DNA of 64,000 nt from Acinetobacter wuhouensis (GTDB lineage: Bacteria; Pseudomonadota; Gammaproteobacteria; Pseudomonadales; Moraxellaceae): the NCBI RefSeq assembly GCF_001696605.3, contig NZ_CP031716.1, positions 2,976,001 through 3,040,000 on the forward strand, read 5' to 3'. Made by a program: the position numbers and the translations under genes. Below, piece by piece: positions 1 to 64,000 of this stretch (position 1 is the first letter of the stretch; every line of letters starts with the position of its first letter). The notes below the pieces were generated by a model. It had not been told where the DNA came from and did no database searches. It was given only the letters and a program-made list of their open reading frames with translations.

Positions 1-1
1 T

Positions 2-337
2 AAATTTGGTCTTGAGTGGTATGTAAAACGTAAAATGAATGAGTTTCCAGTTCAGGAAATTAAGGGTATTAAACTTGGTGTTCAACCGAGCGGTATCGTC
101 ATGCGCCAGCAAATGGCTGCTCCATCGGGTATGGGTATGCAAGAAGGTGTAGGAACGATTGGTTGGAAAGATATTTACGAATGGTATAACACACCTGACT
201 TTTTACTTGTAAACTTTAAAGTTAAAGATCAACAAGGTGCTTATATCCTACCTAAGCGTATGGATAGTAAGAATTTCCCATTTGCGACACTGCGTAAGCA
301 CTTGAAAGAAACTGTCGGTGAAGCGAAAACACTTTAA
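2..337 (+). CDS. YcxB-like protein, C-terminal part (truncated by window edge)
   Basis: The reading frame is open from base 2, so the gene begins before the window; the first in-window ATG at 35 is probably internal. The visible part has about 111 residues and resembles the C-terminal half of YcxB-like membrane-associated proteins: an alternating beta pattern with a Gly-Trp-x-Asp-Ile segment, a hydrophobic strand, then Ile-Leu-Pro-Lys-Arg and a short helix ending the protein. No catalytic motif is visible and the function is not known. A rho-independent terminator follows at 364-387. The family assignment rests on pattern resemblance only. Confidence 0.55.
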   Translation, partial: KFGLEWYVKRKMNEFPVQEIKGIKLGVQPSGIVMRQQMAAPSGMGMQEGVGTIGWKDIYEWYNTPDFLLVNFKVKDQQGAYILPKRMDSKNFPFATLRKHLKETVGEAKTL

Positions 338-363
338 TCAAGTCTATTTTTTTGATTTTGAAG

Positions 364-387
364 AACCTCCTTAGTTGGAGGTTTTTT
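364..387 (+). terminator. Rho-independent terminator after YcxB-like gene
   Basis: A 7-bp stem (AACCTCC/GGAGGTT) with a 6-nt loop is followed by a run of T. It lies 26 bases after the stop codon. Confidence 0.8.
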
Positions 388-418
388 ATGTCTTTCATTT
401 GATTGCTTTAATAAAAAT

Positions 419-440
419 GATAATGAGAATAAATATTATC
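419..440 (+). promoter_or_regulatory. Fur box
   Basis: GATAATGAGAATAAATATTATC closely matches the classical Fur operator (GATAATGATAATCATTATC), with intact GATAAT and ATTATC ends. It lies about 75 bases upstream of the PepSY/flavoprotein start, a position where Fur with Fe(II) would repress transcription. Binding itself is inferred. Confidence 0.75.
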
Positions 441-516
441 TACAAATTCATTCTATCTCCTTTATATTCAGTTATAATTTGCGCACATCAAATTTAAGTC
501 GCTCCCTTTTAGCATC

Positions 517-3156
517 ATGTTTAAAAAAGTTTTCTTCCAAATACACTGGTTTCTAGGAATCACAGCAGGTTTAATCCTCTCCCTGATGGGGGTTACAGGT
601 GCAATTTATTCCTATGAACAGCCGATTCAAAAATGGCTTAATCCGAATAGCTATACCGTTACTGTTGAAAATAAAGCAAAAATGACACCTGTTGAAATTT
701 ATCAGCATTTTCAGACTAAAAATCCTGAAATGAAGATCAACAGTATTACGATTGCACAGGCACCTGAAGAAGCCTCAAATATCAACATCGTGAAAGAAGG
801 TGCGCGTAAGGGTTATACCATGATGGTCAACCCGTATACGGCTGAGATTCTGCCTGAAATTAAAGGTAAAGAATTTTTCCAGTTTATCCAACAACTGCAT
901 CGTAATTTGACTGTAGGCGAAGTCGGTAAGCAGATTACAGGTGCATCCACATTGATGCTGATCTTCTTTGTACTCAGTGGTTTATATCTTCGTTGGCCGA
1001 AAAAGCATTCTGTTAAGCAATGGTTTGCGATTAAACCAAAGCTCAAAGGTCGTAACTTTCTTTGGGACTTGCATGCGGTTGTGGGAACTTGGGTGGTGAT
1101 TTTCTACCTGCTACTAGCATGTACAGGCTTGTACTGGTCTTATGACTGGTGGCGCAGTGGAATGTTCAAAGTATTGGGTGTTGAACAACCTAAACCTGAA
1201 ATGCAAGCTGGGCAAAAAGGCAAAGGTGGTGATGCGAAAGGCAAACAAGGTTCAGAACAGAATCATGGTGCACGTGGGAATGAAGGCGCTTCTGTAAAAT
1301 CTGATAAAAAATCAGACCATAAACAAGATGATAAAGAAGGTTTAAAACCTGAACAAATTCAAATTGCGCTGACTCAAACTTGGAACGGATTTAATTCGCA
1401 GATTAAACGTGACTACTCTACCGTCACTGTTTCGATTCCTAAAAAAGCAGATGGTAAAGTCGAACTTACTTTTGTCGATAAAATTCCACAACATGAGCGC
1501 GCACGTAATAAAGCAACCTACAATTATCAAACTTCAAGTATTGAAAAATTAGACCTATACGAAAGCAAAGCACTCAATGAGAAAATCATGAGTAGCATGT
1601 TACCTGTGCATCGTGGTAGTTTCTTTGGGCCAATTTATCAGTTCCTTGCAATGTTTGCTTCTTTAGCAATGCCGCTTTTCTTTGTGACAGGATGGATGCT
1701 TTACCTAAAACGCCGTAAGCAGAAGAAACTCACCCTCGCAGCAAAGCAATCTGGTTCAGCAGTCACCATTGATCAAAATGCAACACCTTGGCTCATTGCT
1801 TATGCGACACAAACAGGTGTATCAGAACAATTGGCATGGCGTACAGCAAGCAGCTTACAGCATGCTCACCAACCAACAACCGTTAAAGCTGTTCAACAAA
1901 TCACTGTAGAAGATTTACAACACGCCAAACAGGTTTTATTTGTGGTCAGTACTTATGGTACAGGGGAAGCACCAGACTTAGCATCCAACTTTGAGAAAAA
2001 GCTGATGCAACAAAACTTAGAACTTTCACATTTAAATTATGCTGTACTTGCACTCGGTTCACAGGATTATCCTGAAACGTTCTGTAGTTTTGGTCATCGC
2101 ATAGATGCGTGGTTAAAACAATCAGGCGCTCAACAATTATTCGGTACGATTGAAGTAAATAATGCTAATCAAGCTGATATTCAAAATTGGAACGAGGCAT
2201 TAGCCAAAGTCACCAAGCTTGAACTACAAACAATGTCTATTGAAAAAACTTTTGATGAATGGCGATTAATTAAACGTGAATTGTTGAATCCGAATAGCTT
2301 AGGTGCACCTGCATTCAATATCGAATTACAATCCGATCACCTTATTGATTGGCAAGCGGGTGATATTGCAGAAATTCAAACGGGCAATAGCCAACAACGT
2401 ATCGAAGCATTTTTAAATCAACATCAAATACATGCTGATACTCTAGTGGACAGTTTGCAACAAACTATCCAAGATGCATTATGGAATCGTGATTTAACTG
2501 TTGAAATAGAACCATTTGCCAATATGGATCATCTATTGGAACAGCTTCCTAACTTGCCTCCTCGCGAATACTCTATTGCCAGTATTCCAAGTCAGCAGGT
2601 ATTGCGTTTAGTCGTCCGTCAACAACATGATGCCCAAGGTGAACTTGGTTTAGGCTCAGGTTGGTTAACTGAACACCTACAGCTTCGTAGCAAATTGGCT
2701 TTACGTATCCGTAAAAATGAATCGTTCCATTTGATTACCGATAATCGTCCAATTATTTGTATTGGAAATGGAACTGGAATTGCAGGATTAATGAGCCTGA
2801 TTCATAGCCGTGTTCGTTTGGACTATACTGAAAATTGGCTCATTTTTGGTGAACGCCAACAAGCACATGATTATTTCTTTAAAGACACAATTCAAGCTTG
2901 GCAAAACACTGCTATGCTCAGTCGTCTTGACCTTGCCTTTTCACGTGATCAAACTGAAAAAGTTTATGTTCACCATAAACTGCGTGACAATGCGGAACAG
3001 CTTAAACAATGGGTCAACAATGATGCTGTGATCTATGTCTGTGGCAGTATCAATGGTATGGCGAGTGATGTTGATCAAGCTTTGATTGAAATATTGGGTA
3101 AAGAAACAGTAGAGCAACTCCGTGCTGATGGACGTTATCGTCGTGATGTTTACTGA
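517..3156 (+). CDS. PepSY-TM / flavodoxin / FAD-NADPH reductase fusion, likely siderophore-iron reductase
   Basis: An 879-residue inner-membrane flavoprotein. Residues 1-400 form a PepSY-TM module with about four membrane helices (near 7-30, 142-160, 185-210 and 370-396) around a periplasmic segment containing a Gly/Lys-rich linker (about 228-275). A flavodoxin domain follows (about 426-560; Ala-Thr-Gln-Thr-Gly, Thr-Tyr-Gly-Thr-Gly-Glu, and Leu-Gly-Ser-Gln-Asp-Tyr flavin loops). Next come FAD- and NADPH-binding domains (Arg-Glu-Tyr-Ser-Ile, Gly-Asn-Gly-Thr-Gly-Ile-Ala, Tyr-Val-Cys-Gly) with an aromatic C-terminus. Similar proteins are often annotated as sulfite reductase alpha subunit, but here the module sits on a membrane anchor behind a Fur box. 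Electron delivery from NADPH across the membrane to ferric siderophores or another iron substrate is therefore the better inference. It stands alone, with its own terminator. Confidence 0.85.
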   Translation: MFKKVFFQIHWFLGITAGLILSLMGVTGAIYSYEQPIQKWLNPNSYTVTVENKAKMTPVEIYQHFQTKNPEMKINSITIAQAPEEASNINIVKEGARKGYTMMVNPYTAEILPEIKGKEFFQFIQQLHRNLTVGEVGKQITGASTLMLIFFVLSGLYLRWPKKHSVKQWFAIKPKLKGRNFLWDLHAVVGTWVVIFYLLLACTGLYWSYDWWRSGMFKVLGVEQPKPEMQAGQKGKGGDAKGKQGSEQNHGARGNEGASVKSDKKSDHKQDDKEGLKPEQIQIALTQTWNGFNSQIKRDYSTVTVSIPKKADGKVELTFVDKIPQHERARNKATYNYQTSSIEKLDLYESKALNEKIMSSMLPVHRGSFFGPIYQFLAMFASLAMPLFFVTGWMLYLKRRKQKKLTLAAKQSGSAVTIDQNATPWLIAYATQTGVSEQLAWRTASSLQHAHQPTTVKAVQQITVEDLQHAKQVLFVVSTYGTGEAPDLASNFEKKLMQQNLELSHLNYAVLALGSQDYPETFCSFGHRIDAWLKQSGAQQLFGTIEVNNANQADIQNWNEALAKVTKLELQTMSIEKTFDEWRLIKRELLNPNSLGAPAFNIELQSDHLIDWQAGDIAEIQTGNSQQRIEAFLNQHQIHADTLVDSLQQTIQDALWNRDLTVEIEPFANMDHLLEQLPNLPPREYSIASIPSQQVLRLVVRQQHDAQGELGLGSGWLTEHLQLRSKLALRIRKNESFHLITDNRPIICIGNGTGIAGLMSLIHSRVRLDYTENWLIFGERQQAHDYFFKDTIQAWQNTAMLSRLDLAFSRDQTEKVYVHHKLRDNAEQLKQWVNNDAVIYVCGSINGMASDVDQALIEILGKETVEQLRADGRYRRDVY

Positions 3157-3181
3157 TCGTATAATTTATTAATACCACAAT

Positions 3182-3207
3182 AACCGAGCTAATTTGCTCG
3201 GTTTTTT
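3182..3207 (+). terminator. Rho-independent terminator
   Basis: An 8-bp stem AACCGAGC/GCTCGGTT with a 6-nt loop is followed by six T residues, 25 bases after the flavoprotein gene. Confidence 0.85.
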
Positions 3208-3307
3208 ATGTTTTTTTATGATTGTTCACAGTAAAAACATCAATTCTTCACACGAGCAGAGCACTTTACACCTTAGAATAGGCACTTTAAATTTTTCTAG
3301 TTAGATC

Positions 3308-4093
3308 ATGCAGAATAATAAATTTTTCCGCTATATTATTTTCATCATTGGGCTCATTTTGTTTCTAGATGGCTTCATTCTGATACTTTTTAAAAAGTGG
3401 CATCTTGGTACTATCCTCCCCTTACTGATTGGTTTGATTTTTATCATTAGCACGTTGAATCACCAGCGCATACAACAATTTTTAGCACAGCATCTGAAAT
3501 TAAAGAAATTTTGGCAATGGGGATGGCGTCTTTTTAGTATTTGGTTAATAAGCTTGCTTGCATTCTTTGGCTATATTCATATCAAAGCGCAACAAAATAA
3601 TCTCACAGATCATGTACAAACCATCATTGTATTAGGAAGTGGTATTACACAAGGCAAAGCCTCACCTACACTTGCTAGACGCCTCGATAAAGCAGGAGAA
3701 ATCGCCAAACAACAGCCACAATCTCTCATTATTGTCAGTGGTGGTTTAGGCTTTGGAGAAAGCAAAACCGAAGCTGAAATTATGGCTCAATATTTACAAG
3801 ACCGTGATCAGATTCAAGCCTCAAGAATTCTACAAGAAAATAAAAGTACCAGCACTGAACTGAATCTCAAAAATAGCCAAGCCATTCTTAAAGCACAACA
3901 ACTTGGCTTGGATGCAAAAATTGCTATTGTCACCAGTGACTTTCACACATTGCGTGCAGGCGCAATTGCCAAGAAACAAGGCTATGATAATTTTGTGACG
4001 GTCGGTGCCGAAACTCCGATCACCACACGTTATAACGCATGGTTAAGAGAGTATTTTGCATATTTAAGTGGTTGGGTTTTGGGTGAATATTAA
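3308..4093 (+). CDS. YdcF/ElyC-like DUF218 membrane protein
   Basis: A 261-residue protein with three hydrophobic helices in the first ~95 residues, followed by a DUF218 domain. The domain is recognisable from Ile-Val-Leu-Gly-Ser-Gly at its start, a Ser-Gly-Gly-Leu-Gly loop, a Ser-Thr-Ser-Thr-Glu-Leu-Asn segment and a Thr-Ser-Asp-Phe-His-Thr-Leu-Arg-Ala motif near the end. The E. coli relatives ElyC and SanA are envelope-integrity proteins of uncertain biochemistry. The gene is monocistronic between a terminator and a convergent gene. The exact role is not deducible. Confidence 0.75.
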   Translation: MQNNKFFRYIIFIIGLILFLDGFILILFKKWHLGTILPLLIGLIFIISTLNHQRIQQFLAQHLKLKKFWQWGWRLFSIWLISLLAFFGYIHIKAQQNNLTDHVQTIIVLGSGITQGKASPTLARRLDKAGEIAKQQPQSLIIVSGGLGFGESKTEAEIMAQYLQDRDQIQASRILQENKSTSTELNLKNSQAILKAQQLGLDAKIAIVTSDFHTLRAGAIAKKQGYDNFVTVGAETPITTRYNAWLREYFAYLSGWVLGEY

Positions 4094-4139
4094 ATTTTCA
4101 CCCAATCAAAAAATTACTGATGAATACGAATCTTACAAA

Positions 4140-4613
4140 TTACACCTTGTGATGGATACGTATCTTTCGAGGTAAGGGAAGATTGAGGTTTTGTCTAAAT
4201 AATTCAGGTTGAGTTGTATGAAGTTGATATAAATAATTTTTAATATCTATTAAAAATTTATGTCCTGAAACCAAAACATTTTGTCCTTCAGGGGTTAAAT
4301 TAATCGAAAGTAAAGTATTGTTGAGCTGAATAAAAGGAATCATTTTCTCAAGAAAAGGGATAAGCTCAACTTCTTGTACAGAATAGCGACTCCAATTATC
4401 TTTGACCATCAACTGTGCCAAGCTTCTACTCTGCCAAACTGCTAAAGACTGTTGACCTGTTGGTGTCGCACACAATGCCCAACCTTCATCATAAAGTGCA
4501 AAAACCTTAGTTTGCGAAACAATCGTTTCGATAAAGACTTTATACTGATCTATAGCTTGAATAGGATTTTTTTGGATCGAAGGTGCAGCTTTACGCTGAT
4601 ATGGATTTCTCAT
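4140..4613 (-). CDS. DUF2750-type protein
   Basis: A 157-residue soluble protein with no signal peptide. The central part (about 24-105) has the DUF2750 pattern: a helix, then Val-Phe-Ala-Leu-Tyr-Asp-Glu-Gly-Trp-Ala-Leu, a Trp-x-Ser-Arg segment, and a Trp-Ser-Arg-Tyr-x-Val-Gln-Glu-Val-Glu-Leu stretch leading into a hydrophobic core. The basic C-terminus (Leu-Pro-Arg-Lys-Ile-Arg-Ile-His-His-Lys) is unusual for the family and may bind nucleic acid, but that is a guess. Function unknown. Confidence 0.65.
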   Translation of the reverse strand: MRNPYQRKAAPSIQKNPIQAIDQYKVFIETIVSQTKVFALYDEGWALCATPTGQQSLAVWQSRSLAQLMVKDNWSRYSVQEVELIPFLEKMIPFIQLNNTLLSINLTPEGQNVLVSGHKFLIDIKNYLYQLHTTQPELFRQNLNLPLPRKIRIHHKV

Positions 4614-4687
4614 AGAGCATTTATTTTTATAAATAGTTAATGCGCTATTTTACACAAAAGTTTAAATAAATAAAGAGAGGGAAAATA

Positions 4688-4763
4688 TGGTGGGCGCTGA
4701 CGGGATCGAACCGCCGACATTCTGCTTGTAAGGCAGACGCTCTACCAACTGAGCTAAGCGCCC
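4688..4763 (-). tRNA. tRNA-Val(TAC)
   Basis: A 76-nt cloverleaf reading GGGCGCTTAGCTCAGTTGG at the 5' end with an encoded 3' CCA. The anticodon loop CTTACAA gives anticodon TAC (Val). It is the last gene of the eight-tRNA array as transcribed. Confidence 0.97.
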
Positions 4764-4894
4764 TGAGGAGTAAAAATAGCTTTGCTATTTTTATGACGCA
4801 AGACAAGCGAAGCGCGTAGTATTTGACAACTCAAATAAAACAAAAGCTTTTCTAGCTTACTTTAAGATATCTTAACTTCAGGATTTAAGATAAA

Positions 4895-4971
4895 TGGCGC
4901 AGCGGACGGGACTCGAACCCGCGACCCTCGGCGTGACAGGCCGATATTCTAACCAACTGAACTACCGCTGC
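4895..4971 (-). tRNA. tRNA-Asp(GTC)
   Basis: A 77-nt cloverleaf starting GCAGCGGTAGTTCAGTTGG with encoded CCA. The anticodon loop CTGTCAC gives GTC (Asp). All four Asp copies appear identical in the tRNA body. Confidence 0.97.
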
Positions 4972-5001
4972 ACTGTTACACCTTGTGCGATACAAAGTAT
5001 A

Positions 5002-5077
5002 TGGTGGGCGCTGACGGGATCGAACCGCCGACATTCTGCTTGTAAGGCAGACGCTCTACCAACTGAGCTAAGCGCCC
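5002..5077 (-). tRNA. tRNA-Val(TAC)
   Basis: Same 76-nt sequence as the copy at 4688-4763, with encoded CCA and anticodon TAC. The preceding Asp gene lies only 30 bases away. Confidence 0.97.
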
Positions 5078-5256
5078 TGAGTGAGGATGAATAAAACTAA
5101 GTTTTATCCGAACGCAAGAGAAAAATCTATGATTTTTCTTTAGGTTCCCCTAATGACGCAAGACAAGCAAAGCGCGTAGTATTTGACAAATCAAATAAAA
5201 CAAAAGCTTTTCAAGCTTACTAACCCACCTATCTCAATCTCAGGATTTAAGATAAA

Positions 5257-5333
5257 TGGCGCAGCGGACGGGACTCGAACCCGCGACCCTCGGCGTGACA
5301 GGCCGATATTCTAACCAACTGAACTACCGCTGC
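5257..5333 (-). tRNA. tRNA-Asp(GTC)
   Basis: Same 77-nt tRNA-Asp body with encoded CCA. The spacer between this gene and the Val gene at 5002-5077 is a near-copy of the spacer at 4764-4894. Confidence 0.97.
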
Positions 5334-5365
5334 GTAACGGCATTTATACACGAATGTATAAATTA

Positions 5366-5441
5366 TGGTGGGCGCTGACGGGATCGAACCGCCGACATTC
5401 TGCTTGTAAGGCAGACGCTCTACCAACTGAGCTAAGCGCCC
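5366..5441 (-). tRNA. tRNA-Val(TAC)
   Basis: Same 76-nt tRNA-Val(TAC) body with encoded CCA, separated from the next Asp gene by 32 bases. Confidence 0.97.
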
Positions 5442-5566
5442 TGAGGAATAAAATTAGCGAAGCAAATTTTATGACGCAAGACAAACACAATGCGTAGTAT
5501 AAAACTTACAACCAAACTTAAAACTCAAGTTAGGTATTAAACCTGATTTGCAATCTTCTTGTAAAG

Positions 5567-5643
5567 TGGCGCAGCGGACGGGACTCGAACCCGCGACCCT
5601 CGGCGTGACAGGCCGATATTCTAACCAACTGAACTACCGCTGC
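5567..5643 (-). tRNA. tRNA-Asp(GTC)
   Basis: Same tRNA-Asp(GTC) body with encoded CCA. The spacer toward 5441 keeps the start of the repeat seen in the other spacers and then diverges. Confidence 0.97.
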
Positions 5644-5688
5644 ACTTCTACAATTTACATTGCAATACAAACGAGTCTTGAATTTAAG

Positions 5689-5765
5689 TGGCGCAGCGGA
5701 CGGGACTCGAACCCGCGACCCTCGGCGTGACAGGCCGATATTCTAACCAACTGAACTACCGCTGC
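5689..5765 (-). tRNA. tRNA-Asp(GTC)
   Basis: Fourth tRNA-Asp(GTC) copy with encoded CCA. It sits directly next to another Asp gene, breaking the strict Val/Asp alternation. Confidence 0.97.
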
Positions 5766-5788
5766 ACTATAAATTCAACGTTAAAGCT

Positions 5789-5864
5789 TGGTGGGCGCTG
5801 ACGGGATCGAACCGCCGACATTCTGCTTGTAAGGCAGACGCTCTACCAACTGAGCTAAGCGCCC
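5789..5864 (-). tRNA. tRNA-Val(TAC), first of the array
   Basis: Same tRNA-Val(TAC) body with encoded CCA. It is promoter-proximal, so the array promoter should lie in 5870-5960. Confidence 0.97.
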
Positions 5865-6147
5865 TAACGACTTCATCGTTTGTGAGGTGCATTATAGAGA
5901 ATCCTGACGGTGTGTCAAACGCTTTTCTTACTGTTTTAAGTATTTTAAGTTTGAGTGATTAAAAAATAGATCATTTTGCTCTAATTTCAGCTTTTTTGTT
6001 TATTATTTATCTATTTATGCTGTGCTGGCTAATTCATATTTCATAAAAACCGTTGCTATTTTATACAAGTTTCTACTGATGTAATTCGCTTAACGAACAT
6101 TTTATAAAAAATTCATGCTTTTGAGCGAGACGACATCTATTTTTTCT

Positions 6148-6543
6148 TTATTCCACTTTTTCCATGACATCCTGAATAACGGTAAGTTTTGGCTCAGGTC
6201 TTAACCATAACCAGATAGCAACAATTAACATGGTTAGATCAGTAAAAATTTTGATAGCGAGTGGTGCATTGGTAAACAACATGATAATCCCACTAATGAG
6301 CATCATAATGCTGGCAATCCATTTAGCTTTGCGAGGTACCGTTCCATTTTCACGCCAAGCACTGAGCGTTGCACCATATTTAGGATGATTCAATAGCCAA
6401 GCATCAACCTGAGGCCACCCTTTTGACGCTGCCCATGCTGCTAAGATCAAGAAAACAGTTGTCGGCATACCTGGTAATATCGCCCCAATAAATCCAAGGA
6501 TAATAAATACTACGACCAGTGTTCGCCAAAACAAAATTTTCAT
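6148..6543 (-). CDS. YbaN-like DUF454 inner-membrane protein
   Basis: Using the ATG at 6543 gives 131 residues, typical for the DUF454/YbaN family. The frame stays open to an ATG at 6621, but that start has no ribosome site and adds a 26-residue polar segment without family counterpart. The protein has a first helix (4-30) containing the conserved Gly-x-Ile-Leu-Pro-Gly-Met-Pro-Thr-Thr-Val-Phe segment, an Arg/Lys-rich cytosolic loop with His-Pro-Lys-Tyr-Gly, and two further helices. Its role is unknown. It is encoded alone. Confidence 0.75.
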   Translation of the reverse strand: MKILFWRTLVVVFIILGFIGAILPGMPTTVFLILAAWAASKGWPQVDAWLLNHPKYGATLSAWRENGTVPRKAKWIASIMMLISGIIMLFTNAPLAIKIFTDLTMLIVAIWLWLRPEPKLTVIQDVMEKVE

Positions 6544-6769
6544 AACACAACCCAATTTGCCTATGTGTGAAGTATAACGCTCTACATCAAAGCCTGCATG
6601 ATTTAACACAGATTCACTCATTATATTTTAAAATGATCGCATTCATATTTTCCGATTCCCCCAGTTTCTCAAATCAAATTAGGCTTGCATCAAACTGGAG
6701 ATTTTTGTTTATATGCCTATGCTCAATTCATTTTTTATCAGGACTGAGTATCTAATTTGATTAGGATTT

Positions 6770-7630
6770 ATGGCAATGACTGATTATTTTGAGCCTTGGC
6801 AGTACTACAAATACCCGATTGTTCGGCAATTGGCATTCTGCATAGCAAGTCCCAACATTCTTCAACATGTTCCCAATGCGCTAGAAATAAAAAATCATTT
6901 TGAATTACATAATAATGCTTTTTGGCAACAGCAGTTTAATCTATACAAACACCGTCTAGATGCCTTAGATCAAAACCCAACAGAATTGATTGAATTTGTT
7001 CAAAAGCTCAAAAGCACTCGTCTTGGACTACGCTTTGAATATTTGTTTTGGTTTTGGTTACAAGATCAAGAAAATCAACAATTTGAACTCATTCAACACA
7101 GTATTCAAATCATTGAAGCTAAAAATACCTTAGGTGAAATTGATTTTTTAGTACGTAATCGTACGACTCAACACATCGAACACTGGGAAGTCGCTTTAAA
7201 ATATTACCTTGGCGAAGCTGATTTAAGTTTGAAGTATTGGTATGGTTTGAATCGCAGCGATACCTTACACCGTAAACTTAATCATTTTTCAGAGAAACAA
7301 TTTCAATTTACCCATGCTTTAGATTTCAATATTGATCAAAAATTTGCTGTTATGAAAGGGCAACTTTATACACCTATGTATAAACAATCTGATCAATTGC
7401 CCGATTGGATCAATCCACAACGGCGCATCGGTCAATGGGGGCATCAAATTCGTAATGAAGTACACACAAATTTCTATCGTTTACAACGTCATGAATGGAT
7501 TTGCCCTGATCAAAATGCAACTTCTGACAATGCATGGTGGTGGTGCAATGGACTTTATTATGATAAATCAAGCCAAATATTTTATATGTATCGTCAACCA
7601 CCTTTAATTGCTTTACCACTAGAACAATAG
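6770..7630 (+). CDS. DUF1853 protein with PD-(D/E)xK-like motif
   Basis: A 286-residue soluble protein matching the DUF1853 pattern: an N-terminal Pro-Ile-Val-Arg-Gln-Leu-Ala-Phe segment, Gly-Leu-Arg-Phe-Glu-Tyr-Leu-Phe-x-Phe-Trp, and Gly-Glu-Ile-Asp-Phe-Leu followed by His-Trp-Glu-Val-Ala-Leu-Lys-Tyr-Tyr. The Asp in Gly-Glu-Ile-Asp and the Glu-x-Ala-x-Lys pair are spaced like the catalytic residues of PD-(D/E)xK nucleases. The C-terminal third is aromatic-rich (Trp-Trp-Trp-Cys). Nuclease activity is an inference. An alternative start is the ATG at 6776. Confidence 0.7.
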   Translation: MAMTDYFEPWQYYKYPIVRQLAFCIASPNILQHVPNALEIKNHFELHNNAFWQQQFNLYKHRLDALDQNPTELIEFVQKLKSTRLGLRFEYLFWFWLQDQENQQFELIQHSIQIIEAKNTLGEIDFLVRNRTTQHIEHWEVALKYYLGEADLSLKYWYGLNRSDTLHRKLNHFSEKQFQFTHALDFNIDQKFAVMKGQLYTPMYKQSDQLPDWINPQRRIGQWGHQIRNEVHTNFYRLQRHEWICPDQNATSDNAWWWCNGLYYDKSSQIFYMYRQPPLIALPLEQ

Positions 7631-7826
7631 ATATAAAACATCAATAGACCTTTAATTTTTATTGATTTTAAGTTATTCACCCACAAGAACCTATAGGAAT
7701 AATATGTAAATTTTCACGCTTTAAGTCACATGTTTTTACCATTTCTCAAATAAAAATGACATGCGTTACTCAATGCTTGGTTAAATTTAAAGTTGCTCTA
7801 ATTTAAAAAGACGCATGGAGATAAGC

Positions 7827-7967
7827 ATGAAAAAAATATTACTCGCTTCTATTGCTGTGACTTTCATCTTGACAGGCTGTAATACTTTTAAAGGCGTAGG
7901 TAAAGATGTATCTAAAGCTGGTGATGCAGTCACAAACTCTGCTGAAAAAGTTGAAAATAAACTTTAA
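7827..7967 (+). CDS. Entericidin EcnA/B-like small lipoprotein
   Basis: A 46-residue lipoprotein with a signal peptide and lipobox Leu-Thr-Gly-Cys (Cys 18), then a short Gly/Lys/Ala-rich amphipathic part with Val-Gly-Lys-Asp-Val and an Ala-Gly-Asp-Ala-Val motif typical of entericidins. GGAG lies 8 bases upstream of the ATG and a strong terminator follows. Entericidins are envelope-anchored peptides linked to stress or stationary phase. No second (antidote) copy is adjacent. Confidence 0.8.
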   Translation: MKKILLASIAVTFILTGCNTFKGVGKDVSKAGDAVTNSAEKVENKL

Positions 7968-7985
7968 TTTTCAATTTTAATTCAC

Positions 7986-8015
7986 AAAGCCTTATCTTGA
8001 TCGATAAGGCTTTTT
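7986..8015 (+). terminator. Rho-independent terminator
   Basis: An 11-bp perfect stem (AAAGCCTTATC/GATAAGGCTTT) with loop TTGATC is followed by T residues, just after the entericidin-like gene. Confidence 0.9.
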
Positions 8016-8120
8016 ATTTCTCATAAAAAATAGTTTTTTTATATGCTTTGTCTTTTTAATTTTCTTTCGGTTTTATCTTCCACTATCATATTACTTCATT
8101 CACTTAATTGATCAATGTTC

Positions 8121-9257
8121 ATGAACCATTCGGATACCCTAGAACTGAGTTTACAGCTTCTGCGCCAACCTTCAGTAACACCAGTCGACCATACTTGCCA
8201 AACCATCATGGCAGATCGTTTATCAGAAATTGGCTTTAATATTGAAAATATGCGTTTTGAAGATGTAGATAATCTTTGGGCAAGACGTGGAACTAAATCC
8301 CCTGTTTTTTGTTTTGCAGGTCATACCGATGTGGTTCCAACAGGTCATTTGGATGCATGGGAATCCGATCCATTTTTACCTGAAATCCGTGATGGCAAAT
8401 TGTATGGACGTGGCAGCGCCGATATGAAAACGGCTTTGGCTGCCATGGTGGTTGCTTCTGAGCGTTTCGTCAAAAAGCATCCGAATCATAAAGGTTCGAT
8501 CGCTTTTTTAATTACTTCCGATGAAGAAGGTCCATCGATAAACGGGACTGTCAAAGTCGTTGAAACTTTAGAAGCGCGCAATGAAAAAATGACATGGTGT
8601 CTGGTCGGTGAACCATCGAGTACCAATACTTTAGGTGATATTGTTAAAAATGGTCGTCGTGGTTCTTTGAATGCTGTGCTGACGGTAAAAGGCAAACAAG
8701 GTCATGTGGCTTATCCACATTTGGCAATTAACCCAATCCATACTGCATCTAAAGCCCTAGCTGAACTGTGTGATACAGTTTGGGACAATGGCAATGAATA
8801 TTTTCCTGCGACAACATTCCAAGTTTCTAATATTCAGGCAGGCACTGGGGCAACCAATGTTGTACCTGGAACCATGACTGTTACATTTAACTTCCGTTAC
8901 TCTACAGAAGTGACAGCTGATCAATTAAAAGCACGTGTGCTTGAAATTCTTGATCGTCATGCTGTGGACTATGATATTTCTTGGACATTGTCTGGTTTAC
9001 CGTTCTTAACGCCTGTAGGTGAATTGGTCAATGCAGCTAAAACTGCGATTAAAAATGTTACAGGTACAGAAACTGAGCTCTCAACCAGTGGTGGAACATC
9101 CGATGGTCGCTTTATTGCGCCTACAGGTGCTCAGGTGCTTGAATTAGGTGTTTTAAATGCGACGATTCACCAAATCAACGAACATGTGAATATCGACGAA
9201 TTAGAGCCATTGGCTGAGATTTACGAACAAATCTTGGTTGAGTTATTAGCTCAATAA
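8121..9257 (+). CDS. dapE: Succinyl-diaminopimelate desuccinylase
   Basis: A 378-residue M20-family metallohydrolase that removes succinate from N-succinyl-L,L-diaminopimelate in lysine and peptidoglycan precursor synthesis. Metal-binding motifs are visible: Phe-Ala-Gly-His-Thr-Asp-Val-Val-Pro (about 65-75), Gly-Arg-Gly-Ser-Ala-Asp-Met-Lys (about 97-104), Thr-Ser-Asp-Glu-Glu-Gly-Pro (about 132-138), and a late Gly-Gly-Thr-Ser-Asp-Gly-Arg and His-Gln-Ile-Asn-Glu. I chose the ATG at 8121 because family members begin Met-Asn-His-Ser-Asp. An in-frame ATG at 8115 is possible; neither has a clear ribosome site. It shares a bidirectional terminator with the convergent pil-chp operon. Confidence 0.95.
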
Positions 9258-9310
9258 TTTGATCTAAACAAACCCTCAATATTGATCTGATCAATAGAAT
9301 CTTTAAAAAG

Positions 9311-9336
9311 AAAAAGGACGCATCAGCGTCCTTTTT
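9311..9336. terminator. Bidirectional terminator between dapE and the pil-chp operon
   Basis: AAAAAGGACGC/GCGTCCTTTTT with a 4-nt loop. A and T tracts flank both sides, so it can stop transcription from either direction. Confidence 0.85.
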
Positions 9337-9363
9337 CTTTTATATCAATACAAACTCAGGACT

Positions 9364-9828
9364 TTATTTCTTTTTCAAACCAATTTGGAGCTGAATTTGA
9401 TCTAAGTCAGGTACATGATAAATTGTTTCACCAATTTTCACATGCTGCAAAATAGTTTTGTCTTCATGACTTCCCTCGGCATCCACCACTTCCGAAATAC
9501 GTAAGCGAATAGAATCTGGCATTTCATTGCACATCAAAGCAAAACGCTCATCAGCCTCCTCACCTTCAATGATCAATGCCACACCTAGAGTTTTCTTTGG
9601 GTCACTGACACTAAAAGCAGGGAGTTTCTTGTCATGCCATTCCACGACTTTCACATGGGTTGGACTATCCTGTGCAGAAAGGACGATATTTTGTGGCAAC
9701 AACATCGGTGCTTTATCAAAACAATCAATGATATATGCATCAATAAAACCAGTAGATACCGTAATTAAATGCTGTAACTCTTGGGTACTAATTTTATCTA
9801 ATGCTGATTTTTCGACATTTTTAACCAT
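9364..9828 (-). CDS. Divergent CheW-like protein (ChpC-like), last gene of pil-chp operon
   Basis: 154 residues, starting 8 bases after the chpA stop. After a helical N-terminus the sequence has the strand pattern of a CheW domain: Ala-Pro-Met-Leu-Leu-Pro-Gln-Asn at the site where CheW has its conserved hydrophobic/Pro patch, then Val-Val-Glu-Trp-His-Asp-Lys-Lys-Leu-Pro-Ala-Phe-Ser-Val, where CheW usually has Gly-x-x-x-x-Arg-Gly. The key Arg-Gly is missing, so it is a degenerate member. Pseudomonas ChpC is a CheW-like protein in the equivalent position, which supports the reading. An accessory coupling role in Type IV pilus signalling is inferred. Confidence 0.55.
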   Translation of the reverse strand: MVKNVEKSALDKISTQELQHLITVSTGFIDAYIIDCFDKAPMLLPQNIVLSAQDSPTHVKVVEWHDKKLPAFSVSDPKKTLGVALIIEGEEADERFALMCNEMPDSIRLRISEVVDAEGSHEDKTILQHVKIGETIYHVPDLDQIQLQIGLKKK

Positions 9829-9836
9829 GAGTACTC

Positions 9837-12800
9837 CTATTTAACCGTCAACAAAGCATCAATATTTTGCAATAAATCTGCTTCTTGGAATGGTTTACCC
9901 ATATAATTGGTCACGCCTAAGCTAAAGGCACGTTCACGATGCTTTTCACCAGTACGTGATGTAATCATAATAATTGGTAAGTCACGATGTACTTCGTGGT
10001 GACGTACAAGATTCGTCACTTCGAAGCCGTCCATACGTGGCATTTCAATATCCAGTAACATCAAGTCTGGTTTGACATTTTCAAGTTGTTCAATCGCATC
10101 TACACCATCTTTGGCCGTGATGACATCAAAACCTTGTCGTTCAAGTAAACGTGTCGTAACTTTACGTACAGTTACCGAGTCATCGACAATCATAATCAAA
10201 CGGCGTTGATCACGATGACGTTGCTTATCTTGTTGTAACTGTTCCGCACCACCACGAGTTGAACTTTGCACTTGTCGTGCAATATTTTGTCCATCAAGAA
10301 TTAAACAGACTTGACCATCACCTAATATCGTTGCTCCTGCAATCGCATTGATCGCCGCAAATTGCTTACCAATCGGTTTAACCACAATTTGTGAACGAGA
10401 ACCAATCAATTGATCGACTAAGATCGCAATTGACTGTCCCATATTTCCTTTAATTAATAAAACAGGAAGTGAGTGGGCAATACCATGCAAACGTGGCGTT
10501 TTTTGATTGGCGGTAAATTCACCTAAGTAGCGTAATTTGTAGCTTTGGAAATCAATGTCAAAGTAATCATTTTGTGTTTCAAAATACTCTTCCAACGCTG
10601 TTGGAGAAATTCGAACAATACGATCAATTTGTGATAATGGAACAGCAAATTGTTGATCGCCAACTTTTACCATCAAAGCATCACTAACCGCAACAGTTGT
10701 AGGCACGCGGATTGTAAAGGTTGAACCTTTGCCAAGTTCTGAGCTTACAACGACCTGACCACCCAGTGACTTAATCTCACTTTGCACAACGTCTAGACCG
10801 ACACCACGACCAGAAATTTGCGTCACTTGTTGTGCTGTACTGAAACCAGGATGGAAAATGAATTGTAAAATTTCATTCGGTTCGAGTTGCTGATCCGCTT
10901 TCAACAGACCTTTTTCACGCGCTTTAGCACGAATAACATCTGGATCAATACCTTTACCATCATCATTGAATGATACTAATACATCAGTACCTTGACGGCT
11001 AATGTTCAACTCAATACGACCAGTCAATGACTTACCAAGTTTCTGACGCTGTTCCGTATCTTCAATTCCGTGGTCAATCGCGTTACGAAGCATATGCTCA
11101 AGCGGTGAAACCAGTTTTTCTAAGATATTACGATCCAACTCGCCTTCAGTATTATTCACTAACAATTCTGTTGGCTTATTTACTGTAGATGCAGTTTGAC
11201 GTACTAAACGTTGCAAACGTGGCAATAGTCGTGAGAATGGTACCAGACGGGTACGCATCAAACTTTCTTGAATTTCAGCTTGAATACGTGACTGTTGTAA
11301 TAATAAACCTTCAGTATCACGAATCTTATCCGACAAAGTCGTTTTGAAGTCGACCAAATCCGATGCTGATTCTGCCAATGATTTTGATAATTGGTTTAAT
11401 GACGAATATTGGTCCATTTCCAATGGGTCAAAGTCAGTATAGCGCGAGTTAAAATCACCATGTTTGGCAATAATTTGACTTTCTAGCTCACCTTCCATTC
11501 GACGTAACTGATCTGCCAAACGTTGTATTGCCAACTCCATATCAGTCAGTGTTGTGCCTAACTGACCGAGATCCATTTCAATACGTGAACGGTTAATCGC
11601 ATTCTCACCTGAAAGGTCAATCATTTTCTCGACCAAATCAGCAGATATACGGATCATCTCATTGCTGGCTTCCGCCTTCTCTGATTGATCCCATTCACCC
11701 AACATTGATGGTGGCTCAGTACCATCCCCTTGGACGAATTCATTACTCGCTTGTTCAAACAGTAAATTGGTACGTGCCAACTTCTCAGGCAGTTGTGCAG
11801 AAACATCAACATATTCAATACCATGTAAATTTGATTTTAATCCATCAAAATTTTCATAGTCACGTTTGAAAATTGCTGCATCTAACCAACGGAATGTTCT
11901 TTCCAACAAACCATCATAAACATTCGAGTTAAAATTATGTAAACCGAATTGTTCGAAAGCATTCTCAAGCTCATAAGCAATTTCTGCAACTTGCTCTAAA
12001 TGCACCATTTTTGCACCACCTTTTAAGCTGTGTGCAATACGTTGTAATTGAAGTAATAAACTACGATTACTGCGTTGTTCAAACCATTGAGATAAATTCT
12101 TTAAACCATCATCAATTAACTCACGAGCTTCTTCAATGAAGGTTTCACGTGCAACGATATCCGCTGGATCTAAATCTGAACTTGAATCAAAAAGCGATTC
12201 TACATCAACAACTTGAATACTCTCAGCAACATGATCATTTTCCGCAATATGTTCAATTGCAGTAACAATATCATCTTCCACATGCTCAATTTCTTCAACA
12301 TCAGCTGAATCATTTACAAACTGTTGCTTCGCTGTATCTGATTCATCATAAGCAGATGTACTTTCCGCTGGACGTTGTTGATCAATATTTTTCAGCACTG
12401 CTAAAATATGATCTGCTGGATAATCAATTGATTTTTCACGAATCAATTGAATTCGGTCAGCAATGTCATCTTGAATCAAACGGATTGACTCAATAATTTG
12501 TGGCGTTGCTTGTAATTGACCTTTGATGATTCGCTCATAGATTGTTTCTAATTCATGCGCAATTAAACCAATATTATTGGCTTGAACCATATTTGCGCCA
12601 CCTTTTAAAGTGTGCAAATAACGCATCAAGTTATTTAAAGCCGTTGTATCTCCAGGATTCTCAGACCAAGTATTTAAATCCTGATCCATACCATCCGACA
12701 ATTCATCCGCTTCCTCAATAAAAATGTCTAAAACATCCATATCGAATTCACGTTGACTCAAATCTGAGTCAATAGATTGTTTATCTTTATTAATTTCTGC

Positions 12801-14312
12801 AAAAACATAACGACCAGCAGATTCAATTGAACCACTCGGCTGCGTAGCAACTTCTGGTTGCGCCGATTCAACCGCATCAAGCTCTACATTGACATCAATT
12901 TCTTGAAGTAAATAGTCATGCAATTCAACTAAGGTCTCTTTTACTTCATCTGTTAAACTAACACGCTGTCCTGAAGCCAAAGTATCAAATAAATGAATAA
13001 ACTCTTGATGTACTTTATCAAAAATTTCATAAGCATAATCTGTATTCAGTAGAGCAGGATTTGCAATAACTCGCTCATACGCTTCTTTTAATTGAACACT
13101 AAAATCATGAATACCTTGAGACGCACGATTATTGGTATGTTCTATCAACAACTGAGTTTGCTGACTCAGGCTTTGAAAATAAACAGGATGTTCAACAGGC
13201 GCACGCTTATCAAACTCAAATTCAGCATCCAATAATAGATCAATTTCCAAATCGACAAGCTGCGTAACTAAGCCCACTTGTGAATCCTGATCTTGTTGGT
13301 ATTGATGTTGGAAGTCATAACGATCCCATGCATCATTGAATTTTTGATAAATGTTGTGTAACTCTGAACTCTCCCCGCCTTTCTGCTTAAGAATATGTAA
13401 ATAATCGCTTACAAACTCAGCATAATGGGTCAATAAAGTATTTTCATTTTTCGATGATTCTGTATCTTCTTGAACCAATACTTTAAAGAGATGCTCAACT
13501 TTACTACTCGCCTCAAATACATCGTCCACATGCGCCATGGAAGAACTTCCACGTAGTGTATGTAATGCACGAATCAAGCGGTTATACTGATCAGGCGTAT
13601 GTTGTTCTAAATGCAAGAATTCATTGATCGTTGCCAAGTGCTCTTCTGATTCTTCAACAAAAATCGCTAAAGTTTCAGAATTGAAATTCTCATCAGTTGT
13701 TGCAACTGCATCAACATATACAGATTCTTGAGCAACAATAGCTTCAACTTCAGTTGACTCAGTTGGTGCCACCACCTCAACACTAGCAATTTCTAAACCA
13801 GTCACCACATCAGCACTATTAAGTGTTGTTGCTAAACTTAATAAATCTTCTAAAGCAGGTTCTAAACTTATTTTTTGCTGTAATTGCTGACCTAACAATA
13901 CCAATGGTGCCAAATTCAAATGATGAGGCTGCTTATTTAAAAATTCAGAAAAAAGTTTGAATTTATAAATATTAAATACTGTACTGACATATTGTTGAAT
14001 CTCAGTATTCAGCTCTAAATTATTTGCAATCACACGGTTTAATGTGTCTTCAACAGTCCAAGCCAATTCCCCAGAACTTTTAGCTCCGACCATTCGCCCA
14101 GACCCTTTAAGCGTATGGAAATAGCGACGTACATTGACGAGTTCGGCATCTTTAGATGCTTCTTTTTGCCATAAATCCAGAGAGATTTGTAACTGTTCAA
14201 AAATATCTTCGAGCTCTTCTACAAAAAAATCTAAAATTTCTTCGTCCTGATCAAGATAAGTATCTTCAGGTAAAGTGACGTTTTCCACTAAATGTTTTAA
14301 TATTTCTTTCAT
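9837..14312 (-). CDS. chpA: Pilus chemosensory hybrid histidine kinase ChpA/PilL
   Basis: A 1491-residue CheA-type kinase of the twitching-motility pathway. Four histidine phosphotransfer domains carry visible phosphorylatable His: His66 (His-Thr-Leu-Lys-Gly-Ser), about 251 (His-Thr-Leu-Arg-Gly-Ser), about 567 (His-Thr-Leu-Lys-Gly-Gly) and about 760 (His-Ser-Leu-Lys-Gly-Gly). These are followed by a dimerisation region, a HATPase (about 1080-1200; Asn-Ala-Ile-Asp-His-Gly, Asp-Asp-Gly-Lys-Gly-Ile, Gly-Arg-Gly-Val-Gly-Leu-Asp), a CheW domain, and a C-terminal receiver (from about 1372; Val-Asp-Asp-Ser, Leu-Leu-Asp-Ile-Glu-Met-Pro, Gly-Lys-Pro). Pseudomonas ChpA is much larger (about 2470 residues with more Xpt domains). 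Separated from pilJ by 138 bases. Confidence 0.95.
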   Translation of the reverse strand: MKEILKHLVENVTLPEDTYLDQDEEILDFFVEELEDIFEQLQISLDLWQKEASKDAELVNVRRYFHTLKGSGRMVGAKSSGELAWTVEDTLNRVIANNLELNTEIQQYVSTVFNIYKFKLFSEFLNKQPHHLNLAPLVLLGQQLQQKISLEPALEDLLSLATTLNSADVVTGLEIASVEVVAPTESTEVEAIVAQESVYVDAVATTDENFNSETLAIFVEESEEHLATINEFLHLEQHTPDQYNRLIRALHTLRGSSSMAHVDDVFEASSKVEHLFKVLVQEDTESSKNENTLLTHYAEFVSDYLHILKQKGGESSELHNIYQKFNDAWDRYDFQHQYQQDQDSQVGLVTQLVDLEIDLLLDAEFEFDKRAPVEHPVYFQSLSQQTQLLIEHTNNRASQGIHDFSVQLKEAYERVIANPALLNTDYAYEIFDKVHQEFIHLFDTLASGQRVSLTDEVKETLVELHDYLLQEIDVNVELDAVESAQPEVATQPSGSIESAGRYVFAEINKDKQSIDSDLSQREFDMDVLDIFIEEADELSDGMDQDLNTWSENPGDTTALNNLMRYLHTLKGGANMVQANNIGLIAHELETIYERIIKGQLQATPQIIESIRLIQDDIADRIQLIREKSIDYPADHILAVLKNIDQQRPAESTSAYDESDTAKQQFVNDSADVEEIEHVEDDIVTAIEHIAENDHVAESIQVVDVESLFDSSSDLDPADIVARETFIEEARELIDDGLKNLSQWFEQRSNRSLLLQLQRIAHSLKGGAKMVHLEQVAEIAYELENAFEQFGLHNFNSNVYDGLLERTFRWLDAAIFKRDYENFDGLKSNLHGIEYVDVSAQLPEKLARTNLLFEQASNEFVQGDGTEPPSMLGEWDQSEKAEASNEMIRISADLVEKMIDLSGENAINRSRIEMDLGQLGTTLTDMELAIQRLADQLRRMEGELESQIIAKHGDFNSRYTDFDPLEMDQYSSLNQLSKSLAESASDLVDFKTTLSDKIRDTEGLLLQQSRIQAEIQESLMRTRLVPFSRLLPRLQRLVRQTASTVNKPTELLVNNTEGELDRNILEKLVSPLEHMLRNAIDHGIEDTEQRQKLGKSLTGRIELNISRQGTDVLVSFNDDGKGIDPDVIRAKAREKGLLKADQQLEPNEILQFIFHPGFSTAQQVTQISGRGVGLDVVQSEIKSLGGQVVVSSELGKGSTFTIRVPTTVAVSDALMVKVGDQQFAVPLSQIDRIVRISPTALEEYFETQNDYFDIDFQSYKLRYLGEFTANQKTPRLHGIAHSLPVLLIKGNMGQSIAILVDQLIGSRSQIVVKPIGKQFAAINAIAGATILGDGQVCLILDGQNIARQVQSSTRGGAEQLQQDKQRHRDQRRLIMIVDDSVTVRKVTTRLLERQGFDVITAKDGVDAIEQLENVKPDLMLLDIEMPRMDGFEVTNLVRHHEVHRDLPIIMITSRTGEKHRERAFSLGVTNYMGKPFQEADLLQNIDALLTVK

Positions 14313-14398
14313 AGCTCAGGCTTCTACGTTAGTTCCCTTCTGTGGGACTAAAACCCTTCAAATACAGTCGAATGGCTTTAGAAGGCTTTTCTACTCTG

Positions 14399-14430
14399 TG
14401 CAATACCTACCTAAGACAGTAGATATTGCA
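14399..14430. promoter_or_regulatory. Inverted repeat between pilJ and chpA
   Basis: TGCAATAcCTAC/GTAGaTATTGCA: 12-bp arms with one mismatch and an 8-nt loop, in the only sizeable spacer of the operon. There is no T tract beyond it on the minus strand, so it is more likely an mRNA-processing or attenuation structure than a full terminator. Role inferred. Confidence 0.4.
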
Positions 14431-14450
14431 TATATAGAGTACCAATCATT

Positions 14451-16520
14451 TTATTCAGGTAGTTTAAAGTCTGAAACAGATTGACGTAATGCATCCGCCA
14501 TATTTGCCAACTCAGATACCGAACGCGCTGTATCAAAGGTAGCACCCGTTGTTTGCGAAGTAATTTCTTGTACGACGTTCATCGTATTTGCAATATGACC
14601 TGCCGATGCAGACTGCAATTTCGCAGACTCAGAAATGCTTCCAATCAATCCCGCCAAGTTCGTTGATACTGTTTGAATTTCATCCAGTGCAACACCCGCA
14701 TCTTTCGCCAAGTTCGCACCACGAACAACTTCCGACGTCGTTTGTTCCATCGAAATTACCGCTTCGTTGGTATCTGTCTGAATCGTTTTAACCAGTGTTT
14801 CAATCTGCTTAGTTGCTGATGCTGAACGTTCCGCAAGACGCTGTACTTCATCCGCTACCACGGCGAAACCACGACCAGCTTCACCTGCCATAGACGCCTG
14901 AATCGCTGCGTTCAATGCCAAGATGTTTGTTTGGTCGGCAATATCGTTAATCAGAGAGACAATGTTACCAATCTCTTGAGATGATTCACCCAAACGCTTA
15001 ATACGTTTAGACGTTTCTTGAATCTGCTCACGAATTGTATCCATACCTTCGATTGAACGGTTTACAACGTCTGCACCATTTGTTGCAATCTGTACAGAAC
15101 GTTGTGCTACCTCTGCTGACTCAGCAGCATTTGCAGATACGTGGTCAATCGATTGTGCAATTTCGTTAATCGCTGTAGATGCTCCAGCAATCTCTTGCGC
15201 CTGATGCTCAGATGCTTCAGCTAACTGGTTGGTAATCTCTTGCGTATTCTGCGTATATTGTGCAACTTCTTGGGACGTTTCGTTAATACGAGATACAAGG
15301 TCACGTAATTGGTCAATCGCGAAGTTAATCGAGTCGGCAATTGCCCCTGTAAAATCTTCAGATACCGTCGCGTACGAACTCAAGTCACCATCTGCCAAAT
15401 CGGCGATTTCATCAAGTAAACGTAAAATCGCATTCTGGTTACGGTCATACTCATCTTGTAAACGTGTTACACGAACCTTATCCGACTCACTACGTAAGCC
15501 AAGTAATTTGAATACTGCAAATAGGAATGCACCCAACGCCAAGATCAAAATCAAAGCAGGTAGAATCGTTGCAACACCTGTATTTACAGATAGACGATCT
15601 AAGCCTTTTAATAAGTTATCAGACTCAGCAAAAATATTGGATGAAGCTTGACGTACTTTGAAAATTTGATCTGAGTTTTTCAACACCGAAGTTGATGCTA
15701 ATTGCACAATTTCGTTATAGTCTTCTTTAATACTTTCTAAAGATTCACGTAAGTTTGGATTATCGATTCTTGTTACACCTAACTCCGCATTCCCTGTTAA
15801 TTGAGCATTAAGATACGCACCAAACGTTTCCGTATCAGCATTAAAATCCTCTGCTGAAGCACGTGTATTATCTGAACCACCCAATACAGAACCAATCGAA
15901 CGTAAAATACGTTCCGCAATAAATACTTGGTTCTTCGCAATTACCACCTGGGTACTTGGCATGTTATCACGTGCCATTTGGTCAACCATTAGGTTATATT
16001 CAGCCTGCATCCCAGGAATCACGTCTGCAACTGCAATGTTTGTATCATATAATTGGTTAATGATTTTCTGGTGAGTTGTGATCATGTCAATATCTGACGA
16101 CACTTGTTTCCAAGTTTTTTCAACACCTTCGACTTGATTCGATGATGGATGAATATCTTTAACAACTTCTAAGTTTTCTTTAAATTTCTTTTGCGATGCA
16201 ACTAAAGCATCAATTGATTCTTTAGAACCAGACGCTGTTGCCTCTGTTGCTTGACGCGATAATGTTTGTGATAAAAGTTTTAATTCACCCAAACTACGAG
16301 TCAAATCGTTATTTCGAGGAACCGTATAGAATAAAACCAAAAGTAAAATAATCGCAATGACGATACTCACAATCGCCATTTGAATAAATGGCTTAGATTT
16401 GTCACTTTCCCCAAATAACTTTGCAAAATCATCAATTTTCGACTTGAATTTCGTGAATACGTTAGAACCACTTTTTTGAGCAGTATCCCCTGTATTTTTC
16501 TTTTTAAGTTTAAAGCCCAT
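14451..16520 (-). CDS. pilJ: Type IV pilus methyl-accepting chemoreceptor PilJ
   Basis: A 689-residue transmembrane receptor. It has a Lys-rich cytosolic N-terminus, a first membrane helix at about 44-68, a mostly helical periplasmic sensor region (about 70-315), a second helix (about 317-340), a HAMP-like segment and a long cytoplasmic coiled coil. The signalling hairpin is clear: [20 protein letters not shown]. PilJ in Pseudomonas senses surface contact or pilin and controls ChpA. No CheR (PilK) or CheB (ChpB) gene lies in this cluster, so adaptation enzymes are missing or elsewhere. Confidence 0.95.
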
Positions 16521-16562
16521 TCAGCTTCTCCCGATTCGCTTAACTCTAATTAGGCGTCAAAG

Positions 16563-17099
16563 CTAGTTTATAAATTTTTCTGATGCATTCATGTATTGTG
16601 GATCATTTAACAAACGGCTAAACAAGAAGACATTCCAAGCCTGATTATGCTGCTGGAAATACCCTTGGCAATACGTTTGAAGATTTCCCTCTAAATCATT
16701 ATTTTTAGAAAAAAAACCTTTTTTATTAAAATGTTGGATCCCCAAAACTTGATCTACAACCAAACCAACATAATGATCATTATGACTAATACATAAGACT
16801 TTCTGAGTAGGTAAAAATTGGCTTCTTTGCCCCGTTAAATAAAAAGCCAAATCAGAAACTGATAATAACCGTCCGCGAATATTGGCTAAACCTTTCACCC
16901 ACCCTTGAACATTGGGTACGGGCGTATATTTCGGCGGATAAATAACTTCTGAAACCTCACCTAAAGGAGCAACAAAGTATTGCCCCATCATTTCAAATGC
17001 AATGCCTGACCATCGGTTAACTTCACTCTCGTTGTCAGCGTAATTTTTATTTCCTCGCTTAGACAACCGAAGTAATTCGATAAATCCATTTGCTGCCAT
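16563..17099 (-). CDS. pilI: CheW-like adaptor PilI
   Basis: 178 residues with a CheW domain occupying about 28-165. Visible are Gly-Gln-Tyr-Phe-Val-Ala-Pro-Leu-Gly-Glu-Val-Ser-Glu-Val-Ile, then Pro-Asn-Val-Gln-Gly-Trp-Val-Lys-Gly-Leu-Ala-Asn-Ile-Arg-Gly-Arg-Leu-Leu, which contains the conserved Ile-Arg-Gly. It couples PilJ to ChpA. It lies 3 bases after pilH, consistent with translational coupling. Confidence 0.93.
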   Translation of the reverse strand: MAANGFIELLRLSKRGNKNYADNESEVNRWSGIAFEMMGQYFVAPLGEVSEVIYPPKYTPVPNVQGWVKGLANIRGRLLSVSDLAFYLTGQRSQFLPTQKVLCISHNDHYVGLVVDQVLGIQHFNKKGFFSKNNDLEGNLQTYCQGYFQQHNQAWNVFLFSRLLNDPQYMNASEKFIN

Positions 17100-17102
17100 A
17101 CA

Positions 17103-17471
17103 TTATCCTGCTTGAAGATGCTGCTTAATCGTATTAATTAGCTGATTTTCATCGATAGGTTTTGTAAGGTAATCACACGCACCTTGGCGCTTGCCCCAAA
17201 CACGGTCAGTTTCCTGATCTTTTGTACTTACAATCACTATAGGAATATGCTTAGTTGTCGTACCACGAGAAATCTGGCGCGTTGCCTGAAAACCATTTAC
17301 CCCAGGCATCACCACATCCATTAAAATAAGATCTGGTAATTCTGCTTGTGCAGTCGTAACACCGTCAGCACCGTTCGTTGCTTCAATTACATCAAATCCA
17401 TGTCTACCTAAAATTTCTTTAAATCGAAACATTTCAGTAGGTGAATCATCGACGATTAGAATTTTTGCCAT
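17103..17471 (-). CDS. pilH: Response regulator PilH
   Basis: A 122-residue single-domain receiver. Phospho-acceptor Asp is in Leu-Ile-Leu-Met-Asp-Val-Val-Met-Pro, the acidic pair is Val-Asp-Asp-Ser, and Lys is in Leu-Thr-Lys-Pro-Ile. I chose the ATG at 17471 because a GGGGA ribosome site lies about 5 bases before it and the protein then begins Met-Ala-Lys-Ile-Leu-Ile-Val. An in-frame GTG at 17489 would overlap the pilG end. In Pseudomonas, PilH opposes or balances PilG output. Confidence 0.93.
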   Translation of the reverse strand: MAKILIVDDSPTEMFRFKEILGRHGFDVIEATNGADGVTTAQAELPDLILMDVVMPGVNGFQATRQISRGTTTKHIPIVIVSTKDQETDRVWGKRQGACDYLTKPIDENQLINTIKQHLQAG

Positions 17472-17491
17472 TATTTTCCCCAAGCTCACCG

Positions 17492-17875
17492 TTATGCACT
17501 TACGTGATTGCGTATTGCATTTAATAATTCATCTTTACTAAATGGTTTTGTTAAATATTCATCAGAGCCGACAACACGACCTTTGGCCTGATCAAACAAA
17601 CCATCTTTACTTGATAACATAATGACTGGAATATTTTGATAATTTTGAGAGTTTTTGATTAAAGCACATGTTTGATAGCCATCTAGACGTGGCATCATAA
17701 TATCGACAAAAACAATATCAGGATTCGCTTCTGCGATTTTAGACAGTGCTTCAAAACCATCTACTGCAGTAACAACTTCACAACCTTCTCTTTGCAATAG
17801 CGTTTCGGCAGTTCGACGAATAGTTTTAGAATCGTCGATCACCATGACTTTTAGATTTTGAAATTTATCGTCCAT
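17492..17875 (-). CDS. pilG: Response regulator PilG
   Basis: A 127-residue single-domain receiver, first gene of the operon. Motifs: Val-Ile-Asp-Asp-Ser-Lys-Thr-Ile-Arg-Arg, Ile-Val-Phe-Val-Asp-Ile-Met-Met-Pro-Arg-Leu-Asp-Gly-Tyr, and Leu-Thr-Lys-Pro-Phe. In Pseudomonas, PilG promotes pilus extension and cAMP signalling. The upstream 280 bases are shared with the divergent gene at 18158 and probably hold both promoters. Confidence 0.94.
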   Translation of the reverse strand: MDDKFQNLKVMVIDDSKTIRRTAETLLQREGCEVVTAVDGFEALSKIAEANPDIVFVDIMMPRLDGYQTCALIKNSQNYQNIPVIMLSSKDGLFDQAKGRVVGSDEYLTKPFSKDELLNAIRNHVSA

Positions 17876-18157
17876 TTAGTGCCCCTTTCCGTAAGCTTGG
17901 ATAGAATTGTGCTGTACAGATTTATTTTTACAATTAATCATGTTTTTTTAACATATTTTAACTAAAAAGATCAATGAACATTTACTGTCAAAAATCTCAC
18001 TTCAAACTAAAAACAATGTAAATCTCACACAAAAAAAAATATTCTATCGCTTTTTGAAACTTAATTGTTTATTAAAAATTTGTAAAGCCATAAAATGGTG
18101 TGGTAAGAACTTTATAATCATACAAATTGTTTATTTTTTGGGGATGGGACACTTTGA

Positions 18158-18796
18158 ATGAATAGAACAATCTATCTTCAAAATACGAATATAAAAACAA
18201 AAAAAATATTTCGTATTTTACTAGCAACACTCTGCATTTGCAGTTCAGCATCTGTCTATGCTGAATCACAAACCAAAGCTGTTTGGTATCGTTATTACGA
18301 TAAGAATGGGGTTGCCAATATCAGCACATCAGTTACTCCTGCACATATTAAACATGGATATGAAGCGCTTGATCGTAACATGCAAGTGGTTCAACGAGCA
18401 AAATCTTATAATGTAGAGAAAGATTTACAACAATCCACATCACGTGCAACAGAAATTCGTAGATTAGAACAAGATACTCGCTTGAAACGCGCATATGGCA
18501 ACTCATCTGTTGCAACCAACAAACGCAATGAATTATTAAATAACTTGAAACAACAGATCGCCTTACAAAATCAAAGCCTTAAACAATACCAAGCAGATCG
18601 TATCACATTAAAAAGACAGGAAATGGAGTTTTACCGCAAAGGTAAGACCATACCCACCACGCTCAAAGAGCGAATTAAATACAACACAGAAAATATTGAA
18701 CGCACAAAAAGCTATATAGAAAATCTACAGAATACGTACCGCAATACACAAACTCACTATGATGATATTATTTCACGCTTAAAAAAACAGGAATAA
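18158..18796 (+). CDS. Exported DUF4124-like protein with C-terminal coiled coil
   Basis: 212 residues. A signal peptide (cleavage near Ala-Glu at about 35) is followed by a short DUF4124-like beta segment (Val-Trp-Tyr-Arg-Tyr-Tyr-Asp-Lys-Asn-Gly-Val-Ala-Asn-Ile-Ser). The remainder (about 85-212) is a Gln/Lys/Glu/Arg-rich helix with coiled-coil heptads. It is divergently transcribed from pilG. Envelope localisation is supported by the signal peptide; function is unknown. The DUF4124 reading is tentative because only the first 40 mature residues fit. Confidence 0.65.
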   Translation: MNRTIYLQNTNIKTKKIFRILLATLCICSSASVYAESQTKAVWYRYYDKNGVANISTSVTPAHIKHGYEALDRNMQVVQRAKSYNVEKDLQQSTSRATEIRRLEQDTRLKRAYGNSSVATNKRNELLNNLKQQIALQNQSLKQYQADRITLKRQEMEFYRKGKTIPTTLKERIKYNTENIERTKSYIENLQNTYRNTQTHYDDIISRLKKQE

Positions 18797-18963
18797 TCAC
18801 CTAATTATTTTACGTCCATCCCAATTTATTATAAATAATAAATTAACAAAGTAAGCTAAACAGTGAAATTTCTTTATAACGCTTAAATATCATACGCTCT
18901 CACTTATAAAGTTGAGTAGATCGAAATTTTAAATCAAACTAACATCAAAAATAGCCAGCTAAT

Positions 18964-18992
18964 TTTTTTATCGTATTTTTTTATCGTATAAT
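18964..18992 (+). promoter_or_regulatory. Probable proS promoter
   Basis: TATAAT at 18987-18992 is a perfect -10 box, with only a weak T-rich -35 upstream. The sequence TTTTTATCGTA is repeated in tandem across the -35/-10 interval. The start codon lies 36 bases downstream. Confidence 0.45.
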
Positions 18993-19028
18993 CTCTGCTT
19001 TAAATCTAAAAATTTTAGGACAGTTTCC

Positions 19029-20744
19029 ATGCGCGCGAGTCGCTTTTTATTTGCAACGTTAAGAGAAACCCCAAATGATGCTGAGGTCATCTCACATCAG
19101 CTTATGTTACGTGCGGGGATGATTCGTAAATTAGCTTCAGGTTTATACTCTTGGTTGCCGATGGGTGTACGCGTGCTCAATAAGGTAGAGGCGATTGTTC
19201 GCGAAGAAATGAACCGTGCAGGTTCATTGGAAACTTTAATGCCAGTCACTCAACCCGCATCACTTTGGGAAGAATCTGGTCGTTATGTACAATATGGCCC
19301 TGAACTTTTACGCTTTAAAGACCGCCATAGCAATGATTTTGTTCTTGGCCCTACGCATGAAGAAGTGATTACTGACTTAGCACGTAATGAGCTTAAAAGT
19401 TATAAACAACTTCCAATGAATTTTTATCAAATTCAAACGAAATTCCGTGATGAAATTCGCCCACGTTTTGGTGTAATGCGTTCACGTGAATTCATCATGA
19501 AAGATGCTTATTCTTTCCATGTAGACCAAGCATCTTTACAAGAAACCTATGATGTCATGTATGACACATATTGCCGTATCTTCACACGCTTGGGTTTAAA
19601 CTTCCGCCCTGTGCAAGCAGATACAGGTTCAATTGGCGGTTCAGGTTCACATGAGTTCCATGTGCTTGCTTCAAGTGGTGAAGACGATATCGCATTCTCT
19701 ACCGAATCAGATTATGCTGCCAATGTTGAAATGGCTGAAGCAGTGCTCGTTGGCGAACGCACTGCACCGACACAAGAATTAAAAATTGTTGATACGCCAA
19801 ATCAAAAAACCATTGATGATGTGTCTGCTTTCTTAGGTTCTAACCCTGCACATTCTGTTAAAGCACTCCTTGTTCAAGGTGTTGCAGAAGAAGGGAAAGC
19901 AGCTCCTGTTGTTGCATTATTCTTACGTGGTGACCATGAACTCAATGAAATTAAAGCTGAAAAGCATCCTTTAATTGCAGCACCACTGACTTTTGCTACA
20001 GAAGCTCAACTCCAAGAAAAGGGCTTAACCGCTGGTTTCTGTGGTCCACAAGGTCTTGTTGATAAAGGTTTAACTGTTATTGTCGATCGTGCTGCATCTG
20101 TGCTTTCAGACTTTGTTGCAGGTGCAAATGAAGTAGATAAACACGCAACAGGTGTTAACTGGGAACGTGATGCGAAATTTACCGAAGTTTATGACTTACG
20201 TAATGTTGTGGAAGGCGATCCTTCTCCAGATGGTCAAGGCACGATTTTGATTAAACGAGGTATCGAAGTCGGTCATATTTTCCAACTCGGTCAAAAATAC
20301 TCAGAAGCACTCGGTTGTAAAGTTTTGGGTGATGATGGTAAACCTCTTGTTGTTACAATGGGTTGTTATGGCATAGGTGTAACACGTGTTGTTGCCTCTG
20401 CAATTGAGCAAAACTTTGATGATAAAGGAATCATTTGGCCTGCAGCGATTGCACCATTTGAAATTGCAATCGTTCCAATGAATGCTCAGAAATCACCACG
20501 TACACTTGAAGCTGCTGAAACACTTTATGCTGAACTGCAAGCTGCGGGTTATGATGTGTTACTCGATGACCGTAATGAACGTCCCGGCGTTAAATTCTCT
20601 GACATTGAGCTAACAGGTATTCCACACCGCATCGTGATTGGTGAAAAAGGTTTGGATGCAGGGACTTTTGAATATAAAGGTCGTCGTGATGAAGAGTCTG
20701 TAAATCTATCTAAAGAAGAATTATTGGCTACAATTGCAAAATAA
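19029..20744 (+). CDS. proS: Prolyl-tRNA synthetase
   Basis: A 571-residue bacterial-type class II enzyme charging tRNA-Pro. The N-terminus Met-Arg-Ala-Ser-Arg-Phe-Leu and motif 2 region [13 protein letters not shown] are typical. A YbaK-like editing insertion occupies about 225-395. Motif 3 is at Gly-Cys-Tyr-Gly-Ile-Gly-Val-Thr-Arg, followed by an anticodon-binding domain with [10 protein letters not shown]. Full length. Confidence 0.97.
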
Positions 20745-20757
20745 TATCTTATTAAAA

Positions 20758-20787
20758 TAAAAATCCCGCTGCGTGCGGGATTTTTTA
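20758..20787. terminator. Bidirectional terminator between proS and the GQ-motif operon
   Basis: AAATCCCGC/GCGGGATTT with loop TGCGT, A-rich on the left and T-rich on the right. It can end both proS and the convergent exported-protein operon. Confidence 0.85.
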
Positions 20788-20800
20788 TCCATTATAATTT

Positions 20801-21781
20801 TTACAGACCACTTATTCTTACTTTTAAATCTGTTACTGAGGTACCAACTGCCCCCAAATTCCCCATTGAACCATTTTGAATATTAGCAAATGCTCCAGAC
20901 GTATTTGTAGCGCCAGCATTCCCCATGATGACATTATTAAGCCCTATATCAAATTTACTTGACTCACCTGTATTCCCAAATACAAAGCCTGATGGTTCAA
21001 CTCCTGCATAAAAACCACTTAAAGAAAACCCTTGTACTTTATCTGATCCTGAGAGCATAAAATCGAACTTTGCTCCTATGTCACCGCCTACACCACCATC
21101 AGAAATAATATTAATTCCGCATCCAGAACCTGTTGTTCCAGAATTTCCCTTACCATTTCCACAAATAGAACTAATCGAACCAGCAAATTTTATAAATTGA
21201 CTTTGAGGAACATTACCCAACTGTAAGTTTATAGTTGGAGCAGAAGGACCAAAATTAATATCAATACCATTATTCGCAGTTAAAAACTTTTGGACATCTG
21301 AATTTCTCGATGTACCTGTAAAAATAGATTTTGACATTCCTGGCATTGAAGTCGAAGATACTCCAGCTAAATACAAACCCAGTGGCCCAAGAGAAATACC
21401 TTTTATATTTTTATCAAAACTCAAAGCAATATTTGCAAAAGGCGCTCTGGCTCCACCATCAGTGTCAAATACAGCGTTAATTGTAGATGAACCAGTAGAT
21501 CCAATAAAATTTAGAGCAAACTTTTGACCACTTGCTGTACCCGCAATATTACCAGCTAGCACAAGTGAAGCAGCATTCTTATAATCAGGATTTGTCCCTA
21601 GACCATCTCGATCAATTATAGACAATTGATCAATTTGAACTTTACTGACACCTATACCTACATTAATCCCACTCTGACCTGTCGCTTCAGATAGATTTTC
21701 ATCATCCAGAGGTTGCATCGCCACTGCAAATGGGCTAAGTACCAATAAAGATATACATCCAAGTTTTTTACTTATTTTCAT
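20801..21781 (-). CDS. Exported GQ-motif protein, 326 aa (fourth gene of putative operon)
   Basis: A signal peptide (about 1-21, cleavage after Ala-Val-Ala) is followed at once by Leu-Asp-Asp-Glu-Asn-Leu-Ser-Glu-Ala-Thr-Gly-Gln-Ser-Gly (25-38), the motif shared across this cluster. The rest is Gly/Ser/Asn-rich with short alternating strands (Val-Gln-Ile-Asp-Gln-Leu-Ser, Gly-Ile-Ser-Leu-Gly-Pro-Leu-Gly) and one close Cys pair near 206-218, suggesting a beta-rich surface or periplasmic protein. The motif resembles that of FilA/DUF6160-type proteins, but no pilus genes accompany it. Function not recognised. It lies 101 bases after the preceding gene. Confidence 0.7.
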   Translation of the reverse strand: MKISKKLGCISLLVLSPFAVAMQPLDDENLSEATGQSGINVGIGVSKVQIDQLSIIDRDGLGTNPDYKNAASLVLAGNIAGTASGQKFALNFIGSTGSSTINAVFDTDGGARAPFANIALSFDKNIKGISLGPLGLYLAGVSSTSMPGMSKSIFTGTSRNSDVQKFLTANNGIDINFGPSAPTINLQLGNVPQSQFIKFAGSISSICGNGKGNSGTTGSGCGINIISDGGVGGDIGAKFDFMLSGSDKVQGFSLSGFYAGVEPSGFVFGNTGESSKFDIGLNNVIMGNAGATNTSGAFANIQNGSMGNLGAVGTSVTDLKVRISGL

Positions 21782-21882
21782 TATCCTAATCCTTAGGAAA
21801 ACTTATAATTGCCTACCACATCACAGTCTATTGAAAAGTTTCTTATATTAAAAGCAGAAACCGACCAATAACAAATCAAAAA

Positions 21883-24282
21883 TTAATTTCTCGGAATAAT
21901 ATTAAACTGACTCGTTAAACGACCACCTGTTAGAGCGACTTCTCCCAATCGAGAACCAGCATTCACACCTGTAGATGCAGGCGGATAGAAATTTAAATCA
22001 CGCGCTCTAAAGACTCCATCAGCACTATTACTTGGATTAAATTGAAGGCTCGCATTAAACCCAACTTGACCATCACCAGTACTAGAGTTTTTACCGATGA
22101 CAATCGCATTATTGAAACCCAATTCACCAGTTAAATTATCCAGACCTAAAGCTGAACCATTAATGGGGTCAGAAATTTGAATCGTGTTTGTTGACCCTTT
22201 AAGCTTTAAATCACCAATAACGCTTAAACGACTACCTGTACCATCAGCTAGGATTTCACTATTTGGGATTAAAGAAAGATTCATATCTCCACCAAATCGA
22301 ACTTTCATCCCCATTAAAACGTCATCGCTTTTTGAAAAGTTTTTTATATCAGAAACACTTTGAGCTTTACAAGCCGCAGAACCTGCATTCGCTGCACCAG
22401 TTAAACAAGATGCATAAGTCGTACCTGGTAGATAACCGGCTGCAACTTCTGCAGCCATAACAACTAACATATTATTTAAACTTAAATTTAAACTTCCATT
22501 CTCCACACCGATATTGCCATTACCCTTGAGTAACATATCAACATTTCTAAGTCCCATATAATAATCTTTAGCACCGTCAATGACCATTATAGAAGTAGTT
22601 TTTGAACCATCAGCATTTTTACCTTGGGTACTCATACCCAATGAAAATCCAAGACGCGGAGTTGTGCCAGAATCAGCAACTTTAGTCTTATTTCCATTTA
22701 AATCAAAAAAATAGGAACTAGATGCATCAGCATTGACGCCTGAAATTGCAAAATTGGCATTCAAGTTATAGAAAGGTAAGGCAAGCCCCCATTTATTATC
22801 TAAACCATTATTAGCATTATTCGAAAATAAATTAGATGCAGCTACGTTCGCACTACTTGTAAAGCGCCCTCTTCTTGAGATTGCTTGGAATTCCCCACCA
22901 CGTATTGACGTCACTAAACTATATGGGCGGTTATTCGTTAAATTACTCGCTACAGTTGTATACAAATCTTGCTTATAATCTTCAACACTTGTTAGTTTCT
23001 GACCATTACCAAAAAGAGAATTCTGAAAAACTGTATTTGGAGGTAAAGTAACCTGCTTTGAGTCAGTCAAATTAATGTAAACATCACCTGTATCAAATGA
23101 AGCTCGATTCGCTTTTAGCAAACCTGTTAAATTACCAAATTCAAATCCATAAGTATTTAAACCTGCACCGCCGATTTCAAGTGTTGTCGCACTACCGCCA
23201 GTAGCCAACATTGGATCCGAATCTTTGGTAAAGTCTGTTTTCATTCGAAATGCTATGCCTGATTCACCAGCAATACCTTTGTTTTGGTCTGCCTTGTCTG
23301 AATTGATTGCAGAACCCAACAAATTACCCGCGTTTTGCATACCACGGAACTGTAAAAAACTATTTACCATCCGTCCACTCGCGCCAACTCTGATCAATCC
23401 TTTTGCCCCTGTTGGAGTATTAGTACTGTCTAGTGAATAAGCATTGGTTGATGTAACACCCTTATTAAGCATAATCTCAAGATTTAAACCCGCATTTGTT
23501 GTCGAACTCCCTCCATAAGTACCAGTGTTTACAAGATTAGCTGATGCTGAATCTACAACACGAGTTAAATCAACATAGCCATTTACAGTACCTGAATTCG
23601 TCTGTAGTTTAAATCCTTCAATTGGGTCAACAAATATAAATCCTTGCCCTTTAAAGTTAAAATTAAAATTCTTTAAAATTAACTGATTAAGCTGTCCAGA
23701 TGCACTTACCTGTCCCAAATAGATATTTGCATTTTGCAAGCCAAGATTAAGCTCAGCAAGGTCGGTTTTGCTCAAAATCCCATTGGTTGTCTTTAAGCCG
23801 AAATGTGTATTTGAAGTCGTTTGTACAGCTAAACTACCTATTTTTGCACTACAACGAGTTCCACTTATAGCACTATCACAAATTTGAAAAGACTCTACCG
23901 TTAAAAGCATAGGTGACAAGCTTAAATCTAAGTTTGTAGCAACTTTATTATCAACCGTTCCCATATTTAGCTTCATGTCAGCAGTTAATGGTGTCGATGA
24001 AATATTACTTTTTTGCAACTTTACTGTATTTGCTATGGCAGTCAAACTTTGATCTGTAGCATCAGACTCAGCACGCCCTGACTGATCAGTCCAATACAAC
24101 GTTTTAATATTTGATTCTTTTAAAGACGCTTCAATATGAATACCATCTTGACCATTTATAGCACGAAGATCACCATCATCTAAAGCCTGTAAAGCATGAG
24201 CAGACATATGAACAAAAAGTATGCTCAATGATAAAGTATTTAAGATAATTTTTTTCGGACATTTTTTTTGTTTAATATTCAT
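21883..24282 (-). CDS. Exported GQ-motif protein, 799 aa (third gene of putative operon)
   Basis: The signal peptide (about 1-30, Ala-His-Ala) is followed by Leu-Asp-Asp-Gly-Asp-Leu-Arg-Ala-Ile-Asn-Gly-Gln-Asp-Gly (34-47), then Ile-His-Ile-Glu-Ala-Ser-Leu. The body is a long run of Asn/Ser/Gly-rich beta segments repeating patterns such as Asn-Leu-Ser-Leu-x-x-Met and Gly-Asp-Leu-Lys-Leu-Lys-Gly. There are few Cys and no transmembrane helix beyond the signal. No autotransporter barrel or anchor is visible. Function unknown; a large secreted or outer-surface beta-solenoid-like protein is the likely class. Confidence 0.7.
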   Translation of the reverse strand: MNIKQKKCPKKIILNTLSLSILFVHMSAHALQALDDGDLRAINGQDGIHIEASLKESNIKTLYWTDQSGRAESDATDQSLTAIANTVKLQKSNISSTPLTADMKLNMGTVDNKVATNLDLSLSPMLLTVESFQICDSAISGTRCSAKIGSLAVQTTSNTHFGLKTTNGILSKTDLAELNLGLQNANIYLGQVSASGQLNQLILKNFNFNFKGQGFIFVDPIEGFKLQTNSGTVNGYVDLTRVVDSASANLVNTGTYGGSSTTNAGLNLEIMLNKGVTSTNAYSLDSTNTPTGAKGLIRVGASGRMVNSFLQFRGMQNAGNLLGSAINSDKADQNKGIAGESGIAFRMKTDFTKDSDPMLATGGSATTLEIGGAGLNTYGFEFGNLTGLLKANRASFDTGDVYINLTDSKQVTLPPNTVFQNSLFGNGQKLTSVEDYKQDLYTTVASNLTNNRPYSLVTSIRGGEFQAISRRGRFTSSANVAASNLFSNNANNGLDNKWGLALPFYNLNANFAISGVNADASSSYFFDLNGNKTKVADSGTTPRLGFSLGMSTQGKNADGSKTTSIMVIDGAKDYYMGLRNVDMLLKGNGNIGVENGSLNLSLNNMLVVMAAEVAAGYLPGTTYASCLTGAANAGSAACKAQSVSDIKNFSKSDDVLMGMKVRFGGDMNLSLIPNSEILADGTGSRLSVIGDLKLKGSTNTIQISDPINGSALGLDNLTGELGFNNAIVIGKNSSTGDGQVGFNASLQFNPSNSADGVFRARDLNFYPPASTGVNAGSRLGEVALTGGRLTSQFNIIPRN

Positions 24283-24307
24283 CCTTGATCCCTCAGATTC
24301 TAACTAT

Positions 24308-25060
24308 TTACAAACAACGAGGATGTGAACTATCACAACTAAACATCATCATCTGCCCTTGCAAAGCAAGGTTCCCATTCATCTGCATTCCCATGAAACC
24401 TTTTTCTTTACCAACATCATATAAATTTGCAGTTGTAGCACCACTTGCGACAGTCCCTGTTTTTGCAGGAACTGCTGTATAAGTTCCAGTATTTAAGTAA
24501 CCGTATGTACTCTGACCTGTTGGTTCAGTAAGCACATTTTTACTTGTTTGCGTGCTCACAAATCCATCTTGTTCGATTGAAAGTGCATTAAATCCAAAAT
24601 TACGAATTTGTATAGGCATACTCGATAAAAAGCCCAATTGAATCGCTGGCTTAATCACATTTCCAATAACTAAGTCTGTACCATCTAAGCTTAGTTTTTG
24701 AATATTCATCGTTCCTTGCACGCCTTTCATTACTAACCACAAGCGATTTCCCGATGTATCATCTGGCATATATCCAGATGGATAATTCGCCGTATCTGTC
24801 GTTGGCTTCACAAAGCGCTTATTGGGTGAAATTGCAAGGCGACAAAATTGGATTTTTGCTGGATCACAGTTAAACGTGGGTTTCGTTCCATCGTTTAACT
24901 GTACATTTGTTAACACATTCTGATTTAATGAAAGCTTTAATGATAAATCAGCACCCGCTTGGCCTTCCACTTGTTGTAAATCAGAATCAGATAACACTTC
25001 CATAGCATTTAATTGGAAACTAACTATACTCGTTAAAAAAAGAAGCATCATTTTTTTCAT
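24308..25060 (-). CDS. Exported GQ-motif protein, 250 aa (second gene of putative operon)
   Basis: The signal peptide (1-19) is followed by Leu-Ser-Asp-Ser-Asp-Leu-Gln-Gln-Val-Glu-Gly-Gln-Ala-Gly (23-36), then strands Leu-Ser-Leu-Lys-Leu-Ser-Leu. Two Cys lie near 65-73 (Asn-Cys-Asp-Pro...Gln-Phe-Cys-Arg), and the last seven residues contain two more (Ser-Cys-Asp-Ser-Ser-His-Pro-Arg-Cys-Leu), so disulfides are likely. The gene begins 14 bases after the upstream gene ends and stops 25 bases before the next, which supports one transcript. Function unknown. Confidence 0.7.
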   Translation of the reverse strand: MKKMMLLFLTSIVSFQLNAMEVLSDSDLQQVEGQAGADLSLKLSLNQNVLTNVQLNDGTKPTFNCDPAKIQFCRLAISPNKRFVKPTTDTANYPSGYMPDDTSGNRLWLVMKGVQGTMNIQKLSLDGTDLVIGNVIKPAIQLGFLSSMPIQIRNFGFNALSIEQDGFVSTQTSKNVLTEPTGQSTYGYLNTGTYTAVPAKTGTVASGATTANLYDVGKEKGFMGMQMNGNLALQGQMMMFSCDSSHPRCL

Positions 25061-25074
25061 TTTTTTCTCCTTTC

Positions 25075-27357
25075 CTATAAACCTTTAGTTGTTAATTTCA
25101 AATGTTGTATTAGAACCCCATCAATCACAGCTGAACCTAGATTATTCATAGGGGATGTTAGTGTTGTTGTACCTAAAGGAACACCCGAAGTTGGATCAGC
25201 AGTACTCGTCCACGTAGTTCCTGTATAATTTGCACCATAAGCATTTAACACACTTTGCGCTAAAGTAGACCCTTTCGCTCCGCCCCCCCATGTAGGTACT
25301 GCCCATTGTCCTGATTCAATATTAATATTTGAACAATACCCAGAATCACCAGCACAAGAGCTCCAACCCATTTTCCCCCAGCCTTTTCCAACTACATACC
25401 CATTGTGAACAACATTTGGTGCATAACCCAAATCGACTAAATTACCAGAAGCATCTTTAATTTGCGTATTTGCAAGCGTATTTGCAGAACCAGAAGCGGT
25501 ACAGTTTAATTTAGTATCCGAAAGGCATGCGACATTAAAACTAGGTATATTCACCCAAGCAGCATTTGTATTAAATGGATTATAACAAGCCCCACTACCT
25601 CCACCACTCGCTGCACCACTACATCCATTCGTTACAGCATTTCCCCAAGTGACACCATCTGCTTGTAGATATTGCCATGCATTATTGACTGCACGTCTTT
25701 GTTGCATTTGCAGTTGATAATAAATTTGCTGACTTTTCACTCCAGCTACCACTGAAGATAATGCACCAAATGAAATACCCACAGCACCTGCTGTTTTATC
25801 TGCCAGTAGTGTATTACCTCCATCTGGACTATAAACAGTACCTATACTAATACTGCTATGTGTCGCATTTGATCGCTGATATCCAGCTATAACATTTTCC
25901 ACATCAACATCTGTTCTGCCACATTTATACACATTACAAGTCGAACCTAAATATGTAGAAGAAGTTGGATTACTATAATCTGTATAAATTTTTTCATATA
26001 TCGCAGCTTTGTTTGGAATTCTTGTCAACTCCAAGCTAAAGTTTTTACCATCCGAACCTAATATCAGAGGTTGATAAACAGAACCTAAAACTAGGTTAGT
26101 ATTTAAGTTATAAATATAAATACCTTCATTTGCATTAAAAGTTGGGGCTAAAGTATTATTCAAAGCTGGCGTTGCTAAGTTAGCAGTATCTGTCGTTTCT
26201 TGAGTGCTCAATCTCAATACATGATCATTTAGGTTCGCTGGAGCTGTCCAGTTCCCAGTAGTATAATCATATGCGGTATCTAGTGTTCTTAGACGATACT
26301 GTGAAGCTACACTTTGTGAAATATGATTTGCCGTACTCGTATTCGGTTGCCCTAAAAAAACTGTTGAATAACGATTTGTGGTTGATTGTGTTTTTGTTAC
26401 AGAACCATTCGTGATTCCAGTTGCTAATAATTTTGAGCCATCACCACTATTAAAGCGTAGAACCCCCGCCATACCTAGAGTATTGTTATAAAACTTACTC
26501 ATACCATTTGCATTATCAGCCCCACCCAAGGTCTGAAACATTTGTATCTTGCTACCATTTATACCAAAACCATTCCAAACACCTTGCAAGCGTATTCTAT
26601 TTGCACGATCCTCTGCAGTTGTGCTAAATAACTCACCTAGCTTAAATTGATCTGCACTACCTTCACTTTTGCTTTGGTCAAGAACAAATGCATCTGCCCA
26701 AAGACCTAGTTTTAAGTTATATGCATCCTTACCCATTGAGTCGACTGCTTTTGTCGTGAGTGCATTATTACTTTTATCAAATGAATATATATTTTCATAC
26801 AATGGTGCTTCAAAATTTAAATACGTTACAGAACCAGATCCCGCACCAAAATCCGGAACATTATTATCCGTTTTAACATTTAAAATCCAAGGGTTTGCTG
26901 CTGTTCCCCAGCTTTTTATCGCCGCGTTTGCGACATTATTGGTCAAGCCAGCATCCAAGCGACTATTTGCATCATTATTTGCGTTCTTTGAAACAGCCAA
27001 ACCATATAAGTATAAATCTGCTTTACCCACAGAGTGATCTGTTGCCGTGACCGAAAGATCTTTATTTGTATCCTGAACCACAGACGTAAGAGGTCCTACA
27101 GGGATATAGTGGATATAACCAATATCCTGATTCCGTTTTGTAGCATCCAATATATTGGCTTCAGTTTGATTTGCTCCAACACCTTGAAATACCATATATG
27201 CATTTTGCGGAAGCAAAGCAATCCCCTCACCCGTGGTATCACCTAACTTTTCATCTGTAAGTTCTTGGAGGGCGAAGCAAGATTGGCTAATACATAAGCC
27301 AATAAAACTCGCTAAAACGGTTTTATGAAATTTTACCGTATAATTGAGTGTAGTCAT
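25075..27357 (-). CDS. Exported GQ-motif-like protein, 760 aa (first gene of putative operon)
   Basis: The signal peptide (about 1-29, Ser-Cys-Phe-Ala) is followed by Leu-Thr-Asp-Glu-Lys-Leu-Gly-Asp-Thr-Thr-Gly-Glu-Gly (33-45); the usual Gln is Glu here. The remainder is Thr/Asn/Gly-rich with many Tyr and two Cys-rich stretches (Ser-Thr-Cys-Asn-Val-Tyr-Lys-Cys-Gly and Ser-Ser-Cys-Ala-Gly-Asp-Ser-Gly-Tyr-Cys-Ser-Asn). It ends in Leu-Ile-Gln-His-Leu-Lys-Leu-Thr-Thr-Lys-Gly-Leu. GGAAGG lies 6 bases before the start. Function not recognised; export is supported by the signal peptide. Confidence 0.7.
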   Translation of the reverse strand: MTTLNYTVKFHKTVLASFIGLCISQSCFALQELTDEKLGDTTGEGIALLPQNAYMVFQGVGANQTEANILDATKRNQDIGYIHYIPVGPLTSVVQDTNKDLSVTATDHSVGKADLYLYGLAVSKNANNDANSRLDAGLTNNVANAAIKSWGTAANPWILNVKTDNNVPDFGAGSGSVTYLNFEAPLYENIYSFDKSNNALTTKAVDSMGKDAYNLKLGLWADAFVLDQSKSEGSADQFKLGELFSTTAEDRANRIRLQGVWNGFGINGSKIQMFQTLGGADNANGMSKFYNNTLGMAGVLRFNSGDGSKLLATGITNGSVTKTQSTTNRYSTVFLGQPNTSTANHISQSVASQYRLRTLDTAYDYTTGNWTAPANLNDHVLRLSTQETTDTANLATPALNNTLAPTFNANEGIYIYNLNTNLVLGSVYQPLILGSDGKNFSLELTRIPNKAAIYEKIYTDYSNPTSSTYLGSTCNVYKCGRTDVDVENVIAGYQRSNATHSSISIGTVYSPDGGNTLLADKTAGAVGISFGALSSVVAGVKSQQIYYQLQMQQRRAVNNAWQYLQADGVTWGNAVTNGCSGAASGGGSGACYNPFNTNAAWVNIPSFNVACLSDTKLNCTASGSANTLANTQIKDASGNLVDLGYAPNVVHNGYVVGKGWGKMGWSSCAGDSGYCSNINIESGQWAVPTWGGGAKGSTLAQSVLNAYGANYTGTTWTSTADPTSGVPLGTTTLTSPMNNLGSAVIDGVLIQHLKLTTKGL

Positions 27358-27610
27358 CTGTGACCTTCCTTTGTTATACGATGCTCCGCACCATATTTTA
27401 TTTTATTTCTAAATTCCTACTACTATGTAAATCTTCAATCCTACGTTACACAGTATTGTTAGCTATATCACACTTTATAATATGTAATTTAATTCATTAT
27501 GACAAAGTTTTTTAGTTAAAATATATTACTTTCCGACAAACGTATTTTTATAGCCATAAAAAAAGCAATAGCATTTTCATCCTATCACTTTCTATACTTT
27601 CATAAAAACT

Positions 27611-27840
27611 CTAGCAAAATTTGAGGCTACCATAGCAGTTTGGTTGAAAACTCTGTGCTCCTAGCTTCAAGTTCTCCAAAGGTAAAGTAACTCTTTGACC
27701 TGATAAATTAATTGGGTCTGTAATAGGTAAATCCCCCCCTAAACACCCACTATATCCATTACAAGTAATATAATTAGCATATAAATAATCATTTACCTTT
27801 GGAAGAACTTGCTTCAATAAAGCATCTTCAATTTTTATAC
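27611..27840 (-). pseudogene. C-terminal fragment of IS-split GQ-motif paralogue
   Basis: About 76 codons in the same frame as the fragment at 29150-30263. Joining base 29150 directly to 27837 (dropping one TAC copy) gives Gly-Asp-Val-Thr-Pro-Ser-Lys-Gly-Ile-Lys-Ile-Glu and a protein that ends Pro-Asn-Cys-Tyr-Gly-Ser-Leu-Lys-Phe-Cys. The intact paralogue at 33723 has the same ending. The fragment has lost its own promoter and start. Confidence 0.85.
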
Positions 27841-27879
27841 TGAACCGTACCGGGTTTGTCGGAGACTTTTTTATTTAAG

Positions 27880-28782
27880 TTAGGCCACCTGACCTAACGG
27901 ATTAATTTTATCATAGTACATTGCTTCAAAATCAAAAGGTGGCACATAACCTAGTGCACTATGTACACGCTCTTTATTGAACCAATCTACCCAATTTAAT
28001 GTCGCAAGTTGTACATCCGCTAAACCTTGCCAATCTGCTTTTAAATATTCAATCACCTCTGTTTTGTATAAGCCATTCACTGTTTCAGCCAAAGCATTAT
28101 CGTATGAATCACCGGTCGTACCGACTGATGCTCGTAAATTTGCTGCTTCTAAACGATTGGTATAACGAATGGAAAGATATTGCACACCTCTGTCACTATG
28201 ATGAATCACGTTCTTTGGCATGCCTCGATCATGCAATGCTTGCTCCAGTGCATCGAGCACCATGTCTGTATTCATCCGTGTTGATACTTTCCATCCAACA
28301 ATTGCTCGCGAGAACACATCAATAATAAAGGCGGTATAGACCCAGCCTGAATTTGTTTGAATATACGTAAAGTCAGCGACCCACAGCTGGTCAGGGTGAT
28401 CAGCACTAAAATTGCGTTTCACCAAGTCATCTGCTCGTTTTTGATCATCTCGGCTATGGGTAGTTTGTTTATTCTTACCTCGCCAAACACCTTGTATACC
28501 TAGCTTTTGCATCAATCGAGCAACTGTACAGCGTGCAATAATATAGCCTTCACGTTTCAGTTTTTGCCAAACTTTACGTACACCATATCGACCTGAACTT
28601 TCCTTCCAAATTCGTTTAATTTGTTCAGCATGATGCAAGTCATGTAGATCTCGCTTTGCTCGATGTTCTGGGTTTTCGCAGAGATCTAGAGTCCGGTAAT
28701 AGGTTGAGGGTGCGATCGGTAAAATTCTACAAATCGCCTCGACTCCGTACAGCTCTTTATTATTATGGATAAAATCCACCAT
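27880..28782 (-). CDS. IS3-family transposase OrfB (DDE integrase domain)
   Basis: 300 residues. An N-terminal HTH_21 region with Tyr-Gly-Val-Glu-Ala-Ile-Cys-Arg and Ser-Gly-Arg-Tyr-Gly-Val-Arg-Lys-Val-Trp is followed by an rve catalytic core: Trp-Val-Ala-Asp-Phe-Thr-Tyr-Ile (first Asp), His-Ser-Asp-Arg-Gly-Val-Gln-Tyr (second Asp), and Asp-Asn-Ala-Leu-Ala-Glu-Thr (catalytic Glu). Its ATG overlaps the orfA stop by one base in the -1 frame. A TTTTTTC run in the 3' part of orfA could serve as a frameshift site to make OrfAB; that part is inference. Confidence 0.93.
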   Translation of the reverse strand: MVDFIHNNKELYGVEAICRILPIAPSTYYRTLDLCENPEHRAKRDLHDLHHAEQIKRIWKESSGRYGVRKVWQKLKREGYIIARCTVARLMQKLGIQGVWRGKNKQTTHSRDDQKRADDLVKRNFSADHPDQLWVADFTYIQTNSGWVYTAFIIDVFSRAIVGWKVSTRMNTDMVLDALEQALHDRGMPKNVIHHSDRGVQYLSIRYTNRLEAANLRASVGTTGDSYDNALAETVNGLYKTEVIEYLKADWQGLADVQLATLNWVDWFNKERVHSALGYVPPFDFEAMYYDKINPLGQVA

Positions 28783-29099
28783 TATTTGTGTGGGCGGTCG
28801 AGTTCCGCCTGGGCGAAAAAAGCGGCTGCTTTACGTAGAATCTCATTGGCGCGTTGCAGTTCTTTATTTTCGCGTTCGAGTTGTTTGATACGTTCTTGGT
28901 CTGAAAGCTGCTGTACTTTAACTGGATTTAGTTTATCTAAATATTTTTGATACCAAACACGTAGTGTTTCAGGAGTACAACCTATCTTGGGAGCAATAGC
29001 GGTGATCGCAGCCCAATTCGATGGATAATCTTTTTCAGATTCAATCAATAATTGAACCGCTCTTTCTCTGATTTCAGGGGCATATTTTAATTTTGTCAT
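28782..29099 (-). CDS. IS3-family transposase OrfA
   Basis: 105 residues with an HTH_Tnp_1 helix-turn-helix (Tyr-Ala-Pro-Glu-Ile-Arg-Glu-Arg-Ala-Val, then Ile-Gly-Cys-Thr-Pro-Glu-Thr-Leu-Arg-Val-Trp) and a leucine-zipper-like tail (Arg-Ile-Lys-Gln-Leu-Glu-Arg-Glu-Asn-Lys-Glu-Leu). It binds the IS ends. It appears intact. Confidence 0.92.
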   Translation of the reverse strand: MTKLKYAPEIRERAVQLLIESEKDYPSNWAAITAIAPKIGCTPETLRVWYQKYLDKLNPVKVQQLSDQERIKQLERENKELQRANEILRKAAAFFAQAELDRPHK

Positions 29100-29149
29100 C
29101 GGGATAGTCTCTCAGAATATTGACTCTCCGACAAACCCGGTACGGTTCA

Positions 29150-30263
29150 TACCTTTCGATGGTGTTACATCACCTAGCTTAATATCATTTTCAAAAGCCA
29201 TCCACCACCCTCTCTCAGCAGGAGCTGCCGCATTAGCCCATTGTATTTTTTGACTTTGTAATGAAAGCGAAAAAGGATTCCCATTAACAGGAATTTTATG
29301 AATCATGCCCAAACTTTCATCAATTGTAATATCCGCTGTTAAATTTGTAATCTTCCCTGTAACATTCTTTCCCAATGTAATTGGAATAAATCCAGCGACA
29401 TTAATTGTAGCGTCTAAAGGACCTGCAAAATCAATTTGAGGGATAACAGCCGTTGCATTTAAATTAACTTTAGACATTCTACTACCAGAAACTACAATTG
29501 GCGCTGTAGAAAAAGGTACACTTGCCTCATAAAGCGTTAAATTAAACTTATCCGAAACAAAGTTCCTTGGCGAAGAGCTTAAAGGAAAAGCATTTTGTAT
29601 TGAAATACGCCCTGTCATATCACCGATAGCTTGAGTCATCGGCCTTTCAATTGTTTTCGCAGTACCACTTGCTGAAGCCAATTTCAAGTACCCACTCAGG
29701 CTTCTTATTCCATAAGAAGGTGTGTCATCATTGCTTAAACCCAAGGTCATCAATCCTACAACTTTTTCCGCACTTACACGAAACCCTTTTATTTCTCGGG
29801 TAGAAGCAGATCCTGGATTCTTTACAGCAAACTCAATAAAAGGATTGGTTAATTTTGCTGAAGACTGTACTCGCTCGTCACGAGTCATATCTAAAGGTTC
29901 ACCTTTAGCATCCAACTTCAAACCACTTAAGCTTAAATTTTCAATATCAATATCACATGCACCTGAACCATTTACACCACCACAACCTAATTGCAATCTT
30001 TTTATATTTGTATTGAGTTCTAATTCAGCTTCCATTCCTAACTTATAGAAACCAATATTTTTATCACCACCATTACGTGCTGTTTCTAGATTTGCTTTAT
30101 CTGTGGGTGCTATATACGACAAACTCATCAATGCTTGTCCAGTAGTCTCAGCCAGTTGCTCATCCGATAAATTAATCAAAGTTGAAGGTTGTGCAAATAC
30201 TGATGAATTAAGCGCAATATTTAGCGCTAAGATTGTTAAGCACAATAAATTTCCTTTTAACAT
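29150..30263 (-). pseudogene. N-terminal fragment of GQ-motif paralogue interrupted by IS
   Basis: About 371 codons before the IS. The frame then runs 38 bases into the element and stops at 29112. The ATG at 30263 is preferred, with GGAAA about 7 bases upstream; an ATG at 30275 lacks a ribosome site. A signal peptide (1-24) precedes Leu-Ser-Asp-Glu-Gln-Leu-Ala-Glu-Thr-Thr-Gly-Gln-Ala-Leu-Met, then the paralogue block Asn-Ile-Gly-Phe-Tyr-Lys-Leu-Gly, Leu-Gln-Leu-Gly-Cys-Gly-Gly-Val-Asn-Gly and Arg-Gly-Trp-Trp-Met. The undisrupted protein would have been about 446 residues, close to the intact 459-residue paralogue. A truncated, exported product could still be made. Confidence 0.88.
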
Positions 30264-30500
30264 GAATATTTCCATATGAATAATTATTAATCAAAAACAA
30301 AAACCAAACATCACATTTAAAATCAGGTGTTTATATTTAAATAAACTACACAAATAAAAATAACCAGAAATTATTTTGTATTGTTTTTAACGTATTTATT
30401 TAAAATTTGCGACAAGATTAACATATTTCACATGAACAATAATCACTTTAATAATTTATTTTAAATAATATTTTCTTTATTATTGATTTTCATAACAAAT

Positions 30501-30527
30501 AAAAAAGCAGCCAAAGCTGCTTTTTAT
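30501..30527 (-). terminator. Rho-independent terminator of split GQ-motif gene
   Basis: AAAAGCAGC/GCTGCTTTT with a 4-nt loop and a T tract on the minus strand, 27 bases past the stop of the fragment at 30554. Confidence 0.8.
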
Positions 30528-30553
30528 AAATAAGAACTAAACATTTAATTGTT

Positions 30554-31068
30554 TTAACAAAATCTAAGCGTTCCATAACAATTTGGAGTTACATTTTGCA
30601 CAGCCCCCAATGGAAGATTATTTAATCTAACATTAATTGGTGTTCCGCCAACCGCAGGGTTTGTATAGGAGTTTAAATCTACAGTACCTAATTTAGCCAC
30701 CAATTTACTTGTAAACAATGAACCAGCAGCATCCCAGAAAGAAACATATAAAGGATTATCATCTAAATATTTAGAAACCACTGTAGCAACACTTGGATAC
30801 GCAGAAGAAATATCTGCTGAAAAACCACTTTGAGTTTCTAAATTACCTAACTTCACAGGATCATTGGCTGCTAACCACCATCCACGTTGCGCAGCAATAT
30901 ACTGATTTGTAACAGGGCTCTTAGGCGCACCTGGCCAAAGTATATTTTGATATTGCAATGATAATGACAATGGAGATTGTATCGGTATACTATGAATCAA
31001 CCCCAAAGATTGAGTAAGATTAACATCTACGTATAGATTTGAAATTTTACCATCAATTCTCATGTCTG
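30554..31068 (-). pseudogene. C-terminal fragment of second IS-split GQ-motif paralogue
   Basis: Continues in frame from 32307 after removal of the IS and one CTG copy. The joined codon reads Asp, followed by Met-Arg-Ile-Asp-Gly-Lys-Ile-Ser-Asn-Leu-Tyr-Val-Asp. It has Gln-Arg-Gly-Trp-Trp-Leu and ends Pro-Asn-Cys-Tyr-Gly-Thr-Leu-Arg-Phe-Cys, like its paralogues. It has no start or promoter of its own, except for any outward promoter in the IS. Confidence 0.87.
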
Positions 31069-31141
31069 TGATCCTAGACAAAATAATGGACAGCACGTCC
31101 CTCTAAAGATAACGTAACTTTAATCTTTGGAGATTCAAGAA

Positions 31142-31435
31142 ATGGCTAAACGTTTTAGTCCCGAATTTAAACAGCAAGCGATTGATTATGCACTTTCAAA
31201 CTCACACGAGTCTGTAGCTGCAATCGCCCAGAAATTAGGTGTGGGTTATTCAACATTAGATAAATGGATTCGTGAAACCAATCCGGCAGGTTCAAGCAAA
31301 CGTCAACTTTCACCAGAACAACAGCGGATCGTGGAATTAGAGAAAGAAGTCAAACAGCTCAAGGAAGCCAATGACATCTTAAAAAAAGCGCATGTGTACT
31401 TTCTAACAGATCATGCCAAGAAAAGTACACGGTAA
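31142..31435 (+). CDS. IS3-family transposase OrfA
   Basis: 97 residues from the ATG at 31142 (begins Met-Ala-Lys-Arg-Phe-Ser-Pro-Glu-Phe-Lys-Gln). It has an HTH_Tnp_1 domain, Leu-Gly-Val-Gly-Tyr-Ser-Thr-Leu-Asp-Lys-Trp, and a leucine-zipper segment. A run of seven A then G at 31381-31388 is a classic -1 slippage site. After slipping, the frame stays open into orfB, so an OrfAB fusion transposase is expected. Confidence 0.93.
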   Translation: MAKRFSPEFKQQAIDYALSNSHESVAAIAQKLGVGYSTLDKWIRETNPAGSSKRQLSPEQQRIVELEKEVKQLKEANDILKKAHVYFLTDHAKKSTR

Positions 31436-31449
31436 TTCAAGATCTAGAT

Positions 31450-32301
31450 ATGAATGAAGTCACCGTATCTTCTGCCTGTAAATACCTAGGTGTCAGCACT
31501 TCAGGCTATTATGCCTGGCGAAAACGTCAAGCCAATACGGCACAGAAATATAATGACTTAAAAGCCGTATATTGGCAGCATCATGCACGATTGGGTGCAC
31601 CTTCATTAGTACATGACATGCATGATTTAGGTTACAACATGAGCGAACGTACTATTGGAAGGATGCTAAAAAAGCTTGGTTTACGTAGCAGGATTGCGCG
31701 TAAATACAAGCATACGACTGATTCAACCCATCGTTTGCCTACAGCACCCAACTTGTTGGATCGCCAATTTACAGTTACTCAGCCTAATAAAGTCTGGACA
31801 ACAGACATTACCTATATCCGCACTAAAGAAGGTTGGTTGTATTTATGTGTGATGCTAGATTTATTTAGCCGTCGTATCGTGGGGTGGCAAACCAGCCATC
31901 GAATAGACCGCCAGTTGGTGTGTGATACGTTTAACTATGCAATGGCTCGTCAGGGTTATCCAACTGGTGTTATGGTTCATTCGGACCAAGGCTCACAGTA
32001 CTGTAGTCGTGATTTTAGAGCGCTGTTACTGAAAAATGATTGTACTCAGAGTATGTCTAGACGTGGAAACTGTTGGGATAATGCAGTGACTGAAAGCTTC
32101 TTTCATACATTAAAAGGTCATGTGGTACATGGCAGTGTGTTTTCGACTCGAAAAGAGGCGAATGCGGTCTTGTTTGATTATATTGAGATTTATTACAATC
32201 GGGTCAGAAGGCATTCTGCAAACGGCTGGTTAAGTCCAGAAGCCTTTGAACAGAAATATTTCAAGAATTTAGAGGGATCGATTGTCCACGATACTGTCTA
32301 G
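31450..32301 (+). CDS. IS3-family transposase OrfB (DDE integrase domain)
   Basis: 283 residues from the ATG at 31450, though the frame is open upstream as needed for an OrfAB fusion. The HTH_21 part (Leu-Gly-Val-Ser-Thr-Ser-Gly-Tyr-Tyr-Ala-Trp) is followed by an rve core with Thr-Thr-Asp-Ile-Thr-Tyr-Ile, His-Ser-Asp-Gln-Gly-Ser-Gln-Tyr and Asp-Asn-Ala-Val-Thr-Glu-Ser, giving the DDE triad. It looks intact and matches the partial copy at 63600 over all the residues that can be compared. Confidence 0.94.
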   Translation: MNEVTVSSACKYLGVSTSGYYAWRKRQANTAQKYNDLKAVYWQHHARLGAPSLVHDMHDLGYNMSERTIGRMLKKLGLRSRIARKYKHTTDSTHRLPTAPNLLDRQFTVTQPNKVWTTDITYIRTKEGWLYLCVMLDLFSRRIVGWQTSHRIDRQLVCDTFNYAMARQGYPTGVMVHSDQGSQYCSRDFRALLLKNDCTQSMSRRGNCWDNAVTESFFHTLKGHVVHGSVFSTRKEANAVLFDYIEIYYNRVRRHSANGWLSPEAFEQKYFKNLEGSIVHDTV

Positions 32302-32306
32302 GATCA

Positions 32307-33255
32307 CTGATATAGCATAATTACAAAGAGGTATGATCACAACAACAAAACATCCAGCAAGATCAGCTCGCCTTGTTCCAGAGTTTTCTGTTAAAACAAT
32401 ATCTGGAACTTTAGCCAAAGCGCCAACATTAATAAAAGTTTGCCTACTTCCATTTAAATCAGTCGATTTTGTTGTAAAAGAAACTCCCATTCCATCAATT
32501 TGAATAGGTTTAGTATCTGTCTTAAAATCAGCAGGGCATCCTGCAATACATCCCCCTATATCAACCTTGCCTGTAAAAACTTCTCGCATTTGACCAACTG
32601 CTGTCTTCGTTGAGCCACTGGTAGATGCTACATTCATATAACCGCTTAATGAGTTTATCCCATTAATCGTCCCATCATTTTCACCTATAGTTAGCAATCC
32701 CTTAGCCAATTCCGAACCCAATCTTAAGCCTACTATTTCACGCGTAGATGAACTTCCTGGATTTCGTATCGCAAACTCTATAAATGGGTTTGTTAGCTTA
32801 GCTGATGATGACACCCGTTCCTCCCGCGTCATGGCAACAGGGTTTCCCGAATCATCTAATTTCACGCCTGATAAACTCACATTATCAAGATCTATATCAC
32901 ATCCATTTGCGCCATTTACTCCGCCACAGCCCAATTGTAGTTTTTTAATATTAGCATTCAGCTCTAGTTCAGCTTCAAATCCTAATTTGTAAAATCCAAT
33001 ATTTTTCACTCCGTTTACTGAGTTTTCTAAATTTTTTGAATCAGTTGGTGCTATATAGGACATACTCATTAATGCTTGTCCATCAACATCACTTAATTCT
33101 TGATCTGATAAACTCATCATTGGAGATGCAACACCACTGACTTTTGACAGATCTTCATCTGGAATAGCCTGCATACTAGTTGCTGCTATAGTTGTTTTCG
33201 TTAACGAGATAACCAAAAAAAATATTAGACCAAAAATCTGCTTTTGCTTAAACAT
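32307..33255 (-). pseudogene. N-terminal fragment of second GQ-motif paralogue interrupted by IS
   Basis: About 316 codons before the IS; the frame runs on into the element to 32269. The start at 33255 has AAGGAG 6 bases upstream, whereas the ATG at 33261 overlaps that site. After the signal peptide (about 1-24) there are two successive motif copies: Ile-Pro-Asp-Glu-Asp-Leu-Ser-Lys-Val-Ser-Gly and Leu-Ser-Asp-Gln-Glu-Leu-Ser-Asp-Val-Asp-Gly-Gln. The paralogue block then follows (Ser-Tyr-Ile-Ala-Pro-Thr-Asp; Cys-Gly-Gly-Val-Asn-Gly). The undisrupted length would be about 486 residues. Confidence 0.87.
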
Positions 33256-33554
33256 GAACATCTCCTTATCCTTAGACTATGCTCAAAAGTGAAGCTCTAA
33301 AGTTTTATCACTCACCTTTTAAATTTAGAATTTCTTCATGATTTTTAAAAAGTTAGCTATTCAAACTGTATTTTTGTTTTCAATGGAGCAATATATTGTG
33401 ATTAAATTATCATTACTCACATAAATTTGCACATTTTTCCGATAGAATAAAAAGCATATTATTGATGTAAACTAAACTATTGTTTTTTATTTCTTTATTT
33501 GCATAGCCCATATTTAAAAGCATGAAGTATTTTATATATTTGTTTACAGAAAAT
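33256..33554. other. Intergenic region upstream of second GQ-motif paralogue
   Basis: AT-rich with no gene. It contains TCACATAAATTT (33417-33428) and TTCCGATAGA (33437-33446), both also found upstream of the paralogue at 33723-35102, and probably holds the promoter. Confidence 0.5.
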
Positions 33555-33583
33555 AAAAAAGTAGCCTTAGCTACTTTTTTTAA
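33555..33583 (-). terminator. Rho-independent terminator of intact GQ-motif paralogue
   Basis: AAAAAAGTAGC/GCTACTTTTTT with a 4-nt loop, about 140 bases beyond the stop at 33723. The T tract is present on the minus strand. Confidence 0.75.
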
Positions 33584-33722
33584 ATGATCAATTTTAGATT
33601 TGAATTATAACACATTAGTGACTACCACTTATTCTCCCCTATACAAAACAGGCTTTACTTACTATGCTTGTATATTGAGTCCATAATATAAAAAGTCATT
33701 ATCCTACTAGCCATTAACATAC

Positions 33723-35102
33723 TTAACAGAACTTTAATTCACCATAACAGTTAGGAGTAAAGTTCTGATTTTTTAACACTAAATTATTAAGAGGCATTAG
33801 TGACGGAGCAGCACCAGTTAGATCAACCGTTCCAACTGCAATTGAATCACCAAATAAACAATTCAAAATCCCCCAAGAACCACAATTAATTTCGTTTTCT
33901 TTTTTTGCCAAAAAATTATTAATCTGCCCCATAGCATTCTGTATTGTTGACTTTTCAATATCCACTGGCAAACTTGGAGTAATATCACCAATATCAATAG
34001 GATTAGAAAACTCCAACCACCAACCTTTTTGAGAAACAGAATTATTACCTGCCCATTTTAAATCTTGCGACTGCAACGATAAAGACACTGGAGTCCCATT
34101 CAAACTTGCTTTATGAAAATAATTCAACCCTTCTGTAATTGTTGCATCAACAGCCAAATTTTTAATCGTACCAGATGTTTGCCTATCTAAATTAATAATC
34201 AAAAGAGCATTTGCTACAATATTACCACTAATAGCAATATCATTAACTGTAGCAGATGCTTTTAAGACAGCTTGATTAATTCGCTTACCTGTAATTTCCT
34301 GCTGAGGTAAACTCAAATTCCCCTGTAAAATATTACTCCCCGTCGCTGCATCTGTTAAATTCAAGTTATAACTTTTCGTTGTAAAACCAACTCCCGAAGC
34401 TGTACCCTTAATCGCGACACCAGTATAGGTTTGTGTCAATTTCGCTTTAGCAGCTTCATCTGATTTACCATTACCATAACCATTTACTTTTGCTATACCA
34501 CCAGTTTTAGCAACCTGCATATAACCACTAAGCCTATTAATTCCTGTATGAACAGCTCCAACAGCATCACTATTATCTGTACCAAATGTGATTAAACCTA
34601 ATGCTTTTTCCGAGCTCAAATTTATTCCAACTATTTCTCGTGTTGATGCACTGTCTGGGTTTTTTATTGCAAATTGTATAAATGGATTCGTTAAAACAGC
34701 ACTCGATTCCACTCGAGCTTGCCGATCACTAGCACTCTCAGTATTTGAAGTCTTGGAATTACCCAATCCACTTAACCCCAGATTATCAATATCAATATCA
34801 CACAAACCCGCCCCATTTACACCACCACAGCCGAGTTGTAGTTTCTTAATATTAGCATTTAATTCCAATTCAGCTTCCAAACCAAGCTTATAAAAACCAA
34901 TATTAGATGTTTGATTGCGCTTGGTTTCCAAATTTGCTGCATCATTAGGTGCGATATAAGACAAACTCATTAAAGCCTGCCCAGTCATTTCAGACATTTG
35001 CTCGTCAGACATCGCTTGCATAGAAGCGGCAAAGGCAGAACCTGTAGCTACTCCACTAAACGTCAGCAATGCAATTTTTAAATATTTTGATTGGAACATC
35101 AT
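33723..35102 (-). CDS. Exported GQ-motif protein, 459 aa (only intact member of the three paralogues)
   Basis: The signal peptide (about 1-25, Ser-Ala-Phe-Ala) is followed by Met-Ser-Asp-Glu-Gln-Met-Ser-Glu-Met-Thr-Gly-Gln-Ala-Leu-Met (31-45), Ser-Tyr-Ile-Ala-Pro-Asn-Asp and Asn-Ile-Gly-Phe-Tyr-Lys-Leu-Gly. The paired-Cys segment Leu-Gln-Leu-Gly-Cys-Gly-Gly-Val-Asn-Gly...Cys-Asp-Ile-Asp comes next. The middle is beta-rich. Gly-Trp-Trp-Leu lies near 350, and the end is Pro-Asn-Cys-Tyr-Gly-Glu-Leu-Lys-Phe-Cys. An even number of Cys suggests disulfides outside the cytoplasm. No anchor or enzymatic motif is visible and the function is not recognised. An ATG one codon later is equally possible. 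Confidence 0.75.
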   Translation of the reverse strand: MMFQSKYLKIALLTFSGVATGSAFAASMQAMSDEQMSEMTGQALMSLSYIAPNDAANLETKRNQTSNIGFYKLGLEAELELNANIKKLQLGCGGVNGAGLCDIDIDNLGLSGLGNSKTSNTESASDRQARVESSAVLTNPFIQFAIKNPDSASTREIVGINLSSEKALGLITFGTDNSDAVGAVHTGINRLSGYMQVAKTGGIAKVNGYGNGKSDEAAKAKLTQTYTGVAIKGTASGVGFTTKSYNLNLTDAATGSNILQGNLSLPQQEITGKRINQAVLKASATVNDIAISGNIVANALLIINLDRQTSGTIKNLAVDATITEGLNYFHKASLNGTPVSLSLQSQDLKWAGNNSVSQKGWWLEFSNPIDIGDITPSLPVDIEKSTIQNAMGQINNFLAKKENEINCGSWGILNCLFGDSIAVGTVDLTGAAPSLMPLNNLVLKNQNFTPNCYGELKFC

Positions 35103-35424
35103 AACTGCCCATCCCTAGCAAACTTTGACCTTATTTTTATGTTGTCACTAAACTTAGTGTGAAACCTAATTTAAAATTAGATTTAATATGAAATATTTCA
35201 CATAAATTTAGTGCGTGTATGCCTATCTTTTATCACAAATGAGATCAAGGCTCACAACAGTAAAGTATTATTTCCGATAAAAAAACAATAGTTTAAATTA
35301 ATATTAACATTTTATTAAATTATTTTAATGAATAATTTTAAACAAATTTTATTAATGAGAAATAATAATAAAAAGGTCACATTTATTTTTTAACAATATA
35401 TGGGAAAAAACGAGGACATAAAAA
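35103..35424. other. Intergenic region upstream of intact GQ-motif paralogue
   Basis: Very AT-rich with no gene. It carries TCACATAAATTT (35198-35209) and TTCCGATAAA (35272-35281), shared with the neighbouring paralogue upstream regions. Confidence 0.5.
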
Positions 35425-35445
35425 AGCAAGCGATGGTCGCTTGCT
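35421..35445 (-). terminator. Rho-independent terminator of dcd
   Basis: AGCAAGCGA/TCGCTTGCT with a 3-nt loop and a T tract on the minus strand, just after the dcd stop. Confidence 0.85.
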
Positions 35446-35473
35446 GATATTTAAACATCTACTGTTTTAAAGT

Positions 35474-36043
35474 TTAAGCCTTCGGTAAAGTCACACCTGT
35501 TTGACCTTGGTATTTCCCACCGCGATCTTTATAAGAAGTCTCACATACTTCATCTGATTCAAAGAACAACATTTGTGCTACACCTTCACCTGCATAAATA
35601 CGTGCAGGAAGATTAGTTGTATTTGAGAACTCAAGTGTTACATGACCTTCCCACTCAGGTTCAAGTGGTGTGACATTCACAATGATGCCACAACGTGCAT
35701 AAGTTGATTTACCCAAACACACAGTCAAAACATTACGAGGAATACGGAAATACTCTACTGTACGTGCTAAAGCGAACGAGTTCGGTGGGATAATACATAC
35801 ATCAGATTCGATATCGATAAAACTACGATCATCAAAGTTTTTCGGGTCTACAATTGCAGAGTGAACATTGGTAAACACTTTGAACTCACGTGCGCAACGT
35901 ACATCATAACCATAGCTTGAAACGCCATAAGAAATGAGCTTTTCACCATTTTCATCATAACGAACTTGGTTTTCTGCATACGGTTCAATCATGCCGTGTT
36001 TTTCGCTCATTTCACGAATCCAACGATCAGACTTAATTGCCAT
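35474..36043 (-). CDS. dcd: dCTP deaminase
   Basis: A 189-residue homotrimeric enzyme converting dCTP to dUTP for thymidylate synthesis. Recognisable segments are Ser-Ser-Tyr-Gly-Tyr-Asp-Val-Arg near 40, [10 protein letters not shown] (substrate binding), and [14 protein letters not shown] containing the catalytic Glu. The end [10 protein letters not shown] is the usual lid. Full length and monocistronic. Confidence 0.96.
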
Positions 36044-36203
36044 TTATTTCTTTCCCAAAACTGTGCTGTATACTGCGTTGTACTTTAACTGAAAATGCTT
36101 TTGAAAGGAATGTTTCTGGAAAAATAGACCCACTCAAGTCTGTATCTACAAACTTGAGGCATATTAAAATTAAAAATAGCGATGAAGATTTTAAATAATG
36201 AAT

Positions 36204-36797
36204 TTAAAGACTTAAAATTGCTGAATAGCTTAAAGGTACAGTAAAGCTAACTAAAACCAATGATGCAGTTCTCTGCATATTTCGTTGATTCAACCACGTG
36301 ACTTTATTGCTACAAAGTACTGAACCAATAAATGTCCAAAAAAATGCGATCGGAATAATCATCATCAAAAACACAAGCATATGTGAAATATAGGCAGATA
36401 AATTGTGCCATACAAATGCAGGAAAAATCGCAGAAGCAAAAAGCAATGCTTTTGGGTTCAAAAGCGTTGCAATAAATAACTCACGGATGCCAATCGTAGC
36501 TTGATCAAAGTTTTCGACATGATCTGAAGTACGCCATAGTTTTAACGCTAAGAATAGAATATATCCAGCACTAAACAGTTTTAAAATGACAGGGATACTT
36601 GGAAAATGCTTTGACACACTTCCAATAATTACGCCCCATAAACTAATTGAAATAAAATAACCAAGCGCCTCTGCGGGGATGAGCCCGAGAGATTTACGAA
36701 TTCCAACTTGAATTCCAGAAGATGCTAAAAGCGTATTGGTTGGTCCAGGTGTCAAAAGAATTGTCACGACCAAGCCAACAAAAAACCATGAAATCAT
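36204..36797 (-). CDS. LysE/RhtB-family amino-acid exporter
   Basis: A 197-residue inner-membrane protein with about six helices. The N-terminal signature Thr-Pro-Gly-Pro-Thr-Asn-Thr-Leu-Leu-Ala-Ser-Ser-Gly, the second-helix glycine run, and a later Leu-Asn-Pro-Lys-Ala-Leu-Leu-Phe-Ala segment are typical of LysE/RhtB translocators. Substrate cannot be told from sequence. Single gene with its own upstream region. Confidence 0.85.
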   Translation of the reverse strand: MISWFFVGLVVTILLTPGPTNTLLASSGIQVGIRKSLGLIPAEALGYFISISLWGVIIGSVSKHFPSIPVILKLFSAGYILFLALKLWRTSDHVENFDQATIGIRELFIATLLNPKALLFASAIFPAFVWHNLSAYISHMLVFLMMIIPIAFFWTFIGSVLCSNKVTWLNQRNMQRTASLVLVSFTVPLSYSAILSL

Positions 36798-37270
36798 TAA
36801 CTGACCTCACAAATCGAATAAGCGCAGATTAATTGTTTTGTTTTAAATAGGCAAAAAAATATTTGTAAGAGAACTTATTGTAAATTGTCATATTTTTTCA
36901 ACATTTATATGTTAATCAGTATATTAGATCATAAATCAGGATTCAGAACTACAAAGTCACATGCAGATTAATGTTTATTAAACACTCAATACCTGAATGA
37001 ATCCCTTAATTAACATACAGTTAATATGTGATTTAAATCACTTTACACCCCAGAATTTAGATCAATTTATCATAGATTGGTATGCACATTTGAAGCAACT
37101 TTTTATCCCCCTAATTACTTGTCGAATTTAAGTTTTATTTCAGTTTATTCGCCTAATATTTACTCAAGTTGCTTCTTCCACGATTTACCTCACTTGTAAT
37201 AGGTGGATAAATACTGTCGTTTTTTGCACGATTCAGGCACAATAGTAAGGTCTCTTTTATTTCTATTTTT
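36798..37270. other. Intergenic region between divergent LysE-family and DUF2062 genes
   Basis: 473 AT-rich bases. It must contain both promoters. I see no ORF with a ribosome site, no RNA gene and no clear operator. Confidence 0.5.
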
Positions 37271-37825
37271 ATGGCAAAGCATTTTTTTCAGTCTTGGCTT
37301 CCATCCCCAGAGCGAGTCAAAAATTTGAAATTCATGAAGATTTTTGGCAATAAAGCCTTAAGTCCAATGCTTTGGTATGTCAATCGAAAATCTATTTCTA
37401 AAGCCATGTTCATTGGAACATTTTGGGGAATTTTACCAATACCTTTTCACACCGTTCTAATTGTTTTTACAATTTTAATTTTTGAAGCTAACCTCCCGAT
37501 TGGATTACTGCTTTCTTGGATTATGAATCCATTAACGATCGTACCAATTTTGTTTTTAGCTTTTTGGATTGGTTCAAAAATTTATCATGTCCATATGATC
37601 AATAAAGACATGTTAATCGGTGTTTTCCACCAAATTATCAATTGGATTAAAAATTTTGGACATGGTCATATTGATTTGAGTTTAGCTAAAATTTTAGCGA
37701 CTGGGTTATTAATCGAAGCCCTAGTCTTTGCAGCATTATTATTTATCATTACGCGTATTTATTGGCGTTGGAGTGTGGTTAAAAAATGGAATAATCGCAA
37801 TAACAGCGAATTACATCACCAATAA
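37271..37825 (+). CDS. DUF2062 membrane protein
   Basis: 184 residues. A basic N-terminus is followed by Ser-Lys-Ala-Met-Phe-Ile-Gly-Thr-Phe-Trp-Gly-Ile-Leu-Pro-Ile-Pro-Phe-His-Thr and Trp-Ile-Met-Asn-Pro-Leu-Thr-Ile-Val-Pro, the two hallmark stretches of DUF2062. About three membrane helices are visible (about 45-75, 80-105, 145-170). The role is unknown; some relatives are fused to glycosyltransferases, but this one is stand-alone. Confidence 0.8.
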   Translation: MAKHFFQSWLPSPERVKNLKFMKIFGNKALSPMLWYVNRKSISKAMFIGTFWGILPIPFHTVLIVFTILIFEANLPIGLLLSWIMNPLTIVPILFLAFWIGSKIYHVHMINKDMLIGVFHQIINWIKNFGHGHIDLSLAKILATGLLIEALVFAALLFIITRIYWRWSVVKKWNNRNNSELHHQ

Positions 37826-37907
37826 TCCATTTTATCTTTAATCTAAAATCAGGGCTTTATCATCATTAGTTGTTCCATAAAGTTAGAACAAACAAGCTGA
37901 CTGATTT

Positions 37908-38264
37908 TTAATTTAATACAACTTCGATTAGCTCAGAATGCCCTGTTGAAAGATCCCCATTTAGCCATTGCCAATCTTCAACGAGTTTAATGACATCATT
38001 TTCGAGTAATTCGATTTTGGTTTTACAATATCCAGTTCTTAATTCACCTGTTACTGTTAAATGTTGATAGCAAATTTCAAAGCTATCTTCAGTGAGCATT
38101 TGCCCGATGATTGAACCAACTTGCACCACCCCACCTTCATATTTTGCCGTGATTACTTTGCCTTTTTGATTATAATAAAAACGTGTTGCTCCATTTACAT
38201 CCCCATTGGCTGTATTGGCAAGGCTCATAAATATTTTATTATTGAGTAGATTTAGATTTTTCAT
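37908..38264 (-). CDS. Small conserved protein of the type often mislabelled N-acetylglutamate synthase
   Basis: 118 residues, all-beta in appearance: Ala-Asn-Thr-Ala-Asn-Gly-Asp-Val, Phe-Tyr-Tyr-Asn-Gln-Lys-Gly, Val-Gly-Ser-Ile-Ile-Gly, Phe-Glu-Ile-Cys-Tyr-Gln-His, and Trp-Gln-Trp-Leu-Asn-Gly-Asp-Leu-Ser-Thr-Gly-His-Ser. I recall relatives carrying the database name N-acetylglutamate synthase, but it has no acetyltransferase fold or argA/argJ similarity. It looks like a small lipocalin/FABP-like barrel. Function unknown. Confidence 0.65.
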   Translation of the reverse strand: MKNLNLLNNKIFMSLANTANGDVNGATRFYYNQKGKVITAKYEGGVVQVGSIIGQMLTEDSFEICYQHLTVTGELRTGYCKTKIELLENDVIKLVEDWQWLNGDLSTGHSELIEVVLN

Positions 38265-38331
38265 TGCTTCCTCAAACTATTTTGATGCCCTCTCTATCAT
38301 ACAAATAGAGAGGTATTGTTTAAGGACAATA

Positions 38332-39627
38332 TCAGAAAATTCTCTGTGGGTCTTTTTCGACTTTAGGCAAAGATTGAGCAATTTTTTCTGCTATCGCAAT
38401 ATAGTTTTCCGCCACAGCATCTCCTGCAACCACAGATGGTTTACCTGCATCAGCATTTTCACGAATTTGCACATTTAAAGGTAAGCGTCCGAGGAGTGGA
38501 ATGTCATATTGTTCCGACAATAGATCACCACCACCTGTACCAAAAATTTGCTCTTCGTGACCACAGTTTGAGCAAACATGTGTCGACATGTTTTCAACCA
38601 CACCAATCACAGGAATTTGAACTTTATTAAACAGTTCAATCCCTTTTACTGCATCCATCAAGGCAACGTTTTGTGGCGTTGTCACGATTACAGCACCCGT
38701 CACAGGAATACGCTGTGCAAGTGTGAGTTGAATATCACCTGTACCTGGTGGCATATCAATCACCAAGACATCTAGGTCTGGCCAAAGTGCTTGATTAAAT
38801 AATTGCATTAAAGCGCCTGTCGCTTTCGCACCACGCCATGCGACTGGCGTATTTTGTTTTCCAATCAGATGACCGATCGAAAGTGTCGCCATGCTATAAG
38901 CTTCTAAAGGTACAAAATTTTCACCCTCAATCTTCGGTGTTTGACCTTCATTGCCAAGCATGGTTGGAATACTTGGTCCATAAATATCGGCATCTAAAAC
39001 ACCCACTTTTAAACCTAGCTTTTGTAATGCTAGAGCCAAATTCACCGTCGTGGTTGATTTACCTACACCGCCTTTACCTGAAGATACAAGAATCACATTT
39101 TGAATGCGTGGATGCTTCGGAATATCACGTTGTTGCGGTGCAGCTTTTTGAATCGGCGGATTGTTCGGATCTTCTTCTGCATTCTTACTTTCAGTCTGCT
39201 TTTGAACTGGTGCTCCTACATTTGAAGAAGCATCAACCACTGGCGGTAATTTTTTATTTTCTGCTTTCGGTTGAGATGAACAACTATGCCCAGCTTTACC
39301 ATGTGAATCGCTTGAACAACTTTGACCTTGAGAATGGTCATGCTGAATTTTTTGTTGAATCACATGCATATTCAATTCTTCGATGCCACATTTTTCCAAA
39401 GCATCGACCAAATCATCATGAATTTTTTGTAAATGTTCAGCTTCTTCAGGAAAAGTATTTATGGTCAACTGTAACACTCGACCTTCCACATTCACCTGTG
39501 TAATGCGGTCTTTTAATCCATTTTGAGAATTGGGCAAAATATAGTTTTGCAAAACAGTTTGGATTTCTTCCTCTTTCACCTCCTGTGCAGGAGAAAAAAC
39601 GGATTTAAGCGAAGAAAGCCACGACAT
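38332..39627 (-). CDS. apbC: Mrp/ApbC-type iron-sulfur cluster carrier ATPase
   Basis: 431 residues from the ATG at 39627, which has GGAG 8 bases upstream; an in-frame upstream ATG at 39693 adds an unlikely hydrophobic stretch. An N-terminal DUF59/FeS-assembly domain (about 15-90) is followed by a linker with an unusual run of His, Cys and Ser (about 95-125). The Mrp ATPase has a P-loop Ser-Ser-Gly-Lys-Gly-Gly-Val-Gly-Lys-Ser-Thr, Asp-Ala-Asp-Ile-Tyr-Gly-Pro-Ser, and a Cys-Ser-Asn-Cys motif that ligates the bridging cluster. It delivers FeS clusters to apoproteins in the cytosol. Confidence 0.93.
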   Translation of the reverse strand: MSWLSSLKSVFSPAQEVKEEEIQTVLQNYILPNSQNGLKDRITQVNVEGRVLQLTINTFPEEAEHLQKIHDDLVDALEKCGIEELNMHVIQQKIQHDHSQGQSCSSDSHGKAGHSCSSQPKAENKKLPPVVDASSNVGAPVQKQTESKNAEEDPNNPPIQKAAPQQRDIPKHPRIQNVILVSSGKGGVGKSTTTVNLALALQKLGLKVGVLDADIYGPSIPTMLGNEGQTPKIEGENFVPLEAYSMATLSIGHLIGKQNTPVAWRGAKATGALMQLFNQALWPDLDVLVIDMPPGTGDIQLTLAQRIPVTGAVIVTTPQNVALMDAVKGIELFNKVQIPVIGVVENMSTHVCSNCGHEEQIFGTGGGDLLSEQYDIPLLGRLPLNVQIRENADAGKPSVVAGDAVAENYIAIAEKIAQSLPKVEKDPQRIF

Positions 39628-40111
39628 AGATTTGCTCCAAATTTGCAAATACACCAAATACTGAATGCTTAGTGTAACTGTAAATCGCATCAAGGTTAAG
39701 CATACTTCTATTCAGCTTTTTGAATGTGCTTATAAATCCAAGTGATTTAGTTGGTTTAATACAATATTTCCAGCTGAAGATAGAGAAATTCAGTGTTATT
39801 GGCTGATGTTATCCAGTGAGATAAAAACTATATTCTAAACCTTGAAGAATATGGATACGTGAAAATGTCATCCGCAACTGTTTGAGGCAGGACTAAATAT
39901 ACAAGTTAATGTTTCTGTGAAATATTGAAAGATTTGACGGATGTTGACGAGTTTTGCGGATGACAATGGTTTTGCTTACTTTTCCCGAAAGAAAAGTAAG
40001 GCGAGCCGCAGGCTAATCCCTAAATCCAAATTATTGATGAAGGACTCCGTCAAGCAAGCCTTAAAATAATTTTAAAAAGATATACTTTTTTTAAGTTCAT
40101 AACATCGGTTA
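39628..40111. other. Intergenic region with a 10-bp-stem palindrome (39975-40000)
   Basis: 484 bases without a gene. The hairpin CTTACTTTTC/GAAAAGTAAG with loop CCGAAA has no T tract, and together with its GC-richer flank it resembles a dispersed intergenic repeat rather than a terminator. Nothing else is recognised. Confidence 0.5.
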
Positions 40112-40405
40112 TTAATCTTGAGTTTTTCGCTCTCGATAATAGTCTATGAACAATTGACCAAAAATACGCGCTTCACCTTGTGCTTTAATTTGATCAGGAG
40201 AGATCACTTTTATTTTTTCTTGTGACCATGTCATAAATTCAGGATCTATCAATATTTTATCTAACTCCGCTTGAGGAATTCGTCCAAAACGCTGTGCATA
40301 GCCCATTGCATCTGACATCATTTGACCTGATTTCTTAGACATTCGATAGATAAATATACATCCAATGACAACAACAGCGAGAATCACCCAGATTAAAATA
40401 TTCAT
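40112..40405 (-). CDS. Small membrane-anchored hypothetical protein
   Basis: 97 residues. An N-terminal membrane helix (about 3-22) precedes Met-Ser-Lys-Lys-Ser and a soluble helical part with Arg-Phe-Gly-Arg-Ile-Pro and Phe-Gly-Gln-Leu-Phe-Ile-Asp-Tyr-Tyr. The topology is probably N-out with a cytosolic tail. No family recognised. An AGG-like ribosome site (AAAGGAAAG) lies upstream, which supports expression. Confidence 0.6.
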   Translation of the reverse strand: MNILIWVILAVVVIGCIFIYRMSKKSGQMMSDAMGYAQRFGRIPQAELDKILIDPEFMTWSQEKIKVISPDQIKAQGEARIFGQLFIDYYRERKTQD

Positions 40406-40543
40406 ATCTTTCCTTTTTTATAATTGATCAATTTTTCGTTAATATTTCCGATACAAACTTTAGCTGACAATTTCGCTATAGTATTTTTTTGAATTTATTT
40501 TACAAAGTAAATCCTTCATTTTCTAAAAATAATAGGTTTAATC

Positions 40544-40843
40544 ATGTTTCGTATTTTTACTTTGATTTTAACACTTTTGCTTTCAAATACTGTATTTGCA
40601 GGAACTACTGCCTCATCTGTTCGTACAGATTCAGGGCAAATTATTTCGGTGGGAGATAGCCTTACGGAGATGAGTTCACGTATTAATCAGTCACCAGTTT
40701 CAATGAATTCTTATGAAACAAAAGAGGGAGAAACCACTGTAACTGTGTCTGATTATACTTATGATATTGATAATATCCGCTACACATTCACGATCATTAA
40801 TAATCAAGTTAAAAAAATTGAATGGACACGTAAAGACATTTAA
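40544..40843 (+). CDS. Small exported protein, DUF2845-like
   Basis: 99 residues with a signal peptide (about 1-19, Val-Phe-Ala). The mature part has Val-Arg-Thr-Asp-Ser-Gly-Gln-Ile-Ile-Ser-Val-Gly-Asp-Ser-Leu, a pattern seen in DUF2845 proteins, then alternating strands ending Ile-Glu-Trp-Thr-Arg-Lys. Periplasmic location is likely. The family link is tentative and the function unknown. Confidence 0.6.
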   Translation: MFRIFTLILTLLLSNTVFAGTTASSVRTDSGQIISVGDSLTEMSSRINQSPVSMNSYETKEGETTVTVSDYTYDIDNIRYTFTIINNQVKKIEWTRKDI

Positions 40844-40888
40844 AAGCCGTCAATTGAATAATTAACAGCTTTTCGTTAAAACAAAAGT

Positions 40889-41077
40889 TTAAGCATCTTC
40901 ATCTTTGCCATGTTTTAAATCATTCAAGGCTTTTTCACCTTTCAACAAAGTTTCTTGCGCTTTGTGTTTTAAATTATCTGCCACTTTTTCAGCGCCCAAC
41001 GTTGCTTCTTTTGCTTTGAGTTTAAGATCATCTTTCACTTCAGAAGCTTTATTTTTTAAATCGTCTAAACTGGTCAT
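40889..41077 (-). CDS. Small Lys/Ala/Glu-rich amphipathic helical protein
   Basis: 62 residues from the ATG at 41077, preceded by GAGGA. It consists almost entirely of a repeating 11-residue-like pattern of Leu-Lys-x-Lys-Ala-x-Glu, with no Cys or aromatics. This is like LEA or YtxH/apolipoprotein-type helical stress proteins. Stress or membrane-surface function is an inference from composition only. Confidence 0.6.
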   Translation of the reverse strand: MTSLDDLKNKASEVKDDLKLKAKEATLGAEKVADNLKHKAQETLLKGEKALNDLKHGKDEDA

Positions 41078-41285
41078 AGGCTTATTCCTCATTTGTTTGA
41101 AATGAATTACCACAGCTTTGTTATACCAATAGAAAATACTTTAAGGCTTAAAAACTGCAATTTGAAACAATCGAGTAACATACTGTAGCGAAAAAATTTA
41201 GCCACTTTCTGCAATCAATGCGCATGAATAAATGACTATTCTAGGTTAGGATTCTATTTACGCTCATCAGGTTTTAGTCAGCAAT

Positions 41286-41510
41286 ATGAATCAACATTTA
41301 AGAAATAAAATCATCCAAATCTGCGATGATAAAATTGCAAAAAAAGGGGGGAATGTTGGGCTTTCATTTTACGCATTTTTCGCCAATAAAAATGATGATC
41401 CTGAAACCTTGATGCAAGTAGCGACATGGTGGATTCAAACACATCAACTCAATCATTTTGAAAAAGCTGTAAAAATTAAAAATATGATTGAGGATGAATA
41501 TGGAAAATAA
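41286..41510 (+). CDS. Small conserved protein, DUF6500-like
   Basis: 74 residues with Ile-Cys-Asp-Asp-Lys-Ile-Ala, Gly-Leu-Ser-Phe-Tyr-Ala-Phe-Phe-Ala-Asn-Lys-Asn-Asp-Asp-Pro-Glu and Ala-Thr-Trp-Trp-Ile-Gln-Thr-His. I associate this pattern with DUF6500, from memory. Soluble, no known role. It overlaps the start of the next gene by 11 bases, which suggests translational coupling. Confidence 0.6.
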   Translation: MNQHLRNKIIQICDDKIAKKGGNVGLSFYAFFANKNDDPETLMQVATWWIQTHQLNHFEKAVKIKNMIEDEYGK

Positions 41511-41847
41511 AAAACTGACTTATCTTTGGTGGGGAATAGACTTACACAGTGCTGTGGTGACATACGATACCATTTCATGGCTGACAGAAGACGACCGTTT
41601 AAATTCAGAATCTTTTTATAAACTCTCTGAAGATTTATTACAGATTGAATTTAAAGATAAAAATCTGCTCATTGATGTGGGTTGGTATAATCCATTTCAA
41701 ACCAAGCAAGGTTTTTTTCGGATTGAACTTATCCAGAACATGAATTGGGAAAGACCGCTGTTTAAGCGAAATTTTAGAAAAATAAATACTTTAAAACGAC
41801 AAATCTCTCAACTGATCCACCAAATTGAGCAGCAACAATTTCAATGA
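41500..41847 (+). CDS. Hypothetical protein translationally coupled to upstream gene
   Basis: 115 residues from the ATG at 41500, with GAGG 6 bases upstream inside the previous gene. Soluble, with Tyr-Leu-Trp-Trp-Gly-Ile-Asp-Leu-His-Ser-Ala-Val near the N-terminus, Val-Gly-Trp-Tyr-Asn-Pro in the middle, and a C-terminal coiled-coil-like Gln/Ile helix. No family recognised. Confidence 0.6.
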   Translation: MENKKLTYLWWGIDLHSAVVTYDTISWLTEDDRLNSESFYKLSEDLLQIEFKDKNLLIDVGWYNPFQTKQGFFRIELIQNMNWERPLFKRNFRKINTLKRQISQLIHQIEQQQFQ

Positions 41848-41857
41848 TGCAAAATCT

Positions 41858-42172
41858 TTAAACTGATCTCAGGGGTGTCAGCAATGCCTCATAACTTTGC
41901 AAATGGGTAAACACACCATTCTGTCGTTTATGTGCATCAATCAGAGGAACAAGTCTTTGAAAATGCTCAGATTCAACATGTGCGTCCAAAGCAGCACGAT
42001 CTACCCATTCTTCTATAAAGACAAAATGACCAATCTGTTTTAAATCATGATACAGATCGTAAGCAATACAGCCTTGTTCTTGTTTGGTTTTTTCAATCAA
42101 TTCCTGATACAAAGGCAACACCACCTCTATTTTATCTTCTTGAATAAAATCTTCTGCAATCAATTTCAGCAT
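41858..42172 (-). CDS. Antibiotic biosynthesis monooxygenase (ABM)-type quinol monooxygenase
   Basis: 104 residues from the ATG at 42172 (AAGG 11 bases upstream). It shows the ABM ferredoxin-like pattern: Glu-Val-Val-Leu-Pro-Leu-Tyr-Gln-Glu-Leu, Glu-Gln-Gly-Cys-Ile-Ala-Tyr-Asp-Leu, Phe-Val-Phe-Ile-Glu-Glu-Trp and Leu-Asp-Ala-His-Val-Glu-Ser-Glu-His-Phe. It is related to YgiN-like quinol monooxygenases. The substrate is not deducible. Confidence 0.8.
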   Translation of the reverse strand: MLKLIAEDFIQEDKIEVVLPLYQELIEKTKQEQGCIAYDLYHDLKQIGHFVFIEEWVDRAALDAHVESEHFQRLVPLIDAHKRQNGVFTHLQSYEALLTPLRSV

Positions 42173-42226
42173 ATGTATTACCTTAAAATTCATTCTTTGC
42201 TATCAGTGTTATTTTTAGCATATTTT

Positions 42227-42742
42227 TTATAGTGGCGGAGTCTGAATCAGCTTATATTTAGCGACCTTTGTGGTGCGTTGATTTGGACTATGTATCGGTA
42301 AGAAACATTTTAAATACATGATATTGGCACTGATCAAACCAATCAAAAGCGGAACTGACAATATGATCAAACTGATAATACCAAAGCCTAAACTTTCCTG
42401 AATTTCACCCATTCGACCATCAAGGAACTGGAAGAAAAAGATCAGGAAAAACCACAATGTACCTAATTTCAAAATAAGTTTAAACCACTGTTTCAGTTCA
42501 AATATTTTCTGTGGTTGGCTTAGATATCTTAAAATCAACCAAAAGCAGATCATGCCCAATAGCATTAAAATCGGGGTGAGATAGAGCATCACTTCTATGC
42601 CTCGCTGAGCTGTCCTTTCTGAGGCTGCAACAAATAAATCACCATGATAAAAATTTAAAAACAAACAAAATGGAATCACCAAGCTGGAAACAGCCATTAC
42701 ACTGGCAAAGATTGCCGAGAAAAACAGTGTCCAAGATCGCAT
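42227..42742 (-). CDS. Four-helix membrane protein, hypothetical
   Basis: 171 residues with four clear hydrophobic helices (about 4-30, 50-73, 85-107, 118-143), short polar loops and a basic C-terminus (Asn-Gln-Arg-Thr-Thr-Lys-Val-Ala-Lys). No transport or enzymatic motif. Not recognised. Confidence 0.6.
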   Translation of the reverse strand: MRSWTLFFSAIFASVMAVSSLVIPFCLFLNFYHGDLFVAASERTAQRGIEVMLYLTPILMLLGMICFWLILRYLSQPQKIFELKQWFKLILKLGTLWFFLIFFFQFLDGRMGEIQESLGFGIISLIILSVPLLIGLISANIMYLKCFLPIHSPNQRTTKVAKYKLIQTPPL

Positions 42743-42935
42743 TAATATTCTCCTTTTTGATCTTGGATTGAGTGTGCATGTGTGAAATGTGATTTAGATG
42801 AGAGCAATGTGAAATTTGGGTGAAGTTTAATGATCAATATTGAATTGATTCAACAAATACCACACTACATTTCTCTTGTTTGATTACATTTTGAATATGC
42901 TAAAATATGATCAACAATCAACCTGAGTGATCGTG

Positions 42936-43124
42936 ATGAATGAAGTATTTGATCCTTTCGTGTCAGAATTTGACGATGCGGATATGGAACAAAATTACAA
43001 TGAATGGCTGAAAAACAAAGTTGAACAGTCTATTGTCGATTCACGCCCATCCATTTCACATGATCAAGTTATTGAACGCATGAAGCAAAAGCGCGAAGAA
43101 AGATTAAAAAATGTTGACCGTTAA
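42936..43124 (+). CDS. Antitoxin of ParE/RelE-type pair
   Basis: 62 residues from the ATG at 42936. Acidic N-terminus, then Trp-Leu-Lys-Asn-Lys-Val-Glu-Gln-Ser and a C-terminal basic tail (Arg-Met-Lys-Gln-Lys-Arg-Glu-Glu-Arg). It overlaps the toxin gene by 14 bases, the usual antitoxin-first layout. The specific antitoxin family is not certain. Type II antitoxins usually repress their own promoter; no operator was identified. Confidence 0.75.
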   Translation: MNEVFDPFVSEFDDADMEQNYNEWLKNKVEQSIVDSRPSISHDQVIERMKQKREERLKNVDR

Positions 43125-43386
43125 CTGGAAAATAAACGCTGTTCATGACTTAGAGGAAATTATTGATTATATTTTCATTCAAAACCCTGGAGCCGCAATA
43201 AATCTCGAAGATGAAATTTTAAATACGGCTGAGAGCCTTGCTGATATGCCATACAGTGGGCGTATAGGTCGAGTTTCTGGGACGAGAGAAAGGATCGTAC
43301 ATCCCAATTACATGATTATTTATCAGCTTTTATTTGATTCAATTGAAATTCTCAATATCGTACATACAAAAAAGCATTATCCATAA
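43111..43386 (+). CDS. ParE/RelE-superfamily toxin
   Basis: 91 residues. Features of ParE_toxin are Trp-Lys-Ile-Asn-Ala-Val-His-Asp-Leu-Glu-Glu-Ile-Ile-Asp-Tyr-Ile, Pro-Tyr-Ser-Gly-Arg, Gly-Thr-Arg-Glu-Arg-Ile-Val-His-Pro-Asn-Tyr-Met-Ile-Ile-Tyr, and a final His-Thr-Lys-Lys-His-Tyr-Pro. Known relatives either poison gyrase (ParE) or cut ribosome-bound mRNA (RelE); the sequence alone does not decide which. Confidence 0.85.
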   Translation: MLTVNWKINAVHDLEEIIDYIFIQNPGAAINLEDEILNTAESLADMPYSGRIGRVSGTRERIVHPNYMIIYQLLFDSIEILNIVHTKKHYP

Positions 43387-43418
43387 CTTCAAGTATATAA
43401 CATCAATAAAATCTGTTT

Positions 43419-44249
43419 TTATTTCACAGTCGCCATAAAACTCACAGCACTAAACAACCAAATCCAAAGTACAAAACAACGCCCTTGATTAAAATGATTC
43501 AGTTCTGTGCCATGCAAAATATTATGACGAGTTGCAGTTACAGTAGAACTATTATCCATTTTATAAGCTGCAAGTTCTGAAAAATATGGATTCAATTCAT
43601 GTGCAATTTTAGCTTTGTGCCACAAACTTTTAATTTCATGACCTTTTAAACCTGGGACGATTTTATAAACATCGACAAACTTGCTATCTTGTTGTTTTAA
43701 ATAGCCATGCTGAATCAAAACATCCGTGAGCAAGCCTTCCAATTGTGCATACAAAATTGGCGTACAACCTGCATAAAACCCCAATTCATACAACTTAAAT
43801 GCTTCATCAATTACGTGTTTACGCAAAGCTTTATTTTCACCAACTTCAAGTGCATCGAATGCTTCAAAAAATTCAGTTTGAAAATGTTGACCATTCACCA
43901 CATTTAAAAGATTAAAACTTTTTAAATCTTCAACTTCATGAATCTCTTGCCAAAAATTCAGTAAATACAAAACATCATTGGCAACTTTAGCATCCAATTC
44001 CTGATTGAGTTCATCCGCAAGTACATTGAAATAAGGCTCTTGTTCAGCCAATTGATGCAAGGTTTTCTGTAAATAGACATGCTCATCTTCAGCAATATCT
44101 TCAAGGTAGATTTGCGCTTCTTTTAAGATATTTTTCCCAAGTTGTTGCTGACTGCCTTTATTTTGCGGAATACGGGTGACTTCACGATCAAAGTCATCCT
44201 CAAAATCGTGATCAAGCCTATCATTATCAAAAGTATTTTTATGAATCAT
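43419..44249 (-). CDS. Hypothetical protein with C-terminal HEPN-like motif
   Basis: 276 residues from the ATG at 44249; an in-frame start at 44294 is less likely. The N-terminus is acidic and disordered, the middle helical. The C-terminal part has Tyr-Glu-Leu-Gly-Phe-Tyr-Ala-Gly-Cys-Thr-Pro-Ile-Leu-Tyr-Ala-Gln-Leu-Glu-Gly, then Thr-Ala-Thr-Arg-His-Asn-Ile-Leu-His-Gly. The Arg-x4-His element in a helical C-terminus matches the HEPN ribonuclease signature (Rx4-6H). It lies right after a toxin-antitoxin pair on the opposite strand. An RNase or defence role is inference only. Confidence 0.55.
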   Translation of the reverse strand: MIHKNTFDNDRLDHDFEDDFDREVTRIPQNKGSQQQLGKNILKEAQIYLEDIAEDEHVYLQKTLHQLAEQEPYFNVLADELNQELDAKVANDVLYLLNFWQEIHEVEDLKSFNLLNVVNGQHFQTEFFEAFDALEVGENKALRKHVIDEAFKLYELGFYAGCTPILYAQLEGLLTDVLIQHGYLKQQDSKFVDVYKIVPGLKGHEIKSLWHKAKIAHELNPYFSELAAYKMDNSSTVTATRHNILHGTELNHFNQGRCFVLWIWLFSAVSFMATVK

Positions 44250-44349
44250 GGTCAGCTCACTCTCAGCAATTACAAATTTGGAAATAGACAGCAATATTCT
44301 ATCCGAATGGTTCGATGAAAATGTGAAATTGTATAAAAATCTACATTTG

Positions 44350-44371
44350 AATAGAATTCACCTATTCTATT
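44350..44371. promoter_or_regulatory. Inverted repeat in metG/HEPN-like divergent promoter region
   Basis: AATAGAA-8 nt-TTCTATT lies between the two divergent genes and could be an operator. No known regulator consensus matched by eye. Confidence 0.3.
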
Positions 44372-44439
44372 GTGCATCTTCACAGCAATTACGTTAAAAT
44401 CAATGCCCTTGCATTAACTTGAGAAAGAGAGTTATATCC

Positions 44440-46497
44440 GTGCGAAATATTTTAGTCACTAACGCCCTTCCCTACGCAAATGGTCCTATCCATATGGGTC
44501 ACCTACTCGGCTATATCCAGGCAGATATCTGGGTTCGTGCCATGCGTGCAATGGGTCATAACGTGACTTATGTCTGCGCGGATGATGCACACGGTACAGC
44601 GATCATGCTTCGTGCTGAAGCCAATGGCATTAGCCCTGAAGCGCAGATTGCCAATGTTCAGAAAGAACATATCCGTGATTTTGATGGTTTTAATGTTACT
44701 TTTGATCATTATGACTCTACGCATAGCGAAGAAAATAAAAATCGCTCATCTGAGATTTACATCAAAAACCGTGAAGCAGGCAATATTGCGATTCGCCCTG
44801 TGACACAGTTGTTTGATCCTGAAAAACAGATGTTCCTGTCTGACCGTTTCATCAAAGGCACATGCCCGAAATGTAAAGCGGAAGATCAATACGGCGACTC
44901 ATGTGAAGTCTGCGGTACAACTTATAACGCAACTGAATTACTCAATCCAAAATCAACTTTGAGTGGTTCAACGCCTGTTGAAAAATCATCAGATCATTAC
45001 TTCTTTAAACTGCCTAACTTTGCAGAATATTTGCAGAAATGGACACGTGACGAAGGTCGTCTTCCTGTTTCTATCGCAAATAAGTTAGATGAATGGTTTG
45101 AAAATGGCTTGAATGACTGGGATATCTCACGTGATGCACCTTATTTCGGTTTTGAAATTCCAGATGCACCAAATAAATATTTCTATGTTTGGGTTGATGC
45201 GCCAATTGGTTATATGTCGAGTTTCGAGAACTACGTTAAAACCAAACGTCCTGACTTAAGCTTTGACGATTACTGGAAAAAAGATTCTCAAAATGAAGTC
45301 TATCACTTCATTGGGAAAGACATCGTTTACTTCCATGCGCTATTCTGGCCTGCAATGCTTGAAGGTGCAAATTACCGTACACCTACAGGTTTATTCGTAA
45401 ATGGCTTCCTGACTGTAAATGGTCAGAAAATGTCGAAATCTCGTGGTACGTTCATCAAAGCAGAAACCTATCTCAATCACTTAAACCCTGAATATTTACG
45501 TTATTACTTTGCGTCTAAACTTTCAGATAAAGTTGAAGATTCTGATTTGAATTTAGATGACTTTGTTCAAAAAGTGAATTCAGACTTGGTTGGTAAAGTG
45601 GTGAATATTGCGAGCCGTTGTGCGAAATTCATTAATACCAAATTTGATAATAAATTATCTGCAACCTGTGCAGAACCTGAACTGGTACAAAGCTTTATTG
45701 ATGCTGGTGAATCTATTGCCAAATCTTATGAAGCACGTGAATTCTCTACTGCAATCCGTGAAATCATGGCACTTGCAGACAAAGCCAATCAATATATTGA
45801 TGAGAAAAAACCTTGGGCTTTAGCCAAAATTGAAGGCGAAGAACAACAAGTTCATGACGTGTGTTCAGTGGGTATTAATTTATTCCGTCAATTGGCAGTT
45901 TACCTTGCACCTGTATTGCCTACGTTGGCTCAACAAGTTCAAGACTTCTTAAAACTTGAGTCTTTTGACTTTGCTTCAGCAAAAACTGTATTGGCTGATC
46001 ATGAAATTGCAATGTTCCAACCTTTAATGCAACGTGTTGATCCTAAAGCTGTGGCTGCGATGGTTGATGCTTCTAAAGATTCTTTAGCTGCTGCTGCCGA
46101 AGCTCCAAAAGCTGAGAAGAAAAAAGAAAAAGCCAAAGAGAAAAAGCCTGAGCCTAAAGTGGGTGAAGCAGAGATCATCGGTATCGAAGATTTTATGAAA
46201 GTTGATCTTCGTGTCGCAGAAGTTTTAGATGCCGCAACTGTTGAAGGTTCTGACAAGCTTCTGCAACTCACTTTAAATGTCGGCGAAGCTGAACCTCGTA
46301 ATGTATTCAGTGGTATTCGTGAATTCTACCAACCTGAAGACCTTAAAGGTAAATTAGTGGTGATGGTGGCAAACCTTGCACCTCGTAAAATGCGTTTTGG
46401 TATTTCTAACGGTATGGTTTTAGCTGCGGGGAATGGCGAAGGTGTTTGGGTAATTTCACCTGAAACTGGTGCGAAAGCAGGTGATAAGGTTTCTTAA
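44440..46497 (+). CDS. metG: Methionyl-tRNA synthetase
   Basis: 685 residues from the GTG at 44440, so the protein begins [16 protein letters not shown]. The HIGH-like motif is His-Met-Gly-His, zinc knuckle Cys-Pro-Lys-Cys and Cys-Glu-Val-Cys, and Lys-Met-Ser-Lys-Ser at the KMSKS site. A Lys/Glu/Ala-rich linker leads to a C-terminal EMAP-II-like tRNA-binding domain (about 580-685). Charges initiator and elongator tRNA-Met. An in-frame TTG at 44419 is inside the Shine-Dalgarno region and was rejected. Confidence 0.97.
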
Positions 46498-46517
46498 AAC
46501 TTCGTTGTATTAAAGAG

Positions 46518-46544
46518 AGCCTCTACTGATGTAGGGGCTTTTTA
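46518..46544 (+). terminator. Rho-independent terminator of metG
   Basis: AGCCTCTAC/GTAGGGGCT (one G-T pair) with loop TGAT, followed by five T residues. Confidence 0.85.
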
Positions 46545-47209
46545 AATTTATACTGCATCCAAATTTATAACATTGCACCAATCTCAACGTTGAATAAGGA
46601 TTTCAAGCAGTAAAGGCGGATTGCTCTGCATAACGACAGACATAAATAGGAAAACCGTCAATAAAATGAGCTAAAAATACAAAAACTGAAGTCTATCAAA
46701 CAATCCCCAAATAGACTTTTTAAAAAATATATCAATATTTGATCACGAACACTTTAAATTTTTTGAGTTATTCCACTAAGTAGCTCAAGCCACTTAAAAT
46801 ACTTACAAATATCACGCTAAATTAAATATTACCAATATATTTCACATATTAACCGCCCTGTAAAATTGATGAATAACCATAACAATAATTATTAAAATTC
46901 ATTTTATTTTTAAATACTTAAACTAAAATAATAACAATAAACCATGAACGAGACCATCAAAAAAATAAGTATTTATTCTCACTAATACACTTCTATTTTG
47001 CTTCAACATTCACATCACGCTACAAAATATTCCCTATTTATTTTCAGGTTTTTTATCGTTTTTTGAATTAAACAATGTATTCCTTACAAATTTTGCATTA
47101 AAATGAGCCATTATCTTTTCATCATTCGTCACCACCCTCTCCTAAATTTCATAGAGTGGTCGCACGGATAAAACATGCCTTTGAAAATTCGCGTGGCTAA
47201 TAAACTGTA
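46545..47209. other. Long AT-rich intergenic region upstream of scpA
   Basis: 665 bases with no supported gene. It must hold the scpA promoter. Several AT-rich blocks, no clear hairpin or RNA gene. Confidence 0.45.
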
Positions 47210-48001
47210 ATGAATCAAGCAACCCATAATTCTATGGAAATGATTACCAACATCCGTGTATTGGATGAATGGCAAGAAGAAATTCCAGAGGATTTATATA
47301 TTCCCCCTGCTGCATTCGAAATTCTGCTTGAACATTTCGAAGGACCACTCGACTTTTTAATTTACCTGATTCAGAAAAGCGGTTTTGATCTATTACAATT
47401 AGATATTGCCCCGATTGCCACTCAATATTTGTCTTATATGGACAATATGAAGTCACTGAATATCGAACTTACCGCTGACTATATGGTGATGGCAGCTTTA
47501 TTGGCAGATTTAAAATCTCGCTTATTGTTACCGAAACCGAAAACAGTCAATATTGAAAAAGATCCAAAACAAGAATTGATTGACCGTTTAGAAACTTATT
47601 TACGGATTAAAAAAGCGGCTGAAAATTTAGGGCAAATGCCTGTTTTAGATCGAGATACTTATCCAACCAATGTCGCGATTGGTCATATTCCAAAAGTATA
47701 TGAAGGTTATGATGTCGAGATGTTAAGAGATGCTTTGTATTGCATTTTTAATCGTCCCGAGCCTGTTACGCATAAAATTGAACAAGAACCTGTTTTACTT
47801 GAAGAGCGTATAGCTTATATCGAACACATGGTGGAGTCTGGTGAAGTTCTCAGTTTTCAAGAATTACTCAAACCAAACCAAGGTCGTATGGGCATGGTTG
47901 TGACATTTATGGCAATCTTAGAACTGACTCGTCAGCAGAAAGTTCAGATTATTTCATCGGGTGTCGAAGCTCCCCTTTCTATTCAAGGAGCAACTGCATG
48001 A
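47210..48001 (+). CDS. scpA: Segregation and condensation protein A
   Basis: A 263-residue kleisin subunit of the SMC-ScpAB condensin. Typical segments are Glu-His-Phe-Glu-Gly-Pro-Leu-Asp-Phe-Leu-Ile-Tyr-Leu-Ile, Ala-Asp-Tyr-Met-Val-Met-Ala-Ala-Leu-Leu-Ala, Lys-Ser-Arg-Leu-Leu-Leu-Pro and a winged-helix C-terminus. Its TGA overlaps the scpB ATG (ATGA), so the two are translationally coupled. Confidence 0.94.
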   Translation: MNQATHNSMEMITNIRVLDEWQEEIPEDLYIPPAAFEILLEHFEGPLDFLIYLIQKSGFDLLQLDIAPIATQYLSYMDNMKSLNIELTADYMVMAALLADLKSRLLLPKPKTVNIEKDPKQELIDRLETYLRIKKAAENLGQMPVLDRDTYPTNVAIGHIPKVYEGYDVEMLRDALYCIFNRPEPVTHKIEQEPVLLEERIAYIEHMVESGEVLSFQELLKPNQGRMGMVVTFMAILELTRQQKVQIISSGVEAPLSIQGATA

Positions 48002-48588
48002 CCATTGATCAAAATAATGCCTTCAATGTAGACGAGCTACATCATGAAGTTCTGATGCAACTTGAAGCGATTATCTTTGCCAGTGATGCACCAGTTTCGA
48101 TTGCTCGCTTAAAAGAAGCTTTTCAAAATCAATATTCAAAACAACAATTGCAAAATTATTTACAGCAATTGTCTGTATTACAACATGGTCGCTCAATTGA
48201 ACTGATCGAAACTGCACAAGGTTATCGTTTTCAAGTTCGTGCCAAATATCGCAATATGATTGCACAAGTTTGGCCAGATCGACCAACGAGATTATCCCCA
48301 TCACTGTTAGAAACAGTATCAGTGATCGCTTATCATCAGCCTGTAACCCGTGCTGATATTGAGCAAATACGAGGAGTTACGAATAATAGTCAAATACTCC
48401 GGACTTTATTCGACTGGAACTGGATTAAAGAATCTGGTTTCCGTGAACTCCCAGGTAGACCTGCGTTGTTAGTGACAACGCCACAGTTTTTAAATGCTTT
48501 TGGTCTAGTATCTTTAGATCAATTGCCTCCCCTGCAGGACGCCAAGGAAGCTTTTATGGCTTTGGACGCGCAAGCTCCAAAATCTTAA
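47998..48588 (+). CDS. scpB: Segregation and condensation protein B
   Basis: 196 residues with two winged-helix domains. Leu-Glu-Ala-Ile-Ile-Phe-Ala-Ser-Asp-Ala-Pro opens the first, and Leu-Leu-Glu-Thr-Val-Ser-Val-Ile-Ala-Tyr-His-Gln-Pro-Val-Thr-Arg and Glu-Gln-Ile-Arg-Gly-Val form the ScpB signature. The late Pro-Gly-Arg-Pro-Ala-Leu is also diagnostic. It partners ScpA in chromosome condensation. Confidence 0.95.
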   Translation: MTIDQNNAFNVDELHHEVLMQLEAIIFASDAPVSIARLKEAFQNQYSKQQLQNYLQQLSVLQHGRSIELIETAQGYRFQVRAKYRNMIAQVWPDRPTRLSPSLLETVSVIAYHQPVTRADIEQIRGVTNNSQILRTLFDWNWIKESGFRELPGRPALLVTTPQFLNAFGLVSLDQLPPLQDAKEAFMALDAQAPKS

Positions 48589-48629
48589 ATAGGTGCTCTG
48601 TTGATGATTATTTCTAAGGTTATGCTGTC

Positions 48630-49889
48630 ATGAGTGAAAAATTGCAAAAGGTACTCGCACGAGTTGGTTTGGGCTCTCGCCGTTATATGGAAGAGGTCAT
48701 TGCGGCTGGTCGTGTAAGTGTCAATGGGCAGGTTGCTCAAGTGGGCGAACGTATCGAACCAGGTGATGAGCTTCGCATCGATGGTCGTAAAGTTCAGTTC
48801 CAAATTGAAGACGAAATTCGTCGCCGTGTCTTGATTTATTATAAACCTGAAGGTGAAATCTGCTCTCGCAATGATCCTGAGTCTCGTCCGACTGTGTTTG
48901 ATCACTTACCTCCTATCGCCAACGATCGCTGGGTCATGGTAGGTCGTCTGGATATTAACTCTACAGGTCTGCTCCTATTTACAAACGATGGTGAACTTGC
49001 CAATCGTTTAATGCATCCCTCAAATGAAATCGAACGTGAATATGCCGTTCGTGTCATGGGAGAAGTAACGCCTCAACTAAAAAACAACATGATGAATGGC
49101 GTTGTTTTAGATGATGGTCCAGCAAAATTTGAATCTTTCTCTGAAATTGGTGGAGAAGGGATCAACCGCTGGTACCAAGTCGTAGTAAAAGAAGGTCGTA
49201 ACCGTGAGGTTCGCCGTATTTTTGAATCACAAGGTCTAAAAGTAAGTCGCTTGCTTCGTACACGTTACGGTACAGTGATTTTGCCTCGTGAACTTCGTAC
49301 AGGTCGTTGGATGGAATTAGATAAAACTGAAATTGATAATTTGACTAAAGCTGTAGAACTTAAACCACGTCAAGGCACGGGTTTATTTGGTATGGCAAAA
49401 CGTCGTACTGAACGTATGCAAGATAAACCGATGGCAGCACGTCGCGGTGGTTTCTTACGTCAACAACGTCGTGATAGCGAAGGTGATGATTTTCAATCAC
49501 AAAATCATCATGGGAATAACCACCAACAGCAAGAACGCCGTGGTTTTCAACCGACTATGAACCAATATGGTCAAAATCGTAGCGAAAACCGTTTTGACAA
49601 TCGCAACGATCGTTCTGACAGCCGCAATGAACGTTCTGAAAATCGTTTTAACAAAGCACGCTCTGCGGGCAATGGCGGTAATAGCTACAATAAAGATCGT
49701 AGCGACAATCGTGGTAACACGTTTAACAGCAATCGCTCAGACAATCGTTATGGTCAACAAAACCGTAACAATCGTGTTGAAGGACGTTATAATCCAAATG
49801 AACGTTTAGAGACTGGTGACCGTCAAGAACGTGAGCAACCTGAAAAGAAAAAACCATTTGTTGTGAACAAAGGTTTTAAAAAGTTCTAA
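48630..49889 (+). CDS. rluB: 23S rRNA pseudouridine synthase RluB with long disordered tail
   Basis: 419 residues. An S4 domain (about 2-60, Leu-Gln-Lys-Val-Leu-Ala-Arg-Val-Gly-Leu-Gly-Ser-Arg) is followed by an RsuA/RluB/E/F synthase domain with Val-Gly-Arg-Leu-Asp-Ile-Asn-Ser-Thr-Gly-Leu-Leu (catalytic Asp) and Gly-Arg-Asn-Arg-Glu-Val-Arg-Arg. It should make the pseudouridine at 23S position 2605. From about residue 250 the protein is a low-complexity Asn/Arg/Asp/Ser/Gln tail ending in Lys-Lys-Pro-Phe-Val-Val-Asn-Lys. Tails like this occur in relatives, and here it is about 165 residues. Confidence 0.93.
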   Translation: MSEKLQKVLARVGLGSRRYMEEVIAAGRVSVNGQVAQVGERIEPGDELRIDGRKVQFQIEDEIRRRVLIYYKPEGEICSRNDPESRPTVFDHLPPIANDRWVMVGRLDINSTGLLLFTNDGELANRLMHPSNEIEREYAVRVMGEVTPQLKNNMMNGVVLDDGPAKFESFSEIGGEGINRWYQVVVKEGRNREVRRIFESQGLKVSRLLRTRYGTVILPRELRTGRWMELDKTEIDNLTKAVELKPRQGTGLFGMAKRRTERMQDKPMAARRGGFLRQQRRDSEGDDFQSQNHHGNNHQQQERRGFQPTMNQYGQNRSENRFDNRNDRSDSRNERSENRFNKARSAGNGGNSYNKDRSDNRGNTFNSNRSDNRYGQQNRNNRVEGRYNPNERLETGDRQEREQPEKKKPFVVNKGFKKF

Positions 49890-49911
49890 GTCATCAATAG
49901 ACTAAAACTTG

Positions 49912-49944
49912 AAAAGCCACTATCTTTGTATAGTGGCTTTTTTT
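49912..49944 (+). terminator. Rho-independent terminator of rluB
   Basis: AAAAGCCACTAT/ATAGTGGCTTTT with a 6-nt loop, then T residues. Very strong. Confidence 0.92.
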
Positions 49945-49964
49945 ATTGGGATAAAAATAACAAA

Positions 49965-50405
49965 ATGAATAAACGCTATTTCATCTTGATTCCACTATTT
50001 TGTATTTGGTTAATTGCGAGTCTAGTAATCGCCTATCAAGGGCAATTTTATTCAGAATACCTAGTTGAGTTTCTAAAAAAACAACCGCAAAACTACCCAT
50101 ATCCAATTTTTCAAGTATTCAGCTTATCCTTGATTTATGGATTATGGCTTCTCAGTTATGCCTTTCTTTTTTGTTCCGATTGGGGGGTAAAGCATCCTTA
50201 TATAACATATACCTTGTGTTCTATCCTTCCGATTCTTTTATCGTCCTATGGATTTTTTATCGCCTTTGTATCTGCACTTCATGTCATTGCATTTATCCTC
50301 ATCAGCATCGCAACGACATTACTGCACTTTTTATTGCTTCCAGTACTGATTCCCGTCTATCGTAAATATGTTTATCCAAACAAAGTACATCTGCATCTTA
50401 ATTAA
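49965..50405 (+). CDS. Hypothetical membrane protein
   Basis: 146 residues from the ATG at 49965, the first start beyond the rluB terminator; the frame is open upstream across the terminator but has no ribosome site there. Four hydrophobic helices (about 5-24, 45-67, 77-95, 100-128) and a short basic-to-polar C-terminus. No motif recognised. Expression is uncertain because the ribosome site is weak. Confidence 0.5.
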   Translation: MNKRYFILIPLFCIWLIASLVIAYQGQFYSEYLVEFLKKQPQNYPYPIFQVFSLSLIYGLWLLSYAFLFCSDWGVKHPYITYTLCSILPILLSSYGFFIAFVSALHVIAFILISIATTLLHFLLLPVLIPVYRKYVYPNKVHLHLN

Positions 50406-50483
50406 GTGCAAAAAAGCCACTGCTTAGAGGGATGAGTAGCACAGCTTAAGATCACTAAAAATTATTTTAGTTATAAGAAGTTC

Positions 50484-50504
50484 CCCCTCTTTTCCAAAGA
50501 GGGG
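50484..50504. repeat. Hairpin of a likely dispersed intergenic repeat
   Basis: CCCCTCTTT/AAAGAGGGG with a 3-nt loop, embedded in AGTTCCCCC...GGGGTTAGGGGAG. It has no T tract, so it is not a standard terminator. I believe this sequence type recurs in Acinetobacter intergenic DNA, from memory. Confidence 0.4.
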
Positions 50505-50591
50505 TTAGGGGAGATTTCAGAATTTTTCCCAATAACTTTACTTAGCCGATCAGTATTAACTCCTTAAAGTGGCTTCATCCAAATAAGACAA

Positions 50592-52346
50592 TCAAATATA
50601 TTCACTCGTCCCTTGCGGAATCGCACTTAACAAACGCTTTGTATATTCATGCTTAGGCGACGCATACAACTCATCTGAATTGGCGATTTCAACAATATCA
50701 CCATGATTCATTACCATGATTTGATCAGAAATATATTTCACCACAGACAAATCATGTGAAATAAAGATATAGCTCAAACCATATTCATCCTGTAAATCTT
50801 GCAATAAATTCAACACTTGCGCCTGAACTGAGACATCCAGTGCAGAAACAGATTCATCACAAATCAAAATTTCAGGTTTTAAAGTCAAACAACGTGCAAT
50901 CGCAATACGTTGACGTTGCCCGCCTGAAAATTCATGCGGATAACGGTGAAATGCCTGCGCAGGTAAACTGACTTTTTCCAGTAAATCCAAAGCCATTTTT
51001 TTACGTTCAGCATCATTCGCGCCAATCTGATGAACTTGCATTGGTTCCATCAAGATTTGCCCCACAGTAAAGCGCGGATTCAATGATGCGTATGGATTTT
51101 GGAAAATGATCTGAATCTTACGTTGATATTGTGTAAAATCTTTGTCAGACATTGCCAAAATATCTTTGCCTTGGAACAGCGCCTTACCACCTGAAGCTTG
51201 TTGCAAACGCATCAGCAATAAACCAATGGTGGTTTTACCTGAGCCTGATTCACCGACCAGCCCTAAAGTTTTACCTTTTGCCAGTTGGAATGATGCACCT
51301 TTCACCGCTTGGAATTCATCTTTAGCAAAGAAACCTTTACGACTAAAAAATGATTTTTTCAAATCTTGCACATCGAGAATGATTTCTTCATTGCCTGTTA
51401 AACCACGTTGACGATCAGCCTTTTTCGCTTCTGATAAGTTCCCATTTTCAATGGCTTGATCATCTTTTTGCGTCATAAAATCATTGATCGTCGGTAAGCG
51501 ATACGGACGACGTGAAAGTTGCGGACGACACATTAGCAGTGCTTGGGTATAAGCATCTTGCGGATTTTCCAATACTGCTTTAGCTAGACCTTGTTCACGA
51601 ATCTCACCATGACGCATCACGATCACTTCATCTGCAATTTCACCAACCAATGCCAAATCATGCGTAATAAACAACATCGACATTTGACGACGCTTACGCA
51701 ATGATTCTAATAAATCAATAATTTGTTTTTGAATAGTGACATCGAGTGCCGTGGTCGGTTCATCAGCAATCAGTAATTTCGGCTCACAGGCAATTGCCAT
51801 TGCAATCATGACACGCTGTTGCTGACCACCAGACAACTGACTTGGATATGCATCAATCTTACTTTCAGGTGCAGGAATGCCGACTTCTTTGAGCAACTCC
51901 AAAGCACGTGCTCTCGCCTGTTTGCGCCCATAGCCCAAATGAATCCGCATAATTTCAGCAATCTGATCGCCCACAGTAAAGACTGGATTCAGTGAAGACA
52001 TCGGCTCTTGGAAAATCATGGCAATCTCTTTACCACAGATTGCACGCTTTTCCTTTTTACTAAGGCTGAGTAAATCCTTTCCTTCAAATATAATTTTACT
52101 TTTTTCAGCAATTTTAGACTGACCTTGGGGCAATAACCCCATGGTTGCCAAAGACGTGACCGATTTACCACTGCCCGATTCACCCACCAAAGCCACAGTG
52201 GTATTGGCTGGAATTTGAAAAGAAATCCCTTTCACAGTTTCCACAAATTGCTTATTTTCACCCTTGAAACTAACGCTCAGGTTTTCAACACTCAACAAAA
52301 CATCAGAATTTGTTGATGCAGAAGTTGTCGTTGCTTGTTCTAACAT
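50592..52346 (-). CDS. Peptide ABC transporter, fused double ATPase (YejF-like)
   Basis: 584 residues with two ABC domains. Each has a Walker A (Gly-Glu-Ser-Gly-Ser-Gly-Lys-Ser and Gly-Glu-Ser-Gly-Ser-Gly-Lys-Thr), a signature (Leu-Ser-Gly-Gly-Gln-Gln-Gln-Arg and Phe-Ser-Gly-Gly-Gln-Arg-Gln-Arg) and a Walker B. The second domain starts near 320. It would energise import through the two adjacent permeases. Last gene of the operon, 11 bases after the permease gene. Confidence 0.9.
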   Translation of the reverse strand: MLEQATTTSASTNSDVLLSVENLSVSFKGENKQFVETVKGISFQIPANTTVALVGESGSGKSVTSLATMGLLPQGQSKIAEKSKIIFEGKDLLSLSKKEKRAICGKEIAMIFQEPMSSLNPVFTVGDQIAEIMRIHLGYGRKQARARALELLKEVGIPAPESKIDAYPSQLSGGQQQRVMIAMAIACEPKLLIADEPTTALDVTIQKQIIDLLESLRKRRQMSMLFITHDLALVGEIADEVIVMRHGEIREQGLAKAVLENPQDAYTQALLMCRPQLSRRPYRLPTINDFMTQKDDQAIENGNLSEAKKADRQRGLTGNEEIILDVQDLKKSFFSRKGFFAKDEFQAVKGASFQLAKGKTLGLVGESGSGKTTIGLLLMRLQQASGGKALFQGKDILAMSDKDFTQYQRKIQIIFQNPYASLNPRFTVGQILMEPMQVHQIGANDAERKKMALDLLEKVSLPAQAFHRYPHEFSGGQRQRIAIARCLTLKPEILICDESVSALDVSVQAQVLNLLQDLQDEYGLSYIFISHDLSVVKYISDQIMVMNHGDIVEIANSDELYASPKHEYTKRLLSAIPQGTSEYI

Positions 52347-52357
52347 CGTTCTGCTCC

Positions 52358-53497
52358 TTATTTGAGTTTTGGGTCTAATGCATCACGCAATGCATCGGTG
52401 AACATGGAGAATGCTGTGACTAAAATCGCCATCGCGACCGATGCAGCAACCAATTGCCACCATTTACCTAAGATCAATTCACTTTGCGCTTCATTCAACA
52501 TACTGCCCCAAGACACCACGCCCACAGGAACACCAAAGCCCAAGAAGCTGAGAATCACTTCTGATTTGATAAATGAAACCACAAGAATCGACATTTGCAC
52601 CAAGGCAATATGACTGACATTCGGAAAAATATGTACAAACATACGGCGCATATTACTGACACCAATCGCTTTGGCAGCCAGTACATACTCACGAGAAGTA
52701 TGTTTCAAATATTCCGCACGAATTAAACGAAATACCCCAGTCCATCCCGTTAGTCCGAGAATGAGGACAATGGAAAGAATACCTTTCTGTTGAAGCACCG
52801 CAGCGATTGCCAAAACCAAAAGTAGGTATGGAATAGAAGTGAAAATGTTATAAAACCAGTTCAGTACATCATCCACCCATCCACCAAAATAACCGGCGAT
52901 TGCCCCTAAAATTGTCCCAATCAAAACTGCAACAAATGCTGCGACCACACCAACAATAATTGAGGTTTCCGCACCTTTAATGGTTTTTAATAGAACATCC
53001 TGTCCCCATTTATCCGCACCAAAAGGTAAAGTTTGTTTTAACTCACTTTGCTGATCAAGAAGATGCCCACCGAGTTGCTGATCAATCGCTTTCATATCTT
53101 CTGCAAGTGGATCTTGAATACCGTAATAATCAATCGCACCACCCGAAGCTTGTTCTGTTGCAATTTCAGCATTCAGTTCTTTGATCACATCTTTCAAAGG
53201 GTCAACAGGATTTTCAGGCAGTGCTTCGACTGTTGCTGCTTTTTTAGCAGGATCAGTATTACTCTGATCCGCCCCAATAAAGGTCGGCGGTGCATAGCTG
53301 ACCGCGACTTCTTTATTCCAATCTTTTGCAATCAATCCTGTCATCGACAGAGTTAACATGACAAAGAAACATTGCACGACAAATAAGGATGCCATCGCGA
53401 TACGATCTGCTTTCAGGCGTCGCATTGCCAACTTCCACAGTCCCGGTGAAGTCTGTTCGTCTTGAGCATCTACTTTTTTAGATAAAATTCCAAGCAT
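52358..53497 (-). CDS. Peptide ABC transporter permease (OppC/YejE-type) with large periplasmic insert
   Basis: 379 residues. A first helix at about 30-50 is followed by an insert of about 120 residues (about 55-165, Lys/Asp/Glu/Gln-rich, periplasmic). The usual BPD_transp_1 core comes next with Ala-Glu-Tyr-Leu-Lys-His-Thr-Ser-Arg-Glu-Tyr-Val-Leu-Ala-Ala-Lys-Ala-Ile-Gly (EAA loop). YejE-type permeases are longer than OppC for the same reason. It ends 8 bases from its partner permease gene. Confidence 0.88.
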   Translation of the reverse strand: MLGILSKKVDAQDEQTSPGLWKLAMRRLKADRIAMASLFVVQCFFVMLTLSMTGLIAKDWNKEVAVSYAPPTFIGADQSNTDPAKKAATVEALPENPVDPLKDVIKELNAEIATEQASGGAIDYYGIQDPLAEDMKAIDQQLGGHLLDQQSELKQTLPFGADKWGQDVLLKTIKGAETSIIVGVVAAFVAVLIGTILGAIAGYFGGWVDDVLNWFYNIFTSIPYLLLVLAIAAVLQQKGILSIVLILGLTGWTGVFRLIRAEYLKHTSREYVLAAKAIGVSNMRRMFVHIFPNVSHIALVQMSILVVSFIKSEVILSFLGFGVPVGVVSWGSMLNEAQSELILGKWWQLVAASVAMAILVTAFSMFTDALRDALDPKLK

Positions 53498-53504
53498 GGC
53501 TCAC

Positions 53505-54443
53505 CTACTTCAACTGTACGCGTGGATCGACCACTTTATAAATCAAGTCAGCCACAAGGTTAAAAATCATCGTTGCAGCAGCGACATATACCGTGATCGC
53601 TTTAATGACAGGAAAGTCACTTCGTTCTACCGCAATAATCACCTCACGACCTATCCCAGGAATCCCGAAGAATCGCTCAATTAAGAAAGCACCAATCAGC
53701 AATGCAGGTAAGCTCGACATCACATCGGTAATAATCGGAATCGAAGCATTACGAAGAACGTGAATACCGAGAATACGTCCCTCACTCGCCCCTTTGGCAC
53801 GTGCAGTCCGCACATAATCTTGATTGACTTCATCTAAAACAAAACTACGGTATAGACGTAAAGTGGGTGCAATACTCACCACCAACATGATTAGAATTGG
53901 GAGTAATGAATATTTGAATAGATTTTCACTAAAGCTATCACTCCAACCTTGGACAGGAAACCAACCCAATTTATAAGCCAGCCCATATTGGAACACGATG
54001 ATGTAGACCAAAATACTGATCGCCATTGCCACTGTACACAGCATCATCACCATACGATCTGTCAAAGAACCACGCACTGAAGCAACCGCTAAAGCAAGGA
54101 TAATTGAAATCACGGTTTGTAAAATAACCAGTGGAATCATGATAGTGAGCGATGGTCCCAGACGAGTCAAAATAATGTCTGATACTGATTCGCCTGTACT
54201 CCAACTATAACCATAGTCAAAAGTGACGATTTGTTTAATGAAAATCCATAACTGCACATAATAGGGTTGGTCAACACCCAACTGTTGACGAATATTTTCA
54301 ATTTGTTCTGGATTCGCCATTTTCCCTGCAAGGATATAGGCAGGATCTCCACCGACCCAGTTAAACAGGAAGAAAATCAGCAACACGACTCCCAACATAG
54401 TCGGAATCATTTGCCAAATACGGCGTGTGATATATGCCAACAT
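53505..54443 (-). CDS. Peptide ABC transporter permease (OppB/DppB/YejB-type)
   Basis: 312 residues, six membrane helices. The N-terminus Tyr-Ile-Thr-Arg-Arg-Ile-Trp-Gln-Met-Ile-Pro-Thr is typical, and Gln-Asp-Tyr-Val-Arg-Thr-Ala-Arg-Ala-Lys-Gly-Ala is the EAA cytoplasmic loop. It forms a heterodimeric pore with the following permease. Confidence 0.9.
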   Translation of the reverse strand: MLAYITRRIWQMIPTMLGVVLLIFFLFNWVGGDPAYILAGKMANPEQIENIRQQLGVDQPYYVQLWIFIKQIVTFDYGYSWSTGESVSDIILTRLGPSLTIMIPLVILQTVISIILALAVASVRGSLTDRMVMMLCTVAMAISILVYIIVFQYGLAYKLGWFPVQGWSDSFSENLFKYSLLPILIMLVVSIAPTLRLYRSFVLDEVNQDYVRTARAKGASEGRILGIHVLRNASIPIITDVMSSLPALLIGAFLIERFFGIPGIGREVIIAVERSDFPVIKAITVYVAAATMIFNLVADLIYKVVDPRVQLK

Positions 54444-54458
54444 AGTTTTAAATCCCGA

Positions 54459-56459
54459 TTAACGTTGACCCGTAATTTCTTTAAAGAACGCTTTGTTATC
54501 TGGCTCTCTGCCTAAGAAATCCACCACCAATTGCGCAGCTTTCTTCTGACCACCTTGTGACAAAATCGCCTTACGATAACGCGCGCCAACTTCTGGATTA
54601 TTTAAGTTATCACCAAATGCTGAGAGCATGTCGAGTGCCATGACTTCCGACCACATATAGCCATAATAGCCAACTTGATAACCGCCCATGATATGACCAA
54701 ACTGTCCTGGGAACTCTGTGCTTGGGACATGACCGAGTGCCGTATCTCCTTCGAGTTTTTTCCAAACATCTAAAGGCTGCGTTTTAAGTGCATCTTTCGT
54801 ATGCAATGCCATATCAAATTGTGCATATAAAGTCTGACGTGCATAACGCAAACCACGACCATAGTTATGTACTGCTTTGAGTTTTTCAATCAGTGCATCA
54901 TCGACACGTGGACAATCTGGTTTACAGTAATCTGCAAGTGTCGATAAAGTTTCTTTACGACGTGCCCATTCCTCATACATCTGCGAAGGTGCTTCAACAA
55001 AATCACGTTCTACAGAAGTGCCTGATTGTGAGGCATAGCGTGTATTAGAAAGAATGCCATGCAGTGCATGACCAAACTCATGTACAAAAGTTTCTAGTTC
55101 ATCACTATTCAAACCTTTGCGGTTAAAGTTGGTGACCAATGCTGAAATCGGTTTACGTCCTGTTAAAGTACTTCCGCCATGTACACTCCACACCGCTGCA
55201 TGACCATATTTGCCTTCACGCGGGAATTTATCCATATACAAGCCACCTAAAAGCTGACCTGTTTTTTTATCAGTGACATCATAGTATTCAACTTCATCTT
55301 GCCAAGTTTCAACTTTGGCAGGTTTGAAATCGATTCCATAAAGGTTGGATGAAATGGCAAATAACCAATCTTGAGAAGCTTGAGTTGGGAAATATTCACG
55401 TAGTTTTTCTTGGTCTACCTTGTATTTTTCTTGACGTAACTTCTCGCTCCAATAGCCCTCACTCCAGCGATTAATCTCAGCTTTTTCAATCGGAATATTT
55501 AAAGTTTTGGCTTTGAATTCACGTAAAGTTTGTACTTCTTGCTTTTCTAAAGGTGTCACGGTTTTGTGTACATCATTCAAGAAGTTATTGACTGTTTCTG
55601 GATTTTTCGCCATGCGATTTTTCAGAGTCCAATCTGCATAACTGGCTTTACCAAACAACTGCGCCAACTCATAGCGCAAGTCCATCGCTTGCTTCAGCAA
55701 TACTAAATTCTTTTCTGTACCACGACGTGTATAGGCGATTTGATAACGCTTACGTGCTTCATCACTATCGGCTAACTGCATGAATGGAAGATATTCAGGA
55801 TACTCAAAACCGAGCAGATAATTACCCTTTTCATTTTTCTTTAAATTGGCAATATAGCTGTCAGGTAAACCCTTTAACTCAGCGGGGGTAAATTCTAGTT
55901 TTTCAGGATTATCACGCACATTACGTGCATATTCTTGTTGAATCTTGGTCAACTCGTCCAAAATCACTTTTAAACGCGCTTGCTTTTCCGCAGGCAATTG
56001 CACGCCTGTATCTTCAAAACCATCTAAAATATCTTGACGAAACTTTTGATCAATCTCATTGTCCGCTTTGGATTTCACAATTTGCTGATACAAGTTTTTA
56101 TCTTGATATACCTCAGTAAGAAACTGGCTAATTTTAACTTCACAATCATCCGATGCTTTGCGTAGATCAGCATTTGGATCGACATTACTCATTAAACCGA
56201 TAGGACCATAAAAATATTCAAATGTTGAGAAAATCTGATCCCACTTTGCTAAAACATCCGCGGCAGGTGCATTTTTCTTCAATTTAATTTTAGCAAATTC
56301 AGCCAATTTTGCTTTCGTCCCTGCAATATTGGCATCACACTGTGTAGGAATATCTTTGGCTTGAAGCTTAGGTAAAGTACTACGTTCAGTATTGGCAAAA
56401 GCCAATTGCCCCATTCCTATCGTAAGCACACATAGTGTTGTGAGTTTGAATGCTTTCAT
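54459..56459 (-). CDS. Exported M3-family oligopeptidase within peptide-uptake operon
   Basis: 666 residues. A signal peptide (about 1-22, Leu-Ala-Phe-Ala) implies the enzyme is periplasmic, unlike cytosolic OpdA. The zinc site is Phe-Val-His-Glu-Phe-Gly-His-Ala-Leu-His near residue 458, with a downstream Glu for the third ligand. It hydrolyses short peptides. Being between the substrate-binding protein genes and the permease genes, it probably trims peptides before uptake. Confidence 0.88.
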   Translation of the reverse strand: MKAFKLTTLCVLTIGMGQLAFANTERSTLPKLQAKDIPTQCDANIAGTKAKLAEFAKIKLKKNAPAADVLAKWDQIFSTFEYFYGPIGLMSNVDPNADLRKASDDCEVKISQFLTEVYQDKNLYQQIVKSKADNEIDQKFRQDILDGFEDTGVQLPAEKQARLKVILDELTKIQQEYARNVRDNPEKLEFTPAELKGLPDSYIANLKKNEKGNYLLGFEYPEYLPFMQLADSDEARKRYQIAYTRRGTEKNLVLLKQAMDLRYELAQLFGKASYADWTLKNRMAKNPETVNNFLNDVHKTVTPLEKQEVQTLREFKAKTLNIPIEKAEINRWSEGYWSEKLRQEKYKVDQEKLREYFPTQASQDWLFAISSNLYGIDFKPAKVETWQDEVEYYDVTDKKTGQLLGGLYMDKFPREGKYGHAAVWSVHGGSTLTGRKPISALVTNFNRKGLNSDELETFVHEFGHALHGILSNTRYASQSGTSVERDFVEAPSQMYEEWARRKETLSTLADYCKPDCPRVDDALIEKLKAVHNYGRGLRYARQTLYAQFDMALHTKDALKTQPLDVWKKLEGDTALGHVPSTEFPGQFGHIMGGYQVGYYGYMWSEVMALDMLSAFGDNLNNPEVGARYRKAILSQGGQKKAAQLVVDFLGREPDNKAFFKEITGQR

Positions 56460-56569
56460 TTTCCATTTTCTCCATTCTTCAATTTATTAAATTTCTAATT
56501 TCAATCTATTTACATTTCAAAATTTAGCCTAGATACCACATCCAGCCCACTGTGAGAACTTGATTTAAC

Positions 56570-58390
56570 TTATTTTTTTAAATCAAAATACATCCATTCA
56601 GATGGTAAAATCGGATGCTTTTTAAAACCAATCACGCGTGGTTGCGCCAAGGCATTACGATAACGTGAGGACGCAAATTGCACAGGCATATACACTTCCA
56701 TGATTCTTGCCATTTTGCGATATAAAGCATCACGCTCAGGACTCGGTTTCATTTTTTGCGTCTGCTCATACAAACGATCATATTCAGGAATTTTCATACA
56801 ACCATTATTGGTGGCATGAATATTTTTGCCATAAAACAACTGCATAAAGTTGTCAGCATCAGGATAATCCGCCACCCAAGCAGACGCTTTAAACATGGTT
56901 TTACACTGCTTTTCTGCTTTTAATGATTCAGCAAATGGCATCGACTTGGTGGTCATTTTGATTTTAATATTATCCAAAGTCTTTTTCCAAAACTCAGCAC
57001 CCTGCTGACTGCGTGCTGTATTCCCTGTCGTCATTTCGATCACCAAAGGTTCACCATTGGGCAATGTCCGCCAACCATCAGCGCCGACTTTATAGTGATA
57101 ACGATCTAAGAGTAAATTGGCGGCTTTGATTGAATAAGGAATACTGCTTTTATAGTTCGGGTCATGACCGACAATACCTTGTGGAATTGGATATTGCAGT
57201 TTTTCAGCATCACCTTTCGATAACACTTTGATCTGTGTATCTGCTGAATATGCCATTGCCATCGCACGGCGTAATGCAATCTTATCTTTGCTTAAACCAC
57301 CAACAACAGGATTCCGCATATTCCAATAATGATAGTCAATAGATGGATCAAGAATACGAGACAGTTGTACACCTTTTTTGGCTAACTCAGGTTTCAACTT
57401 TCCATCCTGAATGGCTTGAACCACCAAATCACCATCTAAAATAAACAGATCAGTTTCATTCTTACTAAAAGACAACCAACGTGATTGTCCCTCTTCCATC
57501 ACTTGAATATCGACCACACCAATTTGAGGCATTTTTTTGCCTTTCATTGCATCTACGATTTTTTGATCTTCAGATGTAGATGCTTTGAAATCCCAAATAT
57601 AACTACGAAAATCAGGATTGGCTTTGAGGATGATCCGTGAACCTGGCACCCATTTTGATAAGACATAAGGTCCTGTGCCCACTGGATTCTTCATTGCAAA
57701 TCCAGCTTTATCACGATAGTGTTCAATCACTTCACGTGCAACAGCCCCTGCAGGTTGATGCGCCAATAGCATAGGAAAATTTTGATCAGGTTGTGTCAAT
57801 TTAATCACTAATGTATAGCGATCAGTCGCTTTTAAACCCTCAACTGGACGATCATAATTAAATTTGCCTGTTTTTTTGGCATCTGCAAGAACACTATCCA
57901 TTCCTGCCACTTTGCCATCAAGCAACCAACTATTCGGTGAATGTAAACTAGGATCTAACAGTCGCTTATAAGAATAGACATAATCTTGCGCAGTGAGTTC
58001 TCGTGGTTTTCCTTTAAATACAGGATCTTTGGCAAAAAAAATGCCTTTTTGAATTTTAAAGGTATAAGTCAGACCATCCGCACTGACTTCAGGCAATGCG
58101 ACTGCTGTTCGTGGAACTAATTTTGCAGGTGAGGCTAAATAATCGTATGTGTACAAACCTTCAAAAATAGAATTATGCACATGAGCAGAATAGAGATCTT
58201 GTGTACCTGCTGGGTCAAACCCTGTCTCCGCAACTGGAAATACATAGCGTAATACTTTATTTGGGTCTGCCGGACTTTTTGCATCTACATTCATCGTCAC
58301 TGTCGAAGCCATGCTCGCAAACAGAATACTTGCCCCAATCTGTTTAAACTTCCGATTAAAATTATCCTTCATCATTCCCTTCAACTTCAT
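56570..58390 (-). CDS. Peptide ABC transporter substrate-binding protein (SBP_bac_5), second copy
   Basis: 606 residues with a signal peptide (cleavage near Val-Asp-Ala-Lys, about 38). SBP_bac_5 pattern: Pro-Asn-Lys-Val-Leu-Arg-Tyr-Val-Phe, Phe-Glu-Gly-Leu-Tyr-Thr-Tyr-Asp, Leu-Thr-Ala-Gln-Asp-Tyr-Val-Tyr-Ser, Gly-Thr-Gly-Pro-Tyr-Val-Leu. It would bind extracytoplasmic peptides for the adjacent permease. Start could be one of three nearby ATGs (58390, 58375, 58372). A clear paralogue of the gene before it. Confidence 0.88.
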   Translation of the reverse strand: MKLKGMMKDNFNRKFKQIGASILFASMASTVTMNVDAKSPADPNKVLRYVFPVAETGFDPAGTQDLYSAHVHNSIFEGLYTYDYLASPAKLVPRTAVALPEVSADGLTYTFKIQKGIFFAKDPVFKGKPRELTAQDYVYSYKRLLDPSLHSPNSWLLDGKVAGMDSVLADAKKTGKFNYDRPVEGLKATDRYTLVIKLTQPDQNFPMLLAHQPAGAVAREVIEHYRDKAGFAMKNPVGTGPYVLSKWVPGSRIILKANPDFRSYIWDFKASTSEDQKIVDAMKGKKMPQIGVVDIQVMEEGQSRWLSFSKNETDLFILDGDLVVQAIQDGKLKPELAKKGVQLSRILDPSIDYHYWNMRNPVVGGLSKDKIALRRAMAMAYSADTQIKVLSKGDAEKLQYPIPQGIVGHDPNYKSSIPYSIKAANLLLDRYHYKVGADGWRTLPNGEPLVIEMTTGNTARSQQGAEFWKKTLDNIKIKMTTKSMPFAESLKAEKQCKTMFKASAWVADYPDADNFMQLFYGKNIHATNNGCMKIPEYDRLYEQTQKMKPSPERDALYRKMARIMEVYMPVQFASSRYRNALAQPRVIGFKKHPILPSEWMYFDLKK

Positions 58391-58393
58391 TCT

Positions 58394-60178
58394 TTATTTT
58401 TTAACTGGCTGAATATCGACATATTGCCACACGCTATTCATCATTGGATGTGCTTTATAACCTTGCACTTGCGGATGCATTAGCCAACTACGTAAGCGTG
58501 TGCTCCCTACAATCCATGGATTATCTGCTTCAATTTGACGATTCATTTTTTCATATAAAGGAACACGTTGCTGTGGTAGCAATGCTAAAGCTTGTGTGTA
58601 AAGTGAATCATAGGCTTTGGACTGATAACAACTGATATTACCTCGACCAGAGTTCGGTCCATATAAAAGTTGTGCGAAGTTTTCACCTTCGGGAAAATCA
58701 GCAATCCATGCACTGCCCCACAGCATATATTTACATTGCATGGCGGCTTTCATATTGTCAGCAAAATTACTCACAATAAACTCACTGCGCAATCCAACTG
58801 CATCTAAATTCTTTTTCCATAATTCAGATAAAATCACATCTTTTGAACTACTTTGCATCAAGAATTTGATGCTTAAAGGCTTACCATTTGGCAAGGTTCG
58901 ATAACCATCTTTACCTTTTTTATAGCCAAAGCGATCGAGTAATTTATTGGCAAGTAAAGGGTTATAAGCAATACTACTTCTATATTTAGGGTCATAACCT
59001 TGCACCCCCTCTGGAATGAACATTTCAGCTTTTGTTGCTTGCCCTTTATATAATTGTTTGATCGACTCTTCATCATTATAAGACATCGCAATAGCACGAC
59101 GTAACGCAATCTTATCGAGACTAAAACCACCAATCACAGGATCTTTCATATTGATCGAAGTATAAGTCACTTCAGGATCTTTATTTTGAAATAACTTAAT
59201 GCCGAGCTTTTGTAGTGCTGGTTTGAGTTGCTTACCATCTAAAGCTTGCGGGACAGCATTTGAAGTAAGTTTATCGTAATCAAGTTGCCCCGATTTAAAT
59301 GCGAGCCAACGTGATTGTTCTTCTTCGATAATGCTGATATTGACCTTGCCCACTTGAGGCATTTTTTTACCAGCCATCTCCTTGACCAGTTGATTATCCC
59401 ATGCTGTACCTGTGGATTTATAATCCCAAGTAAAACCACGATAGTCAGGGTTTGCGACCAATTCAATTTTACTGCGTGGCACATAGCGACTGAGTTGATA
59501 AGGTCCTGTTCCGACTGGATGTTGGCCTAGACGATCACCATAAAATTCAACCACTTCTCTAGCTGTAGCACCAAAGGTCACATAGGCAAGAATATACGGA
59601 AAATTATAATCAGAACGCGTTAAAGTAATTTGTAAGGTATATTTATCCAGTGCTTTTAGCCCAGCAATCGGTGCGTCGTAGTTAAACTTACCTGTTTTTT
59701 TCGCAGAATCGACCAGTTGATTTAAGCCAACTATTTTACCGTCAATGAATGAGAACGTTGGTGAAACATTTTTAGGATCACTGATCCGCTGAATCGAATA
59801 AATATAATCTTGCGCAGTTAGCTCACGACGCTTTCCTTTAAAAGCAGGATCGTCGGTAAAATAAATTCCTGATTTTATTTTAAATGTATAAACTTTGCCA
59901 TCTTGCTCAATTTTAGGTAAGGTCTGAGCGGTGTTGGGAACCAGTACTACTGGCCGAGCAAGGTAATCATATTTTAATAATGGCTCAAAAATCGCCTCTG
60001 CAATATTGCCACTATAAAAATTATAAGTTTTGACCATATCAAAACCATCATCTGGCGCTTCAAATGCTAGATTTAAAACTTTATTTGGCTGTGCAGGTGT
60101 TTTCGCAACTGCTAGCCCCCCACCACTTATTGCACACGCCAGTAGCGCAACTTGTAAAAACTTCGATTCCAAATTCAT
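58394..60178 (-). CDS. Peptide ABC transporter substrate-binding protein (SBP_bac_5), first copy and first gene of operon
   Basis: 594 residues, signal peptide about 1-25. Same domain as the next gene: Pro-Asn-Lys-Val-Leu-Asn-Leu-Ala-Phe-Glu, Leu-Thr-Ala-Gln-Asp-Tyr-Ile-Tyr-Ser, Gly-Thr-Gly-Pro-Tyr-Gln-Leu-Ser. Only 3 bases separate the two genes. Divergence between the pair suggests different ligand preferences. Confidence 0.88.
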   Translation of the reverse strand: MNLESKFLQVALLACAISGGGLAVAKTPAQPNKVLNLAFEAPDDGFDMVKTYNFYSGNIAEAIFEPLLKYDYLARPVVLVPNTAQTLPKIEQDGKVYTFKIKSGIYFTDDPAFKGKRRELTAQDYIYSIQRISDPKNVSPTFSFIDGKIVGLNQLVDSAKKTGKFNYDAPIAGLKALDKYTLQITLTRSDYNFPYILAYVTFGATAREVVEFYGDRLGQHPVGTGPYQLSRYVPRSKIELVANPDYRGFTWDYKSTGTAWDNQLVKEMAGKKMPQVGKVNISIIEEEQSRWLAFKSGQLDYDKLTSNAVPQALDGKQLKPALQKLGIKLFQNKDPEVTYTSINMKDPVIGGFSLDKIALRRAIAMSYNDEESIKQLYKGQATKAEMFIPEGVQGYDPKYRSSIAYNPLLANKLLDRFGYKKGKDGYRTLPNGKPLSIKFLMQSSSKDVILSELWKKNLDAVGLRSEFIVSNFADNMKAAMQCKYMLWGSAWIADFPEGENFAQLLYGPNSGRGNISCYQSKAYDSLYTQALALLPQQRVPLYEKMNRQIEADNPWIVGSTRLRSWLMHPQVQGYKAHPMMNSVWQYVDIQPVKK

Positions 60179-60851
60179 ACCTATCTATTTTTATTTATCA
60201 AATTGGGTTAAACATCCTGTTTATATTTCCATCATCTTCATGCGCCATTTGGCAATGCCTTAAACAGTAAAATAACACTAGAGAAAATTAGATGTTATAA
60301 CAGTTTAAATTTAAATCAAATTTCATTTTTTAAGTCCAACTCAACCCAATTTAATTTATTTTTATCTTGAGGTCTGTTGACATTTGTTGCGTAAAAATAA
60401 AGAGATAGTAAATTGATTAAAACGAGGAATAAATGCTCTGCATCCTGCACTATATTGTCCTGCATTGTAGGTATATGACTATTTTCCACATCAATCTTTC
60501 AGGTGATAAAAATCTTAGATCTTTTGTACTCACCATACGAATAAGATTTTTTTAGTAAAATGCTATATATTTTTAAGAGTTATAGCGATATAGTTTGCAC
60601 TTAGTTCACCGATAACAATACAGCAATATCGAGAAATACAATAAATAGATAATTTCCAATACAGTTATGACACATATTTCTTAAGCAAACTGATGAGTTT
60701 GGTTATCTAAATAATGACGTATAGGTTTTCATTGGTATTTTTCAAATCTTGTTTAGGCAAATTTAGACCAGATTTGTGAAATGATTTTAAATCAATCAAA
60801 AATTAAATGTTGTCAATATTTTATTGTTTAACGCTTATTATGGGAGTAAAG
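60179..60851. other. Divergent intergenic region between peptide-uptake operon and tonB
   Basis: 673 AT-rich bases with no gene. It must hold two promoters. I looked for a Fur box ahead of tonB and found no convincing one. Confidence 0.45.
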
Positions 60852-61658
60852 ATGGGCAAGCGTTTTACAGAATTAGAAAATAGCACAACCAAGCGCTTCG
60901 TTAGTTTGGGTATCGTTATTCTCCTACATCTTATAGTTCTCTATGGATTAAGCACGGCGCTATCAAAAAAAGTAGAAACGCCAACAGAAGTTCCTGTCGA
61001 AGCCCTTATTTTTCAGGACACTGTACCTAAATCTGAAAGCTTACATGTGGTTAATCTGCAATCTAAATCCGCTGTCGCAGTAAAAAAAACAGCGAAAACG
61101 ACACACGCCAAAAGCAATAAAAAACCATTAAGGAAAGCTAAATCTACTTCATCCAATTCAGCAAGTTCGGCAAGTTCGGCAAGTTCGGCAAGTTCGGCAA
61201 GTTCGGCAAGTTCGGCAAGTTCGGCAAGTTCGGCAAGTTCGGCAAGTTCGGCAAGTTCGGCAAGTTCGGCAAGTTCGGCAAGTTCGGCAACAGATACCGA
61301 ATTACCAGCTTCAAGTCCACAAGCCTCATCAACATCAACAGCATCCTCTTCAACCACAACAATAAAACCAAAAGGTGAAACGCGTGGTGTCACCGCTGGG
61401 GAAAAAGCCTGTAAGCGCCCAGAATATCCAGATGACGCAATAGCAAAGAAAGAACAAGGGAGCATTATTGTTTCACTCTTTGTCAGTCGTAATGGTGTTG
61501 TAAAAGAATCGAAAATTAAAAAAACCACTGGGAGTAAAGCTTTAGACCAAGCAGCAGCTAAGGCTTTCAGTTTATGTGGTTTCAAACCCGCATTAAAAGA
61601 TGGTGAACCTCAAGATGCGTGGTACGACATTCCTTATGAATTTGAACTGGATGAATAA
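60852..61658 (+). CDS. tonB: TonB energy transducer with Ser-Ala repeat linker
   Basis: 268 residues from the ATG at 60852 (GGGAG 5 bases upstream). A short cytosolic N-terminus is followed by a membrane anchor (about 18-38, Gly-Ile-Val-Ile-Leu-Leu-His). The periplasmic linker has Lys-rich stretches, then 14 tandem Ser-Ala-Ser units (about 104-146). The C-terminal TonB domain has Pro-Glu-Tyr-Pro-Asp-Asp-Ala, Gly-Ser-Ile-Ile-Val-Ser-Leu-Phe-Val and a Cys pair. Transmits proton-motive force to outer-membrane receptors. The usual Pro/Lys-rich linker is replaced by Ser/Ala. Confidence 0.92.
   Translation: MGKRFTELENSTTKRFVSLGIVILLHLIVLYGLSTALSKKVETPTEVPVEALIFQDTVPKSESLHVVNLQSKSAVAVKKTAKTTHAKSNKKPLRKAKSTSSNSASSASSASSASSASSASSASSASSASSASSASSASSASSASSATDTELPASSPQASSTSTASSSTTTIKPKGETRGVTAGEKACKRPEYPDDAIAKKEQGSIIVSLFVSRNGVVKESKIKKTTGSKALDQAAAKAFSLCGFKPALKDGEPQDAWYDIPYEFELDE
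61161..61286 (+). repeat. 14 x 9-bp tandem repeat (GCAAGTTCG) in tonB
   Basis: Fourteen uninterrupted, identical copies of GCAAGTTCG encode Ser-Ala-Ser units. Identical nucleotides, not only amino acids, point to recent slippage expansion. The unit length keeps the frame. Confidence 0.95.
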
Positions 61659-61713
61659 AGAACAATGCACAAATTAGCAATGAATAAATTAATAAAAATT
61701 TTGGAGATAACAG

Positions 61714-62580
61714 ATGTATAACACACGATCAATTCAACGTTTTATCTTCGCAGGAATCTTAGCAACGAGCACTTTACTTCCTATTGTTTCAGTATTTGCA
61801 GAAGAAGCGTCCACAATGGCTGTAGCTGTAGAAACAACAAATACAGTATCAACTGATGTACCTGTACCTCCACCACAACCTGTTACTGTTCAGCCAGCAG
61901 CTAATCCATACGGTTTTGAAGCCTTATGGAATGAGGGAGATCTAATTACAAAATCAACAATCTTCATTTTATTACTCATGTCAATTGGGACGTGGTACAT
62001 CATCATTACCAAGTTTATCCAACAAGCAAAAATTAAGCGTCAAGGTAAAGAAGCTGAAGCGAAATTTTGGGATGCCGCTTCGATTGATACAGCCGCTGAA
62101 ACTTTAGATGAAGCAAGTGCATATCGTTTTATTGCTGAAAAAGGCATTAACTCGACTAAAAAGCATGGTGGTAACTTACTTGAACGGATTGATTTCAACA
62201 CTTGGGTGACGATTTCTATCCAACGTGCCATTGATAAAATCCAGAGCCATTTAAGTGGTGGCTTAGCTTTCCTAGCAACTGTTGGCTCAACCGCACCATT
62301 TGTTGGATTGTTTGGTACAGTTTGGGGAATTTACCATGCATTAACAGCGATCGGTATTTCAGGTCAAGCATCGATTGATAAAGTTGCAGGTCCTGTTGGT
62401 GAAGCCTTGATTATGACTGCAATCGGTCTTGCTGTCGCAGTACCTGCTGTACTGGGTTATAACTGGTTAACACGTCGCAACAAAGCAGTATTAGACAATG
62501 TTCGTACTTTTGGTTCCGACTTACACACTGTACTACTCAGTGGCGAAATCAAAAATGATTCGAAAAGCGATAGCAAATAA
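61714..62580 (+). CDS. exbB: ExbB proton-channel protein
   Basis: 288 residues. The N-terminus is a signal-like segment (about 1-30) with a Val/Pro-rich spacer, then three membrane helices (about 82-102, 185-210, 222-245). The MotA/TolQ/ExbB signature Gly-Gly-Leu-Ala-Phe-Leu-Ala-Thr-Val-Gly-Ser-Thr-Ala-Pro-Phe-Val-Gly-Leu-Phe-Gly-Thr-Val-Trp is complete. It energises TonB together with ExbD. Extended periplasmic N-termini are known in several ExbB types. Confidence 0.93.
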   Translation: MYNTRSIQRFIFAGILATSTLLPIVSVFAEEASTMAVAVETTNTVSTDVPVPPPQPVTVQPAANPYGFEALWNEGDLITKSTIFILLLMSIGTWYIIITKFIQQAKIKRQGKEAEAKFWDAASIDTAAETLDEASAYRFIAEKGINSTKKHGGNLLERIDFNTWVTISIQRAIDKIQSHLSGGLAFLATVGSTAPFVGLFGTVWGIYHALTAIGISGQASIDKVAGPVGEALIMTAIGLAVAVPAVLGYNWLTRRNKAVLDNVRTFGSDLHTVLLSGEIKNDSKSDSK

Positions 62581-62594
62581 GCGAGGCGACAACC

Positions 62595-63020
62595 ATGGGA
62601 ATGAATATAAGCTCAGGTGATGATGAAGATGATGTAATCTCAGCCATTAATACCACCCCTTTGGTTGATATTATGTTGGTATTATTAATTATTTTCCTCA
62701 TTACAGTCCCAGTTGCAATCCATACTGTTCCAGTGAAGTTACCTGAAGAGAAGAATACTCCTTATGTAACTAAACCCATTAATGTTCAAATTGCAGTCAA
62801 TAAAGCAGGTGATATTTTTTGGAATGAAAAGTACATTGCAGACAAAGCAACACTGATCAGCCGTCTACAAGTTGAAGCTAAGAAAACACCTCAGCCTGAA
62901 GTTCATATACGCGGTGACCAAGTTACAAAATTTGAAGCCATCGATGAAGTGATCAGTGCCGCAAAGAATGCAGGGATCGGTAAAATCGCTTTTGTCACTA
63001 CACCTGTCGCAGCACCATAG
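62595..63020 (+). CDS. exbD: ExbD protein, copy 1
   Basis: 141 residues. Cytosolic start with Asp-Asp-Glu-Asp-Asp, membrane helix with the essential Asp in Pro-Leu-Val-Asp-Ile-Met-Leu-Val-Leu-Leu, and periplasmic domain with Val-His-Ile-Arg-Gly-Asp-Gln. It lies 14 bases after exbB. Confidence 0.92.
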   Translation: MGMNISSGDDEDDVISAINTTPLVDIMLVLLIIFLITVPVAIHTVPVKLPEEKNTPYVTKPINVQIAVNKAGDIFWNEKYIADKATLISRLQVEAKKTPQPEVHIRGDQVTKFEAIDEVISAAKNAGIGKIAFVTTPVAAP

Positions 63021-63036
63021 TCGGGAGAAACATCTT

Positions 63037-63456
63037 ATGGGTATGAATGTTGGTTCCAATAAAGACGATGATGATGTGATGTTAGACGTCAATATGACAC
63101 CACTTATTGATGTGATGTTGGTATTGTTGATTATGTTTATTATCACCATACCAATTCCCAATAACTCGATTAACATTGACTTGCCTAATGGCGCGCCACC
63201 ACCACCAACCAATGAGAAACCACCTGAGCCTGTTAACTTAAAAATTGATGCGCAAGGTAAAATTTTTTGGAATGGTCAGCCCGTTGCAGATAAACAGGCT
63301 TTAGAAGTTTTGTTTAATGGTGTAGCACAACAAAAAGATCAAGACACGATCAAAGTGCAACCTGACAAAATGACTGAATATAAAGATGTTGCAATGGTCA
63401 TGGCGGCTGCTCAACGCTCAAATGTGAAAAAGATTGGTATTTCAGCCAGTCAATAA
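63037..63456 (+). CDS. exbD: ExbD protein, copy 2
   Basis: 139 residues from the ATG at 63037 (GGGAG site upstream), although the frame is open further back inside exbD1. Membrane helix with Pro-Leu-Ile-Asp-Val-Met-Leu-Val-Leu-Leu carries the proton-path Asp. A Pro-rich segment (Ala-Pro-Pro-Pro-Pro-Thr) follows. Two ExbDs beside one ExbB is a layout known from Xanthomonas. Confidence 0.92.
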   Translation: MGMNVGSNKDDDDVMLDVNMTPLIDVMLVLLIMFIITIPIPNNSINIDLPNGAPPPPTNEKPPEPVNLKIDAQGKIFWNGQPVADKQALEVLFNGVAQQKDQDTIKVQPDKMTEYKDVAMVMAAAQRSNVKKIGISASQ

Positions 63457-63472
63457 GCATCAAAATTAATCT

Positions 63473-63506
63473 AAAACCGCTCAACATAATTGTATGGGCG
63501 GTTTTT
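63473..63506 (+). terminator. Rho-independent terminator of exbB-exbD-exbD
   Basis: AAAACCGC/GCGGTTTT with a 17-nt loop and a T tract. A second copy of the arm AAAAGCGGTTTTTT follows at about 63516-63528. Confidence 0.65.
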
Positions 63507-63594
63507 ATATAAATAAAAGCGGTTTTTTAATGACTCATAAAGACTGTACAATTACTCGAACCACTACATCCGCGTTTGTTCAATTAAATCAAAT

Positions 63595-64000
63595 TGATCC
63601 TAGACAGTATCGTGGACAATCGATCCCTCTAAATTCTTGAAATATTTCTGTTCAAAGGCTTCTGGACTTAACCAGCCGTTTGCAGAATGCCTTCTGACCC
63701 GATTGTAATAAATCTCAATATAATCAAACAAGACCGCATTCGCCTCTTTTCGAGTCGAAAACACACTGCCATGTACCACATGACCTTTTAATGTATGAAA
63801 GAAGCTTTCAGTCACTGCATTATCCCAACAGTTTCCACGTCTAGACATACTCTGAGTACAATCATTTTTCAGTAACAGCGCTCTAAAATCACGACTACAG
63901 TACTGTGAGCCTTGGTCCGAATGAACCATAACACCAGTTGGATAACCCTGACGAGCCATTGCATAGTTAAACGTATCACACACCAACTGGCGGTCTATTC
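63595..64000 (-). mobile_element. IS3-family insertion sequence, second copy (cut by window end)
   Basis: Begins TGATCCTAGACAGTATCG, identical in form to the right end of the IS at 31069-32306, and continues with the same orfB sequence in inverted orientation. The other end and target duplication lie beyond the window. Confidence 0.92.
63600..64000 (-). CDS. IS3-family transposase OrfB, partial
   Basis: The last ~133 codons of the transposase, still open at the window edge. It contains His-Ser-Asp-Gln-Gly-Ser-Gln-Tyr and Asp-Asn-Ala-Val-Thr-Glu-Ser, the second Asp and the Glu of the DDE triad. Matches the copy at 31450-32301 throughout the visible part. Confidence 0.9.
   Translation of the reverse strand, partial: IDRQLVCDTFNYAMARQGYPTGVMVHSDQGSQYCSRDFRALLLKNDCTQSMSRRGNCWDNAVTESFFHTLKGHVVHGSVFSTRKEANAVLFDYIEIYYNRVRRHSANGWLSPEAFEQKYFKNLEGSIVHDTV

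Follow-up and report, generated by a model that had tools for sequence, protein, structure and literature searches.

Seven open reading frames (ORFs) of Acinetobacter wuhouensis share a near-certain N-terminal module, in which a predicted signal peptide is followed by a 12-residue motif. They lie within a 64,000-nucleotide stretch of the genome, here called the window. The encoded proteins are very probably members of the Fil system that are encoded in trans to the fil operon, and the motif is probably recognized by FilB, the C39-type peptidase of that system; the two claims taken jointly are as probable as the second. The tag resembles the site cut by proteases that mature bacteriocins, and the genome holds both this shared tag and a C39-type protease, which suggests that one little-studied surface-protein system handles all seven proteins.

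The ORFs and their shared N-terminal module

The seven ORFs and the insertion sequences (IS) that interrupt them are as follows.

20801..21781, minus strand: c1, FilA-like, 326 aa, motif LDDENLSEATGQ; DUF6160 33.4 bits, NCBIfam FilA 101.1 bits
21883..24282, minus strand: c2, 799 aa, motif LDDGDLRAINGQ; DUF6160 38.1 bits, orthologues in other families
24308..25060, minus strand: c3, 250 aa, motif LSDSDLQQVEGQ; bacteriocin_sig 15.3 bits, below the cut-off of 15.7
25075..27357, minus strand: c4, 760 aa, motif LTDEKLGDTTGE, ending G-E
27614..27841, minus strand: 3' remainder of the 387-aa c5 copy, beyond the IS, matching residues 378-458 of the 459-aa protein
27841..29149, minus strand: IS3-type element, terminal inverted repeats perfect, direct repeat TAC (3 bp, by eye), rve and HTH_Tnp_1
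29112..30275, minus strand: c5 copy, 387-aa ORF, 3' end cut by the IS, motif LSDEQLAETTGQ
30554..31068, minus strand: 3' remainder of the 330-aa c5 copy, matching residues 302-458 of the 459-aa protein
31069..32306, plus strand: IS3-type element, direct repeat CTG (by eye), rve and HTH_Tnp_1 domains
32269..33261, minus strand: c5 copy, 330-aa ORF, IS-cut, two motif copies, IPDEDLSKVSG and LSDQELSDVDGQ
33723..35102, minus strand: c5, intact, 459 aa, motif MSDEQMSEMTGQ; 1054 relatives at E <= 0.001

The original prediction, a seven-gene cluster of exported proteins of 250-799 aa on a single strand, is borne out in its coordinates, in the signal-peptide-like hydrophobic stretch that opens all seven proteins (judged by eye) and in the residues that close the motif (c4, of 760 aa, ends in GE and the other six in GQ). 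Seven ORFs are present, but two are IS-cut, a point that the original prediction missed, so the cluster does not consist of seven intact genes. The stop codons of the 387-aa and 330-aa ORFs fall within the IS3-type elements at 27841-29149 and 31069-32306, respectively, and the remainder of the 330-aa copy is held by a called ORF (30554-31096) that starts inside the latter element, a further copy of which resides inside a c5 paralogue of locus L002. The c1-c4 genes (27357-20801) are tightly spaced, with a terminator-like hairpin after the last of them; similar hairpins separate the three 459-type genes. By look, the seven genes may not form one transcription unit, although the hairpin evidence is weak because 13 hairpins are found compared to 8.5 in shuffled sequences.

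The motif takes the form L/M-x-D-x-x-L/M-x4-G-x and lies a few residues past the hydrophobic stretch in all seven proteins. At the loci retrieved, 137 of the 188 family ORFs bear the strict pattern, compared to 0 of the 345 others. A 25-residue motif profile built without the window sequences, run against the whole genome, recovers nine genes at E <= 6.5e-6, namely the seven of the window plus FilA and a further paralogue; the next match (E 0.21) is a second motif within one of the seven. Because the strict pattern is absent from the 345 other ORFs and the profile finds this set, the motif is beyond chance.

The motif proteins fall into five families with unalike mature parts, the common part being the signal peptide and motif only. 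The families align pairwise over 38-49 columns (probability 92.7-98.8, compared to 0.2-2.2 for the FilC and FilD controls), and only the alignment of FilA/c1 with c2 reaches past the motif region (108 columns). Since no other pair aligns beyond these first columns, nothing points to a fold common to the five families, FilA/c1 with c2 excepted. The predicted models of c1 (pLDDT 77.9) and the 459-aa c5 (pLDDT 84.9) are both all-beta, with a short helix at the motif, a region of modest confidence, preceding the first strand.

A likeness to FilA/DUF6160 proteins, as originally proposed, is upheld for part of the set. Only c1 and c2 reach the Pfam gathering cut-off of DUF6160 (PF19657, 27 bits), with c3 near it (25.6 bits), the 459-aa protein (20.5 bits) and 330-aa ORF (16.9 bits) further below, and c4 and the 387-aa ORF unmatched in the Pfam profile scan. 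Similarly, c1 matches NCBIfam FilA (NF050077, cut-off 220 bits) along its full length but under the cut-off, c2 (40.6 bits) and c4 (15.3 bits) score lower, and the c3, 387-aa, 330-aa and 459-aa ORFs have zero matches to this profile.

The fil operon and its distribution

The fil operon (locus L001) is located on the same contig, ~2.1 Mb from the seven-gene cluster, and encodes FilA (281 bits), FilB (528.2), FilC (680.2), FilD (1089.5), FilE (443.4) and FilF (776.5), all over the NCBIfam cut-offs. Judged by its profile matches, FilB, which is single in this genome, is a C39 peptidase (PF03412, 60.8 bits, cut-off 22) related to FapD (110.8 bits, cut-off 330), and FilC is an outer-membrane protein related to FapF (64.7 bits, cut-off 700). 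The FilB residues Q71, C77, H162 and D178, presumably the catalytic positions, are invariant across 16 FilB/FapD relatives, and the closest solved sequence is a double-glycine-motif protease domain (E 1.2e-4). The earlier statement that the window has no processing gene fits its annotated ORFs, yet a candidate processor and exporter, FilB and FilC, sit elsewhere in the genome.

Clients and FilB tend toward joint presence or joint absence. Among 79 Acinetobacter genomes, 66 have FilB and the cluster, 11 have neither, two have the cluster alone and none has FilB alone, figures that are inflated by kinship of the genomes; the absence of FilB requires 8 changes on the ProS tree. FilC is found in the same 66 genomes, and nearly every named locus with filB also has filC and filD. 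Genomes G012 and G075 retain the cluster but lack both FilB and FilC. Order-wide (145 genomes), FilB-type genes occur in 18, DUF6160 in 19 (a count that includes FilA, itself a fil operon member) and both in 17, counts likewise inflated by kinship, with G136 having a FilB-type gene and no DUF6160 match. Two other families contribute three genomes (G187, G214 and G103) in which the cluster and fil are separated by 10-12 kb.

Proposed leader recognition and processing, and alternative explanations

The anchor spacing of the motif (L-12, L-7, V/I/T-4 and G-2; 172 unique segments) is that of a C39-cut double-glycine leader. Position -4 is V (44%), T (23%) or I (11%), and position -1 is Q (75%), E (16%), A (2%) or R (2%), while in the c4 family (33 segments) the last residue is E (81%), A (15%) or S (3%). 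C39 enzymes usually take G, A or S after the -2 glycine, unlike the predominant Q and E of the motif segments. The 25-residue N-terminal stretch of c3 scores 15.3 bits with NCBIfam bacteriocin_sig (cut-off 15.7, E 0.023). When 50 motif segments are searched, double-glycine-leader peptides account for five of six families besides FilA/DUF6160 in NCBIfam and four of six in Pfam, each match being weak (E 0.017-0.061) and resting on one or two segments; for 50 control segments, such families number 0 among the 25 matches listed of 27, and 0 of 11.

A motif matrix trained on the client proteins scores FapD neighbours above the 1% control level in 17 of 25 loci, against an expectation of 0.44, and by eye motif carriers directly adjoin FapD-type peptidases in 20 of the 25. 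Two of the flagged neighbours are FapE, over the NCBIfam cut-off. The residue after G in motifs beside FapD is R, K or G, and FapE aligns to client profiles with a probability of only 30-79.

A mechanism is proposed in which Sec would export the clients and the signal peptide would be removed first, exposing in the periplasm a pro-segment of ~15 residues that ends in G-Q, G-E or G-A. The pro-segment would bind periplasmic FilB, by analogy to the binding of double-glycine leaders by C39 domains, and FilB would cut at or near the motif, a step given somewhat better than even odds. Cutting would then license the client for FilC to carry to, or across, the outer membrane, as FapC secretion through FapF needs FapD activity; that clients pass through FilC is plausible but falls short of an even chance. 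A surface structure or matrix is a possible product. Features counted against the FilB reading are the Q/E after G, the exceptions G012, G075 and G136, and the weak double-glycine family matches. The published FapE gap, of ~70 residues, exceeds the pro-segment predicted here and also counts against this reading.

One alternative, rather unlikely, is docking without cutting, in which FilB or the periplasmic part of FilC acts as a chaperone or sorting receptor that grips clients at the motif, while FilB cuts another target, such as the FilC linker. A G-Q/G-E ending is unusual for C39 cutting, the motif is the conserved part, and, according to PMC5557850 and PMC12822426, certain C39-like domains serve solely as chaperones and FapF has been suggested as a further cleavage target. 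Against this, FilB/FapD relatives conserve Q, C, H and D, and PMC5557850 describes an active-site cysteine of FapD required for secretion and a FapE N-terminus missing in mass spectrometry. An explanation of similarly low probability holds that the clients are periplasmic or outer-membrane proteins that handle lipids or hydrophobes for uptake with FilD and a FilC channel, with no export. FilD is FadL-like (PF03349, 218.9 bits), FapF resembles the COG4313 hydrophobe-uptake channels (PMC6173800) and the c1 and c5 models are predicted all-beta; however, fold comparisons of these models return no match supporting lipid binding. This explanation concerns direction and purpose and is compatible with recognition by FilB.

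Slightly less likely still is a different reader of the motif (FilC, FilD or a further factor), with FilB merely accompanying the system. Co-occurrence cannot separate FilB from FilC because both are found in the same 66 genomes, and filC and filD are nearly always with filB; by contrast, the motif spacing fits what C39 domains read, and motif carriers adjoin FapD-type peptidases. That the motif simply caps related beta proteins at their N-terminus as a structural element, with no recognition role, is improbable: the modelled helix would suit a cap, whereas the families are unalignable beyond the motif (FilA/c1 with c2 excepted), and the motif recurs in FapD neighbours and co-occurs with FilB. 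Chance similarity adjoining signal peptides is scarcely credible, as, although short matches occur near signal peptides and loose ones in some FilC controls, the strict pattern is absent from the other ORFs, the FilC/FilD controls align at 0.2-2.2 and only nine genes are found in the genome. The original prediction had named chance, with no shared fold and no co-conservation, as its undoing; no shared fold is indeed evident, but the chance explanation fails because co-conservation of the genes extends throughout the genus and into other families.

Comparison with known systems

Recognition by FilB, the preferred reading, extends to a broader proposal with an even chance of being correct: a periplasmic equivalent to double-glycine leader systems, in which a second, C39-type leader behind the signal peptide is read by a stand-alone FapD/FilB and sorts proteins to a FapF/FilC-type channel. 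If true, the proteins that the leader sorts are large, rich in beta structure and unlike one another, with genes often distant from that of the peptidase, the FapE motif is the FapD recognition site and DUF6160 is largely the name of this leader. The motif common to FapE and five Fil client families provides a definite sequence for testing. A working role would follow for DUF6160 and for a set of conserved exported proteins labelled 'hypothetical' in Acinetobacter and its relatives, and clients of the surface system would be predictable from sequence alone.

Similarly to double-glycine systems (bacteriocins, lantibiotics and ComC), the leader spacing, anchor residues and peptidase family are shared. 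By contrast, the leader here comes after a Sec signal peptide, no ABC transporter accompanies the stand-alone peptidase, cargo proteins measure 250-800 aa and the leader ends in Q or E instead of G.

The functional-amyloid Fap system found in Pseudomonas (fapABCDEF) has FapD and FapF, to which FilB and FilC are related, and FapE beside FapD has a like motif. FilB and FilC are both under the Fap cut-offs, however, no FapB/FapC-type match is reported in eight ORF scans, and the clients are predicted to be folded (all-beta in the two cases modelled); thus, the system would work like Fap and not be a member of it.

Also close is the 'putative pilus' Fil system known in Acinetobacter (filABCDEF; NF050077-NF050081, NF033645; Pfam DUF6160 and FilE_C). 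The seven genes sit apart from the operon, without filB-filF, and profile cut-offs exclude c3, c4 and c5 from FilA; yet FilA has the motif, c1 is FilA-like, the host has the whole operon and FilB and FilC are inherited together with the cluster.

Motif-bearing cluster and shared module

In the 3.96-Mb genome of Acinetobacter wuhouensis, of which the window covers contig positions 2976001-3040000, seven motif-bearing ORFs of five types (c1 to c5) lie between proS and a dCTP deaminase gene, all on the minus strand. The FilB and ProS sequences assign the genome to Acinetobacter. The original prediction read the motif residues as Gly-Gln in six and Gly-Glu in the seventh, and the ORF sequences agree, with Gly-Glu in c4.

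Features of the window and of L002, a host locus with a further c5 paralogue
4688-5864, minus strand, tRNA gene array with four Val (tac) and four Asp (gtc) copies, eight in total
19029-20744, proS, flank of the cluster
20801-35102, minus strand, motif ORFs: c1, 326 aa; c2, 799 aa; c3, 250 aa; c4, 760 aa; c5, 387, 330 and 459 aa
27841-29149, IS3-type element with a 3-bp direct repeat
31069-32306, IS3-type element with a 3-bp direct repeat
35474-36043, dCTP deaminase gene, other flank of the cluster
L002, about 8030-9267, IS3-type element

The motif exceeds chance similarity in several comparisons. A profile of 50 segments (ten per family, none from the window, the host fil operon locus or L002), run against the six-frame genome, matches nine host genes at E <= 6.5e-6, namely the seven of the window, the fil operon's FilA and the gene in L002; the next-best match (E 0.21) is a second motif inside the 330-aa ORF. 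Among the loci examined, a strict pattern (L/M-x-D/N-x-x-L/M-x4-G-Q/E within the first 115 residues) is found in 137 of 188 family ORFs versus 0 of 345 other ORFs, while a looser pattern is found in 187 of the 188, at least two of these being chance matches (one in an IS-cut fragment). When the profiles of the five families are compared with one another, probabilities reach 92.7-98.8, whereas the controls FilC and FilD, which are likewise exported, score 0.2-2.2 against the same families. The alignments are short, spanning just 38-49 columns in nine of the ten family pairs; that of FilA/c1 with c2 spans 108. Judged by these sequence comparisons, the common element is a module of signal peptide and motif carried on different cargo. 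Predicted structures of c1 (28 sequences, pLDDT 77.9) and the 459-aa c5 protein (63 sequences, pLDDT 84.9) consist largely of beta strands; at the motif, in a region of modest confidence, a short helix comes ahead of the first strand. No solved structure matches either model well.

The IS3-type elements disrupt two of the three c5 genes of the window. A fourth c5 gene, in L002 elsewhere in the genome, is disrupted by another copy of the element type at 31069-32306, with a direct repeat (GTT) unlike that of the window copy; one element type has thus struck two c5 paralogues, and three of the four c5 genes seen in the host are broken. These repeated hits point either to a target preference of the element or to the selected loss of a surface protein. 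The 330-aa ORF (32269-33261) has a second, upstream motif copy, IPDEDLSKVSG, in addition to LSDQELSDVDGQ.

Likeness to double-glycine leaders and the Fap neighbourhood

Double-glycine leaders have the form L-S-x-x-E-L-x-x-I-x-G-G. With the residue that follows the G numbered -1, the 172 unique motif segments have L or M at both -12 and -7, mostly D (80%), otherwise N or E, at -10, and G at -2, positions that the search pattern partly fixes; the free positions favor V (44%), T (23%) and I (11%) at -4, and Q (75%), E (16%), A (2%) and R (2%) at -1. The spacing equals that of the double-glycine leaders, but the last residue differs, being mostly Q or E. In a blind check, each of the 50 profile segments was compared against the whole of NCBIfam and Pfam. 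FilA is matched by 25 segments and DUF6160 by 33, along with six further families per library, including bacteriocin_sig, lacticin 481, pheromone VP1, mersacidin type and lichenicidin A2 (five of six, NCBIfam) and Lactococcin, ComC, Mersacidin and L_biotic_typeA (four of six, Pfam), all of them peptides with double-glycine-type leaders. Such matches come from one or two segments each, and all are weak (E 0.017-0.061). By contrast, 50 control segments, picked by a crude rule behind signal-like stretches of other ORFs, match no double-glycine-type family among 25 listed of the 27 NCBIfam families or among 11 Pfam families (Fisher p 3.5e-5 and 0.006, respectively).

The host fil operon occupies 844-853 kb of the contig that carries the cluster, at a distance of about 2.1 Mb, and each of its six genes, filA to filF, exceeds the NCBIfam cut-off for its family. 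FilB, a C39 peptidase (60.8 bits; cut-off 22), also scores 110.8 bits (cut-off 330) with the profile of FapD, the peptidase of the functional-amyloid (Fap) system of Pseudomonas; FilC scores 64.7 bits (cut-off 700) with FapF, the channel of that system, and FilD is FadL-like. Among solved structures, the nearest to FilB in sequence is 6mpz (E 1.2e-4), a double-glycine-motif protease domain, and Q71, C77, H162 and D178 are invariant across 16 FilB and FapD relatives.

Should the motif be a C39 site, FapD neighbors would be expected to bear it. An 11-column weight matrix, trained on Fil clients only and omitting the last residue, was applied to ORFs adjoining 25 FapD-type peptidases, with ABC-transporter loci (L092, L093) and FilB-type loci excluded beforehand. 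The best neighbor exceeds the level of about 1% of 345 control ORFs in 17 of the 25 loci (0.44 expected from random draws), although these are not independent, since some come from one genome, and in one of the 17 (L076) the top-scoring stretch is not the intended motif. By eye, a D/E-L/M-x-x-x-R/H-G motif adjoins FapD in 20 loci, a partial motif in three more (L083, L085, L096) and none in L084 and L086. In all five loci with FapD over its cut-off, the carrier is the gene directly after fapD; the two of these scanned are FapE, at 346 and 351 bits against a cut-off of 250. Another two, weaker carriers match FapE under that cut-off. The FapE motif, behind the signal peptide, reads L-K-D-Q/A-E-L/M-A-x-L-R-G-R/K. 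At L045, L046, L081, L082 and L095, motif-bearing exported genes flank the FapD-type gene on both sides, one with R-G-G and the other ending G-R.

In passages of a Pseudomonas Fap study (PMC5557850), the FapD target is left open and the authors saw no canonical C39 site; the stretch missing at the FapE N-terminus in published mass spectrometry, ~70 residues, exceeds in length the pro-segment expected for motif proteins. A 2025 review states that FapD is thought to process the N-terminus of FapE (PMC12822426). Sequence comparison adds a like motif at this position, in both FapE and Fil clients.

Co-inheritance with FilB

Among 79 Acinetobacter genomes, FilB and FilC occur in the same 66, while DUF6160, the 459-aa family and the 760-aa family each occur in the same 68. 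FilB and the cluster are found together in 66, the cluster without FilB in two (G012, G075), FilB without the cluster in none and neither in 11, including G030 (65% complete) and G032 (90% complete) (Fisher p 8.6e-12, kinship ignored). On a ProS tree of 75 of these genomes (excluding G004, G030, G032 and G053), FilB is absent in 11 rows, which requires 8 changes. Bootstrap trees give 7-9, and branches with strong support force 4; shuffled labels need 10.5 on average, and 8 of 500 shuffles reach a count no higher than the observed one. Of the eight changes, six coincide by eye with cluster absence; G012 and G075, where the cluster persists, are lone tips.

Across 145 genomes of the order, FilB-type matches of at least 161 bits, a cut set after the list was seen, occur in 18, DUF6160 in 19 and both in 17 (p 5e-19 before kinship). 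DUF6160 occurs without FilB-type in G080 (75% complete; C39 match of 26 bits) and G135 (a single match under the cut-off), and the reverse in G136; weaker, FapD-type matches occur in five more genomes without DUF6160. DUF6160 includes FilA, itself of the fil operon; thus, the c4 and c5 counts within the genus are the cleaner test.

Other families of the order also have the c2-c3-c4 core together with c5, and in three genomes of two families (G187, G214, G103) this set is 11.2, 12.3 and 10.0 kb from filABCD on the same strand. Of 20 further Acinetobacter stretches, several of which end early by choice of stretch or at contig ends, 16 have c2+c3+c4+c5, three more c2+c3+c4 and one c3+c4. A c2 homolog in L097 (CP040048.1:486767-512245), a 657-kb A. 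baumannii 'plasmid' record with metG, a dCTP deaminase gene, a signal recognition particle gene and the cluster, is annotated 'heme utilization protein', for which the window c2 gives no Pfam or NCBIfam support. Among the best 80 of at least 587 named FilB loci, a motif protein is encoded no further than about 6 kb away in 62; the other 18, all of which keep filC, are the 12 Marinobacter loci (L231, L233-L235, L240, L241, L245, L246, L250, L253, L254, L258) and six others. Any clients of these Marinobacter loci would need to be unlinked.

Proposed mechanism and relation to known systems

After Sec export and signal-peptide removal, a client would retain a pro-segment of about 15 residues, to be bound by FilB the way C39 domains bind double-glycine leaders. 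FilB would most likely cut at or near this segment, and the client would then go to or through the outer membrane via FilC. The sequence, co-inheritance and Fap-neighbor comparisons support the predicted binding, while the cutting and the FilC role are suggested by analogy with Fap. More than one export route may be used, since release of the lipoprotein FilF, encoded by the last gene of the fil operon, depends in A. baumannii on the type II system (PMC12802150). The product may be a fibre, a coat or a layer for handling lipids. Weak points of the client reading, as judged from the sequences, are the unusual last residue and the two genomes with clients but without FilB. In the respects tested, the Fil system is like both Fap and the canonical double-glycine systems; it is a member of neither, as it scores below the Fap cut-offs and differs from the double-glycine systems in the residue at -1.
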